Origin: Paramarasmius palmivorus
Lineage: Eukaryota > Basidiomycota > Agaricomycetes > Agaricales > Marasmiaceae
Direction of reading: 5' to 3'
Length of the DNA: 64,000 bases
Assembly (NCBI GenBank): GCA_037176845.1
Contig: JAYKXP010000063.1
Location: 62,001 to 126,000 of the forward strand
A program made the translations under genes and the position numbers. The notes beneath the pieces are model-generated. The model ran no database searches. It had not been told where the DNA came from and saw only the letters and a list, made by a program, of their open reading frames with translations. This document shows, in pieces, positions 1 to 64,000 of the stretch (position 1 is its first letter; each line of letters opens with the position of its first letter).

Positions 1-1345
1 GTATCATTGTTCCCACAATTATTAGTAGAAATGCAAATAAACCGAAAAAGCTTGTTATAGTTACTTCAATGCATCCGAACTTCGAACGCCAGCTGGAGGA
101 TTGAATATCAATAACGTAGGTTTTCCGTACTTGTGTGAGACGTGATCAATATGACAATAAAGATAATTGAGATCAAACGTAACTCTGAATAGTAACTCTG
201 AATACCTTGGAGCATATCATGACTGACGATCAGGACCACACTGGATAATTATTCCGATGGTTACATTGGCAGCGGTAGGCAAGTTGGTGTGGAGAAACGA
301 GTACCACGAAGGTAGTATCCCTAAAAATGGCATGGTATGAGCATTTGCAAAGGGCACAGCGCAAACAGCAGGCAGCGTCCCGAGCTGTAGGACGTTGCAA
401 TAAGTCACCAGAGAGTCTAAACATAAATATTTGGCGCAAACCATCATGGAGTTTCATTCGCAACCTTTTGCCTCTACGAATTCGTGAGTCGTGATCTCAT
501 ACAGTACGTATTCATCTTATACATTGGAATCTCCGCAGTAGTCATGTAGCAGCGGATTATTTAAATCGTGAAAGTGGAGTGACCGCCGTCTAACGTAGTT
601 TAGGGCCCAAGTACATCCATCAAACGTCGGCGGATGTCCGATGAAATAAGAGTGGAACGGATGACCTTGTGTAGATGGAGAGCACCAAATAGTGACGACA
701 TCATCGTTTCATAATTATTTCGCTGGAGACAAGCACTGTAAGCGACAGAGGCCGAATATGAAGTGCTACTAAGCAGCATCTTGTACTCTGTGCAGCGGAA
801 TATCACAACCTTGAATCATGGATGAAGAAATTAGAACGGGTTTGGTCTTTGTTCTATGTACGAACCATGATAATTGGGAGCGGGTAACTAGGGAAGAGCT
901 GTGGAATGTTCTCGGTGCCGTGGGATAGCAAGCTGTATCTTGGAATAGCACCACTGACGGAGTCAGACAACAGCGAGAGGATTGAACGATGCAAGGATCA
1001 AAACCAGATGAAGCTATAAAAAGATATCAATAGTTCATCTCTTTCCTTAGGTATGTACTCCTTGTAACGCCTACACCGCGACATTCACGCGTTCCTTACC
1101 ATCTCCGGATTCCCATTACCCGGTTACCTGGACCACCACCATGTAAACAAGCTTGCTATTTTACCTTCGATAGTCTTATTTTGCCCAGTACTTGTACCTA
1201 CGTTGTCATAAAACCTCCTTGTGTCCAGTCCCAGGTGAACTAAGACTCTAAGCTACCATACCTAGACCTCTCGTCTAGGGAGCTATTACACTCCTTGAAA
1301 ATTGCATAAAGCCAGAATTAACTTAGATGTCGTATATATTCGTCA
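1..1345. other. No recognisable gene
   Basis: Only short open frames occur here, none with a family motif, a plausible signal peptide or a convincing exon chain. A 36-codon frame starting at 819 on the plus strand has ordinary-looking composition but no recognisable homology. The segment may hold the distal end of a gene outside the window. Confidence 0.4.
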
Positions 1346-2733
<1,388 letters not shown>

Positions 2734-3976
2734 GTAGAAGGTGACGGTGAAGGAGAGTGAGACTCTTGGCTTTTAGGTATCGGTAAAACCGTTGTTTTCT
2801 GCATGGTATTCCCATGCGAAGATCTCTTTCGAACGGTCATGTGCAAGAGGCATATGACTGAGCATCTATTATAGCCATGATATCCGAAGATAACCCGAAT
2901 AATGAAAGGAATCGCTGAAGAAAACAGAGACTTGGGTCATGCTGGTGTTTCGAGAGCCAATGACCAGTGCCTCGGGTACTGAGAATACGAGAGGTGATAG
3001 AGCGAATTTCCGAGGTCATAGCGTCTAAGAGTATGTAAGGAGCGTAGGCTTCAAGACTTTGACGTTCACGGCATAGATTAACTTAAACGGGACTTGACGC
3101 CATATTCGGAAGCGCGTTGAGCAAGGACGATTTGATGCAAACTTGATGAATGTGAATAGAACGCGCTTGCTCAGTGGCCGGGAGCATCGGCGACAATCAA
3201 ATATTGTTTGTTATCACCATGAGCAACGTAGACGATGGATTAAGAAGGGATCGGATGCCTGGTTCGAAGGACTGGATTGGGGCTGGAATGAAAGAATATT
3301 CCCTTTTAGGCTTTCTTAGTCATCACCTCAAAGACGAACCTATTTGTCACGGTTCTACCCGGGATACAGCAAACAAAGCCCCCCTGCGTGACGCTCGGAG
3401 TTCATCATTGAATCGGTCTCTCAATTCGGTCCCTCCACTCCAAAGAAGACCTCAACGATCAACGAAGCTAAACATTTAGCGATTCACACTGCTTCTGCTC
3501 AACTTGAATCCATAATGTTGCTCTGGGGATAATCTAAAAACCGGTGACTCGCCGCATTGGCAACTACGGCTGCGAAAGCTTAGAGTTTTGTAAAGCCCGC
3601 CTAATCCAACAGCACTCCTGCGACTGTTTCATTAAGGCCTAGGATTTGTCTCGTTCTGTTTACTGTATCCTTCCCCGACGACATTACTAAGGCGCATCAA
3701 AAGCTGACTTGGCAGCGCTTGGTGATGACTCCTTCAGCATATCTGAAAGATTTAGTCAACAACCTATCTCAGCGGAATCATTCTCCCTGTGGAACAAATA
3801 TCATGCGGACGAGAGCAGTTTTTTATGAAGTGCGTACACCTGGATGAGCCATATATTCGTTATAACGACGTCTTTGGCTACTGACTGTACTTGACTAAGA
3901 CAAGCTCGGTGAACATGTCCAAAGCTTTGACTCTCGAGTATTTATGTCTGTTCGTTATTGATTCTTGCCATCTAGA
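2734..3976. other. No recognisable gene
   Basis: This is the upstream region of the minus-strand xylanase and of the plus-strand transcription factor, so it should hold both promoters. Short frames on both strands (for example a 101-codon plus frame from 3174) show no family signature and no exon structure. Confidence 0.4.
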
Positions 3977-5926
3977 ATGTCTAATCCTCCTCGAGCCCAG
4001 ATGCGAACGGCCTGCGGGAACTGTAGGAAACGCAAAATTGTAAGTCAACCTGCTGCTCCTTGCGCCACACCACATTCAGCCCTCCAACTAGAAATGCGAT
4101 GGCCTTAGACCGGTATGCACTCAATGTCTTACTCGAAGCACACTCGAAGATGTATGCGATTATGGGGACTATGGGGGGCTTACTACGGCGGAAGAACTGG
4201 AAAGGAATATACAAAGACTTGAGGCTAGGATTCGGGAACTTGAGCATGCTGAAGCGCCAGATGCAGTGAGACTACGTCAATATGCCGGCCCTAGTGAAAG
4301 TACGTGTTCCCTATAACCAAGACTAGTTGCAGATTGACTAACAATCAAAACAGTGCCTCAACGCCGAGACTCCTCACGCGGTACGCCAATTGTATCAGAT
4401 GTAAGTGTAGTGTTTGTTGGCTATGGTATGTCAGAGGCTAATAGGTAATCAGGAGTCTCCCTTGGAACTTCGAAGCTCGCTGTGGGTATCCCTATTCATA
4501 AGGGTAAACAATATCATAAATTGACAATACCTATAGACTGCAATCATTTCTGCCGCAACACGCAGCTGCTTTCGGTTTCTTCCTCAACCAGCCACGATTT
4601 GCTCAGAGCACACTGTCTGTGCATTCGGCCCATCCATCTCGACCGTGTCGCGGACTACTGAACACATTATACTTCGTTGCTTCAGCCTTAAACTATGCGT
4701 CTAATCCCTCATCCCAGCTTCTCATTGAGGCCGTTGGTATACTTTCCACTGATCATCCGAACAAAATACTCCACGCCATTCAGGCCGAAATACTTCTCGC
4801 TACATGGTTTTTTCACTCAAATAGAGTTCTTGAAGGTAAATATCACCTCGGTACCGCTGTGTCCCTGACAGTGGGCGCTGGACTCCACCGAATACGCAGT
4901 CCGGATCCAAATCGGAGCTCCATACATACGATGGCGCTGCCTACTCCAGCCGATAGTATTGAAGAAGGGGAGCGTATAATCGCCTTCTGGCAGGTGTATG
5001 CGATGAGTAACATATGGGATGCAATCTCAGGCCCGGCATCGACATGTGTTATCTTTAACGGGGATGGGAAAAGTATTGACACCCCGTGGGCTTGGGATAT
5101 GCATGACTACGAGGAGGTATGCTAATGATTGACTTTTCGCGAAGTATATCTCATACATTGGATAGCTCGGTATACCTCCAAACCTGACGGGTGGTTTAAC
5201 CGTCCATAAATTCCTCATGCGAAGTCCGGACTCTGTGAATACAGGATTATCCACCACGTCATTGTTTGCGAAAGCTTCACTCTTGTTTTCAAAAGCGAAG
5301 CTTTTCGCAGAATCTGTATTTCGTACGGGCCCCATGCGTATGTATAATCTCCACTATGGTTTGCGCCTCTACTCAACCAGATGTTGTATGCAGAACCTCC
5401 TTCAGCTCAAGCTGTGGCTTACTTTCAGAGTTTGAACGCCCTCATAGATCATTTCACGTCAACACTCGCACCAATCTCGCCGGAAACAGTTATGTCGCCA
5501 GCATTGTTCTCCCAGATAACACTGGCGCATACACTGGCATACGCATCTAGCATTCATCTACACTCCCCCTTCGCCGCTACAGATGCCAGGTCAAGTACAA
5601 AAATGTTATCGGCCGCTGAGCTTGCAGTCGGGCTACTCCCTCATCTTGATTCTCTCCTTGCCAATAGCGAGAACTTCCCTGTCATCAATCCGATATTTGG
5701 GGCACTCTGGCTGCTGATAGGTAAAGTTTTTGTCGATGAGCTTCGTAGGCTGCGAAGTCTGCGACGTTTATCCTCTGGAACAAGGTCAAATACGATATTT
5801 GGAATGCTTGAAGGGTTGAAAAGGACCATGGAGATGGCCGGAAGGTCGTCTCCCTTCATCGGTGTGTATGTGACTTCAATATCAGAAATCTTGATGTTGA
5901 TCATAGTCTCTAGCGGACCAATTTAG
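3977..5926 (+). CDS. Zn2Cys6 fungal transcription factor
   Basis: Nuclear DNA-binding regulator of the Gal4 type. The start ATG at 3977 opens MSNPPRAQMRTACGNCRKRK; after a GT-AG intron the reading continues KCDGLRPVCTQC. This gives the six zinc-binding cysteines as CX2CX6CX6CX2CX9C. It is followed directly by a heptad-like stretch (EELERNIQRLEARIRELE) typical of the dimerisation coiled coil. The downstream exons (about 4540-5926) encode the fungal middle homology region, with LLNTLYFVASALNYAS, EILLATWFFHSNRVLEG and TAVSLTVGAGLHRIRS among its recognisable helices. I count at least six introns. The exact junctions near 5115-5400 and the final exon end are uncertain, because a possible intron starts near 5862. 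The regulated pathway cannot be read from the sequence. The xylanase lies 1.2 kb away and is divergently oriented, which is compatible with but does not show a regulatory link. Confidence 0.88.
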
Positions 5927-6162
5927 ACAGCTCACTGAAGCGCAGTGAGATACTGATTGGTGTATATCACGACAGAGTATATTACAGTGGTTCTCAGCTA
6001 CTGATGGCGATACAGTTTAGACAAAATGCAGTGTAGGAAGACACGAAGCGCTGTTGATATAGACCATGTTCTTAAAACTTGTCATTAGCTGTATGACATA
6101 ACTCGTTATAATGGACGAGCTTACGCTTCTTTGCGGATGCGTTAGTCACTCCGACCGCTGTC

Positions 6163-6525
6163 TCATTCGATTTCCTCTTCCACCCATCTCGCATATTCAT
6201 CCATATCCGCATCATCGCCAAGTTTCCCCTCCCTTCGATTGCCTTTCTTGCTAGATTTGCCCCCTATTCTACGGCCACCACTATTCGCCGTTTTACGTTT
6301 AGACTTCTCCAACTGTCTCTCAAACTCTTCCATATAATCATTTGCAGGCGTGGCGAATGAACGTGAGGGTAATTCTTCCTCAATCAAGTCATTCATTGGC
6401 GTGGGTATGGTCGCATTCCGTGATGTCTTGGCTTTCGATTTCACAGGTGAAAGAAGTTCGCCGCCAGCTTGTGAGTCGCGCCGGATGGTGATGATGGAAA
6501 GACCAGATACATAGTTGGATGGCAT
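6163..6525 (-). CDS. Small hydrophilic protein, unknown function
   Basis: An uninterrupted 120-codon frame with its own ATG. The product is hydrophilic and probably disordered: a basic middle (RQLEKSKRKTANSGG, then GGKSSKKGNRREGK) is followed by an acidic tail ending DEYARWVEEEIE. There is no signal peptide or membrane segment. I do not recognise the family. The mixed-charge layout is common in nuclear or nucleic-acid-associated small proteins, but that is only a compositional hint. It could also be the last exon of a longer gene. Confidence 0.45.
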   Translation of the reverse strand: MPSNYVSGLSIITIRRDSQAGGELLSPVKSKAKTSRNATIPTPMNDLIEEELPSRSFATPANDYMEEFERQLEKSKRKTANSGGRRIGGKSSKKGNRREGKLGDDADMDEYARWVEEEIE

Positions 6526-9358
6526 GAAGTTTGAGCAGAAGTGAGTTTATGGTATTGGGGATTGGAGAGAAGGTGTGAACGCTCTATTTATACGGAACCA
6601 AAAGTGTGGCATGAGGATAACGTTGATTTTACATGCCACGAAAACAATGGCAATCCGAAAGACAATAGGGCTTACCCAGCTTGTTACCTCAATATATCAG
6701 AAAAGAACAAGGGAGCGGCTGGAACAAGGTTTTTGTTGCAATGCCAACGCAGGGACCCACAGTATCAGGGTAATCTGAATCTAGTCTGCGAACTCAAAGA
6801 TGTTAGACAGGTAAGGATTACATTGCAGAGCTAGCGGAACGAAATACAAAAGTACGACATGGTCCACGAGATGTTACAGTTCGTCATTTTATATCTATTA
6901 CGACTATCAGTTTTCAGAACTAGTGCTATTGCTTAGATGTTATGACTCACCCCTCACGTCGAAGCTCGTATTGAGAGCTATGCGCATGTGGGATAACGAG
7001 TCTCTTCCAAGTGCGCGCACCTCCTCCAGTGTAAGACTCGCCTTTAGGTGTTGGAGGCGCTTCGAATCATGGTTAAACGTGGACCCGAGGTCATTCTACA
7101 CAACACGGGGTTCTTTCGAGCTATTACCTGAGGAAGGTTCTAATGCCATCGGAGGGTAATAGTAGTAGATGCTTTGTGCACCAGTTTCGCTGCTAAATCG
7201 TATCGCGCATCCTGGTGGCAAGAACGCTCGATTAGAAGTGGTGAAAGCCTCATAATGAGACGATAACAGCTTCTGCGTGGCATCAGAGTCAGGGAAGGTG
7301 GTACTCTGAAAGACATTGTCGGGCTAAATTTCTTCGGATAGTTAGTTATTGAATATTGAATGCCGGGGATGTCGGGTAGTAATCTGGTTGTCGAGGAACA
7401 TGAGTGTTGTGGGGGGTATTGCGACCAGTGTGATATGGGCTTTGGATGTGGACGGTTTTAAACATGTTTCCAAGGTTCGTGTAGTTAGTCGTGGGAAGGA
7501 CGATATAGGTATTGATTATGGAACTCCCACAGAAGGAAGGCATTACTCATCAGTCAGTGGTTAAGAACTTCGGGCATAGTGTCCAACGCACCATCAGAAT
7601 GCTTCCTTATGCATGCTCCATATCATTGCTCGTCCATGTAGGTGCACCCTTCGCTAATTCAGTCTTCAGGCTGTCCCGTCGTCAAAGCTATAGCCATTTG
7701 TATTTTGAGTACAAGGCAGTTTGTACTAGAGAAGATAGCATACAAGACTCAATACAATACCCTTTCGTCCTCGAAAGGGACTGCTTCTCCTGGCAGGACA
7801 TTGAATCCAACGAGAAGCTCGTGGCTGAAGACAACTTAGAGATGATCGACTTGGAGGATGGCCTCGGCGTCAGGGCCACCGATCACACGTGAGTTTCTTA
7901 ATGACGAACCATTCCCACGTCCATCGGTCAGCGTTGATCGATCCTTTATCAACCAGACTCCTCCTTTAATCCTGCAGATATCCTTCCGAACCCTGTAGGT
8001 TCATGCAACTACTCTTCGGAATGGCTAGCTACCCTATAGCATGCACCAGGGTTGACCAGTGGTTGTCACGTGTAACGCGAACTACAACCTACGTTGGGCG
8101 TTTATTGAAATCGAAACGCTGAAAGTGTCGATTCAAGTTCATTTATATTACCTTGGTATTCATTTCTATGGAAATCATTTCCATCCATTCTTTACTAGCG
8201 GTAATACCTTACAACTCGAAGATGTTATCCTTTGGATGTGCCGTTAGTACTTGGTTAGTACGTTCCTTTCTATCCCTGGCATTCAACGCTATCTCCGTTC
8301 ATTAGGTCTTCAATGCTTACCTTCCGTCATGGCTGTGTCATAACAGGTCACAATCGTAGTCTAGATTAAAAGGTGAGTCTTCCTCGTGTTACCATAACGC
8401 AAACCCTTGTTTTACAGAAGGACACTCAGGCTAGACGCCCCGAACATACCCTGTACACGTTTCCTTACCACCGTCATTGGAACTATACTACTACATGGAG
8501 ACTAGACGCAGTGACACATGATCACCCCCATTACCCATCTGCATGTTGCAATATCACGTAGCATCAAAATTGTACAAGCTGGCGTACGCAACATAAGGTT
8601 GAACGTTTGTCAAACATCGTGCTCACCTTCTCGTGCTAGCCTATTAATCCCAAGTACTCCTTCACTGTTCCGGTGGTCTCGGGAACCGGGGATATATCGT
8701 TCTCCAGGACAGATACGGACAACGCGCTATCTACACAGATGTGAACAAAATCGGCGGTGACATTTTCCTACAGTTATACGTTATCGGCCCACACTAACCC
8801 CTCATCAGAGTGCTGTATATCTTCTCCCGAACTCTATTAGGTCGCCGTCTGTCAAAATGACAGAAGCTATATTGTTACCCCGCGTAGGCTTCCCTCGCCC
8901 GGCGCCATGGGATCGCTTTACGAGGGAATATTCTATGATTCGTGGTACTAAGTACCTTGCATTCCAGTGCTGCGCCAAAGTCTACACTGACTTTGACCGG
9001 TATTGGTATAAGCTGTGCTCGGTCTTCGACAGCTTTTTGCCTCTTCGGTATCTTTAGAACAGCACAAACTCTATTCGTGGATTGTCCCACGGGCCAAAGT
9101 GGGCTTCGATGCCACGATAGCACCGCCAACATGGACGTAGGCACACGTGTTGATCTGCCTTCTATTGAGTCCAAAGAGACGCCTGTCTCATCGCCTCGAC
9201 ATCGCATTCTTCGGGGTGTATCTGATATATACCCCCAGAAGTGAATTGCTTTGGTCTTCCAATCCGCAGACAGCTTACAGTCGACTCCTAAAGTCGTACC
9301 ACGCATTCTTATTCGAACCACCCTTCTACCTCTTATCACACACTAAGCGCTGATCGAT
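6526..9358. other. No recognisable gene (2.8 kb)
   Basis: Many short frames, none over 160 codons and none with a domain signature. The overlapping frames around 8875-9339 on opposite strands appear to be chance. The last ~200 bases should contain the promoter of the gene starting at 9359. Confidence 0.35.
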
Positions 9359-10410
9359 ATGTTCAGCCATTGTCACCATTTCGACATCAATGGTGGAGAT
9401 TTCAACAATGTACAAGGGAATCAGCATAACTATCATCATAATACGACTAACCATGTCCGTGGTTCGCACAACACTTACAAGACGATTAATCGGGGGAATT
9501 ATAATGTAACGAATAATGGCGTCGATCATGGCTGGGGCTGGGGTGTGCATTCAAATATTCATAGCTTCGTTGCAAAAACTAAAAGACCTGTCTGCTAGAT
9601 TATGGTGCCGATGACGACTGGGACGACGACGATGACTTTCCACCACCTCCCTCTCATTTTCAGCAGTCACGTCGTCCTAGAATGCCTTACACGCCATCTG
9701 ATCCAGCGGCCTATGGCTACGACGATGGATCTTTAATGCAGAGAAATTGGGAGCATCCTGCGCCCCCACGATCTGCTCCTCCAGTGATGACTGAAAATCC
9801 CGAGGACCGTCATCATCTAAATGGACCGTCGTCACTCCATACCCAAAGTTTTCATCCGCATCCTCTTGACCCCTCCACTATGAGACAGCACCCTGCTCTC
9901 TCAGTGCAAGATAATAGCACTACCCCTACGCCTCCAACCACAGCCGCACCAGAACCTATGCGGACGTTTGGTATCTCTCAGCTAGGACTACAGCCTTCGG
10001 TCAACTCCGCACCTATCGAAAGCCATTCCCTTCTACCTCCCGATTTGCGCAATGTGCAGCATGCAAGTGAGAGAAATGGATTGTCTTCTAGTAACGCTGA
10101 GGCTACTTCCTCGATTCCGGATCCTGATCGACATTCTCCGTCGGTCCCATCTTCCGGTCTTCTTGGAAGTGAGAATTCTCGCGCGGGAAGATTACTTACG
10201 CCAGCCACACCGCCAGCCACACATCGTTCCCAAACTCCGGTACAAGATAGCACAAGCGCACAATCTCGACTTTCGCCGCAGAGACATCAGATTTCATCCT
10301 CTGAGAGGAGGCGAGATTTTCCGGTTCCCCCAGATTCGCAACCACAGACCACCGACAGTGACAACATGGCCGTGGACGAAGATCAGGACGATAATAGTGC
10401 GCAGCGATAG
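9359..10410 (+). CDS. GGxFNNVxGNQ-motif protein A, disordered C-terminus
   Basis: Two exons (9359-9542 and 9599-10410) with a 56-nt GT-AG intron give an in-frame 331-aa protein. Exon 1 is Asn/His/Gly-rich: FDINGGDFNNVQGNQHN, then imperfect repeats of the form N-T-x-N and R-G-x-Y-N. It ends in GWGWD across the splice. Exon 2 is low in hydrophobic residues and rich in Pro, Ser, Asp and His: DDDWDDDDDFPPPP, then a long Pro/Ser/Gln tail ending in an acidic DEDQDDN stretch, so it is probably disordered. The same first-exon motif occurs in the two minus-strand genes that follow and in the N-terminus of the NACHT protein at 55.5-57.8 kb. No enzymatic domain is visible. I suggest an assembly or signalling role from the shared motif only. 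Confidence 0.7.
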
Positions 10411-10640
10411 TGTTTCTCTACAACCTATACCCGTACTCTATACCAACTGTCAGTAATTTGCTTTTTGTATGCTGTTAGCCTATACCCTCGCTTTACCTTC
10501 GGCGATACTTCCACGGATGATTTTATTTCACATTGTGTACAGTTCATTCATTTGTTCATAATATTCACCGGATCACGCCCATGGAATGTGGAATCAGTCG
10601 AGTGCATGTAAAAACGATCTCTGTTTCACCCGTTGCTACA
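10411..10640. other. Short convergent intergenic segment
   Basis: Separates the plus-strand motif gene A from the minus-strand motif gene B. No gene seen. Both transcripts must end here. Confidence 0.4.
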
Positions 10641-11130
10641 TCAATTCAAGGTTTTCATGTATAGATAGCCAATCCCCAACAGCAGCAAGCTGATGATTAA
10701 CCTCTCCACGGTAATCCACTGGGGTTGATTCTTAATCTCCCTCTGGTCCCCCGACTGGGGAGATGTGGTAGGACCCTGTTTCCGGGAACTAATCGGAGTA
10801 CTACTACGCCCCTCCTCAGGCTCTTCATCTTCCGGTTCTTCGTTCCTATTCTCAGCCTCTCGACGCCTCCGAGTCTGTCTTCGTCCTGCGCTTTGATAGT
10901 CAATGGACCGCCAACTAATGTAGTAATTAATACTCACTGCTCTCCGAGCCGTCACGAGCGCTCGTTATAGTAGATCCATTATTCGTAGTGTTATAGTCTC
11001 CCCGATTGTTGGTAGTATAGTTATCCCCATGATGGGTGTTGGTGCTGTTATTGTTACTGTTGTGTTGGTCGCCCTGGACATTATTGTAGGCTCCTCCATG
11101 GATGTTAAAGTCTCTGTTATTGTTGAACAT
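10641..11130 (-). CDS. GGxYNNVxGDQ-motif protein B with C-terminal membrane anchor
   Basis: Exons 11130-10938 and 10885-10641, split by a 52-nt GT-AG intron, give 145 aa in frame. I chose the ATG at 11130 (MFNNNRDFNIHGG) because the codon two positions upstream is TTG and because gene C starts the same way. The N-terminus carries FNIHGGAYNNVQGDQHN followed by repeats (GDNYTTNNRGDYNTTNNG). After the splice comes an Arg/Glu-rich charged linker (TRRRREAENRNEEPEDEEPEE). The protein ends in one hydrophobic helix, RLIISLLLLGIGYLYM, four residues from the stop. That is the layout of a tail-anchored membrane protein: a cytosolic N-terminal motif domain held on a membrane by its last helix. The family is otherwise unknown to me. 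Confidence 0.7.
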
Positions 11131-11199
11131 CGTCAAGAGAGTAAAGGGATATACGAAATGATGAGCTGGGACCTGTTGGATCAGGTAAGATCAGAGGCA

Positions 11200-11210
11200 G
11201 GTATATATAG
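11200..11210 (-). promoter_or_regulatory. TATA-like box of motif gene B
   Basis: The alternating TATATATA at 11202-11209 lies about 70 nt upstream of the ATG at 11130 on the minus strand, a normal distance in fungi. Inferred from position and sequence only. Confidence 0.4.
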
Positions 11211-11669
11211 AGCGAAAGGCGTGTATTCGACACTGACAAGGTCATGACTGGTGATTATGAGAACCTACCTAAATCCATCCATGCTTCCTGTCATTTTATG
11301 TTTCATATCGCCCAGGGCCACAGGCGCCAACCTGTGAAGATATTTGATCCAGGATGCATTCCTGCTGCACAACTTCCCATCGACCTCGCATGGCCTAGGA
11401 CTATAGGGTACATAGAACACTTCAAGGGTGTACATCTTTAAGGGTGTATATCTAGCTCGGAACACCAACAACCGGTCAATCTCCGTGATTCATGAAAGAA
11501 GCCACATCGGCGCAAGCGTCTAAAATCATGCCTTCTTAACCCTTGCCCTTCTGCAGCTTTGAAATCGATGACATTGCGAATACATATAGAAGATAGCATG
11601 TAAAAAAAACGTGGATGGATACCTATTTTCCACCTGACCGACCAAACTTCCAGTCGCCGCTTTGCCGGT

Positions 11670-12589
11670 CTAGCACCTCGCTTCGCTACCTTCTTCATCA
11701 GCTTCATCGGCATCTTTATTAGTGCCCCTATTCTGGGCGTCGTTCTCCCCTCGTTGACGCGAATTCGAGGGCAGTGTACCTCGTGAATGAGCAGGTATGC
11801 TTTGGGGATCAGGATATTGCGGCTCTTCCTCGATGTATCCAGGTGTAGACAGAATATGTGGTGGTGGGGCGGGACGTGTAGGCGCTCTCCAATTAGAAGT
11901 ATTGTCATCCTGAGGTGGAGCCTGACGATAGTACCCGTCTTGTAGTGGAGGATACGGGTAACGAGCGTCGTCAGATCGATTTTCTGGGTACCTGCGAGGA
12001 TCATGGGGGTAATGTTGCGGATGAGGCGCATATTGAGGATTGTGGTAGGCTTCCTGTCGAGGTCTGTAATAAGGATCGTGATGATCATATTCTTGAGGTG
12101 GCAATCTATCGTATCCACCAGGACCATAGCCCCGGTGGGGAGGACCACCACGGTATCCTTCATAACCTCGATAACTTCCGCGACCTTCATACCTCGGGAT
12201 ATTAGGATCATACCCGCCCCGCCCATATCCTGGATATGTTGCGGAGTGGTCCAGCCCAGGTCGTCCTGGGTAGAACTCCATCTCATCTTCGTCAACAAAT
12301 CCATATCCATCCGTAGCAGCTCTCCGAGCCTGTCGTCTCGGTCCTGTATTCTTGCCGTATGAGTCTTTGTACCTTATCACAAGTAGCAGAAGACACACCT
12401 TCTCTCCGAGATGAACCAGAATTAGAACCGTTATTCGTTTACATTATTATTCCCATAGTTCTCCGTTCGATATTCGTTATTATTCCCCGCGATACGATTC
12501 GTCGTGTTGTTGCTGTTATTGTATTGGTTTCCATTGACATTATTGAATGCACCGCCGTTTAGAGTGAAACCACCGCTATTGTTGAACAT
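11670..12589 (-). pseudogene. GGxFNNVxGNQ-motif gene C, 1-nt frameshift in exon 1
   Basis: Starts at ATG 12589 (MFNNSGGFTLNGGAFNNVNG), the closest relative of genes A and B. The frame reaches TAA near 12431 after 53 codons. Compared with gene A (GTAACGAATAATGG), the sequence here has one extra A in the run at about 12435-12437. Beyond it the shifted frame resumes as NNGSNSGSSRRE, matching gene B, and runs to a 55-nt GT-AG intron (12398-12344). Exon 2 (12343-11670) encodes GPRRQARRAATDGYGF, then a Tyr/Pro/Gly/Arg-rich disordered region (GYGRGGYDP, GGPPHRGYGPGGYD) and an acidic end. Unlike gene B it lacks a membrane helix. It may be a recent pseudogene or a base-calling error in a homopolymer. 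A 290-codon frame overlaps exon 2 but looks like its shadow. Confidence 0.6.
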
Positions 12590-15500
12590 AGTGGGAGTAG
12601 CGTGGGGGGCAAGAAGGTGTGGGAATGAGAGAAGGTGTCTTGGAGAGGTATATCTGACCGACAAGGCGTCAAATAGAAGGTTCTGTCAAGGCTTGAGCGC
12701 TTGGGCGTAGGGTGTGGCGTTGTTCACGAGGTCATCGGACTGAGGGTTCTGTCGGAGTGAAAGAAAGCGTTGGGATCACAGTGTGTGTACATGAGGTGGT
12801 CTTGCGGTACGAATGCAGCTCCTACGATATACGAGAACTTCGGAGTGGAGGTTGTACCGGCGAGCGCTAGTGCTATTTGGGCGGAGACAAGTGGAATGTT
12901 GACGATCAATGTGGAAAGTGGCCAGCTTGCAGATACCCTACGACCCCTGCATTACGCCAAAATTAGCAAATATTGATCCTGTTGGATGTTGAAGCCGCAC
13001 ACCTGAGAATCGCTATACTACCTCCCTGTTCCCTCGGATCCTTTCTAAGAAGCCATCATCCTCCGTCGGTCCCAGGCTTCTTCTGGCTATCGAACATGTT
13101 GATTGATGCCGTTCATAATCGTGGACACTGGAGGACATTTGACTGATATATGTGCTTCGGCACAAGTGTGATAAGCGGGAGAGCATGAGGAATGAGAACG
13201 GAGAACTGTCGGGTGTTACTCCTAGGTCTATGATCGTTATGGAAGGTCGGTGAGGTTGAATGCCAGGAGACACAAGTACTAGTATCCGGTTTGCATGTAA
13301 GGAGCACTTGATTGGGGATGTAGGAGAGATGACGTACTTGGATGATATCGTCCAATGATTTTTCGGTGTTGTTCCCTGGCTTGGGGCCTTGGTCGTCGTT
13401 GGTAGAGCGCGACCAAAGGACGACGTCAAAAATCCTGAAAACTGATGCCACGTGATCTGGGATCGAGCAATGACGTCATACTGTACCTGACAGAAGCCCC
13501 TTACTTTCCACGCCTCCCTCACTTTCACTTCGCTCTCACTGCCTCTATAAGGGAGACCATTAACGATTTAACAATATTATTCAAGCTTTCTGCGAGAAAT
13601 GTCACCGCTCATTACCAGTACTTCCGGGAAGGCAAGAAAGACGAACAACAGAGTAACAGCACGAAATATGCAGCAGCCGGAGGAAGGAGAAATACTTACT
13701 GCAGTTACCCTTCACATTGTGGCCAAATATTCCTTCCTCAACCAAGCATTTGTTGCTGAGTATCGAGTGTTAAACTTTCGTCGCTAAACCTTGATAGAAT
13801 AAGGTGGAATCTATGTATAACGCCGGACCCCGGTAATAATACCAAGGCTGTTTGCTTATGGACGCGCCTCGCATTATGAGATCCAATCAGGAAATCATAT
13901 TGCTACAACGAGACCATTGGTGCCCGTTGCCTAGGGTCAGTGGTTTTGGTAACCATCAAGAAGCGAGCAGGCAAAATGACTCAAGAGATCATAGGCGACA
14001 CCTATTCTTCCTCGAGCACTTCGATCTCTTTGCTGTTTCACATGCCACCTCCGGTACAAACCCAGATGAGTGCATGTTGACTAGGTATTCGAGAATTCTC
14101 GGAGAAAACAGATGCCAACCTTTGATTATGATGAGAACCGAATAAACTCGCAAGAATTTTTGGGGTATGGAAGTAGCCAAAGAAAGATCTTCTAGCAGAC
14201 GATATCTGCGCTCACCAAAAGACGTGAAGTTCGTCATAAAAGCATGCTGGAAGTCTCTACTCGATAGACGAAGGAGTGGACCGTGACGATGGTGCTTATA
14301 TCAAAGATTCCTATGCTGAACAATAATGGGCAAAGGGATCATTACATTGACATCCACTACCCCTAAACGGTTTCAACCTGCCCATTCACACTGTGTGAAA
14401 AAGCAGATCAACATTCGTCAATTCAACAAAAGGGACGATACTCACGCAGTCAACGAGAACATTTCCATTACATGTCTCACGACTTGGGTTTCTGTGGCAG
14501 TTGTACCTAGAATATTAATACCACGTTAATACACCTATATCAACCCAGAGTCCACAGAAACTTACATTGTGCCCTCTCCTCTCAAATTGTACCTCTCAAA
14601 CCGAACGGGTGGCGGTGAACAGGCGAACCTGGAATGACAGGCGTTTCCTGTCACAGTCTCAACTTCGCGACACATTCCATCGTAGACGATCCCTTAATAT
14701 TCACGTTTCAATTATTGTAACCATACTGAAACACGAGTGGACTTACATCGCCCGCCGAGATCACCAGAAACAGCGTATGCAGCACCAATGCCTTGGCTGT
14801 CTACGCAGTGGCGTGCGTTAACAGTTGAAGCCAAAAGGTAGAGACCAAAGGTGAATGATGAGAGTTTGAGTTGCATGAGGGATCGTAAGATGTAGAATGA
14901 TCCTTACGATTGGAGCTAGTTATATGGCCCCAGTTCATGATACGAATCAGTTATATGAGCGCTGGATGAAACGCAAGGTGTTGGTGTACTTACCGCGAGC
15001 CCTAAGCGCTATTGAAGCGTTCATTTGCGACGCTTACAATGACGAGTAATTTGAAAATCAATCTTAGCATACCCTGTTGAAACACATCAAGCACGGCGCT
15101 CTCATACTTCAACAAGGTAGATTGTGTATCAACGCGTTCGGCAAGTAATCAAAACGAGAGACGGAAGCCTTTCTCGCTCGGAGCATCGCCGTGCGTGAGA
15201 GAGGTGATGTAAAGCCCAAGGGAAGTATGTATGCATTGGCGAAATATCGACAGTGATGCCAAGCATCTAGAGGGATAGGCAGGCAGGCAGGCTTGTAGGG
15301 TGCTCAGGGTTGTTCCTGCACCTCTTCGAATCATTCAGGATTGATTCAGCTAACCGAAAAAAGAGTGTCGTACAGAGTCCTGGGTCTGCTGTTTGTAAGT
15401 ATCATGGACTATGGTCCGGGATATGTACTTGAGACGCTCCCTATATGAAAGGAATCTCAGAACACACCATCTGAAAAGATCACGAGACAAATCAAACCAT

Positions 15501-15761
15501 ATTCCTCAATTTTGCAACGATGTCACTTGAACCTAGTGCCATAAAAATCAAATAACAATGGCCAATTAACACTATCCCTTGCTTCCAGTCGTGTGATCGA
15601 GTTTGGCCCTCTCGAGATTCGCATTTGTGAGAAGAATGTGGGATGACCTGTCTGAGTCATTGTGCATAGGCGAGGGTTGTCCAAGAAAAAGATAACTCTC
15701 GAAAAATGATCCTGAAGCTACATCACTGATTTCCATATCAACCAATTTTATCACTGACTAC
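12590..15761. other. No secure gene (3.2 kb)
   Basis: No domain or exon chain is convincing. One exon-like minus-strand frame (about 13475-13340) encodes FRIFDVVLWSRSTNDDQG and ends KSLDDIIQ directly before a good GTACGT donor, but I could not find its start codon or its other exons. The rest (13.6-15.76 kb) shows only short unrelated frames. Confidence 0.35.
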
Positions 15762-17197
15762 CTATTCAGCTTGCCTAATGGCTACCATAATTGCCACTCC
15801 ATGTCTCTCCATATCTCGAAGACGCTGAATGTCAAGACCCAACGCCGCCGACCGCTCAACCACCAAACGCACCAACCGCACACACGAATATCCCAGTCGA
15901 CGCTCTATCATCTGCTCCAGTAATCCCTTTCCATACTGCGATAAACGCAGCACGAGCCTCAAGTCCTTCAATCTCGGTACAATTTCGCTGAACTCCCTCA
16001 AAAAGGTATCGGTCAGCGCACGTCCGTAGCCGTCCACGTCGGTTATATCCAACACCCTAAGCTTGGATAACCCAGACAACATAGACAATAATCATTGTCT
16101 TCGAATGGTATATCCACAAGATGGAGAGATTCGATATGAGGATATCTCGTAATAAAACTGGCGATGGCTTCGGGGAACGGCTTGATGTCGGATGGATAAG
16201 AGTGATAGGAAAGGTTGAATCTGAACTGTACATTCTTCAGGGATGGTGTATCCAGAGCTTGTAGGAGAGCTTTGAATTTGACTATATGCAATATATGACT
16301 AACCCCGAGATCCAAATCCGTCAGGTGAGGAAGGATTACCCTTACACCGAAATCGGGGTAGGGACCTGCCGGGAACATAGTGAGTGTAGCCGATTGTAAA
16401 TGGGGAAGGTGTGAAAGGACGAAAAATAGGGATTGAGTGTTAGCTTGGGAGATGTGAAGGCGAGTTATTTGGAAACGGGAAAGATTCTGTGGACGCGATA
16501 GCGTTCGAAACCGCCCGCACAAATCTGTGATTGCGATACTTTGTAGAAGGGGAGTGGGTGTAAAACTTTCCAGCACCGGTACCACGTCCATCGCATATAT
16601 AGCAAGGTGTCTGAGGTATTGAAAGCGGGCTTGTACTTTAGATACGAAGTTTCGGGCAAAACCGACCAAATCGCAGTCATCGAATTTGAGGGAAAGGTTA
16701 TGAATACGAGGAGTGTGACGAAGGATGACTCGGCAGAGATCAAGGGCGGTGATCAAATTATTGACTTTGGGACTATCTGATCCTTCCGATAACAATGTAA
16801 CAGAGGGTGTCTCGGCAATGATGCGGCTGCATTCTTCGTGAGACAAGCGAGTAGCGACGAGAGTAATAGAGAGTGGATGGGATGCCGACCGATCCAGACA
16901 CTCTTGTACACGATTGAAGATCATGTAAGAGTGAGGATGATTACCGATTTCCAATAGTATGGACGACCATAATGCGGGGGTAGACAAGGATACATTCCTC
17001 CATTGACAACAGACTTGACCAAGGTGGGACCCGGTTGACCCGGATAGCCCGTGGCTTCGGATTTGTGTCTGCGAGAAGAGATCCAGGTGATGTTGGATAT
17101 CCACAAGCATGAATATACTGGAAAGGATTTCCGGTGGCAAAAGTGCGATGGGAGAAGGTTCTTGCTCAGAAACACGCTCCATGAGTGCTATTTCCAT
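15762..17197 (-). pseudogene. F-box/LRR-type protein 1, single-base frameshift
   Basis: Probably the substrate-recognition subunit of an SCF ubiquitin ligase, a family greatly expanded in agaricomycetes. ATG at 17197. Residues about 17-85 are an F-box-like domain: LLPPEILSSIFMLVD, then HLGQVCCQWRNVSLSTPALW. The rest is a leucine-rich, repeat-like beta/alpha region (RIHNLSLKFDDCDLVGF, PHLTDLDLGVSHILHIVKF). The frame ends at VDIPFEDNDYCLCCLGYPS; in the next frame the protein continues LLSMLSGLSKLRVLDITDVD to the stop at 15762. The paralogue at 18.2-19.7 kb reads IPLKDDVLLSMLDDLPGLGVLD at this place, so a one-base loss in the GATTATTG run near 16088-16094 explains the break. No intron fits. Either a recent pseudogene or an assembly indel. 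Confidence 0.8.
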
Positions 17198-18215
17198 AAA
17201 TAAGTCAGTAAAACCCTAGTGTAGTAGAAGAAGATGTTATTCACAGAAATCGATGGTAATGGTTGCAGTTCAATCGAAGTGTCACGCTTGTCACCAATGA
17301 TGGTATATAACGGCATTTCGTAATCTCGTGGCAATCTCGCAGTATCGGGAAATCATATGCCGCAACAAGACCATTCGTTAGAGGTACATTCGTCCAATGT
17401 TACGAGGCGCAGTATAATCGGACCAGATACGTGTCTTCGAAGCTGTAAAATTAGATTGAGCTATTTCGGGAGAACATGTTAAGATGGTCCTCTGAGCCCC
17501 GAGATACCACTCATGATGTTTCAGATGAATCGCCTTCTAGAGCATGTTATCACGAGGATTCTTATTATCATCCTCCTACTGTCACCTCTGACCGTTCACC
17601 AGTCTACTCCAACGAGAGCAGGTGTTTCAGGAGCTTCGTTCCGTGCAGCCCGACTTCATTCACGGGAAGTCGTCAGCGAATACAGGGCATGTAATAGTCA
17701 TCCGTCTTTACAGACGCAAGGTTCTACGTGTAGCAGAGATACCTTAAACTCTGAGAATGAGGAAATGCCGGCTCATCAAGAGCCATTCCCTTCACAATCT
17801 CGGGGGCGGTTAAGACACGCTACAGGAGATAACAGGGTAATTCATGACTGAGATGAGAACTGGCATATTGTCGTCGTGCAGGAAAGAGGACATTGTTCCT
17901 GTTCATGTATGGCTGCTTGTATTTCGGTATACTATGTGATGATACACTGAACTCTCAACATCCACAGAATAACAAAAGATAGGGAAAGGACTAAACTGAG
18001 AACTTCATTAAGGAGGAACCGGTAACCGATTGCTAAGATAACAGAATAAAAGTTGCGATCTCTAGGATGCTCTACAATACAGTATGTCGGTATCAAACTT
18101 GAAGGTATGCGATACGCTGTCAACCATCAAAAGTCACGTATCAAGGAAAATTAAAAAAGGAACTGAACGATACTACAACAGACAACTTATTCCTTAACAT
18201 CCACATACCAACCAT
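17198..18215. other. No recognisable gene
   Basis: Space between the two tandem F-box genes; it should hold the promoter of gene 1. Short frames only. Confidence 0.4.
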
Positions 18216-19686
18216 TTATTCACCAATCTTGTAACCCAGTACCTCGACCTCCTTGTCTTTTCTCTTGGTGGCCACCCGAACAGCAAGACCCCCACGCTGC
18301 ATCTCCCGCAGCAATGGAAGATCAAGCATCGGTGCCGCAGACCGCTCAACCAGCAGATATGCTGATTGCAAACAGAACCCCGGAGCTCGGTTTCTTCGGC
18401 TTGATAACATACCCTCGACTACACCCTTTTCTAGCGGAGTCGCATACGGCAGGACTCTGAGATCCTTCAGCTTGGGTACGACCTCTCGGCTGCCCAACTC
18501 CTTCAGGAAATGGTTCGTCACAGAACGACCCTCGGAAAGACTCGTGATCATGTTGGTAACGTCCAACACCCCAAGCCCGGGTAAATCATCCAACATCGAG
18601 AGGAGAACGTCATCTTTGAGGGGAATGCGATCGAGACGCAAGGATTCGATGTTCGGGCATCGTCGAACAAGAGCAGAGACGGCATACACGAAGACTGGGA
18701 ATTGGGACTGGAGATGTAGTGTAGGCTCATTGTAGGCATGCAAGTGCAAAGCAGTCAACGACGGAATGTCTAGAGAATGAAGCAAAGCCGCGATGATCTC
18801 TAGAGAGGGCAAATGTCCCAATCCAAGACTCAAGTCCGAGACATGAGTCAGCGACAGCTTCGGAGGCTCGTCCGATAGCGTTGAAGACATGGTCCACAGA
18901 GTGAGCTTTGCGGAACGTAGATAAGGGAATTTGGGAAGAAGGATTGCAATATGATCAATGTCGACTTCAAGAAGTTCTAGGTCGGTTATGTGAAGGGTTT
19001 CAAGGTTTCGTGATCGTGGCGCTGGTAGTTGATTCCCCGAGTCCACATTAGAAAGTGTAGTACTATGTAGTGAAGGAGAATTCTTGAATGCTTCGAGAGC
19101 CCTCACTGGATCCTCTCCCCATGTGAAAAGAGCCAAATGCCTCAGGCTTTCCAAACGTTCCTGCACCGTTGAAGCGAATTTAAACGCAAACTTCGGCAAA
19201 TCTGTATGTCTGAAAACGAGCGAAAGGTGGTGAATGCGTGGTGCATTAAGGAAGATATGATTGAGGAGACTGCGTTGGATTGCCAAATATCTCGGTTCGG
19301 GGTCTACGACGGTTGCTTTTGAGGGTGTACCGAAACCAGCAAGGATAAAATTCGCTTCGTTTTCGCTTGAAGTCGTGCATCACAACCGTAATGGATAACG
19401 GATGAGCTTTTGAGCGTTCAAGATACGTCTTCGCACGTTCTAGAACCTCGGTGGAAAAGGGATCGTGTGTCATATATATGCATATCGATGACCAGAGCGA
19501 GGGATGAGCCAATGATATGTTCCTCCATTCTCGACACACCAAACCCAAGTGAGAAGCCGTCGAGTATGAGCGAGTAGCGCGAAACTGGATCTGAGAAAAC
19601 AGCTGCCACTGATGTTTGACGTCGACAAGGGTGAAAATGCGTGCGAGGATTTCTGGCAATAAAGAGGCGATTGGGGGAGTCGACAT
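18216..19686 (-). pseudogene. F-box/LRR-type protein 2, single-base frameshift
   Basis: Tandem paralogue of the gene at 15762-17197, same orientation. ATG at 19686. F-box region: LLPEILARIFTLVDVKHQW, then HLGLVCREWRNISLAHPSLW and LERSKAHPLSITVVM. At about 19380 the frame is lost; in another frame the protein resumes TTSSENEANFILAGFGTPSK and runs to the stop at 18216 through a leucine-rich region (RIHHLSLVFRHTDLPKF, LTHVSDLSLGLGHLPSLEII, VPKLKDLRVLPY). The distance between the conserved HPLSIT and RIHxLSL blocks matches gene 1 if a single base is extra near ATGCACGAC, so I interpret it as a 1-nt indel rather than an intron. Its 5' part is otherwise sound. Confidence 0.8.
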
Positions 19687-21945
19687 CTAGTGTGGTACTG
19701 ACGAGTCAAATGTCTGTCATCAACGAGATCGGTTAGAGCGTGTTCTGCAACGGAGAGGAAAGGAAGGTACACACCTCTGCAATGGTGGCAGTTACGGTTC
19801 AAGAAGGGTATGTCACACATGTCACTCAATTCTCATAATCAGGTGATGCCGAAGAGCACATTAAGCGCCCGCCTGTTCGCGTTATGTGGCCTTGATTCTA
19901 AATCTCTGAGTCTCAATTCCTATGTTAACATGGAGATTTAAAAGATCTTTGCTGAACGATACCATCTAGCTCGCCTTTGGCCGAGTCTTGACTCTCAGCG
20001 TCACTGCCCTGCTTGTTCGGACAATGAACCAGCTCAACTGCCTTCAGAAGCACCCTTATCCAAGTTTGATCGATATTACGAGTTGTTGCGCTGGGTTCGA
20101 CCCAGGTTGCCAGTGTGTAATGGCCCAATCAGTGTTTTTCAACGACTGCATTTACCACATGTATATACACGCCTACACAAGATCACCAAGACGAATACTA
20201 TATACCGATCTCATCAACACCAATCAGCTTGCCAGAGCAGCGACCTATTGGGGCTAGGAACACGGAACATTATAAACAGAGTTACAATATCTGAATGACC
20301 AGTGACATCCAAAACGCCGTTCATTCTGGGTTACTAACTTCTCGTTTGTTAGCTTCGCGAAAACAGCAGTAAAGTAGGAGAACGTGCAATCCTTCTCCGT
20401 TGTTACCGAGATCACGGCTTCCCTGCGACTATGGACAACGATAGCCTCTGCCATATCGGTGTAGAATACGAGGAAGATTTCTATCCTGGGCAAGGAAGGA
20501 GAGAATGAATAGAGGATATAGGTTGCATTGGTTCATTGTTTTGAACAGTTGAGCTCGTAAAGGAACCTTCAGACGGCGTTCTCGGTACCCTGTCGCACTG
20601 AAACGGGATAGGATGTGGCATGAAGGCGTATGGGCATATAGAGAACGAACTTCGCTCCCAGGTTCGAGCTGACGAATTATTGCTCGGTTTTACGTCTTCG
20701 TGTTTTCCTTCGGCTCCGAAGGTACAGATAGAACACGTTGTCGGAGGTATTGATATCGAGTCCCGGAGCAGATGTTCAAAGACTAGTAGGTGTGAGGAGT
20801 CTTGTTTCGGTCGAATGTAGCCCTTCTCGTTCTTCTAACGCGAGAAGAGTTCGTGTAGGCAGCGAGATAGAGGTGTGTGGACGAACATGGAGGTATCGAA
20901 AGTGGAGAGGGTATTCTTCGGTCTTAGAGTAGCCCCAACTCGGACGGTCGGAGTAGACGATATTGTTGGGGTTCTGGTATGTAGGTATGCTAAGTTCCCG
21001 GCGCACGAGGTATACGAAGCAACCAGGAACCAGTGGTAGAGCTGCACGTTCACGGCCATCGATCAGCATACCAGAATGTGACAAAAAAGTGCAGAGAACG
21101 TACCCAGTCTTGAGCCCTTTTCTCTCCTCTCCGTAGCTATAGCATCTCCTCTTGCAAACGACCTCTCGAGAACCAAGATAAGGGTGTGTAGGAGACACGG
21201 TAACTCTCCGGCAGAGAGTGTGCTATGAGGTAGGAGCCCTTCGACAACACGTATGAGGCGAGGTGAGATGGGGTCCCGAGGCGAACCGTAGAACCAGGGG
21301 CTTTCAAGTCGGCCTGACTACTTCCGGTGTCGGTGGGTGTATCGTCCTCGAGAGTGTCCCGCTGTGTCGAGTAGAGAGGGAGATACCTCTACCGCAGCTG
21401 GTGGATGGAGCTCCAAGAAACAAGGGATAGAACTAGAGGAGTAGGCGTCCTGTGGCAATATCGATGTATAATTCCAAACTGGTGAGGCTTCGTGCATTCA
21501 ACCTTCTCCGCCCAACACCCCGAACCAGCCATATACGCACAAATCACAGGTGTAGATGTGTCCAGCAGATGAAGGGCCAGGGATAGCTTGACGCGCTTAC
21601 GCGACCTGATCGCGCGCAAGTGTAAGATGGGAGGTAGGCACATGGCCGCTGAGCTGGTTGAGACATGCTCGTCCCGATCATATGAGCAACGGGAAAGAAT
21701 ATGTGGGGATGTATGCTGGGGATGGAGTTACGGACGAACACGACTGTTCATGCTGGTTGCCAATGGTCGAATGGTCGAATGGTCGAGCAGCACAGGACGT
21801 TTCGGCGGTAGCAGATAGTGGTAGGATAGCACATGAGCTCCGCCGGGTGGAAACGGCGTGGAGAGGCGAACCAGCAGATGTAGAGACGTACTGTTCAACG
21901 AATGAGAACTGAGGTATGACAGAAGGGAAGGAAGCATACCAGCGA
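19687..21945. other. No recognisable gene (2.3 kb)
   Basis: Includes the promoter side of F-box gene 2. Frames at 20.7-21.9 kb on both strands are short and without motifs. It may contain 3' parts of the dispersed repeat gene that begins just downstream, but the second copy does not extend this far. Confidence 0.3.
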
Positions 21946-22735
21946 GTGTATCCAAACGACGTAGGGAGCGACATGTATGGGTGACGGCACCTTCTCCACT
22001 CTACTCCTTCACTTTTCCATTTGACCCAGCCGCCAGAATCTTTGAACTACAGGGTTTTGGTGCGATGGAAAGAGGACCTCCAAGGCGGTAGCGATGACAG
22101 CCTATGTGGTAGAGGGGTTGTGATAGAAGCCCGTTGTGTTCATACGAGCAAAAAAGGGCGGAAGATTCGAAGGATATGGAGGAAATGGGAGTTGTCGAGT
22201 CGTTGCTGTGTTCCATGCATTGTCGTCGGTAGCTGCGGGCAGACACCCATTCGAGGCTTCACCAGCACGGGGACTTCGGGTTGTAGTCGCTGGAAAGGTG
22301 GGAGTGTTGCACATAGAGACTTGGAGTCTTCTAGAGCTCGAGATGTCCAGTAGCAAAGGACCTTGGAGTTGTTAGTATCGCTCAGCGACCAGGGAGAACG
22401 GCAAAAAATACCTCGTATTCAGCTCCAGCAACGTTATAATAGATGACTGATTACTGTAACCCGTTAGCTACAACATAAACGGAGAAGAATGAGAGAATAT
22501 ACCAGTTCTGCACCATCGACAGCGCTGGCTCCATCTTTTCACTTCCCGTTAGCTCACTCTGATGTCAGAAGTTAACAAAATAAAACGCACCTAAGCCTCT
22601 GAGATCTGAAATATTCGCGTCGAGGAACGGATCTTGTCTTCGAAGGTAAGTAGTGGAGAGGGAGAGAAGGATCATGGGCGTCAGAGTCTGAGTCAGAGGA
22701 AAAAAAGATGCAACTTCATTCACGTGGCCGTACCT
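21946..22735 (-). repeat. Dispersed repeat, copy 1 (possible unknown gene family)
   Basis: About 0.8 kb that recurs, diverged, at 53420-54245 in the same orientation. Its promoter-proximal 0.2 kb also recurs near 61.5 kb. Long shared words include GGAGCGACATGTATG, CACCCATTCGAGGCTTCACC and AGAGACTTGGAGTCTTC. On the minus strand it looks like a multi-exon gene: an ATG near 22675 opens MILLSLSTTYLRRQDPFLD, with a GTGCGT donor after ISDLRGL and further short exons (DGASAVDGAEL, then NQSSIITLLELN). I do not recognise the product. It could be a small gene family or part of a transposon. Confidence 0.5.
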
Positions 22736-25172
22736 GTGATGTCATTGTCATCCCTGGTTCCCTACTTTCACTGATTTTCCTATGCCGGTTACCTTCCTTC
22801 CTTCCTAGGTACACAGCCACCTCCTCCTGACGCAGCTCATAAGTTATTCGATACCTCCCGACGTTCGACTTCGAGCCAGGGAGTATCGAAACTGACAATC
22901 CGGTGATATATAGTGTTATGGCGCTTTAGCTGACACTACTATGTGATATACTCCCTTACAGAAAAGAAGATTGGCATTTACGTTCCTTGATAGGAATTTG
23001 CTTGAAAGGGATAGTAGGTACATACTCAGTCCTTGCAACGCATCTCCTGTCCGTTCATGAAACATGTTCCGCGAACACAAATCACCGTCATGAACAAGGC
23101 CAGAAAGGAACCCACAGGTCGAGGTATCCTATGGCAACACTGTTGGTATCACTTAGATGGCAGGATATGCCTTGACTTTGACTACAGCACCGGTTCACAG
23201 CAGTACCGATATCATAACCTTAGCCACCTAACGAATGGAGAAGAAATAGAGGACGTACTGGTTATCGTTATCGTTTTTCGTGTACGTTGCTACAATTCTC
23301 GCGCGGCGTGAACCGGTGTCGAATAGCGAAGCCTTGTGCAAGGTAGGAAGGATAGAACAAGAAGTCTACTCAACTAGTCGCACTCTCATCCGAACCGTTT
23401 GGTGCCGAAAAGCTTGCGAAATGAGAGAGGATGAGCTGGCACCTACCATCCGCTGGCAGTGGATTATTTTTGAACTCACTCCCATCTGCAAAGCTTGACA
23501 CTATATGACTTTATCTAAATCTTTGTGGGTGTGCTTCCAAACGGAAGCTTTTGTTACACCGACACGACTTCAAAATATAGTTCGGCGGATTAGGGGCCTT
23601 CGGAGCGAAGTGAAAGAAGCGAAGGACAGTTCTTCTTGTATTGTTGTCCTTCGAGATCTTCCATCATGTACGAAGCCACTTGACCGGAATTCTGACCCCA
23701 GTAGGTATCAGGGATAATCGATAATCCTGACGTTGCGACCTCTTTGTTCTTTCCTTCCATGTTACTCATGCCACCGAGGCCTCTGCGGCCGTTACACATT
23801 TCTACGCCTTTGAAGTTATGTCATGCTTAAACTCGATTTTTTGAATCTATATTAACGGCTAAACTATGGTCACAGATGCCCAGTTTGGGTGAAGGCATCA
23901 CCGTTCGTGGTCTGATGACTCGATGGTACGGGTGTCATTTCGTATCCCCGACCCTATTTGTAAGTTTCATGACACTCACAAAGGATTGCGCCGAAGCATG
24001 TTCTATTCTTGATCTATTCCGCCGATTCGGTGTAGTCCTTGGGACTGAAGTGCTTTTTGCCGCTCGTACTACTATGCCTCGGCTGACGACCAGGGTATCG
24101 ACCGAACGACCGAAACACGGATCCGCAGTTCGCAACTACTCACGATGTATTAGAATCACATCGCCAATGACAAAGAGCCACGATAACATACCCTAATCCT
24201 CGCCATCAAGCCGAAACAGAAAGGTCTGGGTAACGAGAAACGAAGCTCAGGTTATGTTCTGAATTTCTCCTTCAGATCGATTATTACACCACAGAGATGA
24301 TACTCCAGGGAACTCGTCCGCAATGATGTCGCTTGAAGTAGTATGCTTGACCTACAAGCAATGGGCCTTTACTTCCAAAGGACATTCGATTTGTTCCAAC
24401 CCGCACACTCGTTGCTTGGGACATGTATATATGCACAAATGTATAGGTGAGGGAAAATTTAGCACCATTTTTGAAAGAAGGATTATCTTTGAACCATAGT
24501 CACGTTACGACGCCTAACAATTCATGGAGTAAAAGGCTCCCTTAATGTCTGGATTTCACTGAGCGGCCAATCGGAAGTTCATGGAAGCAAAACAACGCTA
24601 CCGTGATGATTAAATCTTAGAGCGCTCTACGGAGACATTGCGGAGGTACGTGAGTATGCATTACGTATCTTAATGGCATCGATGGTTCCTATAGGAAGCC
24701 GTTGTGGCCGTACACTAAGAAGCGATCCTCCTTGAACACCTGGCAGATAACCCCAGCTTGATAGCAATCCGGTGCTGCGGATATTCGTTGTTAGAACCCG
24801 AGTGCTGTGCACATGCTGTGCTGCTATTTTTACTTTGACCAATATCCGGTGTCAATGTTGATCCTTCTGCAAAATAGAATGACTGTTGAATTTCGGTGAG
24901 TAGATCAAGATTTATAGCCGCTTCAGTGTATATTCACCTATTTCTATGATATAAGAGATGCAATAACTATGTGAGGGTGTTTGGGGTATTTGCGGCAAGC
25001 GACTAACACCATCGCTTCATCTTAAGAGTCTGTATGTACTCTGGGTGCAGACCTTCGACGACCCTTATGACGTTTTCGGTGCTTATCCCCAATTTTCTCC
25101 CGTGATCCTCCTTCCGGTCTCGCTACTTTATCCGTGGAACTACTTGATTCCTATTTCGAGTACACTATGAAG
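22736..25172. other. No recognisable gene (2.4 kb)
   Basis: Short frames only on both strands. The final ~100 bases form the core promoter region of the oxalate decarboxylase gene. Confidence 0.35.
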
Positions 25173-25179
25173 TATAAAA
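25173..25179 (+). promoter_or_regulatory. TATA box of the oxalate decarboxylase gene
   Basis: TATAAAA lies 52-58 nt upstream of the ATG at 25231, with a pyrimidine-containing leader between them. Its preservation shows that the promoter and first exon of the interrupted gene are still in place. Confidence 0.6.
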
Positions 25180-25230
25180 GGGGAGTCCAGTTCTGTGAGT
25201 GAACTCGTTGGGATTTCTTTCGAATACTCG

Positions 25231-25445
25231 ATGTCTCTTCTCCGAAGCTCCGCGTCTCTTGCTCTTCTTGCTCTCTGCCAACTTGCTATAGGGGCTCCCA
25301 CGTCCCCGAGCTCCTCAGCTGATGTGTCCACAGCGACGGTTGCATATGCGAGCACAGACCCCAACTATCCTCTCTGGGGAATCGACAGCGATGCTTCTGT
25401 ACCAAAACCTGTGCGAGGCTCACTTGGTGCTTCGATCTTAGGCCC
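25231..25445 (+). pseudogene. Oxalate decarboxylase, 5' part (interrupted by KDZ element)
   Basis: First 71 codons plus two bases of a bicupin oxalate decarboxylase whose remainder lies at 42118-44195. ATG 25231 opens a signal peptide (SLLRSSASLALLALCQLAIG), so the enzyme is secreted. The mature start (DPNYPLWGIDSD, VRGSLGASILGP) is typical of basidiomycete oxalate decarboxylases. The reading ends in ATC TTA GGC CC at the duplicated target TAGGCCC. On the far side of the 16.7-kb insertion it continues A GAT AAC GTT CCA, exactly in frame (LGP-DNVPL). The insertion separates promoter and signal peptide from the catalytic domains, so no full enzyme can be made unless the element is excised. Confidence 0.93.
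25439..25445. repeat. Target-site duplication, left copy (TAGGCCC)
   Basis: Repeated as TAGGCCC at 42111-42117, immediately outside the right end of the element. With one mismatch the duplication could be 8 bp (TTAGGCCC against GTAGGCCC), the length reported for Zisupton-type elements. Removing the element plus one copy restores the oxalate decarboxylase frame. Confidence 0.85.
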
Positions 25446-25489
25446 GAGGAATCCATGTAGCTTCAAAAATTTGAAAGCCACAAGCAGTC
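25446..25489 (+). repeat. KDZ element left terminal inverted repeat
   Basis: Aligned with the reverse complement of 42110-42067, the outer nine bases are poorly matched. Then ATGTAGCTTCAAAA is identical, TTGAAA is identical after two mismatches, and the next ~13 bases match at about 9 positions. The first palindrome of the left array (25462-25473) lies within it. Confidence 0.8.
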
Positions 25490-26741
25490 CTAAGTCGTCA
25501 TTATTTTGATCCCATTCAAAGTAACAGCTTGAGGCTCATAGTTTTGACGACTCTCCCCACCGTCGGCTAGAGCACATCCAGCTGGATATAAATTATTGAT
25601 TGATTCTCTGAGCGTCAATATTTTGATAATACCCTAGACGATCCCGAGCACGCCTCTGCGCTGGTGGTCATGCACCAATTTCTGGAACTATGTTGAAACC
25701 ACCCAGATCTTGTCACCTTGCAATGTTGTGTGCTATTTTTGCGGCCACTTTGGACAGCCAGGAATGATAGATAAAGAACGGCCATGAGGTTGTGGATCTA
25801 GGAGGCTCAGTATATCAGGGTAACAGTTTGACGGTATTGGTATGGGAGCGAAGTATTGTTCACCGTGTTGAGAATCAAAATTTCGAACCCTTCACGCTCG
25901 TAATCTCCGTACCACAATATCTTGTTCTTCATCTAGAGCGTCAAAATTTTGAAGTCCTGACGGAGCGCTACCTGATTCCGCATCAAGCTTTGATAATTGC
26001 CCTGAGGATCAAAATTTTGAGCACTGGTCCATTGCGTCATTGCGGTCAAGTTAGCTGTCGACCCTACCAGCCTCAAAATTTTGATAGAACATAAGATGTA
26101 GGGCCTTTGTCGTTGATCTTTACCCCGCAGCGAAGTGGCGAAATTTTTCTTGAGCATCAACAATTTGAGAGACGTGACCCCATACTTAAATCATAACGCC
26201 AATGAAACTGTGTCGGCGAGGCCCACGGCGTAGACCATTTTCCGATTTGCATGAATATCTATGAAGGCTTAGAAAGCCATTGCCGTGGCGAGAAAATTTT
26301 GAACCTTACCTTGAGAATCAAATTTTTGAAGGCCCACAGAGTGAATGGGACAGTGTAATTGACCTAGATTCAAGGCTTGAATCTGACCTTGAATGTCAAA
26401 ACTTTGACGCCCCACAACGTGACCGGCCTAGATTCACATGGATCCAAGCCGAAGAAATACACACGGGAAGGACCAAACTTTCTGCCCAGTGTATATATCC
26501 CTCGAATCCACTGAAAGACGTAGTGAAACATCAACTGATGAACCGTATGAGGTTTATATTATCGTGCGATACACCCGATACGGTCTATCAGTACGCCTAT
26601 ACGTCGAGCGTATATTTTGGTACTCCCCGTGTGATATCGGATCCTTACCTTGAGGGTCAAAATTTTGAAGACCTGCCACGTCCAGTCAGGAATGTATCAA
26701 TAGCCAATTTTTTATCCACCCCTTGAAGATCAAAATTTTGA
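25462..26741 (+). repeat. Left subterminal palindrome array of the KDZ element
   Basis: At least eleven copies of the 12-bp palindrome TCAAAATTTTGA or 1-3 mismatch variants. Exact copies start at 25941, 26009, 26073, 26657 and 26730; variants at 25462, 25615, 25875, 26157, 26318 and 26396. Typical spacing is 64-84 bp. Many copies have the left context CCTTGAGG and the right context AAGAC, giving a directional motif (CCTTGAG-NN-palindrome-AG). These look like transposase-binding subterminal repeats; the binding role is inference. Between copies I see no gene. Confidence 0.8.
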
Positions 26742-26841
26742 AGCTGGATCGTTGAATATGACTACAGAAATTTCGAGTGCTACCAAATATAGCTCACAGG
26801 AGTCTGAGTTACTGAATACACAAAATAAACAATCTCAGCAT

Positions 26842-29800
26842 TTAGTATAGCTCCAATAAACCATCTTCAACATCAAGCTCTAACTCGACTGTAACTGTCT
26901 TGAGACGCTGTAACATCTCTTCCGGATCCAGGTAGTTGTCATCGAGACTCTTGATCACGTCTGCCACACGCATTCTGAGAGGAGCCCAGGAAACCTGCCA
27001 AGAAGCGCCCCGGCGTCGTTCTATGTCGCTTTGTTCCGAGGCGTAGGCCTTGAGACCATCTGCGAGCCAAGGGCTGACTTCGCTTCACCGCGTGGCTTGA
27101 GAATCCCACCACCCGGCCTTCCACTGGCAAAATTCAATAGACCGTCTCATTTCTTCGTCTACGAGTTCCAGTTCCTCTCGAGAACGTTGTGCTCTGGCTC
27201 GGGCCTTGCACCATTGAACCTGTAGCCCTGGATCACATTAACATAATCTTCCGATCTGGAAAACAAGATGCTCACCTATTTGGATGTCCTTTTGGCGGTC
27301 TGTGCTCATACGGTCGCCAGCCACATACCAGATCCAAGACGCTGTGGAGCTCTTGCTGGAAAGGACGTTTGTATCTTCCACCGTAGGTACGTTAGTTTCG
27401 GCTCCGAATAATGCCTCTTCGATCTCCTTCTCTGAAATTCCCGCCAATTTCTGAGCCTGCCGGAAGGTTTCTTGCTCCTCCGCGAGCAAAGTTCGCTCAC
27501 CCATGGCTCGAATGTCCTCTGGCCTCAACTCTCGAAGTACCTTCTCCCATTCTCCAGGCCCTCTAAGCGCGTATAGGGAAGCACGATGTCGTTTGTAAGA
27601 AATCTCACTGGATTTGACTCTAGACTCGATCTGGTCTCGGAAAGCTCGGGTTTTGGTGTATGCACCTTGGGATGCTGGTTGTCTGGTGCTATGGGCATAT
27701 GCTACGGTCCGAGAGCAAAGATGATCCGTCAAGTCATCAATTGCCTCGTGTGCATACGCGTGGCGAAGTTTGTCTTCGAGACCGATGACGTCTTTGGAGA
27801 ATATAGCACCTCGAGCATCTGGCGGAAGCGTACTCGGCAGCTGAAGGATGACGTCTTCAGATTGGATATCGCCGTTGATGTTGGGTATATGTTCAGCGAT
27901 TCCGGCTATGTGTTCGACCTGATACTTATGGAATCGTTGAATCCGATTAAGGAGTGCTGTTCGCCTATTAAGGATATTGGTTGCTTGGAAGTCTGTCTGT
28001 TTAGACAGGGATGTGAGCCGACGTATACTTTGCCTGACAAATGATTAGTTACCGAAAAAGATTCGGAGAACGAAAAACATACTGGGCCTCCTCGATCTCT
28101 ATTCCTTCGATAACCATGGTGGCAGCATTTGCCAGTACTACTACAGCCTCATTCTGACCTTTCTCACGCTGCATCCTCTCATTCTCTTCTGCCATCTCCT
28201 TCTTTACCTTGGAAACCGAAACAGCTTGGCCATTCATTTATATCAGTTAGCAGTAAGTAACAAGTAGCATCCTAACGTACACATTGCGGGCCTATCGTAT
28301 GGGCATTCCTTGCTCAGTCCTTGCTCCCAGGATTCTACCTGCTTTTCCCACAGACGAACATGTTCCCCAAATTGGATCCTCAGGACGTCGTTGATGGTGG
28401 TAAAGGCTCGTGCGTTGATGATAGACTCAGATATTGCTTTCACCAACCTTTTGAGAAGCAATGTACCTAAATTAGCCTGTAAGACATACCATTACCAATA
28501 TTCATGGAAATTTCTACGCTCACCTGTTCCAATTACCTTGTCGTAATTGTGTCCATTGGCCTGATCCGCCATTGTGTCCAGACGACCCCCGTGTGACATC
28601 ATTGACAGGGAAGCTGCGGCGTTGTTGAATGTAGACCATTTCCGCTCGGGACCTTCACCGTCAGTCTTTCCTGTCCCCACTGCAAAGTTGAACGAGAAAG
28701 GTGCATGACAGGCTTGAACATGCGCAGGAAGATGGAATTTGGGAACCTTGAAATGGACAGAGGTGCTGCTGGGCAGATGAAGCTCCGAGGGCATGGTGCG
28801 CATTCTTGTGAAGAAGTTCTTGTACTATTGACAAGCAATATCATAGGAGATATATAGAATGAGGCATGCTAGTCTCATAACGCTCATCAGGAATATAGCG
28901 TCCATGTTGCAATATCTGAAACGGAGGTGACAAATGTTGGACAAATTGATGTGACACATTTTTACGTACCTTTCTCCCTTTTGTAAATCGCCGATCCCAT
29001 TTGGACGGAAAAGCTCATGGCGCGCACATATAACTGCACCGATCCCTGTTGCTCTGAGCCCCTTCGATTTCTTGGTATTGGCGTTCCAGATCGCGTTGAA
29101 CCCAACACAATGTGATATCTAATAATGGAATTCAGATGACACGACAAATGAAAAGTTGAGTAACGTACCTCATCAGCGTGTCTTCTAGCATTGACAAGTG
29201 CCATATACGAGTCATGATCTACTACACAGCCCCATCCTGGCCCCAATGTTTCGTCTAACTTATCTTTTGGTCGTGATCGAGCTTTCTGTTTGAAGTTCGC
29301 GTCCATGGCTAAGATAAGGGTATATAGCCACCTAAAGCACAATAATGAGTACCATATCATCTATCAATTTAAACGCCAACCTTCGATTTGCGGGAGCTTG
29401 ATCCCATCCAAGAGGGAGATTGATGCCGGGTTGGGGACATGCATGGCATAATACGGCAGTGCTACCTTGCTGAGTGCCGCTCAAGCCGGAAGGATCATGA
29501 CCACGGCCGAAGCGCTTTCCCATCTTTACGTGTCTCCACTGCCGTACCATGGTCATGAATTGAGCGAGGCGATCCTGACGCCGTTGAGAAAAATATCATT
29601 GCTGAAGCTCCAAGACTTACCGGTGGTTGAGAGAGACCACTTCTGTCACTAAGCTTCTCCAACGTTCGATAGAAGTCTGTTGGAGGTGTTTGTGCTTGCA
29701 GATTAAGCACATGAAATTGCCGTAGAACTTCAAATGTGGCGGCCGACCGCGGATCCTTGTAAGACGACGGCCACCATCCCACTTCGAGCAGCTGCTGCTT

Positions 29801-30676
29801 ATGGTCTGTTATATCTTAAATAAAGTTTTAAACCTATACCGATGTTACTGGAAGCTTACCTAGCTCTTGGTTACACCCACAAAAGAAAACAACAACCTCG
29901 TGTATCCCAGTCACAGACAAGACAACAAAATCCCCTTGTGACTGCTTCGGGCACCCACACAGTTCCCCCAAACGATGTCCAAGGTGAACATGAACGCCAA
30001 TATCCTTGATCGGAACACGCTGGAAGTAATCGCTCTTCCATTCCTATCATGGGAATCAACAAAGGCCTATCTATAAGAGTGACGCCACCCACCTGAATTC
30101 GATGTAAAGGGTCGAGTTGATGCTGGTTGCATATGCAATCTCTGCACATCATTTGGAGAGAAAAGCAGTCCAGGCAACGAAACCGGCCTGATGCGGAGCC
30201 GCAGCGACAACGTGAGCCGTGCCTTCCCCAACCTTCGGAGATGAGCATTCCATCCAGATATTCATCACGATGTTTTTCTTTCCAAGTCAGTAACGGATGA
30301 TCCTTCGGAAAATCAGTGAGAGGGGATTAAATTATAGGGAGCAACATACGGAATCCTGATATCGTTTTGCCTTTGGCTTTACGGTAACTTTCACTCTTCC
30401 AGGCTCCTCTTCTTCGTCCAAAGGCATTTCCGTAGAAAAATTCTCGCACGGTTGCCAATCCATTTCGACCGACTCAACATGTTGCTCCGGATCCCGGGCC
30501 CGAGGTACAGGCTGAAGTCCTTGCTGAGGTACTTGCTGGTTAATTTCAACATGGAAAGTGGTTGAGCTGATCCGATGAGCACTGCTAGTGATCAGGGTTT
30601 GCCGAGATCCTTTTGGTTGCAAAGGTCCAGTGGTTTCAAACCGCTTCTTGTTACGCTCGAACCGATCTTTGGCCAT
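26842..30676 (-). pseudogene. KDZ transposase with N-terminal CxC2 cysteine cluster, two in-frame stops
   Basis: The multi-exon reading starts at MAKDRFERNKKRF (ATG 30676). The CxC2-type KDZ-associated cysteine cluster follows: CRCGSASGRFRCLDC, MMCRDCICNQHQLDPLHRI, and later ELCGCPKQSQGD and FFCGCNQEL. The KDZ domain is recognisable throughout: PRSAATFEVLRQFHVLNLQA, WRHVKMGKRFGRGHDP, VLCHACPQPGINLPLGW, AVICARHELFRPNGIGDLQK, YISYDIACQ, VPKFHLPAHVQACHAPFSF, GKTDGEGPERKWSTFN. The C-terminal part has LRHAYAHEAIDDL and WCKARARAQRSREELELVDE. Two stops interrupt coding that otherwise matches the family: TAG at 28827-28825, directly after DIACQ, and TGA at 27087-27085, after WWDSQATR. The last stop is at 26842. 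The gene reads toward the left array. The full-length product cannot be made without readthrough. Confidence 0.9.
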
Positions 30677-30876
30677 GGTCGTTCCGCAAAAGGGAGAAAA
30701 TAGGGTTAGGGTATGTTTGTGGATGGTTAGGGTAGGGTTAGGATTCGATTTCGTCACCACATTCTTTCGTCTCGACCCCAACCTTCAAAATATTCAAACC
30801 CGCATCTCGTGATAACCCATGCCACCCTCGATATTTAAGCTCCATCATCGAATTTTTCTTCCCATATCCTTCAACG
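30677..30876. promoter_or_regulatory. Divergent promoter region with telomere-like repeats
   Basis: A 200-bp space between the divergent transposase gene and the small plus-strand gene, so it must serve both. The part next to the transposase contains several TTAGGG-type words (TAGGGTTAGGG near 30702, TTAGGGTAGGGTTAGG near 30726). Their function is unknown. Confidence 0.45.
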
Positions 30877-31656
30877 ATGAACTCCTCTAACGACACCGGC
30901 CTCAAACCTCTTATTGATACCTTGCGTGCTACCATCGAACTTGCCAATGCACAGCTTCGTAAGTCACCAAAGATAAAACGCTTTGCATCGTACTAAGTTA
31001 TTCGACCCAGTTGCCGGTACTAGGATCACAGGCTCAACCCGAGAGGAGCTTGTTGAGCTTCATTCCAGCCTAACAAGTGTCCTCCTTGGTGCGTATCCTA
31101 CTCCTACTTTTAGATTTTTCTCACTAATACAAACATGTATATAGGGAGTTTTGACAACCCTGTCCAGCCTGAACCCGAGCCCGAAAATATTCCTCTAATT
31201 CAACCCGCAGGAGTTTCGCAGGAGGCTCTTGGTACGCATCGTTGTCCCGTTGAATCACTCCGCTGACCAGAGCTCCAGACCGCCTGTGGCATGAAATGAA
31301 CCAAGTAACATGGGAAGAATATCAGGCGATAATCTCCACCACTGGTACGCAGCAGTTGTTCAGCCAATACCCTGACTGACCAGACTATTCACATTAGCCC
31401 ACTCGCCATCTCATCAAACCTTCAGTTCAACCACTGCCAACGTTTCTTTTGATCAAGGCATTCCTGCCGACTTCAATCCGGGTGAGTGACTCCAATCGTG
31501 CTGCCTGGTGATCCTTTCTGATTCCAAGCCATAGAAGCCCTCGAATATGCACAGTGGTCTATCGAGTCGTTGATCCCGGCGGTGAATGACCCAATTCTCC
31601 ACTACGACTACAGCACAGAACTCAGCTTGTTGAGTGAGCAGATTGAATCGGTTTAG
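30877..31656 (+). CDS. KDZ-element accessory protein, unknown function
   Basis: Six short exons with consistent phases: MNSSNDTGLKPLIDTLRATI, LAGTRITGSTREELVELHSS, a Pro/Glu-rich piece (NPVQPEPEPENIPLIQPAGV), PDRLWHEMNQVTWEEYQAII, a Ser/Thr-rich piece, and EALEYAQWSIESLIPAVNDP, ending at TAG 31654-31656. All introns are GT-AG. The product is about 200 aa, acidic, with no membrane segment. I do not recognise a domain. It is divergent from the transposase and shares its promoter region, suggesting co-expression and a role in the element's life cycle. The chain of in-phase junctions makes the gene credible. Confidence 0.6.
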
Positions 31657-31989
31657 TCTAGTCGTATAGATTACCGCTATAGATTACCTACTACCGGCTA
31701 TCAATGCAACACTAGCTAATCGGCTGTCAGCAATTGAATAACTTGATTCAAAGCACATGCACCCCTCAATTCTCTATCTCCGTGTTTTCCGCCACGCCAT
31801 ACATTTTGATCCTCGAAATGAGCGATACTCAATACAGCTAGTATATTAAAAGAAGCAACCATTGATACATTTTGTGGAACCGGCTTTGCTTGATTCACGC
31901 AGAGGCATCGTGCCATCAGGAGTTTGGTGATAACGCCTCAATACATCCGCTTCTTATTTCTCGGCTTTTTGGACAAGGCGCTCAGGTAC
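31657..31989. other. Convergent intergenic segment inside the KDZ element
   Basis: No gene seen between the small plus-strand gene and the minus-strand accessory genes. One palindrome-like word (TTTTGATCCTCGAAA) occurs near 31805. Confidence 0.35.
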
Positions 31990-32610
31990 CTAAATAAACC
32001 CTATCTCGTTCTCCGTGCTATTCGTCATCTCATTCAAGTCCCTTATCCTTCTCAAACTGGCGGCATACCAATCCTCCTCCATGCAACGCCTCAGGGTGCA
32101 GTTGGCTTCAATCACAGAGAAATACCTTGGGAAGTAAACCGGCGCGCGTACAGGCTTGTCCCTTGCTTTGTACGACGGTGGAAGGTTGAGAATTCCAGCG
32201 GCTCGATCATCAACTCGGTAAAGCCAATTAGACTTTGCCGATAGACGTGTGTATAGCTTCTTGAGTAACTTGGCAACACCACGAACGCTGCGGCTATCAA
32301 TGTCCAGAAGATGAACCACTTGCTGGACTAGAAGTCAGTAAGCCTCCGGATGTAAAAGAGTTGGAAGTACCAGGATGACCGTCCTTCTCCATTCAGCACG
32401 CTCTTCTGTGTCCCATGAAGAAAGATACAATGGAGGGGCCCATCGCGCGCACCAAAAAAGAACAATATCTCGAATAAGGTCCCAAAATCGTTCATCGTTT
32501 GGATCGTCGGGTAGATCTCTGGCGCTGATGTATTGTTCGCGTTTGCGTGCAAGGAATCCCAGCTGTTCTTCTGTGAACCATGCAGATTTCAATGTATCAG
32601 ACCTATAAAA
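31990..32610 (-). CDS. KDZ-element accessory protein with FTEEQLGFL motif
   Basis: Two clear coding blocks on the minus strand. The first reads SDTLKSAWFTEEQLGFLARK, then EQYISARDLPDDPNDERFWD and WCARWAPPLYLSSWDTEERA. It is preceded by a TATAG acceptor and, before that intron, by a Pro-rich frame (PPFVPLLATPSM). The second block (about 32319-31990) reads VRGVAKLLKKLYTRLSAKSN and FPRYFSVIEANCTLRRCMEE. Proteins opening with a W-x-x-(D/E)EQ-x-x-FL block are common in basidiomycete repetitive DNA, and the plus-strand gene at 38.2 kb has a related opening (RKTWAQGKKLVILLKHEKTF). Function unknown. The start codon and the exact introns are uncertain, and it could be the 3' end of the gene just upstream. 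Confidence 0.45.
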
Positions 32611-32813
32611 TTGTTTTCAATCCAATCAAATTTTTAGAAGGGTGGCACATACATCGACGGAGTCGCAAGGAGAGGTACAAAGGGTGGTGTATGAACCCCG
32701 AAAGGTCCCTTTAAAAGCAGCGATTCATTTACATACCCTCATTTACCCAGAGTCAAGGGAGAAGAACAGTATAGATTTATATGGAACTAATAGACCAAGT
32801 TCGCCGCCTCAAT

Positions 32814-33583
32814 TCACTGAGGGAGCGGAAACAGACCAGAATACAGGAGCTTATTCAGTGAGAAGGAACCCTCGATTTCACGCTTCACCACATGGCGGCT
32901 GTCGTGGAATTTGTACCATATACCCTTATAGGTAAAGGCAAGGGCGCCTTCTGGTTCTCTCTCTCTCACAACGGTAGAGCCCTGTTCATACTCCTCGATG
33001 GCAATGGTAAGACCCAGGTCCGAGACCTCTTTGGCGTATTCCCCCTTATAGTTCATCTCCATGGCTGCCAGTCGGTGCAGCCACTCTCGGATCTCCTACA
33101 AGGAATGTTAGCTTGAACGGGATATTAGGTACTTTGCAATACGAACCTCTTTCCTTGTGTATACAAGTAGTCTCTGGAGGTTCTTGTCGTCGTTGTAGAA
33201 TCCATATTGCGGCCAGCGTGTAATGAGGCGCTCGTGAACCTCGTTGATGCCTTGCACATACGTTCTATCCCATATGTGAGTGAAGAACCACTTGTATAGC
33301 TCTTTTCCGAGCCATTGAACATGTCGCGTAACTATCGGTCGGAGCAACACAGGAACGAGAGTCTGTTAAAGCCAATAAGAGATGGTAACTGTTTCGAGGC
33401 TTCTAAACACGCACGGGATCTTGTTGGTAAGCCCTGTTAACCAGCACTCGCAAGCTTCGTCTACGTCGGAGAAAGCCCTGCAATCATGATTTGACTAACA
33501 TCTGGCACAAGAAAAAGGCATCGTACTGGTTTGTTTCTTTGTTTTGCTGCATTATCCCGAGCTTTACTTCGAGTGAGGGCCAT
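32814..33583 (-). CDS. KDZ-element accessory exons, unknown function
   Basis: Exon series on the minus strand. An ATG at 33583 (MALTRSKARDNAAKQRNK) is one possible start. An alternative frame in the same place reads FELVTRLIWPSLEVKLGIMQ, then AFSDVDEACECWLTGLTNKI, and looks equally protein-like. Both can splice into PVLLRPIVTRHVQWLGKELY, FTHIWDRTYVQGINEVHERL and, after another intron, EIREWLHRLAAMEMNYKGEY, ending near 32814. The block is clearly coding, but I cannot decide whether it is a separate gene or the middle of one long gene with its neighbours at 33729-34507 and 31990-32610. Confidence 0.4.
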
Positions 33584-33728
33584 ATGAGACGAGTGACTAG
33601 TTCGAACGGTGCAAAGTTCGAACAAAGTAGTACGGGTTAAAGAAGGGATTCCTAAAATGGAAGGTGAACTTGGGAATTCCGTCGCTTTAGTCCATTCTTC
33701 ATATAGGAGGCATGTAATTCTATGGACA

Positions 33729-34507
33729 TCACTTCAAAAACTTCAGAGCTCCTTGGCTAAAGCTATTGGTAAGGGATATGATGCTGCCGTCCATGGCTTG
33801 AAGAGTAAGGTCTGCGATCCACGATAGCAAGACCACCAAATCGCCTTTAAAGTCCTCATACATCGAGAACAGCTCCCCATTCCCTACGTTCTCAAGGACT
33901 CCCTTCATACAGTCGTAGATGGAGGACTGTACCTTCTCCAGTTTGGAATGCAACTGGTCTAGATGAGCTACAGCATCCTCATCCGTAGAAACCGAGATGG
34001 CGAATTGATAGGCGGCCAGTGCTCGTTGGCGATTATCGGAGGCTTTGCCTGCAATGTTCTCTAGCTTTCCGCGAATGTTTGATAGTTGTAGTATCCAGAA
34101 CTCCGGAGACTGTTTGGATAGCCTTAGCTCAAGGGGAGATCGGGTGAGTAAAGGCCTGACACAAGAACTTGGAGACACACCTAGTCCCCTCTCCCTTATG
34201 CGATTTCGTATCCTTCGACTTCCTCTCGACATCTTTGGGTAATACATCGTAGCGTTCACTGGTAATGAGGTCAGGGTTGGCCTGCGTGCTGTAGTTTGAT
34301 GAGAAACGCAGTGAGAATACATATATCAGAGAATCACGCACACCATCTTTCTACGCCCGGCATTGATTTTGTCCTTGTTCCTATGAATATATGAGCACAT
34401 ACTGTGAATGAAACGATAATAGCTCACTTATGGTAGTATTTAGACCATTTCTGTCGGTTTGCGGCTTGCTTCTCGGCGCGAGTTGTGTACAGCCGTTGTC
34501 GAGGCAT
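33729..34507 (-). CDS. KDZ-element accessory protein with basic N-terminal motif
   Basis: The start MPRQRLYTTRAEKQAANRQK continues WSKYYHKNKDKINAGRRKM across a GT-AG intron. This strongly basic, Tyr/Lys-rich opening recurs in hypothetical proteins of agaricomycete repetitive DNA and resembles a nucleic-acid-binding helix. Further exons read NPDLITSERYDVLPKDVERK and then a long helical region (SKQSPEFWILQLSNIRGKLE, LDQLHSKLEKVQSSIYDCMK). A stop follows KFLK at 33729, although splicing into the next exon group is possible. Nuclear location is likely from the charge pattern; the precise role is unknown. Confidence 0.5.
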
Positions 34508-34887
34508 GAGAGCGGAAGGTAAAGTGTAAAGCAAGGGTACTTTTATTGCACTGGCCGCTCGACCTTTTCCTGAGATGTGGGCTTGACGAGATTTTGGTAT
34601 TATTTGTTTCGGACGAAGAGATAGGCATGAGCTGTCATGTTTTGGAGCCGTCTAAGGCCATGTTAGTGGATAGATGATAAGATATGTCTCGCCGAGTGTC
34701 TTCTCCGAAAACCCGACGAGGCGCTAACTCGGCGCTTGTGAAAGCCAACCATCACATGCATCACATTTGGGGTTACTTAGGGTTGGTCTGTGGGTATAAA
34801 GCACTCGAATCGTTTGAATAAAAGGATACTAATCATTCCAATGAAATATTTTATATGACAACTTCTCTAATACAATCTAAATAGAAT

Positions 34888-36547
34888 CTAAGAGCCCGAT
34901 AGTAGACGAGCGCCCTCGAGAGCCATCGACTTACGATGAGCCTTCCACGACTTCAACTGCTTGGGGTGTGCTCTGGAACGAAACTCTCTATCACTCATGC
35001 CTCCGTTGTGAACCCAGCGAAATAAACCGGCGGCGCTGTACTGGACGATGGATGAACGCGACTCATGTTTGGCGATTGGAATATTTGAGTGTTCAATGAG
35101 GGCAGAGGGGAAGTAAACGGTGCATCCAGGGGGCACTTCGATGACAAGCCCTAGGTCCCATAGCACAAGATGCCCACCACGTGTGTAGTCAAAGTCGCCG
35201 ATGGCCATAACTGCACAAAGTCCACAAAAAAGATTGAGCGAGTCGATGTGTCGGAGAGTATGGGCGCGGTCATAGTTGAATGTGGTAGCCGCGAAGCAAC
35301 AACCAGGAAAGTTGGGTCGAAGAGACGGGTTTTGATCGACGAGCTTCTGAATGACCCGGGTGTACAGAGCATGAAGTTCCGGAAACTGTGTTCTCATTAC
35401 ATCTGCAGTATTGTCAGCGCTCTATGTTAGGGTTAGGAATGAGAACCACGCACAGTCATCATAACGAGCCTTCCTTTGCATCGCCGAATGTGCCCTCGCT
35501 GCTTCCAAGACGCTTGCCGTATTCTCCGGATGTGTGAGGTTGCTGGGTTGGGTCTGACCGCCACCAAACGAGATACCCATCGCGAGCGCCGGGAAATGAC
35601 CTCGCCGATGGTCAAGAGAATCCGGAGGAAGATGAATGGATGTGAATGTGTCCCGAAGAACTCCTTGGATCTGCTGTATGACTAGATCCCAGCCAGGTCC
35701 TGCCCATCCCGCAAGATACGCCAGACGTCCACCACTAGCATCACGGATCATACGACTTTGCCTGACAATGGCGATGAGCGTTTCAAACGGCAAAAAGAGT
35801 ATACGCTTACGTTCGATCGGGCCAACGAATAAGACGCATATTTGGAAAGGAGAGCGTCTGAGGAAGGGAATAAACTGTCGTGTTGTATGGAATCTTCGGC
35901 CCAGTCCATTCTCGGGCGGGAGTGACGTACGAGGTCGAGACGGCGGCAGCGTTTGCTTGAGATGCAATGTGTCGTGCAGCACATTGCTTGATGCCTAGCG
36001 AACCGGACTCTTGTTGAGCCTTGAGACGAAGCGAGGCTCTGACCACACGATACTGCTGTCGAACTTTCAAGAGCTTCGTTTGCTTGAAGGATAGTTTGCG
36101 GTCAGGGATCGGTTGCTGTTGCGTTTGTTTCCAAGGACTCTTCAACGGCGGCGGCGTAAGCCTTCTGGCGAGATTACGGATAGTCGTCAAAATGGGGCTC
36201 CTTCCTGTCAAATAAAGTCAGTCTCCAGGCATTGGGAGCGAGTAGTTACGCACCGGTGTTTAATCCCCCTTCCTCGGCAGCCTCTTCACCCGTTTGCTCA
36301 GTCGACGCCGCTTGCTGTTTGGCCGAAACTAGCCCTCGTGTGGTGACACCTTGTAGCTGTATATCCGGCGCTGGGTTTCGGAACATGGCAAACTCCTTCC
36401 CATTCCGAAGTTTGTGAACTAGGTAGGATAATATGAGTATGATCCACTGCCCCAAGGTCGGGGAATGGTTTCGTTGCTACCCCAAGGTCGGGGAACATTC
36501 GGAATAGGCGGGAAAGTGAAGTAGGATGGAAACTCACCAAAATCCAT
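34888..36547 (-). CDS. TET/JBP-family 2-oxoglutarate/Fe(II) dioxygenase (intact)
   Basis: Five exons (36547-36538, 36418-36254, 36204-35811, 35761-35454, 35402-34888) give an exactly in-frame 463-aa protein. TET/JBP enzymes oxidise 5-methylcytosine or thymine in DNA with Fe(II), O2 and 2-oxoglutarate. The catalytic core is in the last two exons: MGISFGGGQTQPSNLTHPEN, then FAATTFNYDRAHTLRHIDSL with the HxD iron pair (HID), GDFDYTRGGHLVLWDLGLVI, PPGCTVYFPSALIEHSNIPI with the distal iron-binding His, and ESRSSIVQYSAAGLFRW with the Arg expected to hold 2-oxoglutarate. The N-terminal ~190 aa are basic (RNLARRLTPPPLKS, KQTKLLKVRQQYR) and may bind DNA. Every ligand residue is present and the frame is clean, unlike the transposase. 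Such genes travel with KDZ transposons in basidiomycetes. Exact substrate unknown. Confidence 0.88.
36460..36496. repeat. Duplicated CCCCAAGGTCGGGG hairpin word in TET/JBP intron 1
   Basis: Two copies of CCCCAAGGTCGGGGAA, about 21 bp apart, lie within the first intron (36537-36419) of the TET/JBP gene. Each can fold as a short CCCC/GGGG stem. Possible regulatory or splicing relevance is speculation. Confidence 0.4.
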
Positions 36548-36947
36548 GGCAGAGGGTGGACGACGTTCGTGTTCAACATAGCTGTGCCTTTATAGGGATG
36601 ATAAGGAGTGCCTTTTGGAGAGAAATATTGGAAAAAGAAAAAGAAAAAGAAAAACCAAATGTCGGTCTGATGGAAGTTCGGAACATATGAACACATGGGT
36701 CAGATGACGCCGCCAAGGCAATACGGGCGGCCCGACATGAGCGCTTAGCAACCTCTTGCGGCGATTCGGGTCACTGACTTCTTTGTTCTTCCTATCAGAT
36801 GTCTTGGCTGGTTTATGGGGTCTTCAGGAATCCGGCCTATGAAGAGATCACATCTGAATCAATTCATACCCTTAGCTGCGAGTTCCGCTGTAAACGCTAG
36901 TAAAGTTGCACCCATTCAAACGGTAGTAGTAGCAGTACACGAACTAC

Positions 36948-37814
36948 CTAGAATTGGGGATCAATCTCATTCCAGAACGCGTCGGAATGGCGAGATGAAC
37001 ATTCCCTGTCTCCAACAGGGCTTTGTGCTCGAGCCATGTACTCAGTGTGAGCCTTGTGCCTCGCATATAGATCATTCCACCACCGATCAAACGTTGCTGT
37101 CAAGACTGACTTCCAATCTTTCTCGCTCATTCCTTCCGGACGTGCGTCAAACTTCGTAGGCCCAAATGCACGGAGTTCATGGTATGTGGGCGGGGATTTC
37201 GGGGGAAAGATCGCAACATCTATCACCTTCGAATGAACAAGAGAATGTTTGAAGACACAGAATACATACCTCGGTCAACCCATTTTTGCAAAGCCTCTTG
37301 AAAATCGGTCACGCCGTCATCGGAGGCGTAGCTTTCGCACTGACTACCGTCTTCAGAGACCTTTTCTGCCAATGCATCACAATCACTTTGGCCTTGGCAC
37401 GGCGATTCTTCGTCGGAAGGAGAGCTCATCTCCGAGTCGCTGGCCTCAGACTCGGACTCTCCGTGAATAGTACCTTGGTCTAGAAGTAGTTCAGAGATAA
37501 AACAGCCGCTCATTTGTATAGATACTTACGTGGAACCAGGAGATACACGACTTCTTTTTCTTCCTTGATGTCCTCATACTCGATTTCTGGAACATCTCCC
37601 TATGAACGTCATGTCAGCTCCCATTAACGCCACAGCACCTGATTGGCCTGGGCCTTACCTTGGACTCTGGTGAAAAAAAGCGCATCGGGGAGAATAAGTC
37701 CTTAGGGGATATAGGCTGTAACGTTGTAAGTATTTGCACCTATGCTGGATTGGGTTCACTTACTTCAGGTGTGGCTCCCCTAGCAAAATATACACGCTTT
37801 GGAGTCAGAAACAT
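36948..37814 (-). CDS. KDZ-element accessory protein with acidic Ser-rich region
   Basis: Five exons (37814-37764, 37715-37659, 37599-37530, 37479-37270, 37219-36948) yield an in-frame 219-aa protein starting MFLTPKRVYFARGATPE. The middle is strongly acidic and Ser-rich (ESESEASDSEMSSPSDEESP), a likely disordered and phosphorylatable stretch. The C-terminal part is folded-looking, with FPPKSPPTYHELRAFGPTKF and SEKDWKSVLTATFDRWWNDL. No domain is recognised. It lies directly upstream of the TET/JBP gene in the same orientation, with 0.4 kb between them, and the frame is undamaged. A cofactor role for either enzyme is conceivable but unsupported. Confidence 0.6.
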
Positions 37815-38057
37815 GTTTGTGTGATTGATGGTGGTGTTTCTGGTGAGAGACCAAAGAGATTCCACTCGATTCGTATAATCCTGACGTGGGAATGCACAGA
37901 AGCCATGCTACATTAGAGCGACGTAACTGGTTGGCGGGTGGCGGGAGTTCTAGACTGATCAAAAGAAACAATTCTTGTGCTTGGACGAGATAATTAATTA
38001 CCGTTAATCGTTTGCGCCACATCGACAATGAGAAATCTGTGAAGTTCGCCGTGAGTA

Positions 38058-38095
38058 TCAAAAATTTGAAGACATCAGCGAGAGCAAAATTTTGA
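38058..38095. repeat. Internal pair of the KDZ palindrome
   Basis: A variant (TCAAAAATTTGA, 38058-38069) and a near copy (GCAAAATTTTGA, 38084-38095), 26 bp apart. They lie 74 bp upstream of the plus-strand gene start at 38169 and about 240 bp upstream of the divergent minus-strand gene. They may act on a bidirectional promoter. Confidence 0.55.
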
Positions 38096-38168
38096 CGCTC
38101 ACCACCAACTTCAATCCTTGTCCTCCTACTGCCTCCTCTCTAGCCCAGCTGCTTCCCTCTTTGTTCCC

Positions 38169-40693
38169 ATGGTCAAACCAAAGTCTTCAACTCGAAAGGG
38201 GCTCGGCAGCGCCATCACCACAGCCAAACAAGCTCTCAAAGGTCACGGAAGCAAGAAAAAAGCGGTACCGCAACCGGCAGGCGACCAAGCCACCTCAGCC
38301 ACCTCAGAGCCAGGAAAGTCGGGTCGGAAAACCTGGGCTCAAGGTAAAAAGCTTGTTATTCTTCTCAAGCATGAGAAGACATTCTACAAGAATCGCCCCT
38401 TGTACTATGATCTCGTTTGTGCTGATTTCCTAGAGGAATGGGGCCACAACCTCAAGTGGAATGAAGAACCAGATGAGACGAAGGACTACACGGATCGACC
38501 ACTTTCCGAGTTCACTGGGGATGCTCTGCTTGAGGAGATCAAGAACTGAAGAATCTTCGAGAAGAATAATCGAGACGTAAGTTTTGGAACTTAGACTTGA
38601 CGCGATGCCCGCTAACCTGACTGTAGAACATCGCAGCTTGGGCTAGAAACCGATTCGACAAGAAACAGACAGACTCAGAGAAGATATCTGAGGTCCTGGC
38701 TTTGATGACGGAGTTCCTCAAGGTCCTTCCCCACAGGTGCGTTGAGTCATCTTGCACCTTGGATGTTTGGATTCACTGACCTCGGCGTCAGGACAACGCT
38801 TATTCGAATGTATCAGAGGATCTACTATCAGTCCAAGCTCAAGCACCTGTTCGATGCGCAATGGACGGTCATTTCCCAGGCTAACCCCAACGCCGAGTGG
38901 ATCAAAGAGATGAACAAGTTCACCTCCTCGATGTTGGCAAGTGAGACCGAGGAAGTATTGGAGGCGTTAAAGGAGGAAATTCAGAAGGAGTATGATGAAC
39001 GTATGACTGAGTATAGAAAGATCGGGCATTGGGATAGCGATGCGGAGAAGTTTAACTAGTAAGTGCCTGATAATCAGTGGCTGTGAACCTATAATGACGT
39101 TTGTTGGGCAGCAATTGGAAGAAGGCTCACCGCGTTATTCCCACATTGACCGATTCCATTGCGGCGTTCTTGGGCTGTGGTGTCTTGTTAACCACGTTTG
39201 GACCCATGGCGGATGGCGAGATCTCTGTACAGAGGTAAGCAGGACAGTAAACGTACTATTATACAGATAATCAACTGACTTTGACCTTTTGAGTGTATGT
39301 GCAGTTGTTCCGGAGGCTCGAACTCGTCAGACATTGGCCCAGTTCGATAGAGCCAAGCTTGCAGAGACGCACGCATTGTGCCATCAGTATGCTCAAGCGT
39401 TATTCTGTGAGTTTTCAGACGTCTGTTATTGGGAAACTGAGACTGACATTCTCACTAGCTGAATCAACGTGTCGATCAAGGATTCCAGAAAGTGGGGCTG
39501 ACCTTGGTGTTGACGAAGAAGATACCGGCGAAGCCGTGGGTGCTGAGCGTTTGATCAGTTTCCCAGAGTCAGCTTCCGCGGCTTATACCGCGGCTCACGA
39601 AGCGCTCTTGGCCAAATTGGCGCTCAGTGAGTCAGACTCATCAAAGTCCGACGCAGCCAATGAACACGTTGCCAATGCTCCCGTCAACGTCACCAACGTT
39701 GCTACCTCTTCTTCTACTGTCAACGCCGCTGTAACCTCTACCCCTTCCTCCACCGCTGCTACCTCTACCCCCACTACCGCTGCTACCTCTACCCCTCCGC
39801 CAACCTCCACCAATCCTTCCATTGAAGATACAGGTGCCAGCAATGCATTTGCCCCGACAGGCCTAACGTTTACCAATTCGACACTTGTTCCTACGCCAGT
39901 GGTACCTTCTCAATCCGGCTCTACAGCAACAACTGGCCCGATTCAGGATCAACCAACTTTCGATCAACCAACTTTCGATCAACCAAATTTCGATCAACCA
40001 ACTTTCGATTTCCAGGCCTTCGAAGAGATGTTCAACAAACTTGATACTTCAGAGTGGGATAGCATGATGAATTTCCAGCTGGGTACCATAGGTGAATCGT
40101 CGGTTTCTAGCTGCAAGCATATGTTGAAACTAAGATCAATCCCAGATCCACCTCAAAATGTATCCAATCTTCAGGATACCCCCGTGCAGGACCTCTATGT
40201 TGTCCCTCGACCTGATGACCCACCTGTTAATCAGGCCAACCTCCGTCCCCTAGTCGATCCTAACCCAGAACATACCGCTTCCGACCATTCAACTCCTCCT
40301 GTTATTGATCACCCCAATTCAGGTACGGATCCCAGTTCCTACGAGGAGAACATTCCCACCACCCCTGATCCTACCAACCCCCCACCTGTCGAAGATCATG
40401 TCACTGCTCTGACCCCGGCCCGGAAGCGGAAGCTCGCTATCGCACGTGAAAAAGCAACGAAAGCGGCGGAGGTTTCTCAAGGTGAAGCGAACAACCAAAC
40501 TGTGCTTACAGAGAAGGCTGCGAAAGCAAATGCGAAGAGGAGGGCTACTCTGGCAAGAAAGAAGGCAGAAGCTGCAGCTGCAGCTGAAGCATTGGGTGAT
40601 GATGACGGGGGTTCAAGGTCGAAGAGGGCTCGTGTACTGCCGGCGGCTCTGGCAGCTGGAGGTTACAAACCGCCAGCAAAAGGAAAGAGGTAG
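38169..40693 (+). pseudogene. KDZ-element protein with low-complexity tail, one in-frame stop
   Basis: The ATG at 38169 opens a basic leader (MVKPKSSTRKGLGSAITTAK). A structured part follows: RKTWAQGKKLVILLKHEKTF, WARNRFDKKQTDSEKISEVL, MYQRIYYQSKLKHLFDAQW, NYNWKKAHRVIPTLTDSI. It is spread over several GT-AG exons with consistent phases. A TGA at 38547-38549 interrupts the first exon between EEIKN and RIFEKNNRD. A Thr/Ala/Ser-rich linker, four QP(T/N)FD repeats and a Lys/Arg/Ala-rich end (ARKRKLAIAREK, RSKRARVLP) complete it; the end looks like a nuclear signal. Its opening is related to the FTEEQ protein at 32 kb. Function unknown, but proteins of this shape are frequent beside KDZ genes. With the stop, only the first 126 codons would be made. 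Confidence 0.65.
39948..40010 (+). repeat. 15-bp tandem repeat coding QP(T/N)FD
   Basis: Four copies of GATCAACCAACTTTC, the third with AAATTTC, within the low-complexity part of the plus-strand gene. In-frame repeat length variation would only change protein length. Confidence 0.75.
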
Positions 40694-41162
40694 ATTAGAG
40701 TTGTAATACTTTCTTTAACGAGGAACGAGTTTTTTTTGCGCAAGTCGTGTAAAAATTTGGGCCAAGGCCTGGGCTCTAGTAATGCATAGTTTTCTCCCAC
40801 CCACGGCCTGTTGACGAAGTGGTAGTGAGTAACTCCGAAGTTGTAGGAATGCATGGTCTGGTGTTCGATTCCCTGGATGTGAAGATTTTTGAACATTTGT
40901 TGACCTTCGTGTGAAAGTCCTGCCAACGGTACAGCTATTGCTCAGACTGCGGCGACAAACTCCATGGCCAATGAGCAAGATTTTTATGCTTGACCGTATC
41001 ACGAAAGGATCGCAGGAATACCGACACTCAAGCGGCCGAGAGTCAACACATCGCTAAAGTCCATAGTGAAGGCTGATTGGTAGGGGAATTTTACGATTCA
41101 ATTCTTTGTTACTCAAGGAGGCGAGAAAAATATTGGTCCGTACCAGATTTGGAACGCGCAGG

Positions 41163-42093
41163 CAAATGGTCTTCAAAGTATTGAGGGTCAAGGCAGCGGT
41201 CAAGACTTTATTAGTGAGTACGAGGTTTCAAATGTGTCTTCAATTTTTTGATGCTCAAGGTAACCATCGATTTATTGATGGCACTCGTTCAGCCCTTGCA
41301 AACAGTAACAACCCTTCAATTTTTTGATGCTCAAGGTAGCCATCGAATTATTGATTGTGTCTAAGGTACCGAACATCCGGTCGGAGGGTCTTCATATAAT
41401 GGCGCTCAGGATACCAGTCAAAGTTTTGACGACAGTTACCTAGCCCTTGCGAACACTAAGGAGCTCGTCAATATTTGGATGCTCAAGGCAAATATCGATT
41501 TAAGGATGGCGTCTCAGGTGCTCAACATCTGGTAGGAAAGCCTTCAATATAATGACGCTCAAGTAAGCGGTCAAGACATTGTCAGTAATTAGCGGACTGC
41601 CGCAAACAGTAAGAGACCTTCAATTTTTTGATGCTCAGGAAAACGATGAAAAAATTGACAGTGTCGCAACCATCGGAGGTGCTTCAAAACAACGACGCTT
41701 AGGACAGTGGTCAAAACTTCGATGGCTCGCGATGAGGCAAAGGGCTCTGATCTCAAACCGGGCGCTGTGGATGCTCTGGTATTCGAGATTCCTAGTGTTC
41801 GCTGCCTATTCATGGACGACATACACTATTTGGTGAGCGCGTGGAATGATTAATGTGGTTCGGTCTACAAAATAGGTTCAGCTGGGTCACGGTAGCGTCC
41901 CCCAGCAAGGGTTTTCAGAGACGACAACATCAAAATATTGACGGTCTAGGATGCTTACAATATTATGACACTGCCGTCTCCAGGCAGGCTGACAGAGCAG
42001 ACAGAGCTATCAAAATATTGAGCTTCACGGCGTTACTTTGAATGGAATCAAAATAATGACGACCTAGACAGCCTGTGCATTTCAATATTTTGA
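41163..42093 (-). repeat. Right subterminal array of the KDZ element (76-bp units)
   Basis: Unit starts at 41239, 41315, 41391, 41467, 41543 and 41619 are exactly 76 bp apart; flanking units at 41172 and 41683 are shorter. Each unit opens with a palindrome-like word (TTCAATTTTTTGA or variant) followed by TGCTCAAGG. Alternate units share their second half (AGCCCTTGCAAACAGTAA in one set, GGTACCGAACATCCGG-like in the other), so the true period is about 152 bp. Nearer the end, isolated copies occur at 41930, 42010, 42048 and 42082. Read on the minus strand the unit gives CCTTGAGCATCAAAAAATTG, the same directional motif as in the left array, in opposite orientation. Confidence 0.8.
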
Positions 42094-42110
42094 AGCTACA
42101 TCCACTGTTG
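42067..42110 (-). repeat. KDZ element right terminal inverted repeat
   Basis: The reverse complement reads CAACAGTGG, then ATGTAGCTTCAAAA, then TATTGAAA. The central part is identical to the left end over 14 bases. It abuts TAGGCCC at 42111. Confidence 0.8.
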
Positions 42111-42117
42111 TAGGCCC
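42111..42117. repeat. Target-site duplication, right copy (TAGGCCC)
   Basis: Matches 25439-25445. The following bases AGATAACGTTCC continue the oxalate decarboxylase coding sequence in the frame left open at 25445. Confidence 0.85.
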
Positions 42118-44195
42118 AGATAACGTTCCATTGGAATTGGAGAATCCTGATATGCTCGCACCTCCAACGACTGATAATGGTCAAGTGTACGTACTTTGAT
42201 TCATTTCCTGCATTTATATCAAGGTCTCTAACACAACTTCCGTTGTCAGTGGAAATGCCAAGTGGCCCTTCAGCTTCAGCACCAACCGTATCCAAACAGG
42301 GGGTTGGGCCCGACAGCAAAATGGTATGCGTTAGAATTTGAATGTGACTGTCAACTGATATCGTATTGAATGTCTAGCGGGAGTGATGCCAATTGCAAAA
42401 AGTAGGATCATGTTGATCGACGACCTCTGATCGCTTGTTTATTAACTTCGTATAGATATGGCTGGAGTTAACATGAGGTTGGAGGCGGGAGCCATTCGTG
42501 AAATGCACTGGCACAAAACATCAGAGGTTTGTTTTGCCTGCTCACATTCTGAAACGTATTTTAACGTGCTCTTACATGAAAGTGGGGATACGTCCTCAAG
42601 GCAAGTTGAATTGAAACAGGACATACATGGTTCTAATCCTGATTGATAATACAATAGGGTACCACACAGGTTTCGGCGGTGGATCAGGAAGGCAGAAATT
42701 TCGTAGCAAATATAGTGCGTAGTATCACGCAGCGAGGGCGCAGAGCGAATATTCTGACGGTACAAATAGAAAGCTGGCGATCTTTGGTTTTTCCCAGCGG
42801 GTATCCCTCACTCCCTACAGGCGACAGCAGACGATCCTGAAGGTGCCGAGTTCCTATTGGTACGTTGCCAAGTGGCGAATCCGGTTTCAGTTATTCAGCT
42901 TCCCAAATCTAGGTGTTCCCTGACGGAGACTTTAGCGAGGATGAAACTTTTCTTGTGGGCTAATCTATTTCCATGCGTCTGAAACCACTCTGACACGTAG
43001 AAAACAGCTCACCGACTGGCTTGCTCATGTACCTGCCGAAGGTTGTAGTTCCATGACGTTGCTACACAATGCCGCTAACTATTTTCTTAGTTATTGAAAA
43101 GAACTTCCAAGTCAATAACCCTGAGGCGTTCTCTCGCATTCCTTCCAAGGAATTGTATATCTTCCCTGGAAGTACGTACTTCGAACGCAAGTGCAGTCAT
43201 TGGCTAATCACCGTGAATTTTCTTTCATTAGCACCGCCCACGACTGCAGAAGCTCCTTCAGATCCCCAAGGGCAGGTACCGGATTCCTATGCGTTTGCAC
43301 TATCGGAAGTTTCTCCTACACCCCTTGCTGGCGGCAGTGTAAAGATTGTTGACTCGACCACATTCAAAATTTCCACTACGATAGCCGCTGCTGAAGTCAC
43401 TGTTGAACCGGGTGCCCTTCGGTGAGCCTTAATGAGCCCTCATCTTAATCAATATTTAACAATTCCCGTAGCGAGCTCCATGTGAGTAGCGCGACATTTG
43501 TGTGATGAAACTGATCCATTAATCTGGATCTCAGTGGCATCCAACAATGGACGAGTGGACTTTCTTCCTGTACGTTTTTACATTGACGGCCATCGACAGC
43601 CATCTTACTTTACTCCAGGGAAGGCGAAGGCAGAGCGACCATTTTCGCATCTCAGGGAAATGCCAGGACGTTTAACTACCAGGTAAGCATGGCACAACGA
43701 TCTCGAATCACACATAGAACTCACGTTTCGTGTATGATAGAGCGGAGATATTGGTGAGTATCGGTCTGAGTGACTCTCGATTACGACTGATGCGGTATAC
43801 ATTTCTTCTCCAGCGTATATTCCGGCTTCCATGGGTGAGCAGCACTCTCAGAGACGAGCTAAACGGTGTTGACTACTATGCCTATAGGTCACTACATTGA
43901 AAACACGGGCAACTCCACATTGAAGTTCCTCGAGATTTTCAATACTGGTAAGCTTGGTTGGTGCTAATAACTTCATTCGCGTGCTCAATGAGTCCTAGAC
44001 CGCTTCCAGGATATCAGCTTGACCCAGGTTCGTATCATGATCAAATCTATATCTTCCTTTGATTCATGACCTCGTAAACAGTGGCTTGCTCTGACACCGC
44101 CAGAGCTATTGAAAGCTCACTTGGGGTTGGACAACGAAACCATTGCTAATCTAAACAAGACCAAAGCAACAGTTGTAGCCCCTGTGAAAGTGTAG
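42118..44195 (+). pseudogene. Oxalate decarboxylase, 3' part (catalytic bicupin)
   Basis: Converts oxalate to formate and CO2 with Mn. It continues the frame from 25231-25445: PDNVPLELENPDMLAPPTTD, NAKWPFSFSTNRIQTGGWAR. Cupin 1 has GAIREMHWHKTSE, and DLWFFPAGIPHS adds the last Mn-binding His. Cupin 2 has GALRELHWHPTMDEWTFFL and DIAYIPASMGHY. Both Mn sites (HxH, E, H) are complete. About 15 short exons join with correct phases, ending KATVVAPVKV at TAG 44193-44195. One intron (42601-42657) appears to use a GC-AG pair. No damage is seen in this part, so the gene was intact when the KDZ element inserted. Alone it lacks promoter and signal peptide. Confidence 0.92.
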
Positions 44196-44426
44196 AAGGA
44201 CTGCCATACATGTTTCATTTTTAGCTAGACAGAACGAATTCCAAGCATTTAATTTATCGTCCCCAAAGGCTTCCGTTCAATGCGTTGACATTGCGTGAAT
44301 CTTCATGACCACCTAAACGGACACTCGAACAACACGACTAGAAAGTCTCGTCAACCATCCATGCGATATCATTAACGCCTGGCTTCTCGCAGTTGCAAGG
44401 GCTGCAACAACAGAGAAGCGGAGGTG

Positions 44427-44815
44427 CACCTTTGTGTCCCATCACTCGCGTCTGATAAGACGCCCAGAACGGGGTGGTTCCTGGCGTCTGATTAGACGGA
44501 ATGATGGGGGTTTTTCCTGCACCCCGATGCACCTTTCCGCCGCTCCTCGCTGCACCTGCTCTTTCCTCTCCTCAAGTTTCTCTCCAAGTCTCCCGCTGCC
44601 TTTTCTGCCGGTCCTCATTGCCGGCCTCGATGACTCATCACCAGTTCCGCAACGTCAGCTATCACTCCCACGGCCTTTATCACTCTCCGCCGCTCTCATC
44701 GTTGCCCCGAGTATCGTCAACGTCGTCGCCGTCAATTGTTTTTTCTCGATCCTTGCTGTCGCCGCTCTCGATCATGACGACTCATCATCAAAACTGAACT
44801 TCAACAGACTTCAAC
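44427..44815 (+). repeat. Left ~390-bp inverted repeat
   Basis: Nearly identical over long stretches to the reverse complement of 53413-53022. Near its outer end is the perfect inverted repeat GCGTCTGATAAGACGC (44448-44463), followed about 30 bp on by GCGTCTGATTAGACGG. An open frame across it is not conserved in frame between the copies and is not taken as a gene. Confidence 0.8.
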
Positions 44816-45007
44816 CCCCTGCATTTACGACAGGCAGCCTCCCGTGCTAGGTTTTTGAGCTGCCGCCGCTTCCGACCACAACTGACTATATTTTCGCCAC
44901 GGCTCGTTGCTCCCGTTGCCCAGTAGGGTAGCCTCAAGCCAAATTTTCATGAGGTATGTTTTAACTCAGACCCTGGGCCGAACTCGTATATTCATACATT
45001 CTGGGCT

Positions 45008-45012
45008 ATTAG
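45008..45012. repeat. Copia target-site duplication, left (ATTAG)
   Basis: ATTAG directly before the 5' LTR, repeated at 50896-50900 directly after the 3' LTR. Five base pairs is the normal length for Ty1/copia. Confidence 0.95.
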
Positions 45013-45277
45013 TGTTGAAACTATCTTTAGATTAGATTATATCCACTCTATCTCCGAGCACCACTCGGAATTCCTTAGTCTTACTGTACGTACCACTTGG
45101 ACTCCTATGCGGGTTACTTCTGTACTTTAGTATATAAGCTAGTTGGTATCTACTGGAATAGACAGTGCTTTACACACTACCAAGTCGCATACACTTCTAT
45201 CTCTCATCAGATATATTCATCAGGTAAGCCTCAGTCAATCCACTGCCACTGCGGTAGGCTAGGCATATGCTTCGACA
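45013..45277 (+). repeat. 5' LTR (265 bp)
   Basis: Begins TGTTGAAAC, ends CTTCGACA, so it has the usual TG...CA ends. It contains a TATA-like AGTATATAAG near 45128 that probably starts the genomic RNA. It appears identical to 50631-50895. Confidence 0.95.
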
Positions 45278-45290
45278 GGTTATGGGCCCC
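45278..45290 (+). promoter_or_regulatory. Primer-binding site, initiator-Met half-tRNA type
   Basis: GGTTATGGGCCCC directly follows the 5' LTR. Its reverse complement (GGGGCCCATAACC) matches the anticodon arm of eukaryotic initiator tRNA-Met, with the CAT anticodon. Priming from an internal tRNA-iMet fragment is known for copia-group elements. Confidence 0.75.
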
Positions 45291-45453
45291 GGTCGCCACA
45301 ATGATAAGCGCTGTAATTAGCCGCTGTCAGGCTTGACTGGTTGTACCTGTCCATTATACTGGACATTGGTTTCACGCCTTTTAATTTGCGCCTTTACGGC
45401 TGCATTTATGTTGTCATGACACAATGCTGATTATGTTCATCAGAACTTTTATC

Positions 45454-48400
45454 GCTATGTCTTCCGACGCATCATCCGCTTCTTCCATCAACCAGGTCCC
45501 TGTCCTCGATGGGTCCAACTATCGCCAGTGGGAGGACAAACTTGTCCCTTTCCTTAGATTCAAGGGACTCTACCAAGTGGTGAAAGGGTTGAATGTTCGC
45601 CCTGCCAAATTGGAACCCTCTGGAGAATGAGGTCCTACTGCTGAGCAGATCGCAGCTCGCAACAAGGAGATCCTCGAATGGGACAACCTTGACGACCAAG
45701 CCCTAGGTGCCATTGAGCTCACCATCAAGCAGTCCCTTAAGCATCATCTCAAGGCCACTGCCAAACTCACCTATGATGAGCTCAAAAACACCTATAGTGT
45801 GCCTGGTCCTGCCGTCATCTTTGCCGGTTTCAAGAAGACGTTGATGTTCCAACTCTCGGGAACCGCCAATCCATTGCCGGAGATCAACGAGCTGCTCACT
45901 ATTTTCGAGCGCTTGAAACAGAACGGCATGGAGCTTACCGACCTGCAACGTGCGCTCATTCTTCTTGCCGCTATCCCAGCAAGGTGGGACTCAGTCCCGG
46001 CTCTCTTCTTGCAAAAGAAGACCAGTGAACTTGCTTTCACTGAAATTCGCGACGCTCTAGTTGCTGAATTTGAGCGCCGTGACGCGAACAACGCCTCTGC
46101 TATGCGCCTTTCGGCTGTCAGACGCAAGGGGCGTGACCCTAACTATAGGGAATCCCGCCAGGGTCAGAACCCCAAGCCTAATGGCAAGGGTAAACCCTTT
46201 AAGCGTGGATCGCGTGCTGGGAAACAGCAACAGAAGAAGAAGCAGCAGCAGCAGCCGTCCCATCATCATCACTCTCACACGGCTATTGCATCATTGGCAT
46301 CTCGGATCGGTCCCAGCGCCTCTTCGGTCGCTTCTTTCAATCCAAATGGAGTTACCTCCAGGAGAGTCGAGACTAGATCTCCGCAGACCTATCAAGGTAG
46401 CGTACCTTCCGACTCTGTCTATAGTGACGTCGCTTACGCTCGAGCACTCTGTGAGCGTCTCGAAGCTCCCAGGTTCGCGCACAATCTCGAAGCCCTCGAG
46501 AACGTCGTCGCGTCCAGTTCCAAGCGACTCCTCGAAGATTTCCCCGCGCCAGCTCAGAAACGCGCGCGTTCAGAGGAAATCGAGGAGAAGTTGGATTGGG
46601 GAACCGACGTGGAGGAGGTACCCCCTACCGATCTCGACGAGGACATGGGTCACACCGAGGAAGAGGTAGACGGGCTTGACCCACTTAGGCAAGTACCTCG
46701 CACTATACGCAATAATGCAAACTCTAATTGCGCTCATCTTACAGCCGCATTTAGTAGTATATCAATGAACGACTTGTATCAATTATTCAATAGAATAAAT
46801 TCGTTGTCTGATCATTATGCATTGTGTGATAAGTGTAAGGGAAAGAAACCAATGAATGATCTCATTCTTGCCGACTGGATCATGGATTCAGGTGCTTCTA
46901 TGCACTTTACCGGCAATTTGAGTGATTTCGCCGATTATGAACCATTACGGAATGGTCCAATGATCAATACTGCATCTAAACAAACTGAGCTTAAGTGCGA
47001 AGGCAAAGGATCAGTATTCTTTGATCACATCATTGAAACAAAAACTGGTTCATTTACAAGACGCACTACGCGCTTGTATCCAGTATATTATATCCCGAAT
47101 TTATCTATTAGACTTTTGTCTATGGGAGAAATTTTACAAGATTCGGTTGTTATAGGCAGTCGCCGAAAACTCGAATTCTTGAATAGGAATGAGCAGCAGA
47201 CTATGCTTTGCCATCCTCATTCTATTGGTGACCCAATTTATTGGTTACAAACTCGCATCTCACCTGCTGAGGAATTAATTGCCGGTTCACTTGTTTCATC
47301 ATCGAACTTCGAACTATGGCATAAACGCTTCGGACATCCGTCTAAGCGAGTGCTTGAAAAAGCAAAGGAGAACACCATAAAGTTCCCTCAGAATCTTTCG
47401 ATTCCCACCGAGCATATTTGCTCTGGATGCGCTGAAGGAAAAATGAAATCAAAGTCGTTTCCTCCTTCTGGCTCTCGAGCTTCAAGAGCCTTCGAGCGAA
47501 TCCATTCAGATCTGAAGTCTTTTCCGGTTGAATCTTATCACCGCTTTAAGTACTTCATGACGTTTTTCGACGATCATTCTTCCCATGGCTGGTTAATTCT
47601 ACTCCGCGCCAAAAGTGATGCTATCACGGCTTTGCGGAACTTTATTGCCATGGTTAAAACCCAACACAACGCCGTCATCAAAGAATGGATGTCGGATGAA
47701 GGGGGAGAATTTAAATCGAAGGAATTCGATCAGGTCTTATTAGACCAGGGAATTAAAATTCTGCAAAGCGTACCGCATACACCACAGCAAAATGGTCGTG
47801 CCGAACGTTTTAATGAGACTGTTATGGACAAAGCGCAGGCTTTACGCTTCGACGCGTGTTTACCACAGTCTTGGTGGGAATTTTGTGTGTTGCATGCCTT
47901 GCATGTCTACAACTGTACACCGATTATTGGACGTCTACAAGGAAAGACTCCTTTTGAATGGTTATATGGAAAAGCTCCTGATGTCTCGCATTTCCGAGTA
48001 TTAGGTTGTGGCGGATACGTTTACGTTCCCAAGGATAAGAGAGTTAATAAACTCTCTCCTAGAGCCGAACTAATGACGTTCATTGGCTATCAAGAGGGAA
48101 TGAAGGGTTTTCTTTTCATGGATTCCCGTAACTATATCGTTAAAGCCGCTACCGCTCTTTTCGACGAAAACCTGTTTCCGAAGTGTCCGGAGTCTAAACC
48201 GAAAGGTGTAACCCCAGTAGCCTCTAAACCAGGTCCATCATTTATTCCTTTATCTTTGGACGAAGACGACGAACCTTCACATCGTCCTTCACCTCCTACA
48301 CCTGCAAAGGACACTGCACCTGATCACGACGGTGATCAGAGTCCACGGCAATCATCGCCAAGGCAGAGTCCGCCGCCGTCATCACCGAGCAGAAGCAGAT

Positions 48401-50469
48401 CAGCTTCCGAAGGAGATAGATCACCTCCGGGTGAAATTGGATCAACAGATGGTGATCAACAATTAGGTGCGGATCACGGAGTGATTCATCCTCCGGCATC
48501 ACCGCCTGTTGAACCAACATCTGGTCCATCACAGAGCGATTCTCAGCCAAGATGCTCTGCTAGACAGCGGACAGGAGTTCAGCGCCCAGGCAACATATTT
48601 GGTGAACAAGCTGATCCGAATAATCCTGCACAAGTACAGCGGGACGTAGACCGTCAGTCAGTTTGGAGAAATGCAACGGGTGATGTAGAGCCTGGTCGCT
48701 CCAGCTCTATACCCAGGCCTAGAGGTCGTAAGGCTAGACCTCGTGGATCAGGCGCTTCACGCGTTCCTGGCCCTAGTTCCACATCATCTCCATCTGAACG
48801 CGACACGACTGGTCACGCTACAGCTGAATCCCTGATGCATAAACTATCCCAGGAAGGGGGAGTAGGGCTAGTGAATTTGCTCATTAATAAAGCGATTCCT
48901 AATCAAGACCTACCAAGTCCTTCTAATGTTCGAGAATGGACTTTCCAAGATATTGCGCGAATGCCTGAATCGCAGCAAAAGGAATGGAAGATTGCTTGCC
49001 GCGAAGAACTTGAAGCACTTCGCAAGCGCAAAGTCTTCGAACTTGTAGATCTTCCATCGGATCGCAAGACTGTTAAGAACAGATGGGTATTCGACATCAA
49101 ATCTGATGGTCGAAAGAAAGCTCGACTTGTAGCTAAAGGTTTTTCTCAAGTCGAAGGTGTAGATTTTGATGAAATCTTCTCACCAGTTGTTCGTTATGAG
49201 TCTGTTCGCATGTTATTAGCGCTAGCAGCACTCGAGAACTGGCATGTGTCCGCACTGGACGTCAAGAGCGCTTTCTTATATGGCGAACTTGAAGAAGAAA
49301 TCTACATGGAACAACCTGAAGGTTTTAAAGTCAAAGGCCAAGAACGTAAAGTTCTACGCTTGCGCTGAGCTATCTATGGATTGAAACAAGCTGCACTCGT
49401 ATGGTGGAGAGCGCTAACTAAATCCATGAAGAAATTAGGCTTTAAACGTTTAGTTTCTGATGCAGGCATATTCATCCATCGTGATGATCAAGGACGTCTC
49501 GTAATTGCTATTATATACGTTGACGATGCCTTATTTATCGGACCTGATCCGAAATACGTTGCCCAGAAGAAAGCTGAATTTATGAAGAAATGGGAATGTC
49601 GTGATCTTGGAGAAGCAAATGAGTTCCTACGTATGCGCATTCGTCGAGATGGTGATAGAGTCTTAATTGACCAAATCCCATATCTCAAGAAAGTGCTGCA
49701 ACGTTTTGGAATGGAAAATGCTAAGGTAGCAAAGACACCTCTTCCTGCAGGCTATAAGCCAGTAGAGAACAAAGAATCTGTCGACCCTGCTATTCGCTCC
49801 AGATTTCAGTCAGTCATCGGGTCACTGCTATACATTATGTTAGGCACAAGACCTGATATTGCCTATGCCATTACCAAGCTATCGCAGTTCTCTGCGAATC
49901 CTTCTAAAGATCATCTCAGCAAAGCGCTATATATTTGCCGCTATCTTGCTGGAACGTCAAACTACGCTTTAGTATATGACGGAAGATCCAATAAAGGATT
50001 GTTAGCGTACACAGACTCAGACTGGGCTGCTGATCCAATTAAGCGCCGTTCTGTAACTGGATACTTTTATAAGTTGGCAAATGGCATATTCTGTTGGCAA
50101 TCTCGTGCACAGAAGACTGTTGCCCTTTCTTCAACCGAAGCCGAATATATGGCTCTTTCGGACTGTAGCCGTCAGGCTGCATGGATCAAATCTCTTCTCA
50201 CAGAACTTGGACTTCCGAATCCAGCTATACCAATCTGTGGAGACAACCAAGGCTCGATATTTATCGCCTCCAACCCTGTACAGGAACGCCGAACTAAGCA
50301 TATTGATATACGTTATCATTACGTTCGTGAATCTGTCGAGGATGGAAAGGTTGATCTGTTTTTCATAAACGGAGATTATAATCCTGCTGATATGTTCACT
50401 AAGAATCTTGGCCATGTCAAGTTCTTGGAGTTCAGAAAGCATCTTGGGCTTGAGTTTTATACTCAATAA
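45454..50469 (+). pseudogene. Copia gag-pol polyprotein with two in-frame TGA codons
   Basis: A single 1672-codon frame from ATG 45454. Gag opens VPVLDGSNYRQWEDKLVPFL (UBN2-like). It later has a Gln/His-rich basic stretch, but I see no CCHC zinc knuckle. The protease has WIMDSGASMHF near residue 480. The pre-integrase segment has LWHKRFGHPSKRVL and CSGCAEGKM. The integrase catalytic residues lie in RIHSDLKSF, WMSDEGGEF and QQNGRAERFNE. The reverse transcriptase has NRWVFDIKSDGRKKARLVAK and the YVDD site near residue 1355. RNase H has SDWAADPIKRRSVTGYF and SSTEAEYMAL. TGA at 45628-45630 cuts gag after LEPSGE. TGA at 49366-49368 cuts the reverse transcriptase just before AIYGLKQA. No other damage is visible. 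Confidence 0.95.
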
Positions 50470-50622
50470 ACTCGCTCAATGCAGTAGAAAATAAAACGAC
50501 TCGCAATGAAGAGCAAAAAGCACATCTAGATTCACAACGCAGACCTAGCGATAATAGATGATGAAATTCACTTCCTTGTCCTCATATTCAGAGTCCTTCT
50601 ACAATCCTAGCTGCACTTAGCG

Positions 50623-50630
50623 AGGGGGAG
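50623..50630 (+). promoter_or_regulatory. Polypurine tract
   Basis: AGGGGGAG directly precedes the 3' LTR; it primes plus-strand DNA synthesis in LTR elements. Confidence 0.85.
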
Positions 50631-50895
50631 TGTTGAAACTATCTTTAGATTAGATTATATCCACTCTATCTCCGAGCACCACTCGGAATTCCTTAGTCTT
50701 ACTGTACGTACCACTTGGACTCCTATGCGGGTTACTTCTGTACTTTAGTATATAAGCTAGTTGGTATCTACTGGAATAGACAGTGCTTTACACACTACCA
50801 AGTCGCATACACTTCTATCTCTCATCAGATATATTCATCAGGTAAGCCTCAGTCAATCCACTGCCACTGCGGTAGGCTAGGCATATGCTTCGACA
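50631..50895 (+). repeat. 3' LTR (265 bp)
   Basis: Same ends and sequence as the 5' LTR, followed by the ATTAG duplication at 50896-50900. Confidence 0.95.
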
Positions 50896-50900
50896 ATTAG

Positions 50901-51967
50901 GTCCTTTTACCACTCAGTTCACCAATCGTAATGTCACTCCGATATCACTTAGCACACCAATGCAACACCTCAAGCCATTCTCCATCCTAAACCATAGACA
51001 ACATCAGCAAAGATACGAAGCAGAACACACAGATAGTTATCAGTTGGTTATGAGTTGGAGGCGTACACCGGATTCTCAAGATACAGAACAACAGGTATGC
51101 TTTGCTCCATGATATCATATCGTTAACCAACTTTGTCAATTCTCTAGCGAGTCGCCTTACATGCTGTTGCTCGGAGTCATGAACATTGAAGCTGAATGTA
51201 CGGACATCACTCCCCCTTAGCACATCATTCAGCATCTAGTTACTCTACATCACGCACCACCGTTGTGTATACGTACATGAAATATATCTCTATTCTTATA
51301 CCAGACTGTCCAATGCCGGAATGTTTGCTATGTACTGCATTGGTTCAGAAGTGTCGCATGCAAGCGCCCATCAAGCGCCCATGTCTCGGCGATTCAATCC
51401 ATAAGATTTCAATGTGCAGGTAGGCCTGTTCTGGAATGCATTTGAGTGAAAAATATTCTGAGTAGGTAGGTTTCTGTTTCCAAAATGCCCTGACTAATTA
51501 TTGGCAGTGCAACCGTTTGATTCTGGTGGAAAATCTGTGAAACTCACCTTTGAATACGAGTTTCGACTCTTAGGACGCGTACTGTCATTGTTATGGTACC
51601 AGTATTCGTTTGTGAATACTCCAATACATTCTTTAAACATCTCCGATAAGTGACATGGCCCGTGCTCGATACAAGTCCCTTACAATCGAGGTATATACTG
51701 TGGAACTCACCCCAGTTTTCACTATTCTCAAGTATTATCATCTCCATCCACGTTTACAGGAAAGATCTCGTTTCTAAATCATTCATTACAGCATACGTAG
51801 ACTGCCTGGTTTTACTGAAAGTGAAAGAAGTAGGGAAACCTAGCTTGAGGTTCGAAGATTTGAAGATTGACATTGAGGCGCGCACTATGTATGAATTGAT
51901 CAGATCATGTCTTCGTACATCGTCCCGAGTCCTTGACCCCAAATCGACATCCCACACGCATTCATAA
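50901..51967 (+). other. Possible broken cargo gene of the TIR element
   Basis: Several plus-strand blocks look protein-coding and are bounded by plausible splice sites: LGPFTTQFTNRNVTPISLST, QPFDSGGKSVKLTFEYEFRL, and a last block KDLVSKSFITAYVDCLVLLK followed by EDLKIDIEARTMYELIRSCL, ending at 51967. They are not joined in a convincing frame, and the upstream end would be cut by the copia insertion. I recognise no domain. If real, this is a gene inside the TIR element that the copia insertion disrupted. Confidence 0.25.
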
Positions 51968-53021
51968 GCTGAGCGTCACTGTGTGCTATATTCATGTCCT
52001 TGATGATGGTCTATTGACATCCGTCACCTTACCAGGATTCCAAGACCAAATTAATTGTTTGAACTACATAAACGGTGAATCGTACTTCTCTTTGCGATTG
52101 TCTCCAACCTTTTCCTTCGTTCCAAGACATCATAATATATATCATCAAGTTAGCTTGTAGATATTATTATTCACAAAGAAAATACATTATTACAAGGCAT
52201 GCCTGAGTAAGCTAGCTGAGACAGGAACCATACGTCAACACTAAACAACAGCAAAAGCTTCGCACTACAGCGTATGAATAACAACGTCTGAGTTGAGAAG
52301 TAATCGGTGCGTCCCGAAGGTAAAAACGCGATTGAGATTGACAACACGTGCCCAGAAGGGCAACGATACAGAGCCCGTGTGATACTGAATAGTTGAGGCG
52401 AGGAGTGTATGCTGACCGATGGGGTGTTACAAGGGGCGCCGATGGCTAGAAAATATCTGAAGTTTGCTCAATGGCACACTGTCGATTAGAAAATGAGCAC
52501 AGGATAGTGACAATGCTCTCACCAAAGGTGTGTCAGTCACTATGATTGTATTCCCCCTTCAGCAAGTTGGCGATGGCAGTTGGAGTAAGCCTTCATAGAA
52601 CCTCACGTCACTACGTATTCCCGGGCTTCGAGTATTCGTGAGACGTGCAGGCTTTGAAACTTCCCAGTGCCCATCGCCGACTTCTGAAGAGATCCATTTT
52701 GGCATGTTTTGAGTGGAGGAAGAAAACAACCGGAATCACGAAAATATGAAGCCTAGAAAAAACTAAGGCATTGTCAATACTATTTCTGGGTTCAAATTTT
52801 GAGTTGGGCGCACCCGATGAATTCTCCTTTCTGACACCGGTTCTCTTTCTCTCTAGGCAGTAATGAGCAGGGGAAAAGGCCACAAGGGCGAGGGTGGAGA
52901 CAACTGGCAACAAGGCACGAAGTTTTCGACTGGTAACGTTGGGACAGGCTGAGGTCTGGGGGTCGTGATGATGAGTTGAATGACAGCGATGTCGACGACG
53001 ACGACGACAGTATCCAGAAGG
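51968..53021. other. No recognisable gene
   Basis: Interior of the putative TIR element up to its right inverted repeat. Short frames only. A minus-strand frame at 52611-52913 has a hydrophobic start but no supporting features. Confidence 0.35.
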
Positions 53022-53413
53022 TTCAAATTAGTTTTGAAGATTCGTGGTGGCCGGTGACAGCGAGGACCAGCATAAACTGTAGGCTGACCCAGGAGAAATT
53101 TTTCCTGACAACGTTGACGATACTCGGGGCATTGGGCAACGATGAGAGCGGCGGAGAGTGATAAAGGCCGTGGGAGCGACTAGGAGTGATTCCAAGAAGC
53201 TGGATGAGTCATCGGGACCGGCAGCGAAGACCGGCAGAAAAGGCGGCGGGAGACTTGGAGAAAATTGAGGAGAGGAAAGAGCAGGTGCAGCGAGGAGCAG
53301 CGGAAAGGTGCATCGGGGTGCAGGAAAAACCCCCATCATTCCGTCTAATCAGACGCCAGGAACCACCCCGTTCTGGGCGTCTTATCAGACGCGAGTGATG
53401 GGACACAAAGGTG
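53022..53413 (-). repeat. Right ~390-bp inverted repeat
   Basis: Reverse-complement partner of 44427-44815, with a few small indels and a divergent inner end. It ends exactly where the dispersed repeat copy 2 begins. Confidence 0.8.
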
Positions 53414-53419
53414 AGCGGA

Positions 53420-54245
53420 GATCGTACCAGTGAGTGTGTGAAGACGACATAGGGAGCGACATGTATGAGACCTTTCTTACTGTACTCCTTCAGTTTTCCA
53501 CCTGATCTAGCCGGCAAAATCTTCAAACTATAGGTCTTCTTCTATGCGATGGAAAGAGGCCTCCGTGGAGATGTGGATGTAGATTATCACAGTGTATGTG
53601 GACGAGGGTGTGTGTGAGAAGCTTGTTATTTTCATACAAGCATAGAAGGGGTACATAGAAGGTTCGAAGGATGTGGAGGAAGTGGGAGGCATCAAGTCGT
53701 TGTTGTGTTCCATGCGTCGTCATCGGTAGTTGCGGGCGAACACCCATTCGAGGCTTCACCAGCACGGGGACTTCGGGTTGTAGATGCTGGCAAAGTGGAA
53801 GTGTTGCACGTAGAGACTTGGAGTCTTCGCGTTGGACGGTGGAGCTGATGTGCAGTAGTAAAGGACCTTGAATTTGTTAGTACTGCACAGAGACCAGGGG
53901 GAACGGCAGAACATACCTGCATTCAGCTCCAGCGACATTACAGTGGATGACTGATTGTTATAACCTGTTAGCGCTTTAGCTACAATACAAACGGAGAGAA
54001 ATGAGAGGGAACATACCAGTCCTGTATCCTTGACAAGGCTTGCGTCGTCCGTCTGTCTGTTTTCTTGTTAGCTCACTGGGATGGCAAGTAGTAACAGCAT
54101 AAAATGCACCTGTGCCTCTGAATAATTATTTCGAGCAATATACGTTGTCTTCAGAGTTGGTGTAGAACGTTTCGGGAGAAGGATTACAGGCGTCAGAGCA
54201 GAGGAGGAAAAAAAAGGTAGCTTTACCCACGATCACTCCCCTGCT
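53420..54245 (-). repeat. Dispersed repeat, copy 2
   Basis: Aligned with copy 1 from GGAGCGACATGTATG to the Lys-like A-run and CCC end. The first-exon ATG of copy 1 is not preserved here (GTAATCC in place of ATGATCC), so this copy is probably not a functional gene. The best conserved part (53700-53830) includes CACCCATTCGAGGCTTCACC, with a translated similarity RSPRAGEASNGC in one frame. Confidence 0.55.
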
Positions 54246-55487
54246 TCGAATTCTTGACTCTGAACCACCATTTTCATTTAATGTATTCCCAACAGACATG
54301 AACAGCTCTATACCCTCATTCCCATACTCACCGGTATGCTCCCTTTTTGATACAGGCGCCTTTTCCATTTTAAGTCACCTATAGCATACAACACAGCTTT
54401 ATGGGAATGCATAAAGTAGGCAGAGAATGAATGATTTACAACATGAGAGTAAACCAGTGACTTAGACATCTTGATTGTATCCCGAGGGTCTCGAGGCTTA
54501 GCTATGTGCGCATGTGAGCAAGGAGGTGGATAAGAGACCCGTTGTTTATGGTACTGTTTGTTATGGAAAAAGAAATACAGGTGTGCAGTAGTGCCGCTCG
54601 GTATTGACGACTACCAAGTTGACGACTACCAAGTTCAACTTCACTAGAACTCGTCAACTACTAGCAAGCTGTTGTCCTGGTGCCGTGTAGGAAGGCCATC
54701 TTAATCCGGTCTTTTTAGTCCGGGTCTTCTTGACTAACAACCATAGAAACAGGAGTGAGCCATTCCAGAGCCCAGTGCAAGGCCATTGGCTCACGGAATA
54801 ATGGGAGGAGAATCGAGAACCTACCATCGAATGTACATCATCTGCTAAGTGTCCAGGATCCAATCTTCGTTAATATAGCAGTCGCACATCTGATGTAGGG
54901 TTACTGTCCATATGTGTATTGTTCTATTAGAATCCTTTAGGCTTGGACTAAAGTTTGCCGTTGGCTAGCTCAGTAACCTTCAGCTGGCCCAGCTGAAGGT
55001 TAAACGATTCAGGCTGCACACGTACAATGCGTACGAGGATACAAAAACCCTTTTCGTAGGCACAAGAACGTCATTTTTGAACCTATTGGTGTCGCTGGTG
55101 TCTTAAATGGGATACATACACCATCTGTGCTAGCTTTATATCCCGGGACACCTCAAACTACATCTATAGTCATAGTAGGTGATAGAAAATGGATTCACAC
55201 AGAGAACCTCATTTCAATATGTGGTCTCGAGCATAAAATCCATTATTGAGAGATTGTGCGGCTACAACGAGCAGAAATAATGAGTCGATGACGGTGGTGT
55301 CAGTTACAGAATGAAATACAAAATAGCACCTGTGCGCTCTAGTCCAAATATTGGTTTGATGATTATAAAGTAACTCGCGTGGTGTTAACCAAATATTGTG
55401 TTTCCACCTTGGAGAACTGGAGAAAACAAGTACGATCTGTGGCCGGTACTCTGATGATCTAGAGTATCCTTTTCACTAGCAAAGCGG
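54246..55487. other. No recognisable gene (1.2 kb)
   Basis: No domain or exon chain found. It contains a short palindrome GTAACCTTCAGCTGGCCCAG with its partner CTGAAGGTTAA near 54970-55000. It lies downstream of the NACHT gene and holds its terminator. Confidence 0.35.
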
Positions 55488-57819
55488 CTAACATATGCAA
55501 TCAGCATCAGGAAATGCTACAGATATAAAATGCAATACATACGGATCCATCGGCATATTTGTGGCAGCTCTTATCGCTTGTGCAAAATCATATTTCGGTG
55601 ATCGTTTGTATTGGTTGCAAGCATCGCGTTGGATCCCTAGCCATGACGAAGTAATCTCCTCCTTCCCGAAGTAGCGCATCCAAGTTGGGTAGTGTCCCGG
55701 GTAGGGCTCGTTACCGTACCCGTACACGACGGTCTGTACGGGATCGTACATACGGGTACGGACACTGTGCCCGTGGTTACTTAAGCTGTTATCCGGTGAT
55801 TTCGCATTGCAAGGATGCCACTCGAGAATGACGGAGCGTCTAGGTAGCTTTTCCGAGAGTATTTTCTCTACGCCGTCTGAATATGACGCAATGTCTTTAT
55901 AGAAAAACAGGAGAAACTTCCTGCACTCCTCCAGTGAAGCCCAATGCTCCTAATACACCAAGTAAGTTGACTGGTCTGGAGGTAAAAATCAAATTGAAAA
56001 TACCTTGTTGCCATCAAATACGTCAATAACCTGCACCGCTCGTCCCAAAAGCCCCAACAGACTTAAACATTCCACCCAGAAGAGAAAATATTCCTTGAAA
56101 AATTGATCTAAGTACCGATCAATCTCCGTTTGCGTGAATGACGACATGGTCAAATGCTTTTCCCAGAAAAGACAGGCATACTTTAAGGCTACCGGCATGT
56201 ACTTCTTCCTCCTTTCGGAAAGATCCATGACCTTGCTGTACTCAGCAGGAGGTGATATTTTGCAGATGTTACTTTGTCGGTGACGGTGAAGAATGTCGAA
56301 GCAACAACGGGTGATGTCGGCATGTCTGAGTGATGGTTCTATATGAAATTTTCCAGCTCGTCTTTTGTCGACAAGGAAGTCGTATAAAGACTGGTGATAG
56401 ATTTGGACAGGCTCGGGAGAATTAACGTCCCAAGCCAACTTCAAGATTGATGAGAGGCCATCAAGGATCACGTCTACGTCGCCTTTGCTCTCTATCATAG
56501 ACGATATCAGCAAGTTCAAGTCCTGCCTGGACAAAGGAATGAAGAGGGACATGACGGTCCCTATGACGATTTTGAAGTGGCTGGTATCATTTTCGGCTTC
56601 GGAAAGTACGTGCCTGTAAAGGTTATCGAGAGGAGCGTAGGGGTCGCACTGGGGGGAGCACACGGATCCGCTATGGAACAACATCGAAAGCCGCCGTTGA
56701 GGATTCGAAGCTCGTGGGATTTTGCTGTCATGCCTAACAAATTCGATGGCACTCGATGCATAAATAAAAAGGCCGGAAGATGCCTTCACCAATCGATCAA
56801 CAACCTCTTGTGACGGCCAATTCTGAGCATCGGAAATGTATTTTGCCTTCTCTTCCCGAATCGATTGGAAGGAGGTGGTAAGGAAGCGACGGATGTCAGC
56901 ATTGGCGCCGTAATCACTCAGACAGAGAGAGTTTATGAGGGCAGGGTCCGTTGCTGCGACTAGATCCTGAATGTAGTGTACGGATCTACTGGTGAAGAAA
57001 AGTTTGAACAATGGCTTATTCGCGAGCAATCGAATGAGAGACCGTAACGTGTCCACGGAGTCTTCGCACTCATCCAATGCTTCAAGGATGATAACAGCGT
57101 CACGCACGCAGGCTCCATGTGACTGCAAGGGCTCTGCGATCAACCTCTGTAATTGCACATGTGGTCCAGCGTCAATGATAGACGGATCGTCTTTCAAAAC
57201 CTGCATTATAGCGTCATTTAGCTCCCTGCTATAGTTGGCAAGCTGTGCAGCAATGGTGGTAAATAGCTGCGTAGCATTGCTTCTGTCTCCGTGTGTTCGC
57301 TGGAAAAAGAAGGTCGCAGCAATGGTGCCATTGCCACACGCAGTTTCAAGAAATGGATTGCGCGTCGTCCGAGTCCTGGCACAGTTGTCGGCTATGCTTC
57401 GAGCGATTGCAGATTTCCCTTCCCCAGCCAGTCCTTTTAACCATAGTAAGCGCTTTGTAACGTGCCGGTTGCACACCCATTGCATAATCGACTGTATGAT
57501 TTCGACTCTTGTACCAGGTTCGCAGCGTGGAGAAGTATCATCAAGCGAATGTATTGCAGTTTTTGCAATGACGGGTCGCAAATGACCATAAACTAGGGAA
57601 AATTGGATAAAAATGAACATGCGTTATACAGGTGAGGCACATACTTGAGTAATCCAATGAGTTGCTTATTGTAGCATCACCAGCTACGTTATAGAAATTT
57701 CCTCCACTGATGTCGACATTGGACCTTTCAAACAGGGTCGCAGCCCCAGTATGAAACCCAGGTGGTTGCCACATATTCGCGCCGTTGTCGATTCTTCCGT
57801 CGGGGAAATCGAAGGGCAT
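55488..57819 (-). CDS. NACHT (NLR-type) protein with GGNFYNVAGD N-terminal motif
   Basis: Three exons (57819-57645, 57592-56004, 55949-55488) give an exactly in-frame 741-aa protein. STAND/NACHT NTPases act as switchable receptors that oligomerise when triggered, in fungi linked to incompatibility and defence. Exon 1 (58 aa) carries NVDISGGNFYNVAGDATISN, the motif shared with the genes at 9.4-12.6 kb. Exon 2 holds the NACHT domain: Walker A LKGLAGEGKSAIARSI, the FFFQRTHGDRSN sensor-like block, Walker B VIILEALDECED (first acidic residue Glu rather than the usual Asp), and FFTSRSVHYIQ. A winged-helix-like segment follows (YHQSLYDFLVDKRRAG). No WD40, ankyrin or TPR repeats follow; the last 154 aa are of unknown type. 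The frame is clean, so the gene is probably active. Confidence 0.88.
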
Positions 57820-58557
57820 GGAGCGGACAAGGATATTTCAATGAGCAGTGAGGGTGGAAGTATTCGTGTGGATGGATTCACCAGAGTGTAAGTTCGATGT
57901 GTCTTGAATCAGAACCAGAAACAGCCACGGGCCAGCGAAAAAAAATTGTTGTATACGTGCTTTCACATGGTGACTGCTCCAAGGTATATCAAGAGTGAGA
58001 GCCTGATCACACCCTTTACACGTTCCGGGGTGTGACACGTACAGACGTGCGCCCCGGTTGCTGCAATACTAATGAAGGTGAGCGAAAACGTGGAGGATGC
58101 CTTGATCGCGTGAGTCACGAGTTATAGATTCAGTGCTCAGAGAGCTAATGCAATGGAGGTGGTAATAAAGAACCGCCTCCCTCGATGATTCTTGGTAATG
58201 TTGCATCGTCAGATATTATGTTCCGTGGATCTACGAGTACAGTAGACACTTCGAGGGAACGTGTGTATGTAAGGGTGCCTGCGGATCGCATGTCAACTGT
58301 ATGTAAGTGGGCAGGAGAGCGTGAGGCGAATATACATGACATATTCATCGGAATTATCCTAGTCTCCGCCAGAAAACCTGACATTTCCGAATACGGCTAT
58401 TTAGTAACGTGGTTTCTCGGCCGGAGAGATGGCCCTTTGACACCACTGGCAGCTCGTCGCCACTGCGCCTCTTGAATCTTCATGTGGATCGGCACTGTTC
58501 TGTTTGATGGATGATGAATATTTCCCAGTTCTACATCTTCCTATCCAGATTCCTATG
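57820..58557. other. No recognisable gene; NACHT promoter side
   Basis: Upstream region of the minus-strand NACHT gene. A plus-strand frame at 58185-58475 shows no motif. No TATA box is obvious. Confidence 0.35.
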
Positions 58558-58591
58558 CATCAGGAAAAACCTCATTTGTGATTTCGGCTGA
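58558..58591 (+). repeat. Left terminal inverted repeat of the small TIR element
   Basis: Pairs with 59961-59994: the first 15 bases are identical, then scattered mismatches through TGATTTC to CTGA. Confidence 0.7.
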
Positions 58592-58937
58592 GTTTGACAG
58601 AATTGTGCTGATTAGTGCTGATCTCGGCTGAAATCTCCTGAATCGTCCTGAAATCCGTATCAGCGGATTTCACCAGATTTCAGCATGTCCCCCTGAACCG
58701 TTGATAATTTCAGCAGAGTTCAGCAAATTTCAGCGTATTTCAGCGTCTTTCACCACAATGATACCACGAATCTACACTTTTCATTGCTCATCATAGGCTT
58801 CCTGGCATCCAATATTCAAATTATAGTGAAAGAGATTTATTGACGGCTACGTATGCTACTACTATACAAGTCTCGGTACTACTAGGTCGCAAACAACACG
58901 TTTCTTTTCACTTCTGAGCAAGCCCTCTCGCGATCCT

Positions 58938-59650
58938 TCAACACTGTTGCGTCTGCACAAAAATACTTCCTGGGAAAGGCCAAAAGTTGTTAGAGTATGT
59001 ACAGTACAGGAAATCGCATGTCAAACGTACCACGTCAGGGATTGGGAGCCATTGCACCTCATCGTTGATGGCGAGCCTGAAAACTGCATTACAGATTAGA
59101 AGACTGTTGGGTGCTGAAACATACCTTTGAGACGAGGCGGCTAACTTGGATGTGTCGTGCAGCTGCTTCAAGGGGCGGGTTGAGGTTTGTTGAATGGCGT
59201 ACTTAGCATCTAGAGCAAATATGAGTTCAGAATTACCGACCATAGCAAGAGACCACATACTGACGTCCATCATCCACAAAGGGTATGCAGCAGTCACGTC
59301 TATTGAAGTTGAAACAAGTGTGAGCCGAAACTAATAATAAACGATAAAAGGAGGACCCACGCTCAAACCGATATTAGTAGAGCTAACGTCAATCTGCAAT
59401 GCGAAGCCTGAGCTACGTACATGGCTGGTGCCGGAATATTAGCAAGTGTCGATTGTGGGCATTGGAGAGATGGACAAGCTGGGACAGACAGTTTTCTGTA
59501 AGTCGAACGATTCTTGTGTTGATAGGCTTCGGAGTTTACCGAAGAACTGTACAGTTGAGCAAATAAGGTTTTGATGACGTGCTCGGCGCAGGTATACCGG
59601 CGACTCGGACTTGTAGATTTTCTTGTTCTCGCCTCTGCAATGTCTGTCAC
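58938..59650 (-). CDS. Possible gene inside the small TIR element
   Basis: Minus-strand blocks separated by good splice signals: TDIAEARTRKSTSPSRRYTC and HVIKTLFAQLYSSSVNSEAY, then VTAAYPLWMMDV, then DAKYAIQQTSTRPLKQLHDT, then LAINDEVQWLPIPDV. No start ATG was found for the first block (the frame begins with GTG at 59650), so the coordinates are approximate. I do not recognise the family; it does not resemble a transposase. It may be a captured host gene fragment or a passenger gene. Confidence 0.3.
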
Positions 59651-59960
59651 AACTCGATATCTCTTTTCTCATGAGGAGTCCATTTAGAGACAAGTCAATA
59701 TATTCATTATTCCTGCAAGTATTGACTGAATTTCAAGAGTATTCACACGTTGGAGGCAAGATTGCTCCCTTTGAATTATTCAGCTACCTGCTTGTGATTG
59801 CCCGTGAAACTCACGAAGGAATCAGTAAGTTTCACCAGAAATCAGCGGAATTCAGTGGTGAAAGGCAACGGGTCGCGGCTCTCAACCAATTTCACCGCAA
59901 ATCTCACCGGATCAGTGCTGTAAGCACCTTTCAGCCAAATTCAGCCGACATCACCGTTTT

Positions 59961-59994
59961 TCAGGAGAAATCATAGATCAGGTTTTTCCTGATG
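59961..59994 (-). repeat. Right terminal inverted repeat of the small TIR element
   Basis: Partner of 58558-58591; ends CCTGATG at 59994. Confidence 0.7.
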
Positions 59995-61489
59995 TGCCCA
60001 GTCCCACAAGACCGGATCCATTGGGGTCGGAAAGAGTGTGTTCGACAGTGCTATCACCGAAGCAGGATGTGCAATCTAGAGAAACCATGCGTATTGGACT
60101 CCTAATAACGCTCGCTGTATCCGTGACAGGGCTACGGACACGACATGGTAATCCGTCATCCGAGCTCCAGCGCTAAACTGAAACCGAGATTACAACTTAA
60201 GCGCCGACACCTTGAAAACTACCTCCCCGTCGCCGACCATCATCCAGCACTCCCTCCGTCATTTAAAATCATGCTACACCTGGGAAAGTGCTTCTGTAAT
60301 CTATCCCGATGGGTCCGAGGTGCGATATTGCGCAAGTGTAGTTGATTATTGACGGTTCTGGGGAATGGGAATAGAAACGCTCGCTATGTGCTAGCATATG
60401 AAGCTGGGTACCCACGGAGACGTATATTTGGGATGTAAACAAGATGGGATGTAGGTTGCTTTTGAGGAGGTTGCAGGGACTTGTTGGCCGGCTGACTTGA
60501 ACCTGGTATGTCGTATGCTGGCCTTCTTCATTGACAATTGGTGTAAGACTTATATGATAACCAGATGTCGGTGTGTGTCTAGTGATTATAGCTATTCAGT
60601 ACGAGAATTTGCGGCAGTTAGGGAAGTCGGAAACGAACCTTCTATAACGCATCCAATATCGAGTCACTGTCGCTGCCGCTGCCTCTTTCCTCAATGCGTG
60701 ATCTTCTTCTGAACCAATCCTGGTCGTAGTGACCTCTACTCCGAGTCTCGTTCATCCTTTTTCGTCAACTTGCCCTGAGATCTTAGTGAAGGATTAGGTG
60801 GGGTAAGCCACCGAAGAATGTGACCGGGGGACCCCTATTCCGAGTCTTCCTGTTGCAGCGTTCACAAGCTACGAGTGGGAGAAGGAGGATGTCTCTGACA
60901 GGCGGGAAAGATATGGGGTTGGACCGTTTTATTCGTCAGAGGTGGAGATGTAATGGGCGTAGAGTTCTGGGAGGTGGAGATGGATCAGGTATTCGGCGCC
61001 GGTGAATGAGGAGCTACACCATTCTCGGGATCAGCTTACTGGAGCATGACAGAGAAGGGGAATAGGACCTACCGATTGTTGTGTGGAAACGGACACGGGC
61101 TTTTGTGGGCAACAATATCCCTTCTTGCTTTCCTCCTGTATTCCTCTCCGTCAAGGGCCCGAATTATATAGCTCTTCTCGGCGAGGTTACAATGTCTCCG
61201 TGTAAGGCGCGGCATGTGAATGTAGAAGAATGCAGTCACGTTCGCGGCGTATCCCTGAAGAGAATGTAGCATGCGATGTAGAATCGAACGATTGTGCCAA
61301 TATGTCCATGGAAGGAGTTAAAGGTTGGATACTGCTGATGTGGGGGGAGCGGCCGAGGTTCTGACGTACCGCAGGGTGTAGTTTGGCACCGATGGATGTA
61401 AGAGGACGAGGTTAGGCAGGGAGCGTGTTGATAGCTTGATGACAGTCCGAGTGTTATGGGTTATGTGAATGGTTCGCTCCGTGAGATAA
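59995..61489. other. No recognisable gene (1.5 kb)
   Basis: Short frames on both strands without motifs. Part of 60.8-61.3 kb may be a strongly diverged extension of the dispersed repeat, but I could not align it by eye. Confidence 0.3.
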
Positions 61490-61690
61490 CAGCATAAAAC
61501 GCACCTGGGTCTCTCAATAATCATGCTAAGCAACGAGTCTTGTTCTTCAAAGATAGTGGAGAACGATTGGTAAGGAGGATCATGGGCGTCAGAGGAAAAA
61601 AGCAACTTTACATAGACCTGTGACCGATCCGTACTCAGCTTGCGCGTCACGTAGGGGTCAGTCACAGGCCTAAACTTTACCCACGTGGCC
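61490..61690 (-). repeat. Dispersed repeat, copy 3 (promoter-proximal part only)
   Basis: Shares TAAAACGCACCT, GATCATGGGCGTCAGAGGAA and CACGTGGCC blocks with copy 1 at 22.57-22.73 kb. The first-exon ATG context (ATGATCCTCC) is kept, but the frame soon reaches a stop. Confidence 0.45.
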
Positions 61691-62262
61691 ATTCGTCATA
61701 CCAGTGACGTCATCGCTTGACCGCTTCTTTCTGAACCACCATCTCGCCATCATTTAAAGCACTCTCCAATGCATTCGTCAAGGTGCGGTACTGATACTTC
61801 TATTTACATGAACTACCAACCTTCCTCATCACGCACTCCATCGGTTTAACGCGACAGAGCAAACGTTACGCTAAACTTTTGACACTTTCGTTCCTATTTA
61901 CTTGTGGACTTGAACGGCTGAAGATCCTCAGACAAAATCTCTTCGCCCTTGGGAAGGGTTATCGCGATCAATTTCTGCACAAATTGATATACCTCTCTGG
62001 GAGTGCATCGGTTACATGATTCCAGACCAGCCAATCATTACACGTTGAAAACCCAGAAAACTGTACAAGGGTCACAGGAACAACTGGGGTAAGTGATCAT
62101 ATACCTCTTCTTTACCTGTACGAGGATACTCCCTTTAGCATTTCTCCCCCTACAACAGCCTTTCGTGCGCTATCAGATTCTCACAATCACAATTGCAGAT
62201 AACTGTCACACAGAGCGAATTGCCTACCACAAAGTGTTGAAGACACCCCACCACGTCATTCA
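61691..62262. other. No recognisable gene
   Basis: Short frames only. Two AT-rich stretches but no repeat pattern. Confidence 0.35.
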
Positions 62263-62712
62263 ACAGTAATGGTGGTTTCACTATAAACAGCGGTGCAATC
62301 AATAATGTCGTCCCATATGTCGAGCCTACTACCCCGACGTTTCGAGCTCTTGAGGACTATTGAGGACATGAACGATACCGTGGCCCTTCGGTTCGCAATT
62401 CAGCCCGCCCGTCGCATGTCCGTTTCCAGTACTCTGATACCCAGGACATACCCGCTCCTCCATGAGTCCAAGAGCTCTTAGATTTGCGTCGGATCAGATC
62501 AAGATGGCGATAAATTCGATGAGGATGTTGGCCACTCAAAATTGTATACCAAGCGCGTACCGGCGGGTCTTCTTCTTGCAGCACCCTTCGGGAACGACTA
62601 TTCAACCGCCATCGACGGAGACACGAATACTACCAACAATGAATCTCATATATCTGATCAACAGACGAACAACACGCAAATCACGCATATCAGTAGGTGC
62701 TTCAAATTGCAT
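62263..62712 (+). pseudogene. Relic of a GGxF-motif gene
   Basis: At 62264-62300 the plus strand reads NSNGGFTINSGAINNV, close to the N-terminus of motif gene C (NNSGGFTLNGGAFNNV), but the initiating ATGTTC is replaced by CGTCATTC and the frame soon ends. About 300 bp on, another frame reads GNDYSTAIDGDTNTTNNESH, resembling the repeat part of gene B. The two parts are not joined in one frame. I read this as a decayed family member; chance is not excluded. Confidence 0.35.
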
Positions 62713-63326
62713 TAAGTCCAATGAGTCTCATCTTCCACCGAGATATTTCAAGACCTAATGCAGATGCGGAAACGGAAAGTGCCTCAGTCATCTTCGGCAT
62801 ATCCCTCCGACGATAATGAGTCCCATGGGTAGCAATATACTCGATTAATGCTAAATGCCAAGAAAGACTATCCGTGAAGGACTCACTCATTGATCCAAGC
62901 AATCTCAAATTACGAAGCAGGCTTGAGAACGATGATAGGGTGTGTCTTCGTTATATATGAACAAGCTCTTTTACCCATGCTGGACGCTAGGATACAAAGA
63001 GCTTAGGAGCTTTCTTCTTGTCGTAAAGCTGCGCTTCTTATGTTCCCGAGAACACCATCGCGAACACCCACAAGGCCGTTTCGTGATCCCGCACATTCGG
63101 AAGCCCGAAAATGGATCGAATACGCCGAACATGTTCGTGGAAGGATCGTTGATAAGACCCATTAATTGTATCTCAGTTCTCATTGTGAGAAATGCACTGC
63201 GGGGTATAATCATGTGCTTAAACCATGAGCCGGCCTTCTGTAACCCTTCTTCTCACAGTACAGGACGATGTCACTTACCAATGCGCCCATCACAACTACC
63301 GTTGATTGAACGCGCACCCATCTCAT
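62702..63326 (-). CDS. Unknown gene, low support
   Basis: Possible exons on the minus strand: MRWVRVQSTVVVMGAL (ATG 63326) ending at a GTAAGT donor, then KAGSWFKHMIIPRSAFLTMR and INDPSTNMFGVFDPFSGFRM with CGITKRPCG before a possible donor, and LLGSMSESFTDSLSWHLALI, HYRRRDMPKMTEALSVSASA, ending at 62702. The blocks look coding by composition, but joins and phases are not proven and I recognise no domain. Confidence 0.3.
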
Positions 63327-64000
63327 GTACCTGAGGGAAGGCTGAAGAAGACAGTGTTTATTTGAGGTGTCAGGCTGTAGATAGGATGGTTTGGTAGACT
63401 AGGTTTCCAAAATGAAACGGTAGCCGGACCGTCCTCGGAAGATGATGGCTTTCTGTCAAGGATAGGATCAGCTTTAGGAAGCTGCCGCGTTGTGCACGTA
63501 TTACCATCAATTGAACGAAAAGTAAACTGGCGCTATTCCTCTTCAAAAATTTCTTCTCAATCAATTGAACTACATTACTGTAGCATATCAGTGCGAAGGT
63601 ATACAGAAAGACCGTACTTAAGATAGGCAAGCACGGAATGCAATATGTTCATTGCGTGAAAGAGTGATGTACTTAACTCAGACTGAGGCTGACGGTCGTT
63701 GAGACAAGACAATCCCAACTTAGCATTCATAAAAATGCATTAGGAACATGGTATATACTATGATTGAGAGTAGTTACAACGTGTTGAGACGCATGCAAAC
63801 TACAAAAACTGGTACCCCCTGCTACATCATGAGAATCCTTTATCAAGTAAATAAATGAAGTGACCAAGTGAAATATTGACTTGGAATTGCCATGACCCGA
63901 TGACAACCCAATAAGAGCCAGTACATAAAGATGTGGAGGGTGTACCATGTCAGAATACCAGCGTGCAGCTCTGGTTTCGCATCTGACCGGCTAATCGTCT
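63327..64000. other. No recognisable gene
   Basis: Short frames without motifs up to the end of the window. Confidence 0.35.

What the first reader, a model, noticed from the sequence alone, without database searches (positions are those of the whole stretch)
25231..44195. A 16.7-kb KDZ transposon with a TET/JBP gene cuts an oxalate decarboxylase gene and leaves a perfect footprint
Seen directly: ...ATC TTA GGC CC at 25445 and A GAT AAC GTT at 42118 join in frame. TAGGCCC is duplicated at both edges, and the two ends share ATGTAGCTTCAAAA in inverted orientation. Known: KDZ elements and their link to TET/JBP genes in basidiomycetes. Inference: a recent insertion that silences secretion of an oxalate-degrading enzyme. 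Precise excision would restore it, so individuals or nuclei might differ in oxalate handling.
Basis: partly seen in the sequence, partly recalled or inferred. Interest (0 to 1): 0.92.

Follow-up and report, generated by a model that had tools for sequence, protein, structure and literature searches.

The report
Young TET-carrying jumping gene splits oxalate gene
In a mushroom genome a 16.7-kb jumping gene that carries its own DNA-demethylase-like enzyme has recently cut one of several oxalate-degrading enzyme genes in two, and a sister copy of that gene in the same genome shows the uncut site exactly.

Summary
A 16,665-bp KDZ-type DNA transposon (25446-42110) sits in exon 1 of an oxalate decarboxylase (OxDC) gene of Paramarasmius palmivorus, flanked by a perfect 7-bp duplication, TAGGCCC. 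A paralogue in the same assembly (C45) lacks the insert and carries TAGGCCC once, so the empty site was seen.

The insertion looks young: the split gene has no stop, frameshift or splice defect and no excess amino-acid change. The family moved recently: two 0.7-kb derivatives are identical (704/704) at unrelated sites.

The phenotypic inference is weak: the C45 paralogue is intact and 97.5% identical over the 364-aa part 3' of the insert, and at least nine further loci resemble OxDC. The deposited gene model hides the break behind a transposon-derived start.

New detail concerns the element. TET appears to be a cassette in a KDZ lineage with conserved extra genes (X, Z, Y): 0 of 17 close KDZ relatives have this TET within 10 kb, and it branches apart from the 7 other resident TETs sampled. 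TET+ KDZ transposons are already known, so this is a new variant of a known kind. No RNA, methylation or population data were available.

The parts
25231..25445 (+). OxDC exon 1, 5' piece (start codon; signal-peptide-like N-terminus, judged by eye), ending with the left TSD
   Evidence: 71 codons aligned to C45 without a gap, w 0.062
25439..25445 (.). left target-site duplication TAGGCCC
   Evidence: single copy in the C45 paralogue
25446..42110 (.). KDZ transposon, 16,665 bp, ends GAGGAATCC.../...CCACTGTTG
   Evidence: same kind of asymmetric ends with 7-bp TSDs in 6 other end pairs of the genome
25455..25547 (+). left terminal inverted repeat (93 b)
   Evidence: 83% to the right end
42010..42101 (-). 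right terminal inverted repeat (92 b)
25446..26800 (.). left subterminal array of TCAAAATTTTGA-like palindromes (14 with up to 2 mismatches)
   Evidence: expected 0.18
41100..42110 (.). right subterminal array of the same palindrome (11)
   Evidence: expected 0.13
26842..30676 (-). KDZ transposase, model of 15 exons, 1003 aa, no internal stop
   Evidence: Pfam KDZ and CxC2; model from conservation with the C186 element; pN 0.082, pS 0.73
31982..34507 (-). gene X, unknown function (modelled in three pieces)
   Evidence: one piece (33732-34325) matches C186, C9, C69 and C25 besides itself; pN 0.13-0.20 against pS 0.68-0.70 in the three pieces
34888..36547 (-). TET/JBP dioxygenase, model of 5 exons, 463 aa, HxD...H present
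   Evidence: pN 0.056, pS 0.484
36948..37814 (-). gene Z (conserved piece), unknown function
   Evidence: homologue C25:37250-37522, 1.1e-21, in an element without this TET; pN 0.111, pS 0.746
38169..40693 (+). gene Y, unknown function (398 aa modelled to 39866; extension to 40693 inferred from the 466-aa open frame)
   Evidence: 15 loci in the genome, this one included; pN 0.099, pS 0.686
42111..42117 (.). right target-site duplication TAGGCCC
42118..44195 (+). OxDC remainder: rest of exon 1 and 18 further exons, open, 17 GT-AG introns and one GC-AG
   Evidence: OxdC structure 1j58 3.4e-126; deposited model P0077 matches TIGR03404, 7.4e-162

Best explanation
A cut-and-paste KDZ transposon of a low-copy TET-carrying family inserted recently into exon 1 of one of at least eleven OxDC-like loci of P. 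palmivorus, making a 7-bp target duplication and separating the N-terminal secretion signal from the catalytic part. Shown: the insertion, its exact empty site in a paralogue, recent mobility of the family's ends, open transposase and TET models, and far fewer nonsynonymous than synonymous changes in transposase, TET and Y. Inferred: that the transposase acts on the inverted repeats and palindrome arrays; that TET oxidises methylated bases on the element to blunt silencing; that this OxDC copy no longer makes a secreted enzyme; that its loss is buffered by paralogues.
For: TSD and frame. Empty paralogous site overlapping by exactly 7 bases. 7 of 8 end pairs examined have perfect 7-bp TSDs; the 102-bp C86 pair does not; C56 and C198 showed one end only (pairs read). 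C100 and C167 derivatives 704/704 identical, one extra base, different TSDs and flanks. OxDC against C45: dN 0.011, dS 0.256, w 0.043 over 435 codons; amino-acid differences in the 364-aa part polarised with P0078: 4 window-specific, 4 C45-specific, 1 neither; with P0079: 1, 6, 2. At most about 7-9% of the branch since duplication can have been unconstrained. KDZ and CxC2.
Against: No RNA, protein or methylation data. The gene models are home-made predictions, and one aligned codon of the C186 transposase is a stop. dS is saturated for transposase and Y. The deposited gene model VNI00_012945 starts inside the element and keeps an OxDC open frame. CpG observed/expected gives no support for methylation-driven decay or escape: element 0.88, copia 1.00, host flanks 0.95 and 0.90.
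Confidence: 0.88

Rival explanations
1. The insertion does not silence the gene: a promoter and short exons inside the right end of the transposon drive a chimeric OxDC without signal peptide (the deposited model VNI00_012945).
For: The deposited 402-aa model has an N-terminus read from the transposon. The 3' exons are all open with usable splice sites.
Against: The 41659-41850 frame has no match in the sister element C186 at E 1e-3. The model also skips the WGYVLK exon behind a GC donor that C45 shares. It looks like gene-prediction repair.
Confidence: 0.1
2. The element is an old, fixed insertion and the 3' exons persist by chance or under other selection.
For: No near-identical full-length second copy was found with either end or with transposase and TET, so age cannot be read from copies.
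Against: Perfect TSD; no stop, indel or splice change in the CDS against C45; no excess of window-specific amino-acid changes with either outgroup; bound of 7-9% of the branch.
Confidence: 0.06
3. The whole element is spliced out as a giant intron, so the enzyme is made with a few extra residues.
For: A GT inside the left repeat and the AG of the right TSD would keep the frame (read by eye).
Against: 16.6 kb is far beyond the introns of tens of bases in the models here; the donor is poor; the AG comes from the target site, so this is chance.
Confidence: 0.02

Closest known systems
TET+ Kyakuja (Kyakuja-1_LB and others; Kojima 2025, PMC12730594, parts 1-5 of 7 and figure legends read)
   Same: KDZ transposase with TET/JBP, Agaricomycetes, 7-bp TSD; one end here reads CA...
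   Different: The paper reports CA..TG termini without TIRs; here the other end starts GAGGA and the ends hold a 93-b inverted repeat. TET residues at the two CcTet positions differ. Genes like X, Y and Z in Kyakuja were not mentioned in the parts read.
Zisupton / Dileera
   Same: KDZ transposase; Zisupton has TIRs
   Different: 8-bp TSDs according to PMC12730594; here 7 bp
Cryptococcus KDZ1-KDZ3 (PMC12810828, passages seen)
   Same: Active KDZ elements of about 9-11 kb with 139-241 bp TIRs caught inserting into a gene (FRR1)
   Different: CxC1, not CxC2; 8-bp or 4-8-bp TSDs; no TET mentioned in the passages seen
CcTet of Coprinopsis cinerea (PMC11040006, passages seen)
   Same: TET-family dioxygenase with HxD and distal H
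   Different: Gly331 and Asp337 are Asn and Cys at the ungapped positions here

Membership tests
KDZ DNA transposon superfamily | KDZ transposase domain with CxC cluster | tested here: met
   PF18758 7.8e-42, PF18803 6.9e-30; N-terminal KDZ piece only 0.037 in another frame
KDZ DNA transposon superfamily | TIR and target-site duplication | tested here: met
   93 b at 83%; 7-bp TSD in 7 of 8 end pairs
Kyakuja | 7-bp TSD (PMC12730594) | tested here: met
Kyakuja | CA..TG termini, no TIRs (PMC12730594) | tested here: not met
   GAGGA at one end, CAACAG at the other, inverted repeats present
Kyakuja | transposase grouping with Kyakuja in the KDZ tree | not testable with these tools
   no named reference Kyakuja or Zisupton sequences at hand; the session allows no look-ups in supplements
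Zisupton/Dileera | 8-bp TSD | tested here: not met
   7 bp in 7 of 8 pairs, none in the eighth
TET/JBP dioxygenase | HxD and distal H of the iron site | tested here: met
   H344, D346, H397 invariant in 22 rows
TET/JBP dioxygenase | Pfam Tet_JBP | tested here: inconclusive
   8 of 22 aligned members match (best 3.6e-7) and 10 of 22 match 2OG-FeII_Oxy_3; the window protein itself matches no family. NgTET only at E 0.61.
AG-type TET (CcTet-like) | Gly/Ser and Asp at the CcTet 331 and 337 positions | tested here: not met
   Asn in 42 of 43 rows (1 gap) and Cys in 41 of 43 (2 gaps), counted without gaps from the H of HxD. A 22-row profile found no PDB chain at E up to 10, but it missed NgTET too, so that is weak
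Oxalate decarboxylase (bicupin) | TIGR03404 and homology to OxdC | tested here: met
   deposited model P0077 7.4e-162; 3' piece to 1j58 3.4e-126

The most novel reading that the evidence does not exclude
Probability: 0.4. Interest if true: 0.6.

Novelty: new variant of a known kind. Interest (0 to 1): 0.46.

Why it matters
It gives a base-exact and apparently young case of a TET-carrying KDZ transposon entering a gene, with the uncut paralogue in the same genome. Related elements with and without TET in one genome make an open question (what a transposon gains from a TET gene) testable by comparing their methylation, expression and mobility. It also shows how automated annotation can hide a gene break by building a start exon from a transposon.

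Tried and rejected
CpG depletion as a trace of methylation or of TET protection: no signal in element, copia or flanks. Allele instead of paralogue at C45: rejected, because collinear homology is confined to window 23402-25445 and 42108-44260; outside it only three short stray matches (229, 97 and 43 b) appear over C45:104-184 kb. Pfam on single long ORFs of the element gave nothing for the eight sent; six-frame reading gave CxC2 and KDZ on the minus strand and nothing for Y. PDB profile search with the TET alignment: no hit at E up to 10. Structure prediction: switched off. Paper searches: no paper holds oxalate decarboxylase, transposon insertion and basidiomycete together; for the species name 6 papers, 5 listed, none on its transposons by title; one search returned general papers in its 20 rows; Iyer 2014 not held. 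A script bug made one search fail; repeated. In one search the C186-C9 pair ran past the exons and was discarded; redone. A frame slip made the 'TET dom exon' line meaningless; it was not used. A first comparison of C100 with C167 without alignment (484/705) was replaced by an aligned one. In the KDZ table one row (C139:1088, taken as a fragment of the same copy) was dropped. Two open chains of 94 and 131 aa proposed by the gene finder lie antisense to KDZ and TET and were not taken as genes.

Full report
OBSERVATION. The window is G000:C63:62001-126000 of a 68.3-Mb assembly in 393 contigs. The host is Paramarasmius palmivorus: the annotated protein VNI00_012945 of this gene sits on a contig of 326,740 b, the length of C63; the species is in Agaricales, Marasmiaceae. 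TAGGCCC stands at 25439-25445 and 42111-42117 and the element is 25446-42110. Exon 1 joins in frame to the rest of an OxDC: 19 stretches from 42119 to 44195, 17 introns GT-AG and one GC-AG, no stop. The protein is a bicupin oxalate decarboxylase.

EMPTY SITE. The left flank matches C45:143747-144720 (83%) and the right flank C45:144714-146842 (89%); the two matches overlap by the seven TSD bases. The junction reads ...TTTTAGGCCCAGATAACG.... C45 is a dispersed paralogue, not an allele: collinear homology is limited to about 4.3 kb, with three short stray matches elsewhere in the 80 kb compared. The left-flank search showed no other copy at comparable identity (besides itself and C45 only two 113-b matches at 72-75%), so no second haplotype seems to be represented.

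AGE AND CONSEQUENCE. Against C45 the split gene has 11 nonsynonymous and 67 synonymous differences in 435 codons, w 0.043. Of 9 amino-acid differences in the 364-aa part, 4 are specific to the window copy, 4 to C45 and 1 to neither with P0078 as outgroup; 1, 6 and 2 with P0079. If the copy had been free of constraint since the duplication, about 128 nonsynonymous changes would be expected on its branch; taking 4 or 6 observed changes bounds the free time to 7-9% of the branch (this assumes a neutral rate equal to dS and half of dS on each branch). Ten other loci share DNA similarity with the 3' part (C45, C76, C44 twice, C13, C7 four times, C14; a lower bound); only C45 was read for intactness. 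The deposited model starts at a methionine inside the transposon and skips the GC-AG exon; that start frame has no match in the sister element at E 1e-3.

THE ELEMENT. The ends carry nine terminal bases that differ from each other (GAGGAATCC, CAACAGTGG) and then an inverted repeat of 93 bases at 83%. Similar asymmetric ends occur at C186 (17.7 kb), C9 (23.1 kb) and in short derivatives at C100, C167, C23 and C31 (517-707 b). Of 8 end pairs examined 7 have a perfect 7-bp TSD; C86 (102 b) does not. C56 showed a left end only and C198 a right end only. C100 and C167 are identical at 704 of 704 aligned bases but sit in unrelated flanks with different TSDs, which means recent movement. Near each end 12-base palindromes like TCAAAATTTTGA recur (up to 2 mismatches): 14 in the left 1,355 b and 11 in the right 1,011 b, against 3 in the 14.3-kb interior; expected 0.18, 0.13 and 1.04. 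The ends of C186 and C9 and three derivatives hold 7-13 per kb, the window's ends 10-11. These are candidate transposase sites (inferred).

TET AS CASSETTE. With the window TET as query the genome shows 113 matches, 103 of them without a stop in the matched stretch (some are pieces of one gene); with a transposase exon 76. I divided 75 of the 76 transposase hits into the family (3), close relatives (17, E below 1e-30) and distant ones (55). TET within 10 kb: 3 of 3, 0 of 17, 23 of 55. Within 15 kb: 3, 1 and 26 (Fisher 0.0016 for close against distant). Within 20 kb: 3, 2 and 28. The two close cases (C131, C64) have a distant KDZ about 4 kb from a TET on the same contig. Y within 15 kb: 3 of 3, 8 of 17, 0 of 55. 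Limits: one exon stands for each element, contigs end, and other TET types would be missed. C25, a close relative, has transposase, X, Z and Y in the same order, but no match to the TET query set (the window TET and the proteins) at E 0.01 in C25:34501-40000; C163 gave two weak matches (0.001, 0.009) at the edge of the fetched stretch, where they overlap its transposase exons. In a tree of 52 TETs the family groups with MPER_08327 (100/95) inside a branch of 12 rows (98/94); the seven other resident TETs included (of 110 non-family matches) lie on the other side. Five of those seven are long-branched or under half filled, so their exact places are unsure. So the cassette looks like an old, separate TET lineage. 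Gain in this family or loss in its relatives cannot be decided here.

RELATIVES. Gene Y found four proteins in the large protein search: two of P. palmivorus, one of M. perniciosa, one of M. roreri (that search needs shared short words). With MPER_08327 for TET this suggests that the family, or one like it, also lives in Moniliophthora.

ACTIVE SITE. HxD and the distal H are kept. At the two substrate positions of CcTet (Gly331, Asp337; PMC11040006 passages) the window protein and its aligned relatives have Asn and Cys, which does not fit the AG type of PMC12730594. The count assumes no gap, and no structure could be predicted.

VERDICT. As a kind it is known: TET+ KDZ elements (PMC12730594) and active KDZ insertions into genes (PMC12810828 passages). 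What is new is detail: end structure, palindrome arrays, conserved X/Z/Y genes, and a TET lineage of its own used as a cassette.

Noticed in passing
45008-50900: Very young copia LTR retrotransposon 0.8 kb downstream of the OxDC gene: a 267-nt direct repeat at 100% holds the LTRs, 5-bp TSD ATTAG, pol frame split by one TGA inside the RT domain.
   Followed up: partly
41720-42118: Deposited gene model VNI00_012945 builds an N-terminus from transposon sequence and skips a GC-AG exon (start placed by eye).
   Followed up: partly
C13:870888-880389 (G000): A copy of gene Y lies near the end of a contig about 7-8 kb from another OxDC-like locus (contig length inferred).
   Followed up: no
55992-57623: NPHP3_N/NACHT ATPase (NLR-like) open frame on the minus strand.
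   Followed up: no
L011 and L012: The short derivatives contain telomere-like CCCTAA repeats (likeness recalled) in their middle.
   Followed up: no
34450-36900: TET segment of the C63 and C186 elements more alike than the rest, introns included: possible exchange between elements.
   Followed up: partly
own genome: 113 TET/JBP-like matches in 68 Mb, 103 of them without a stop in the matched stretch.
   Followed up: partly
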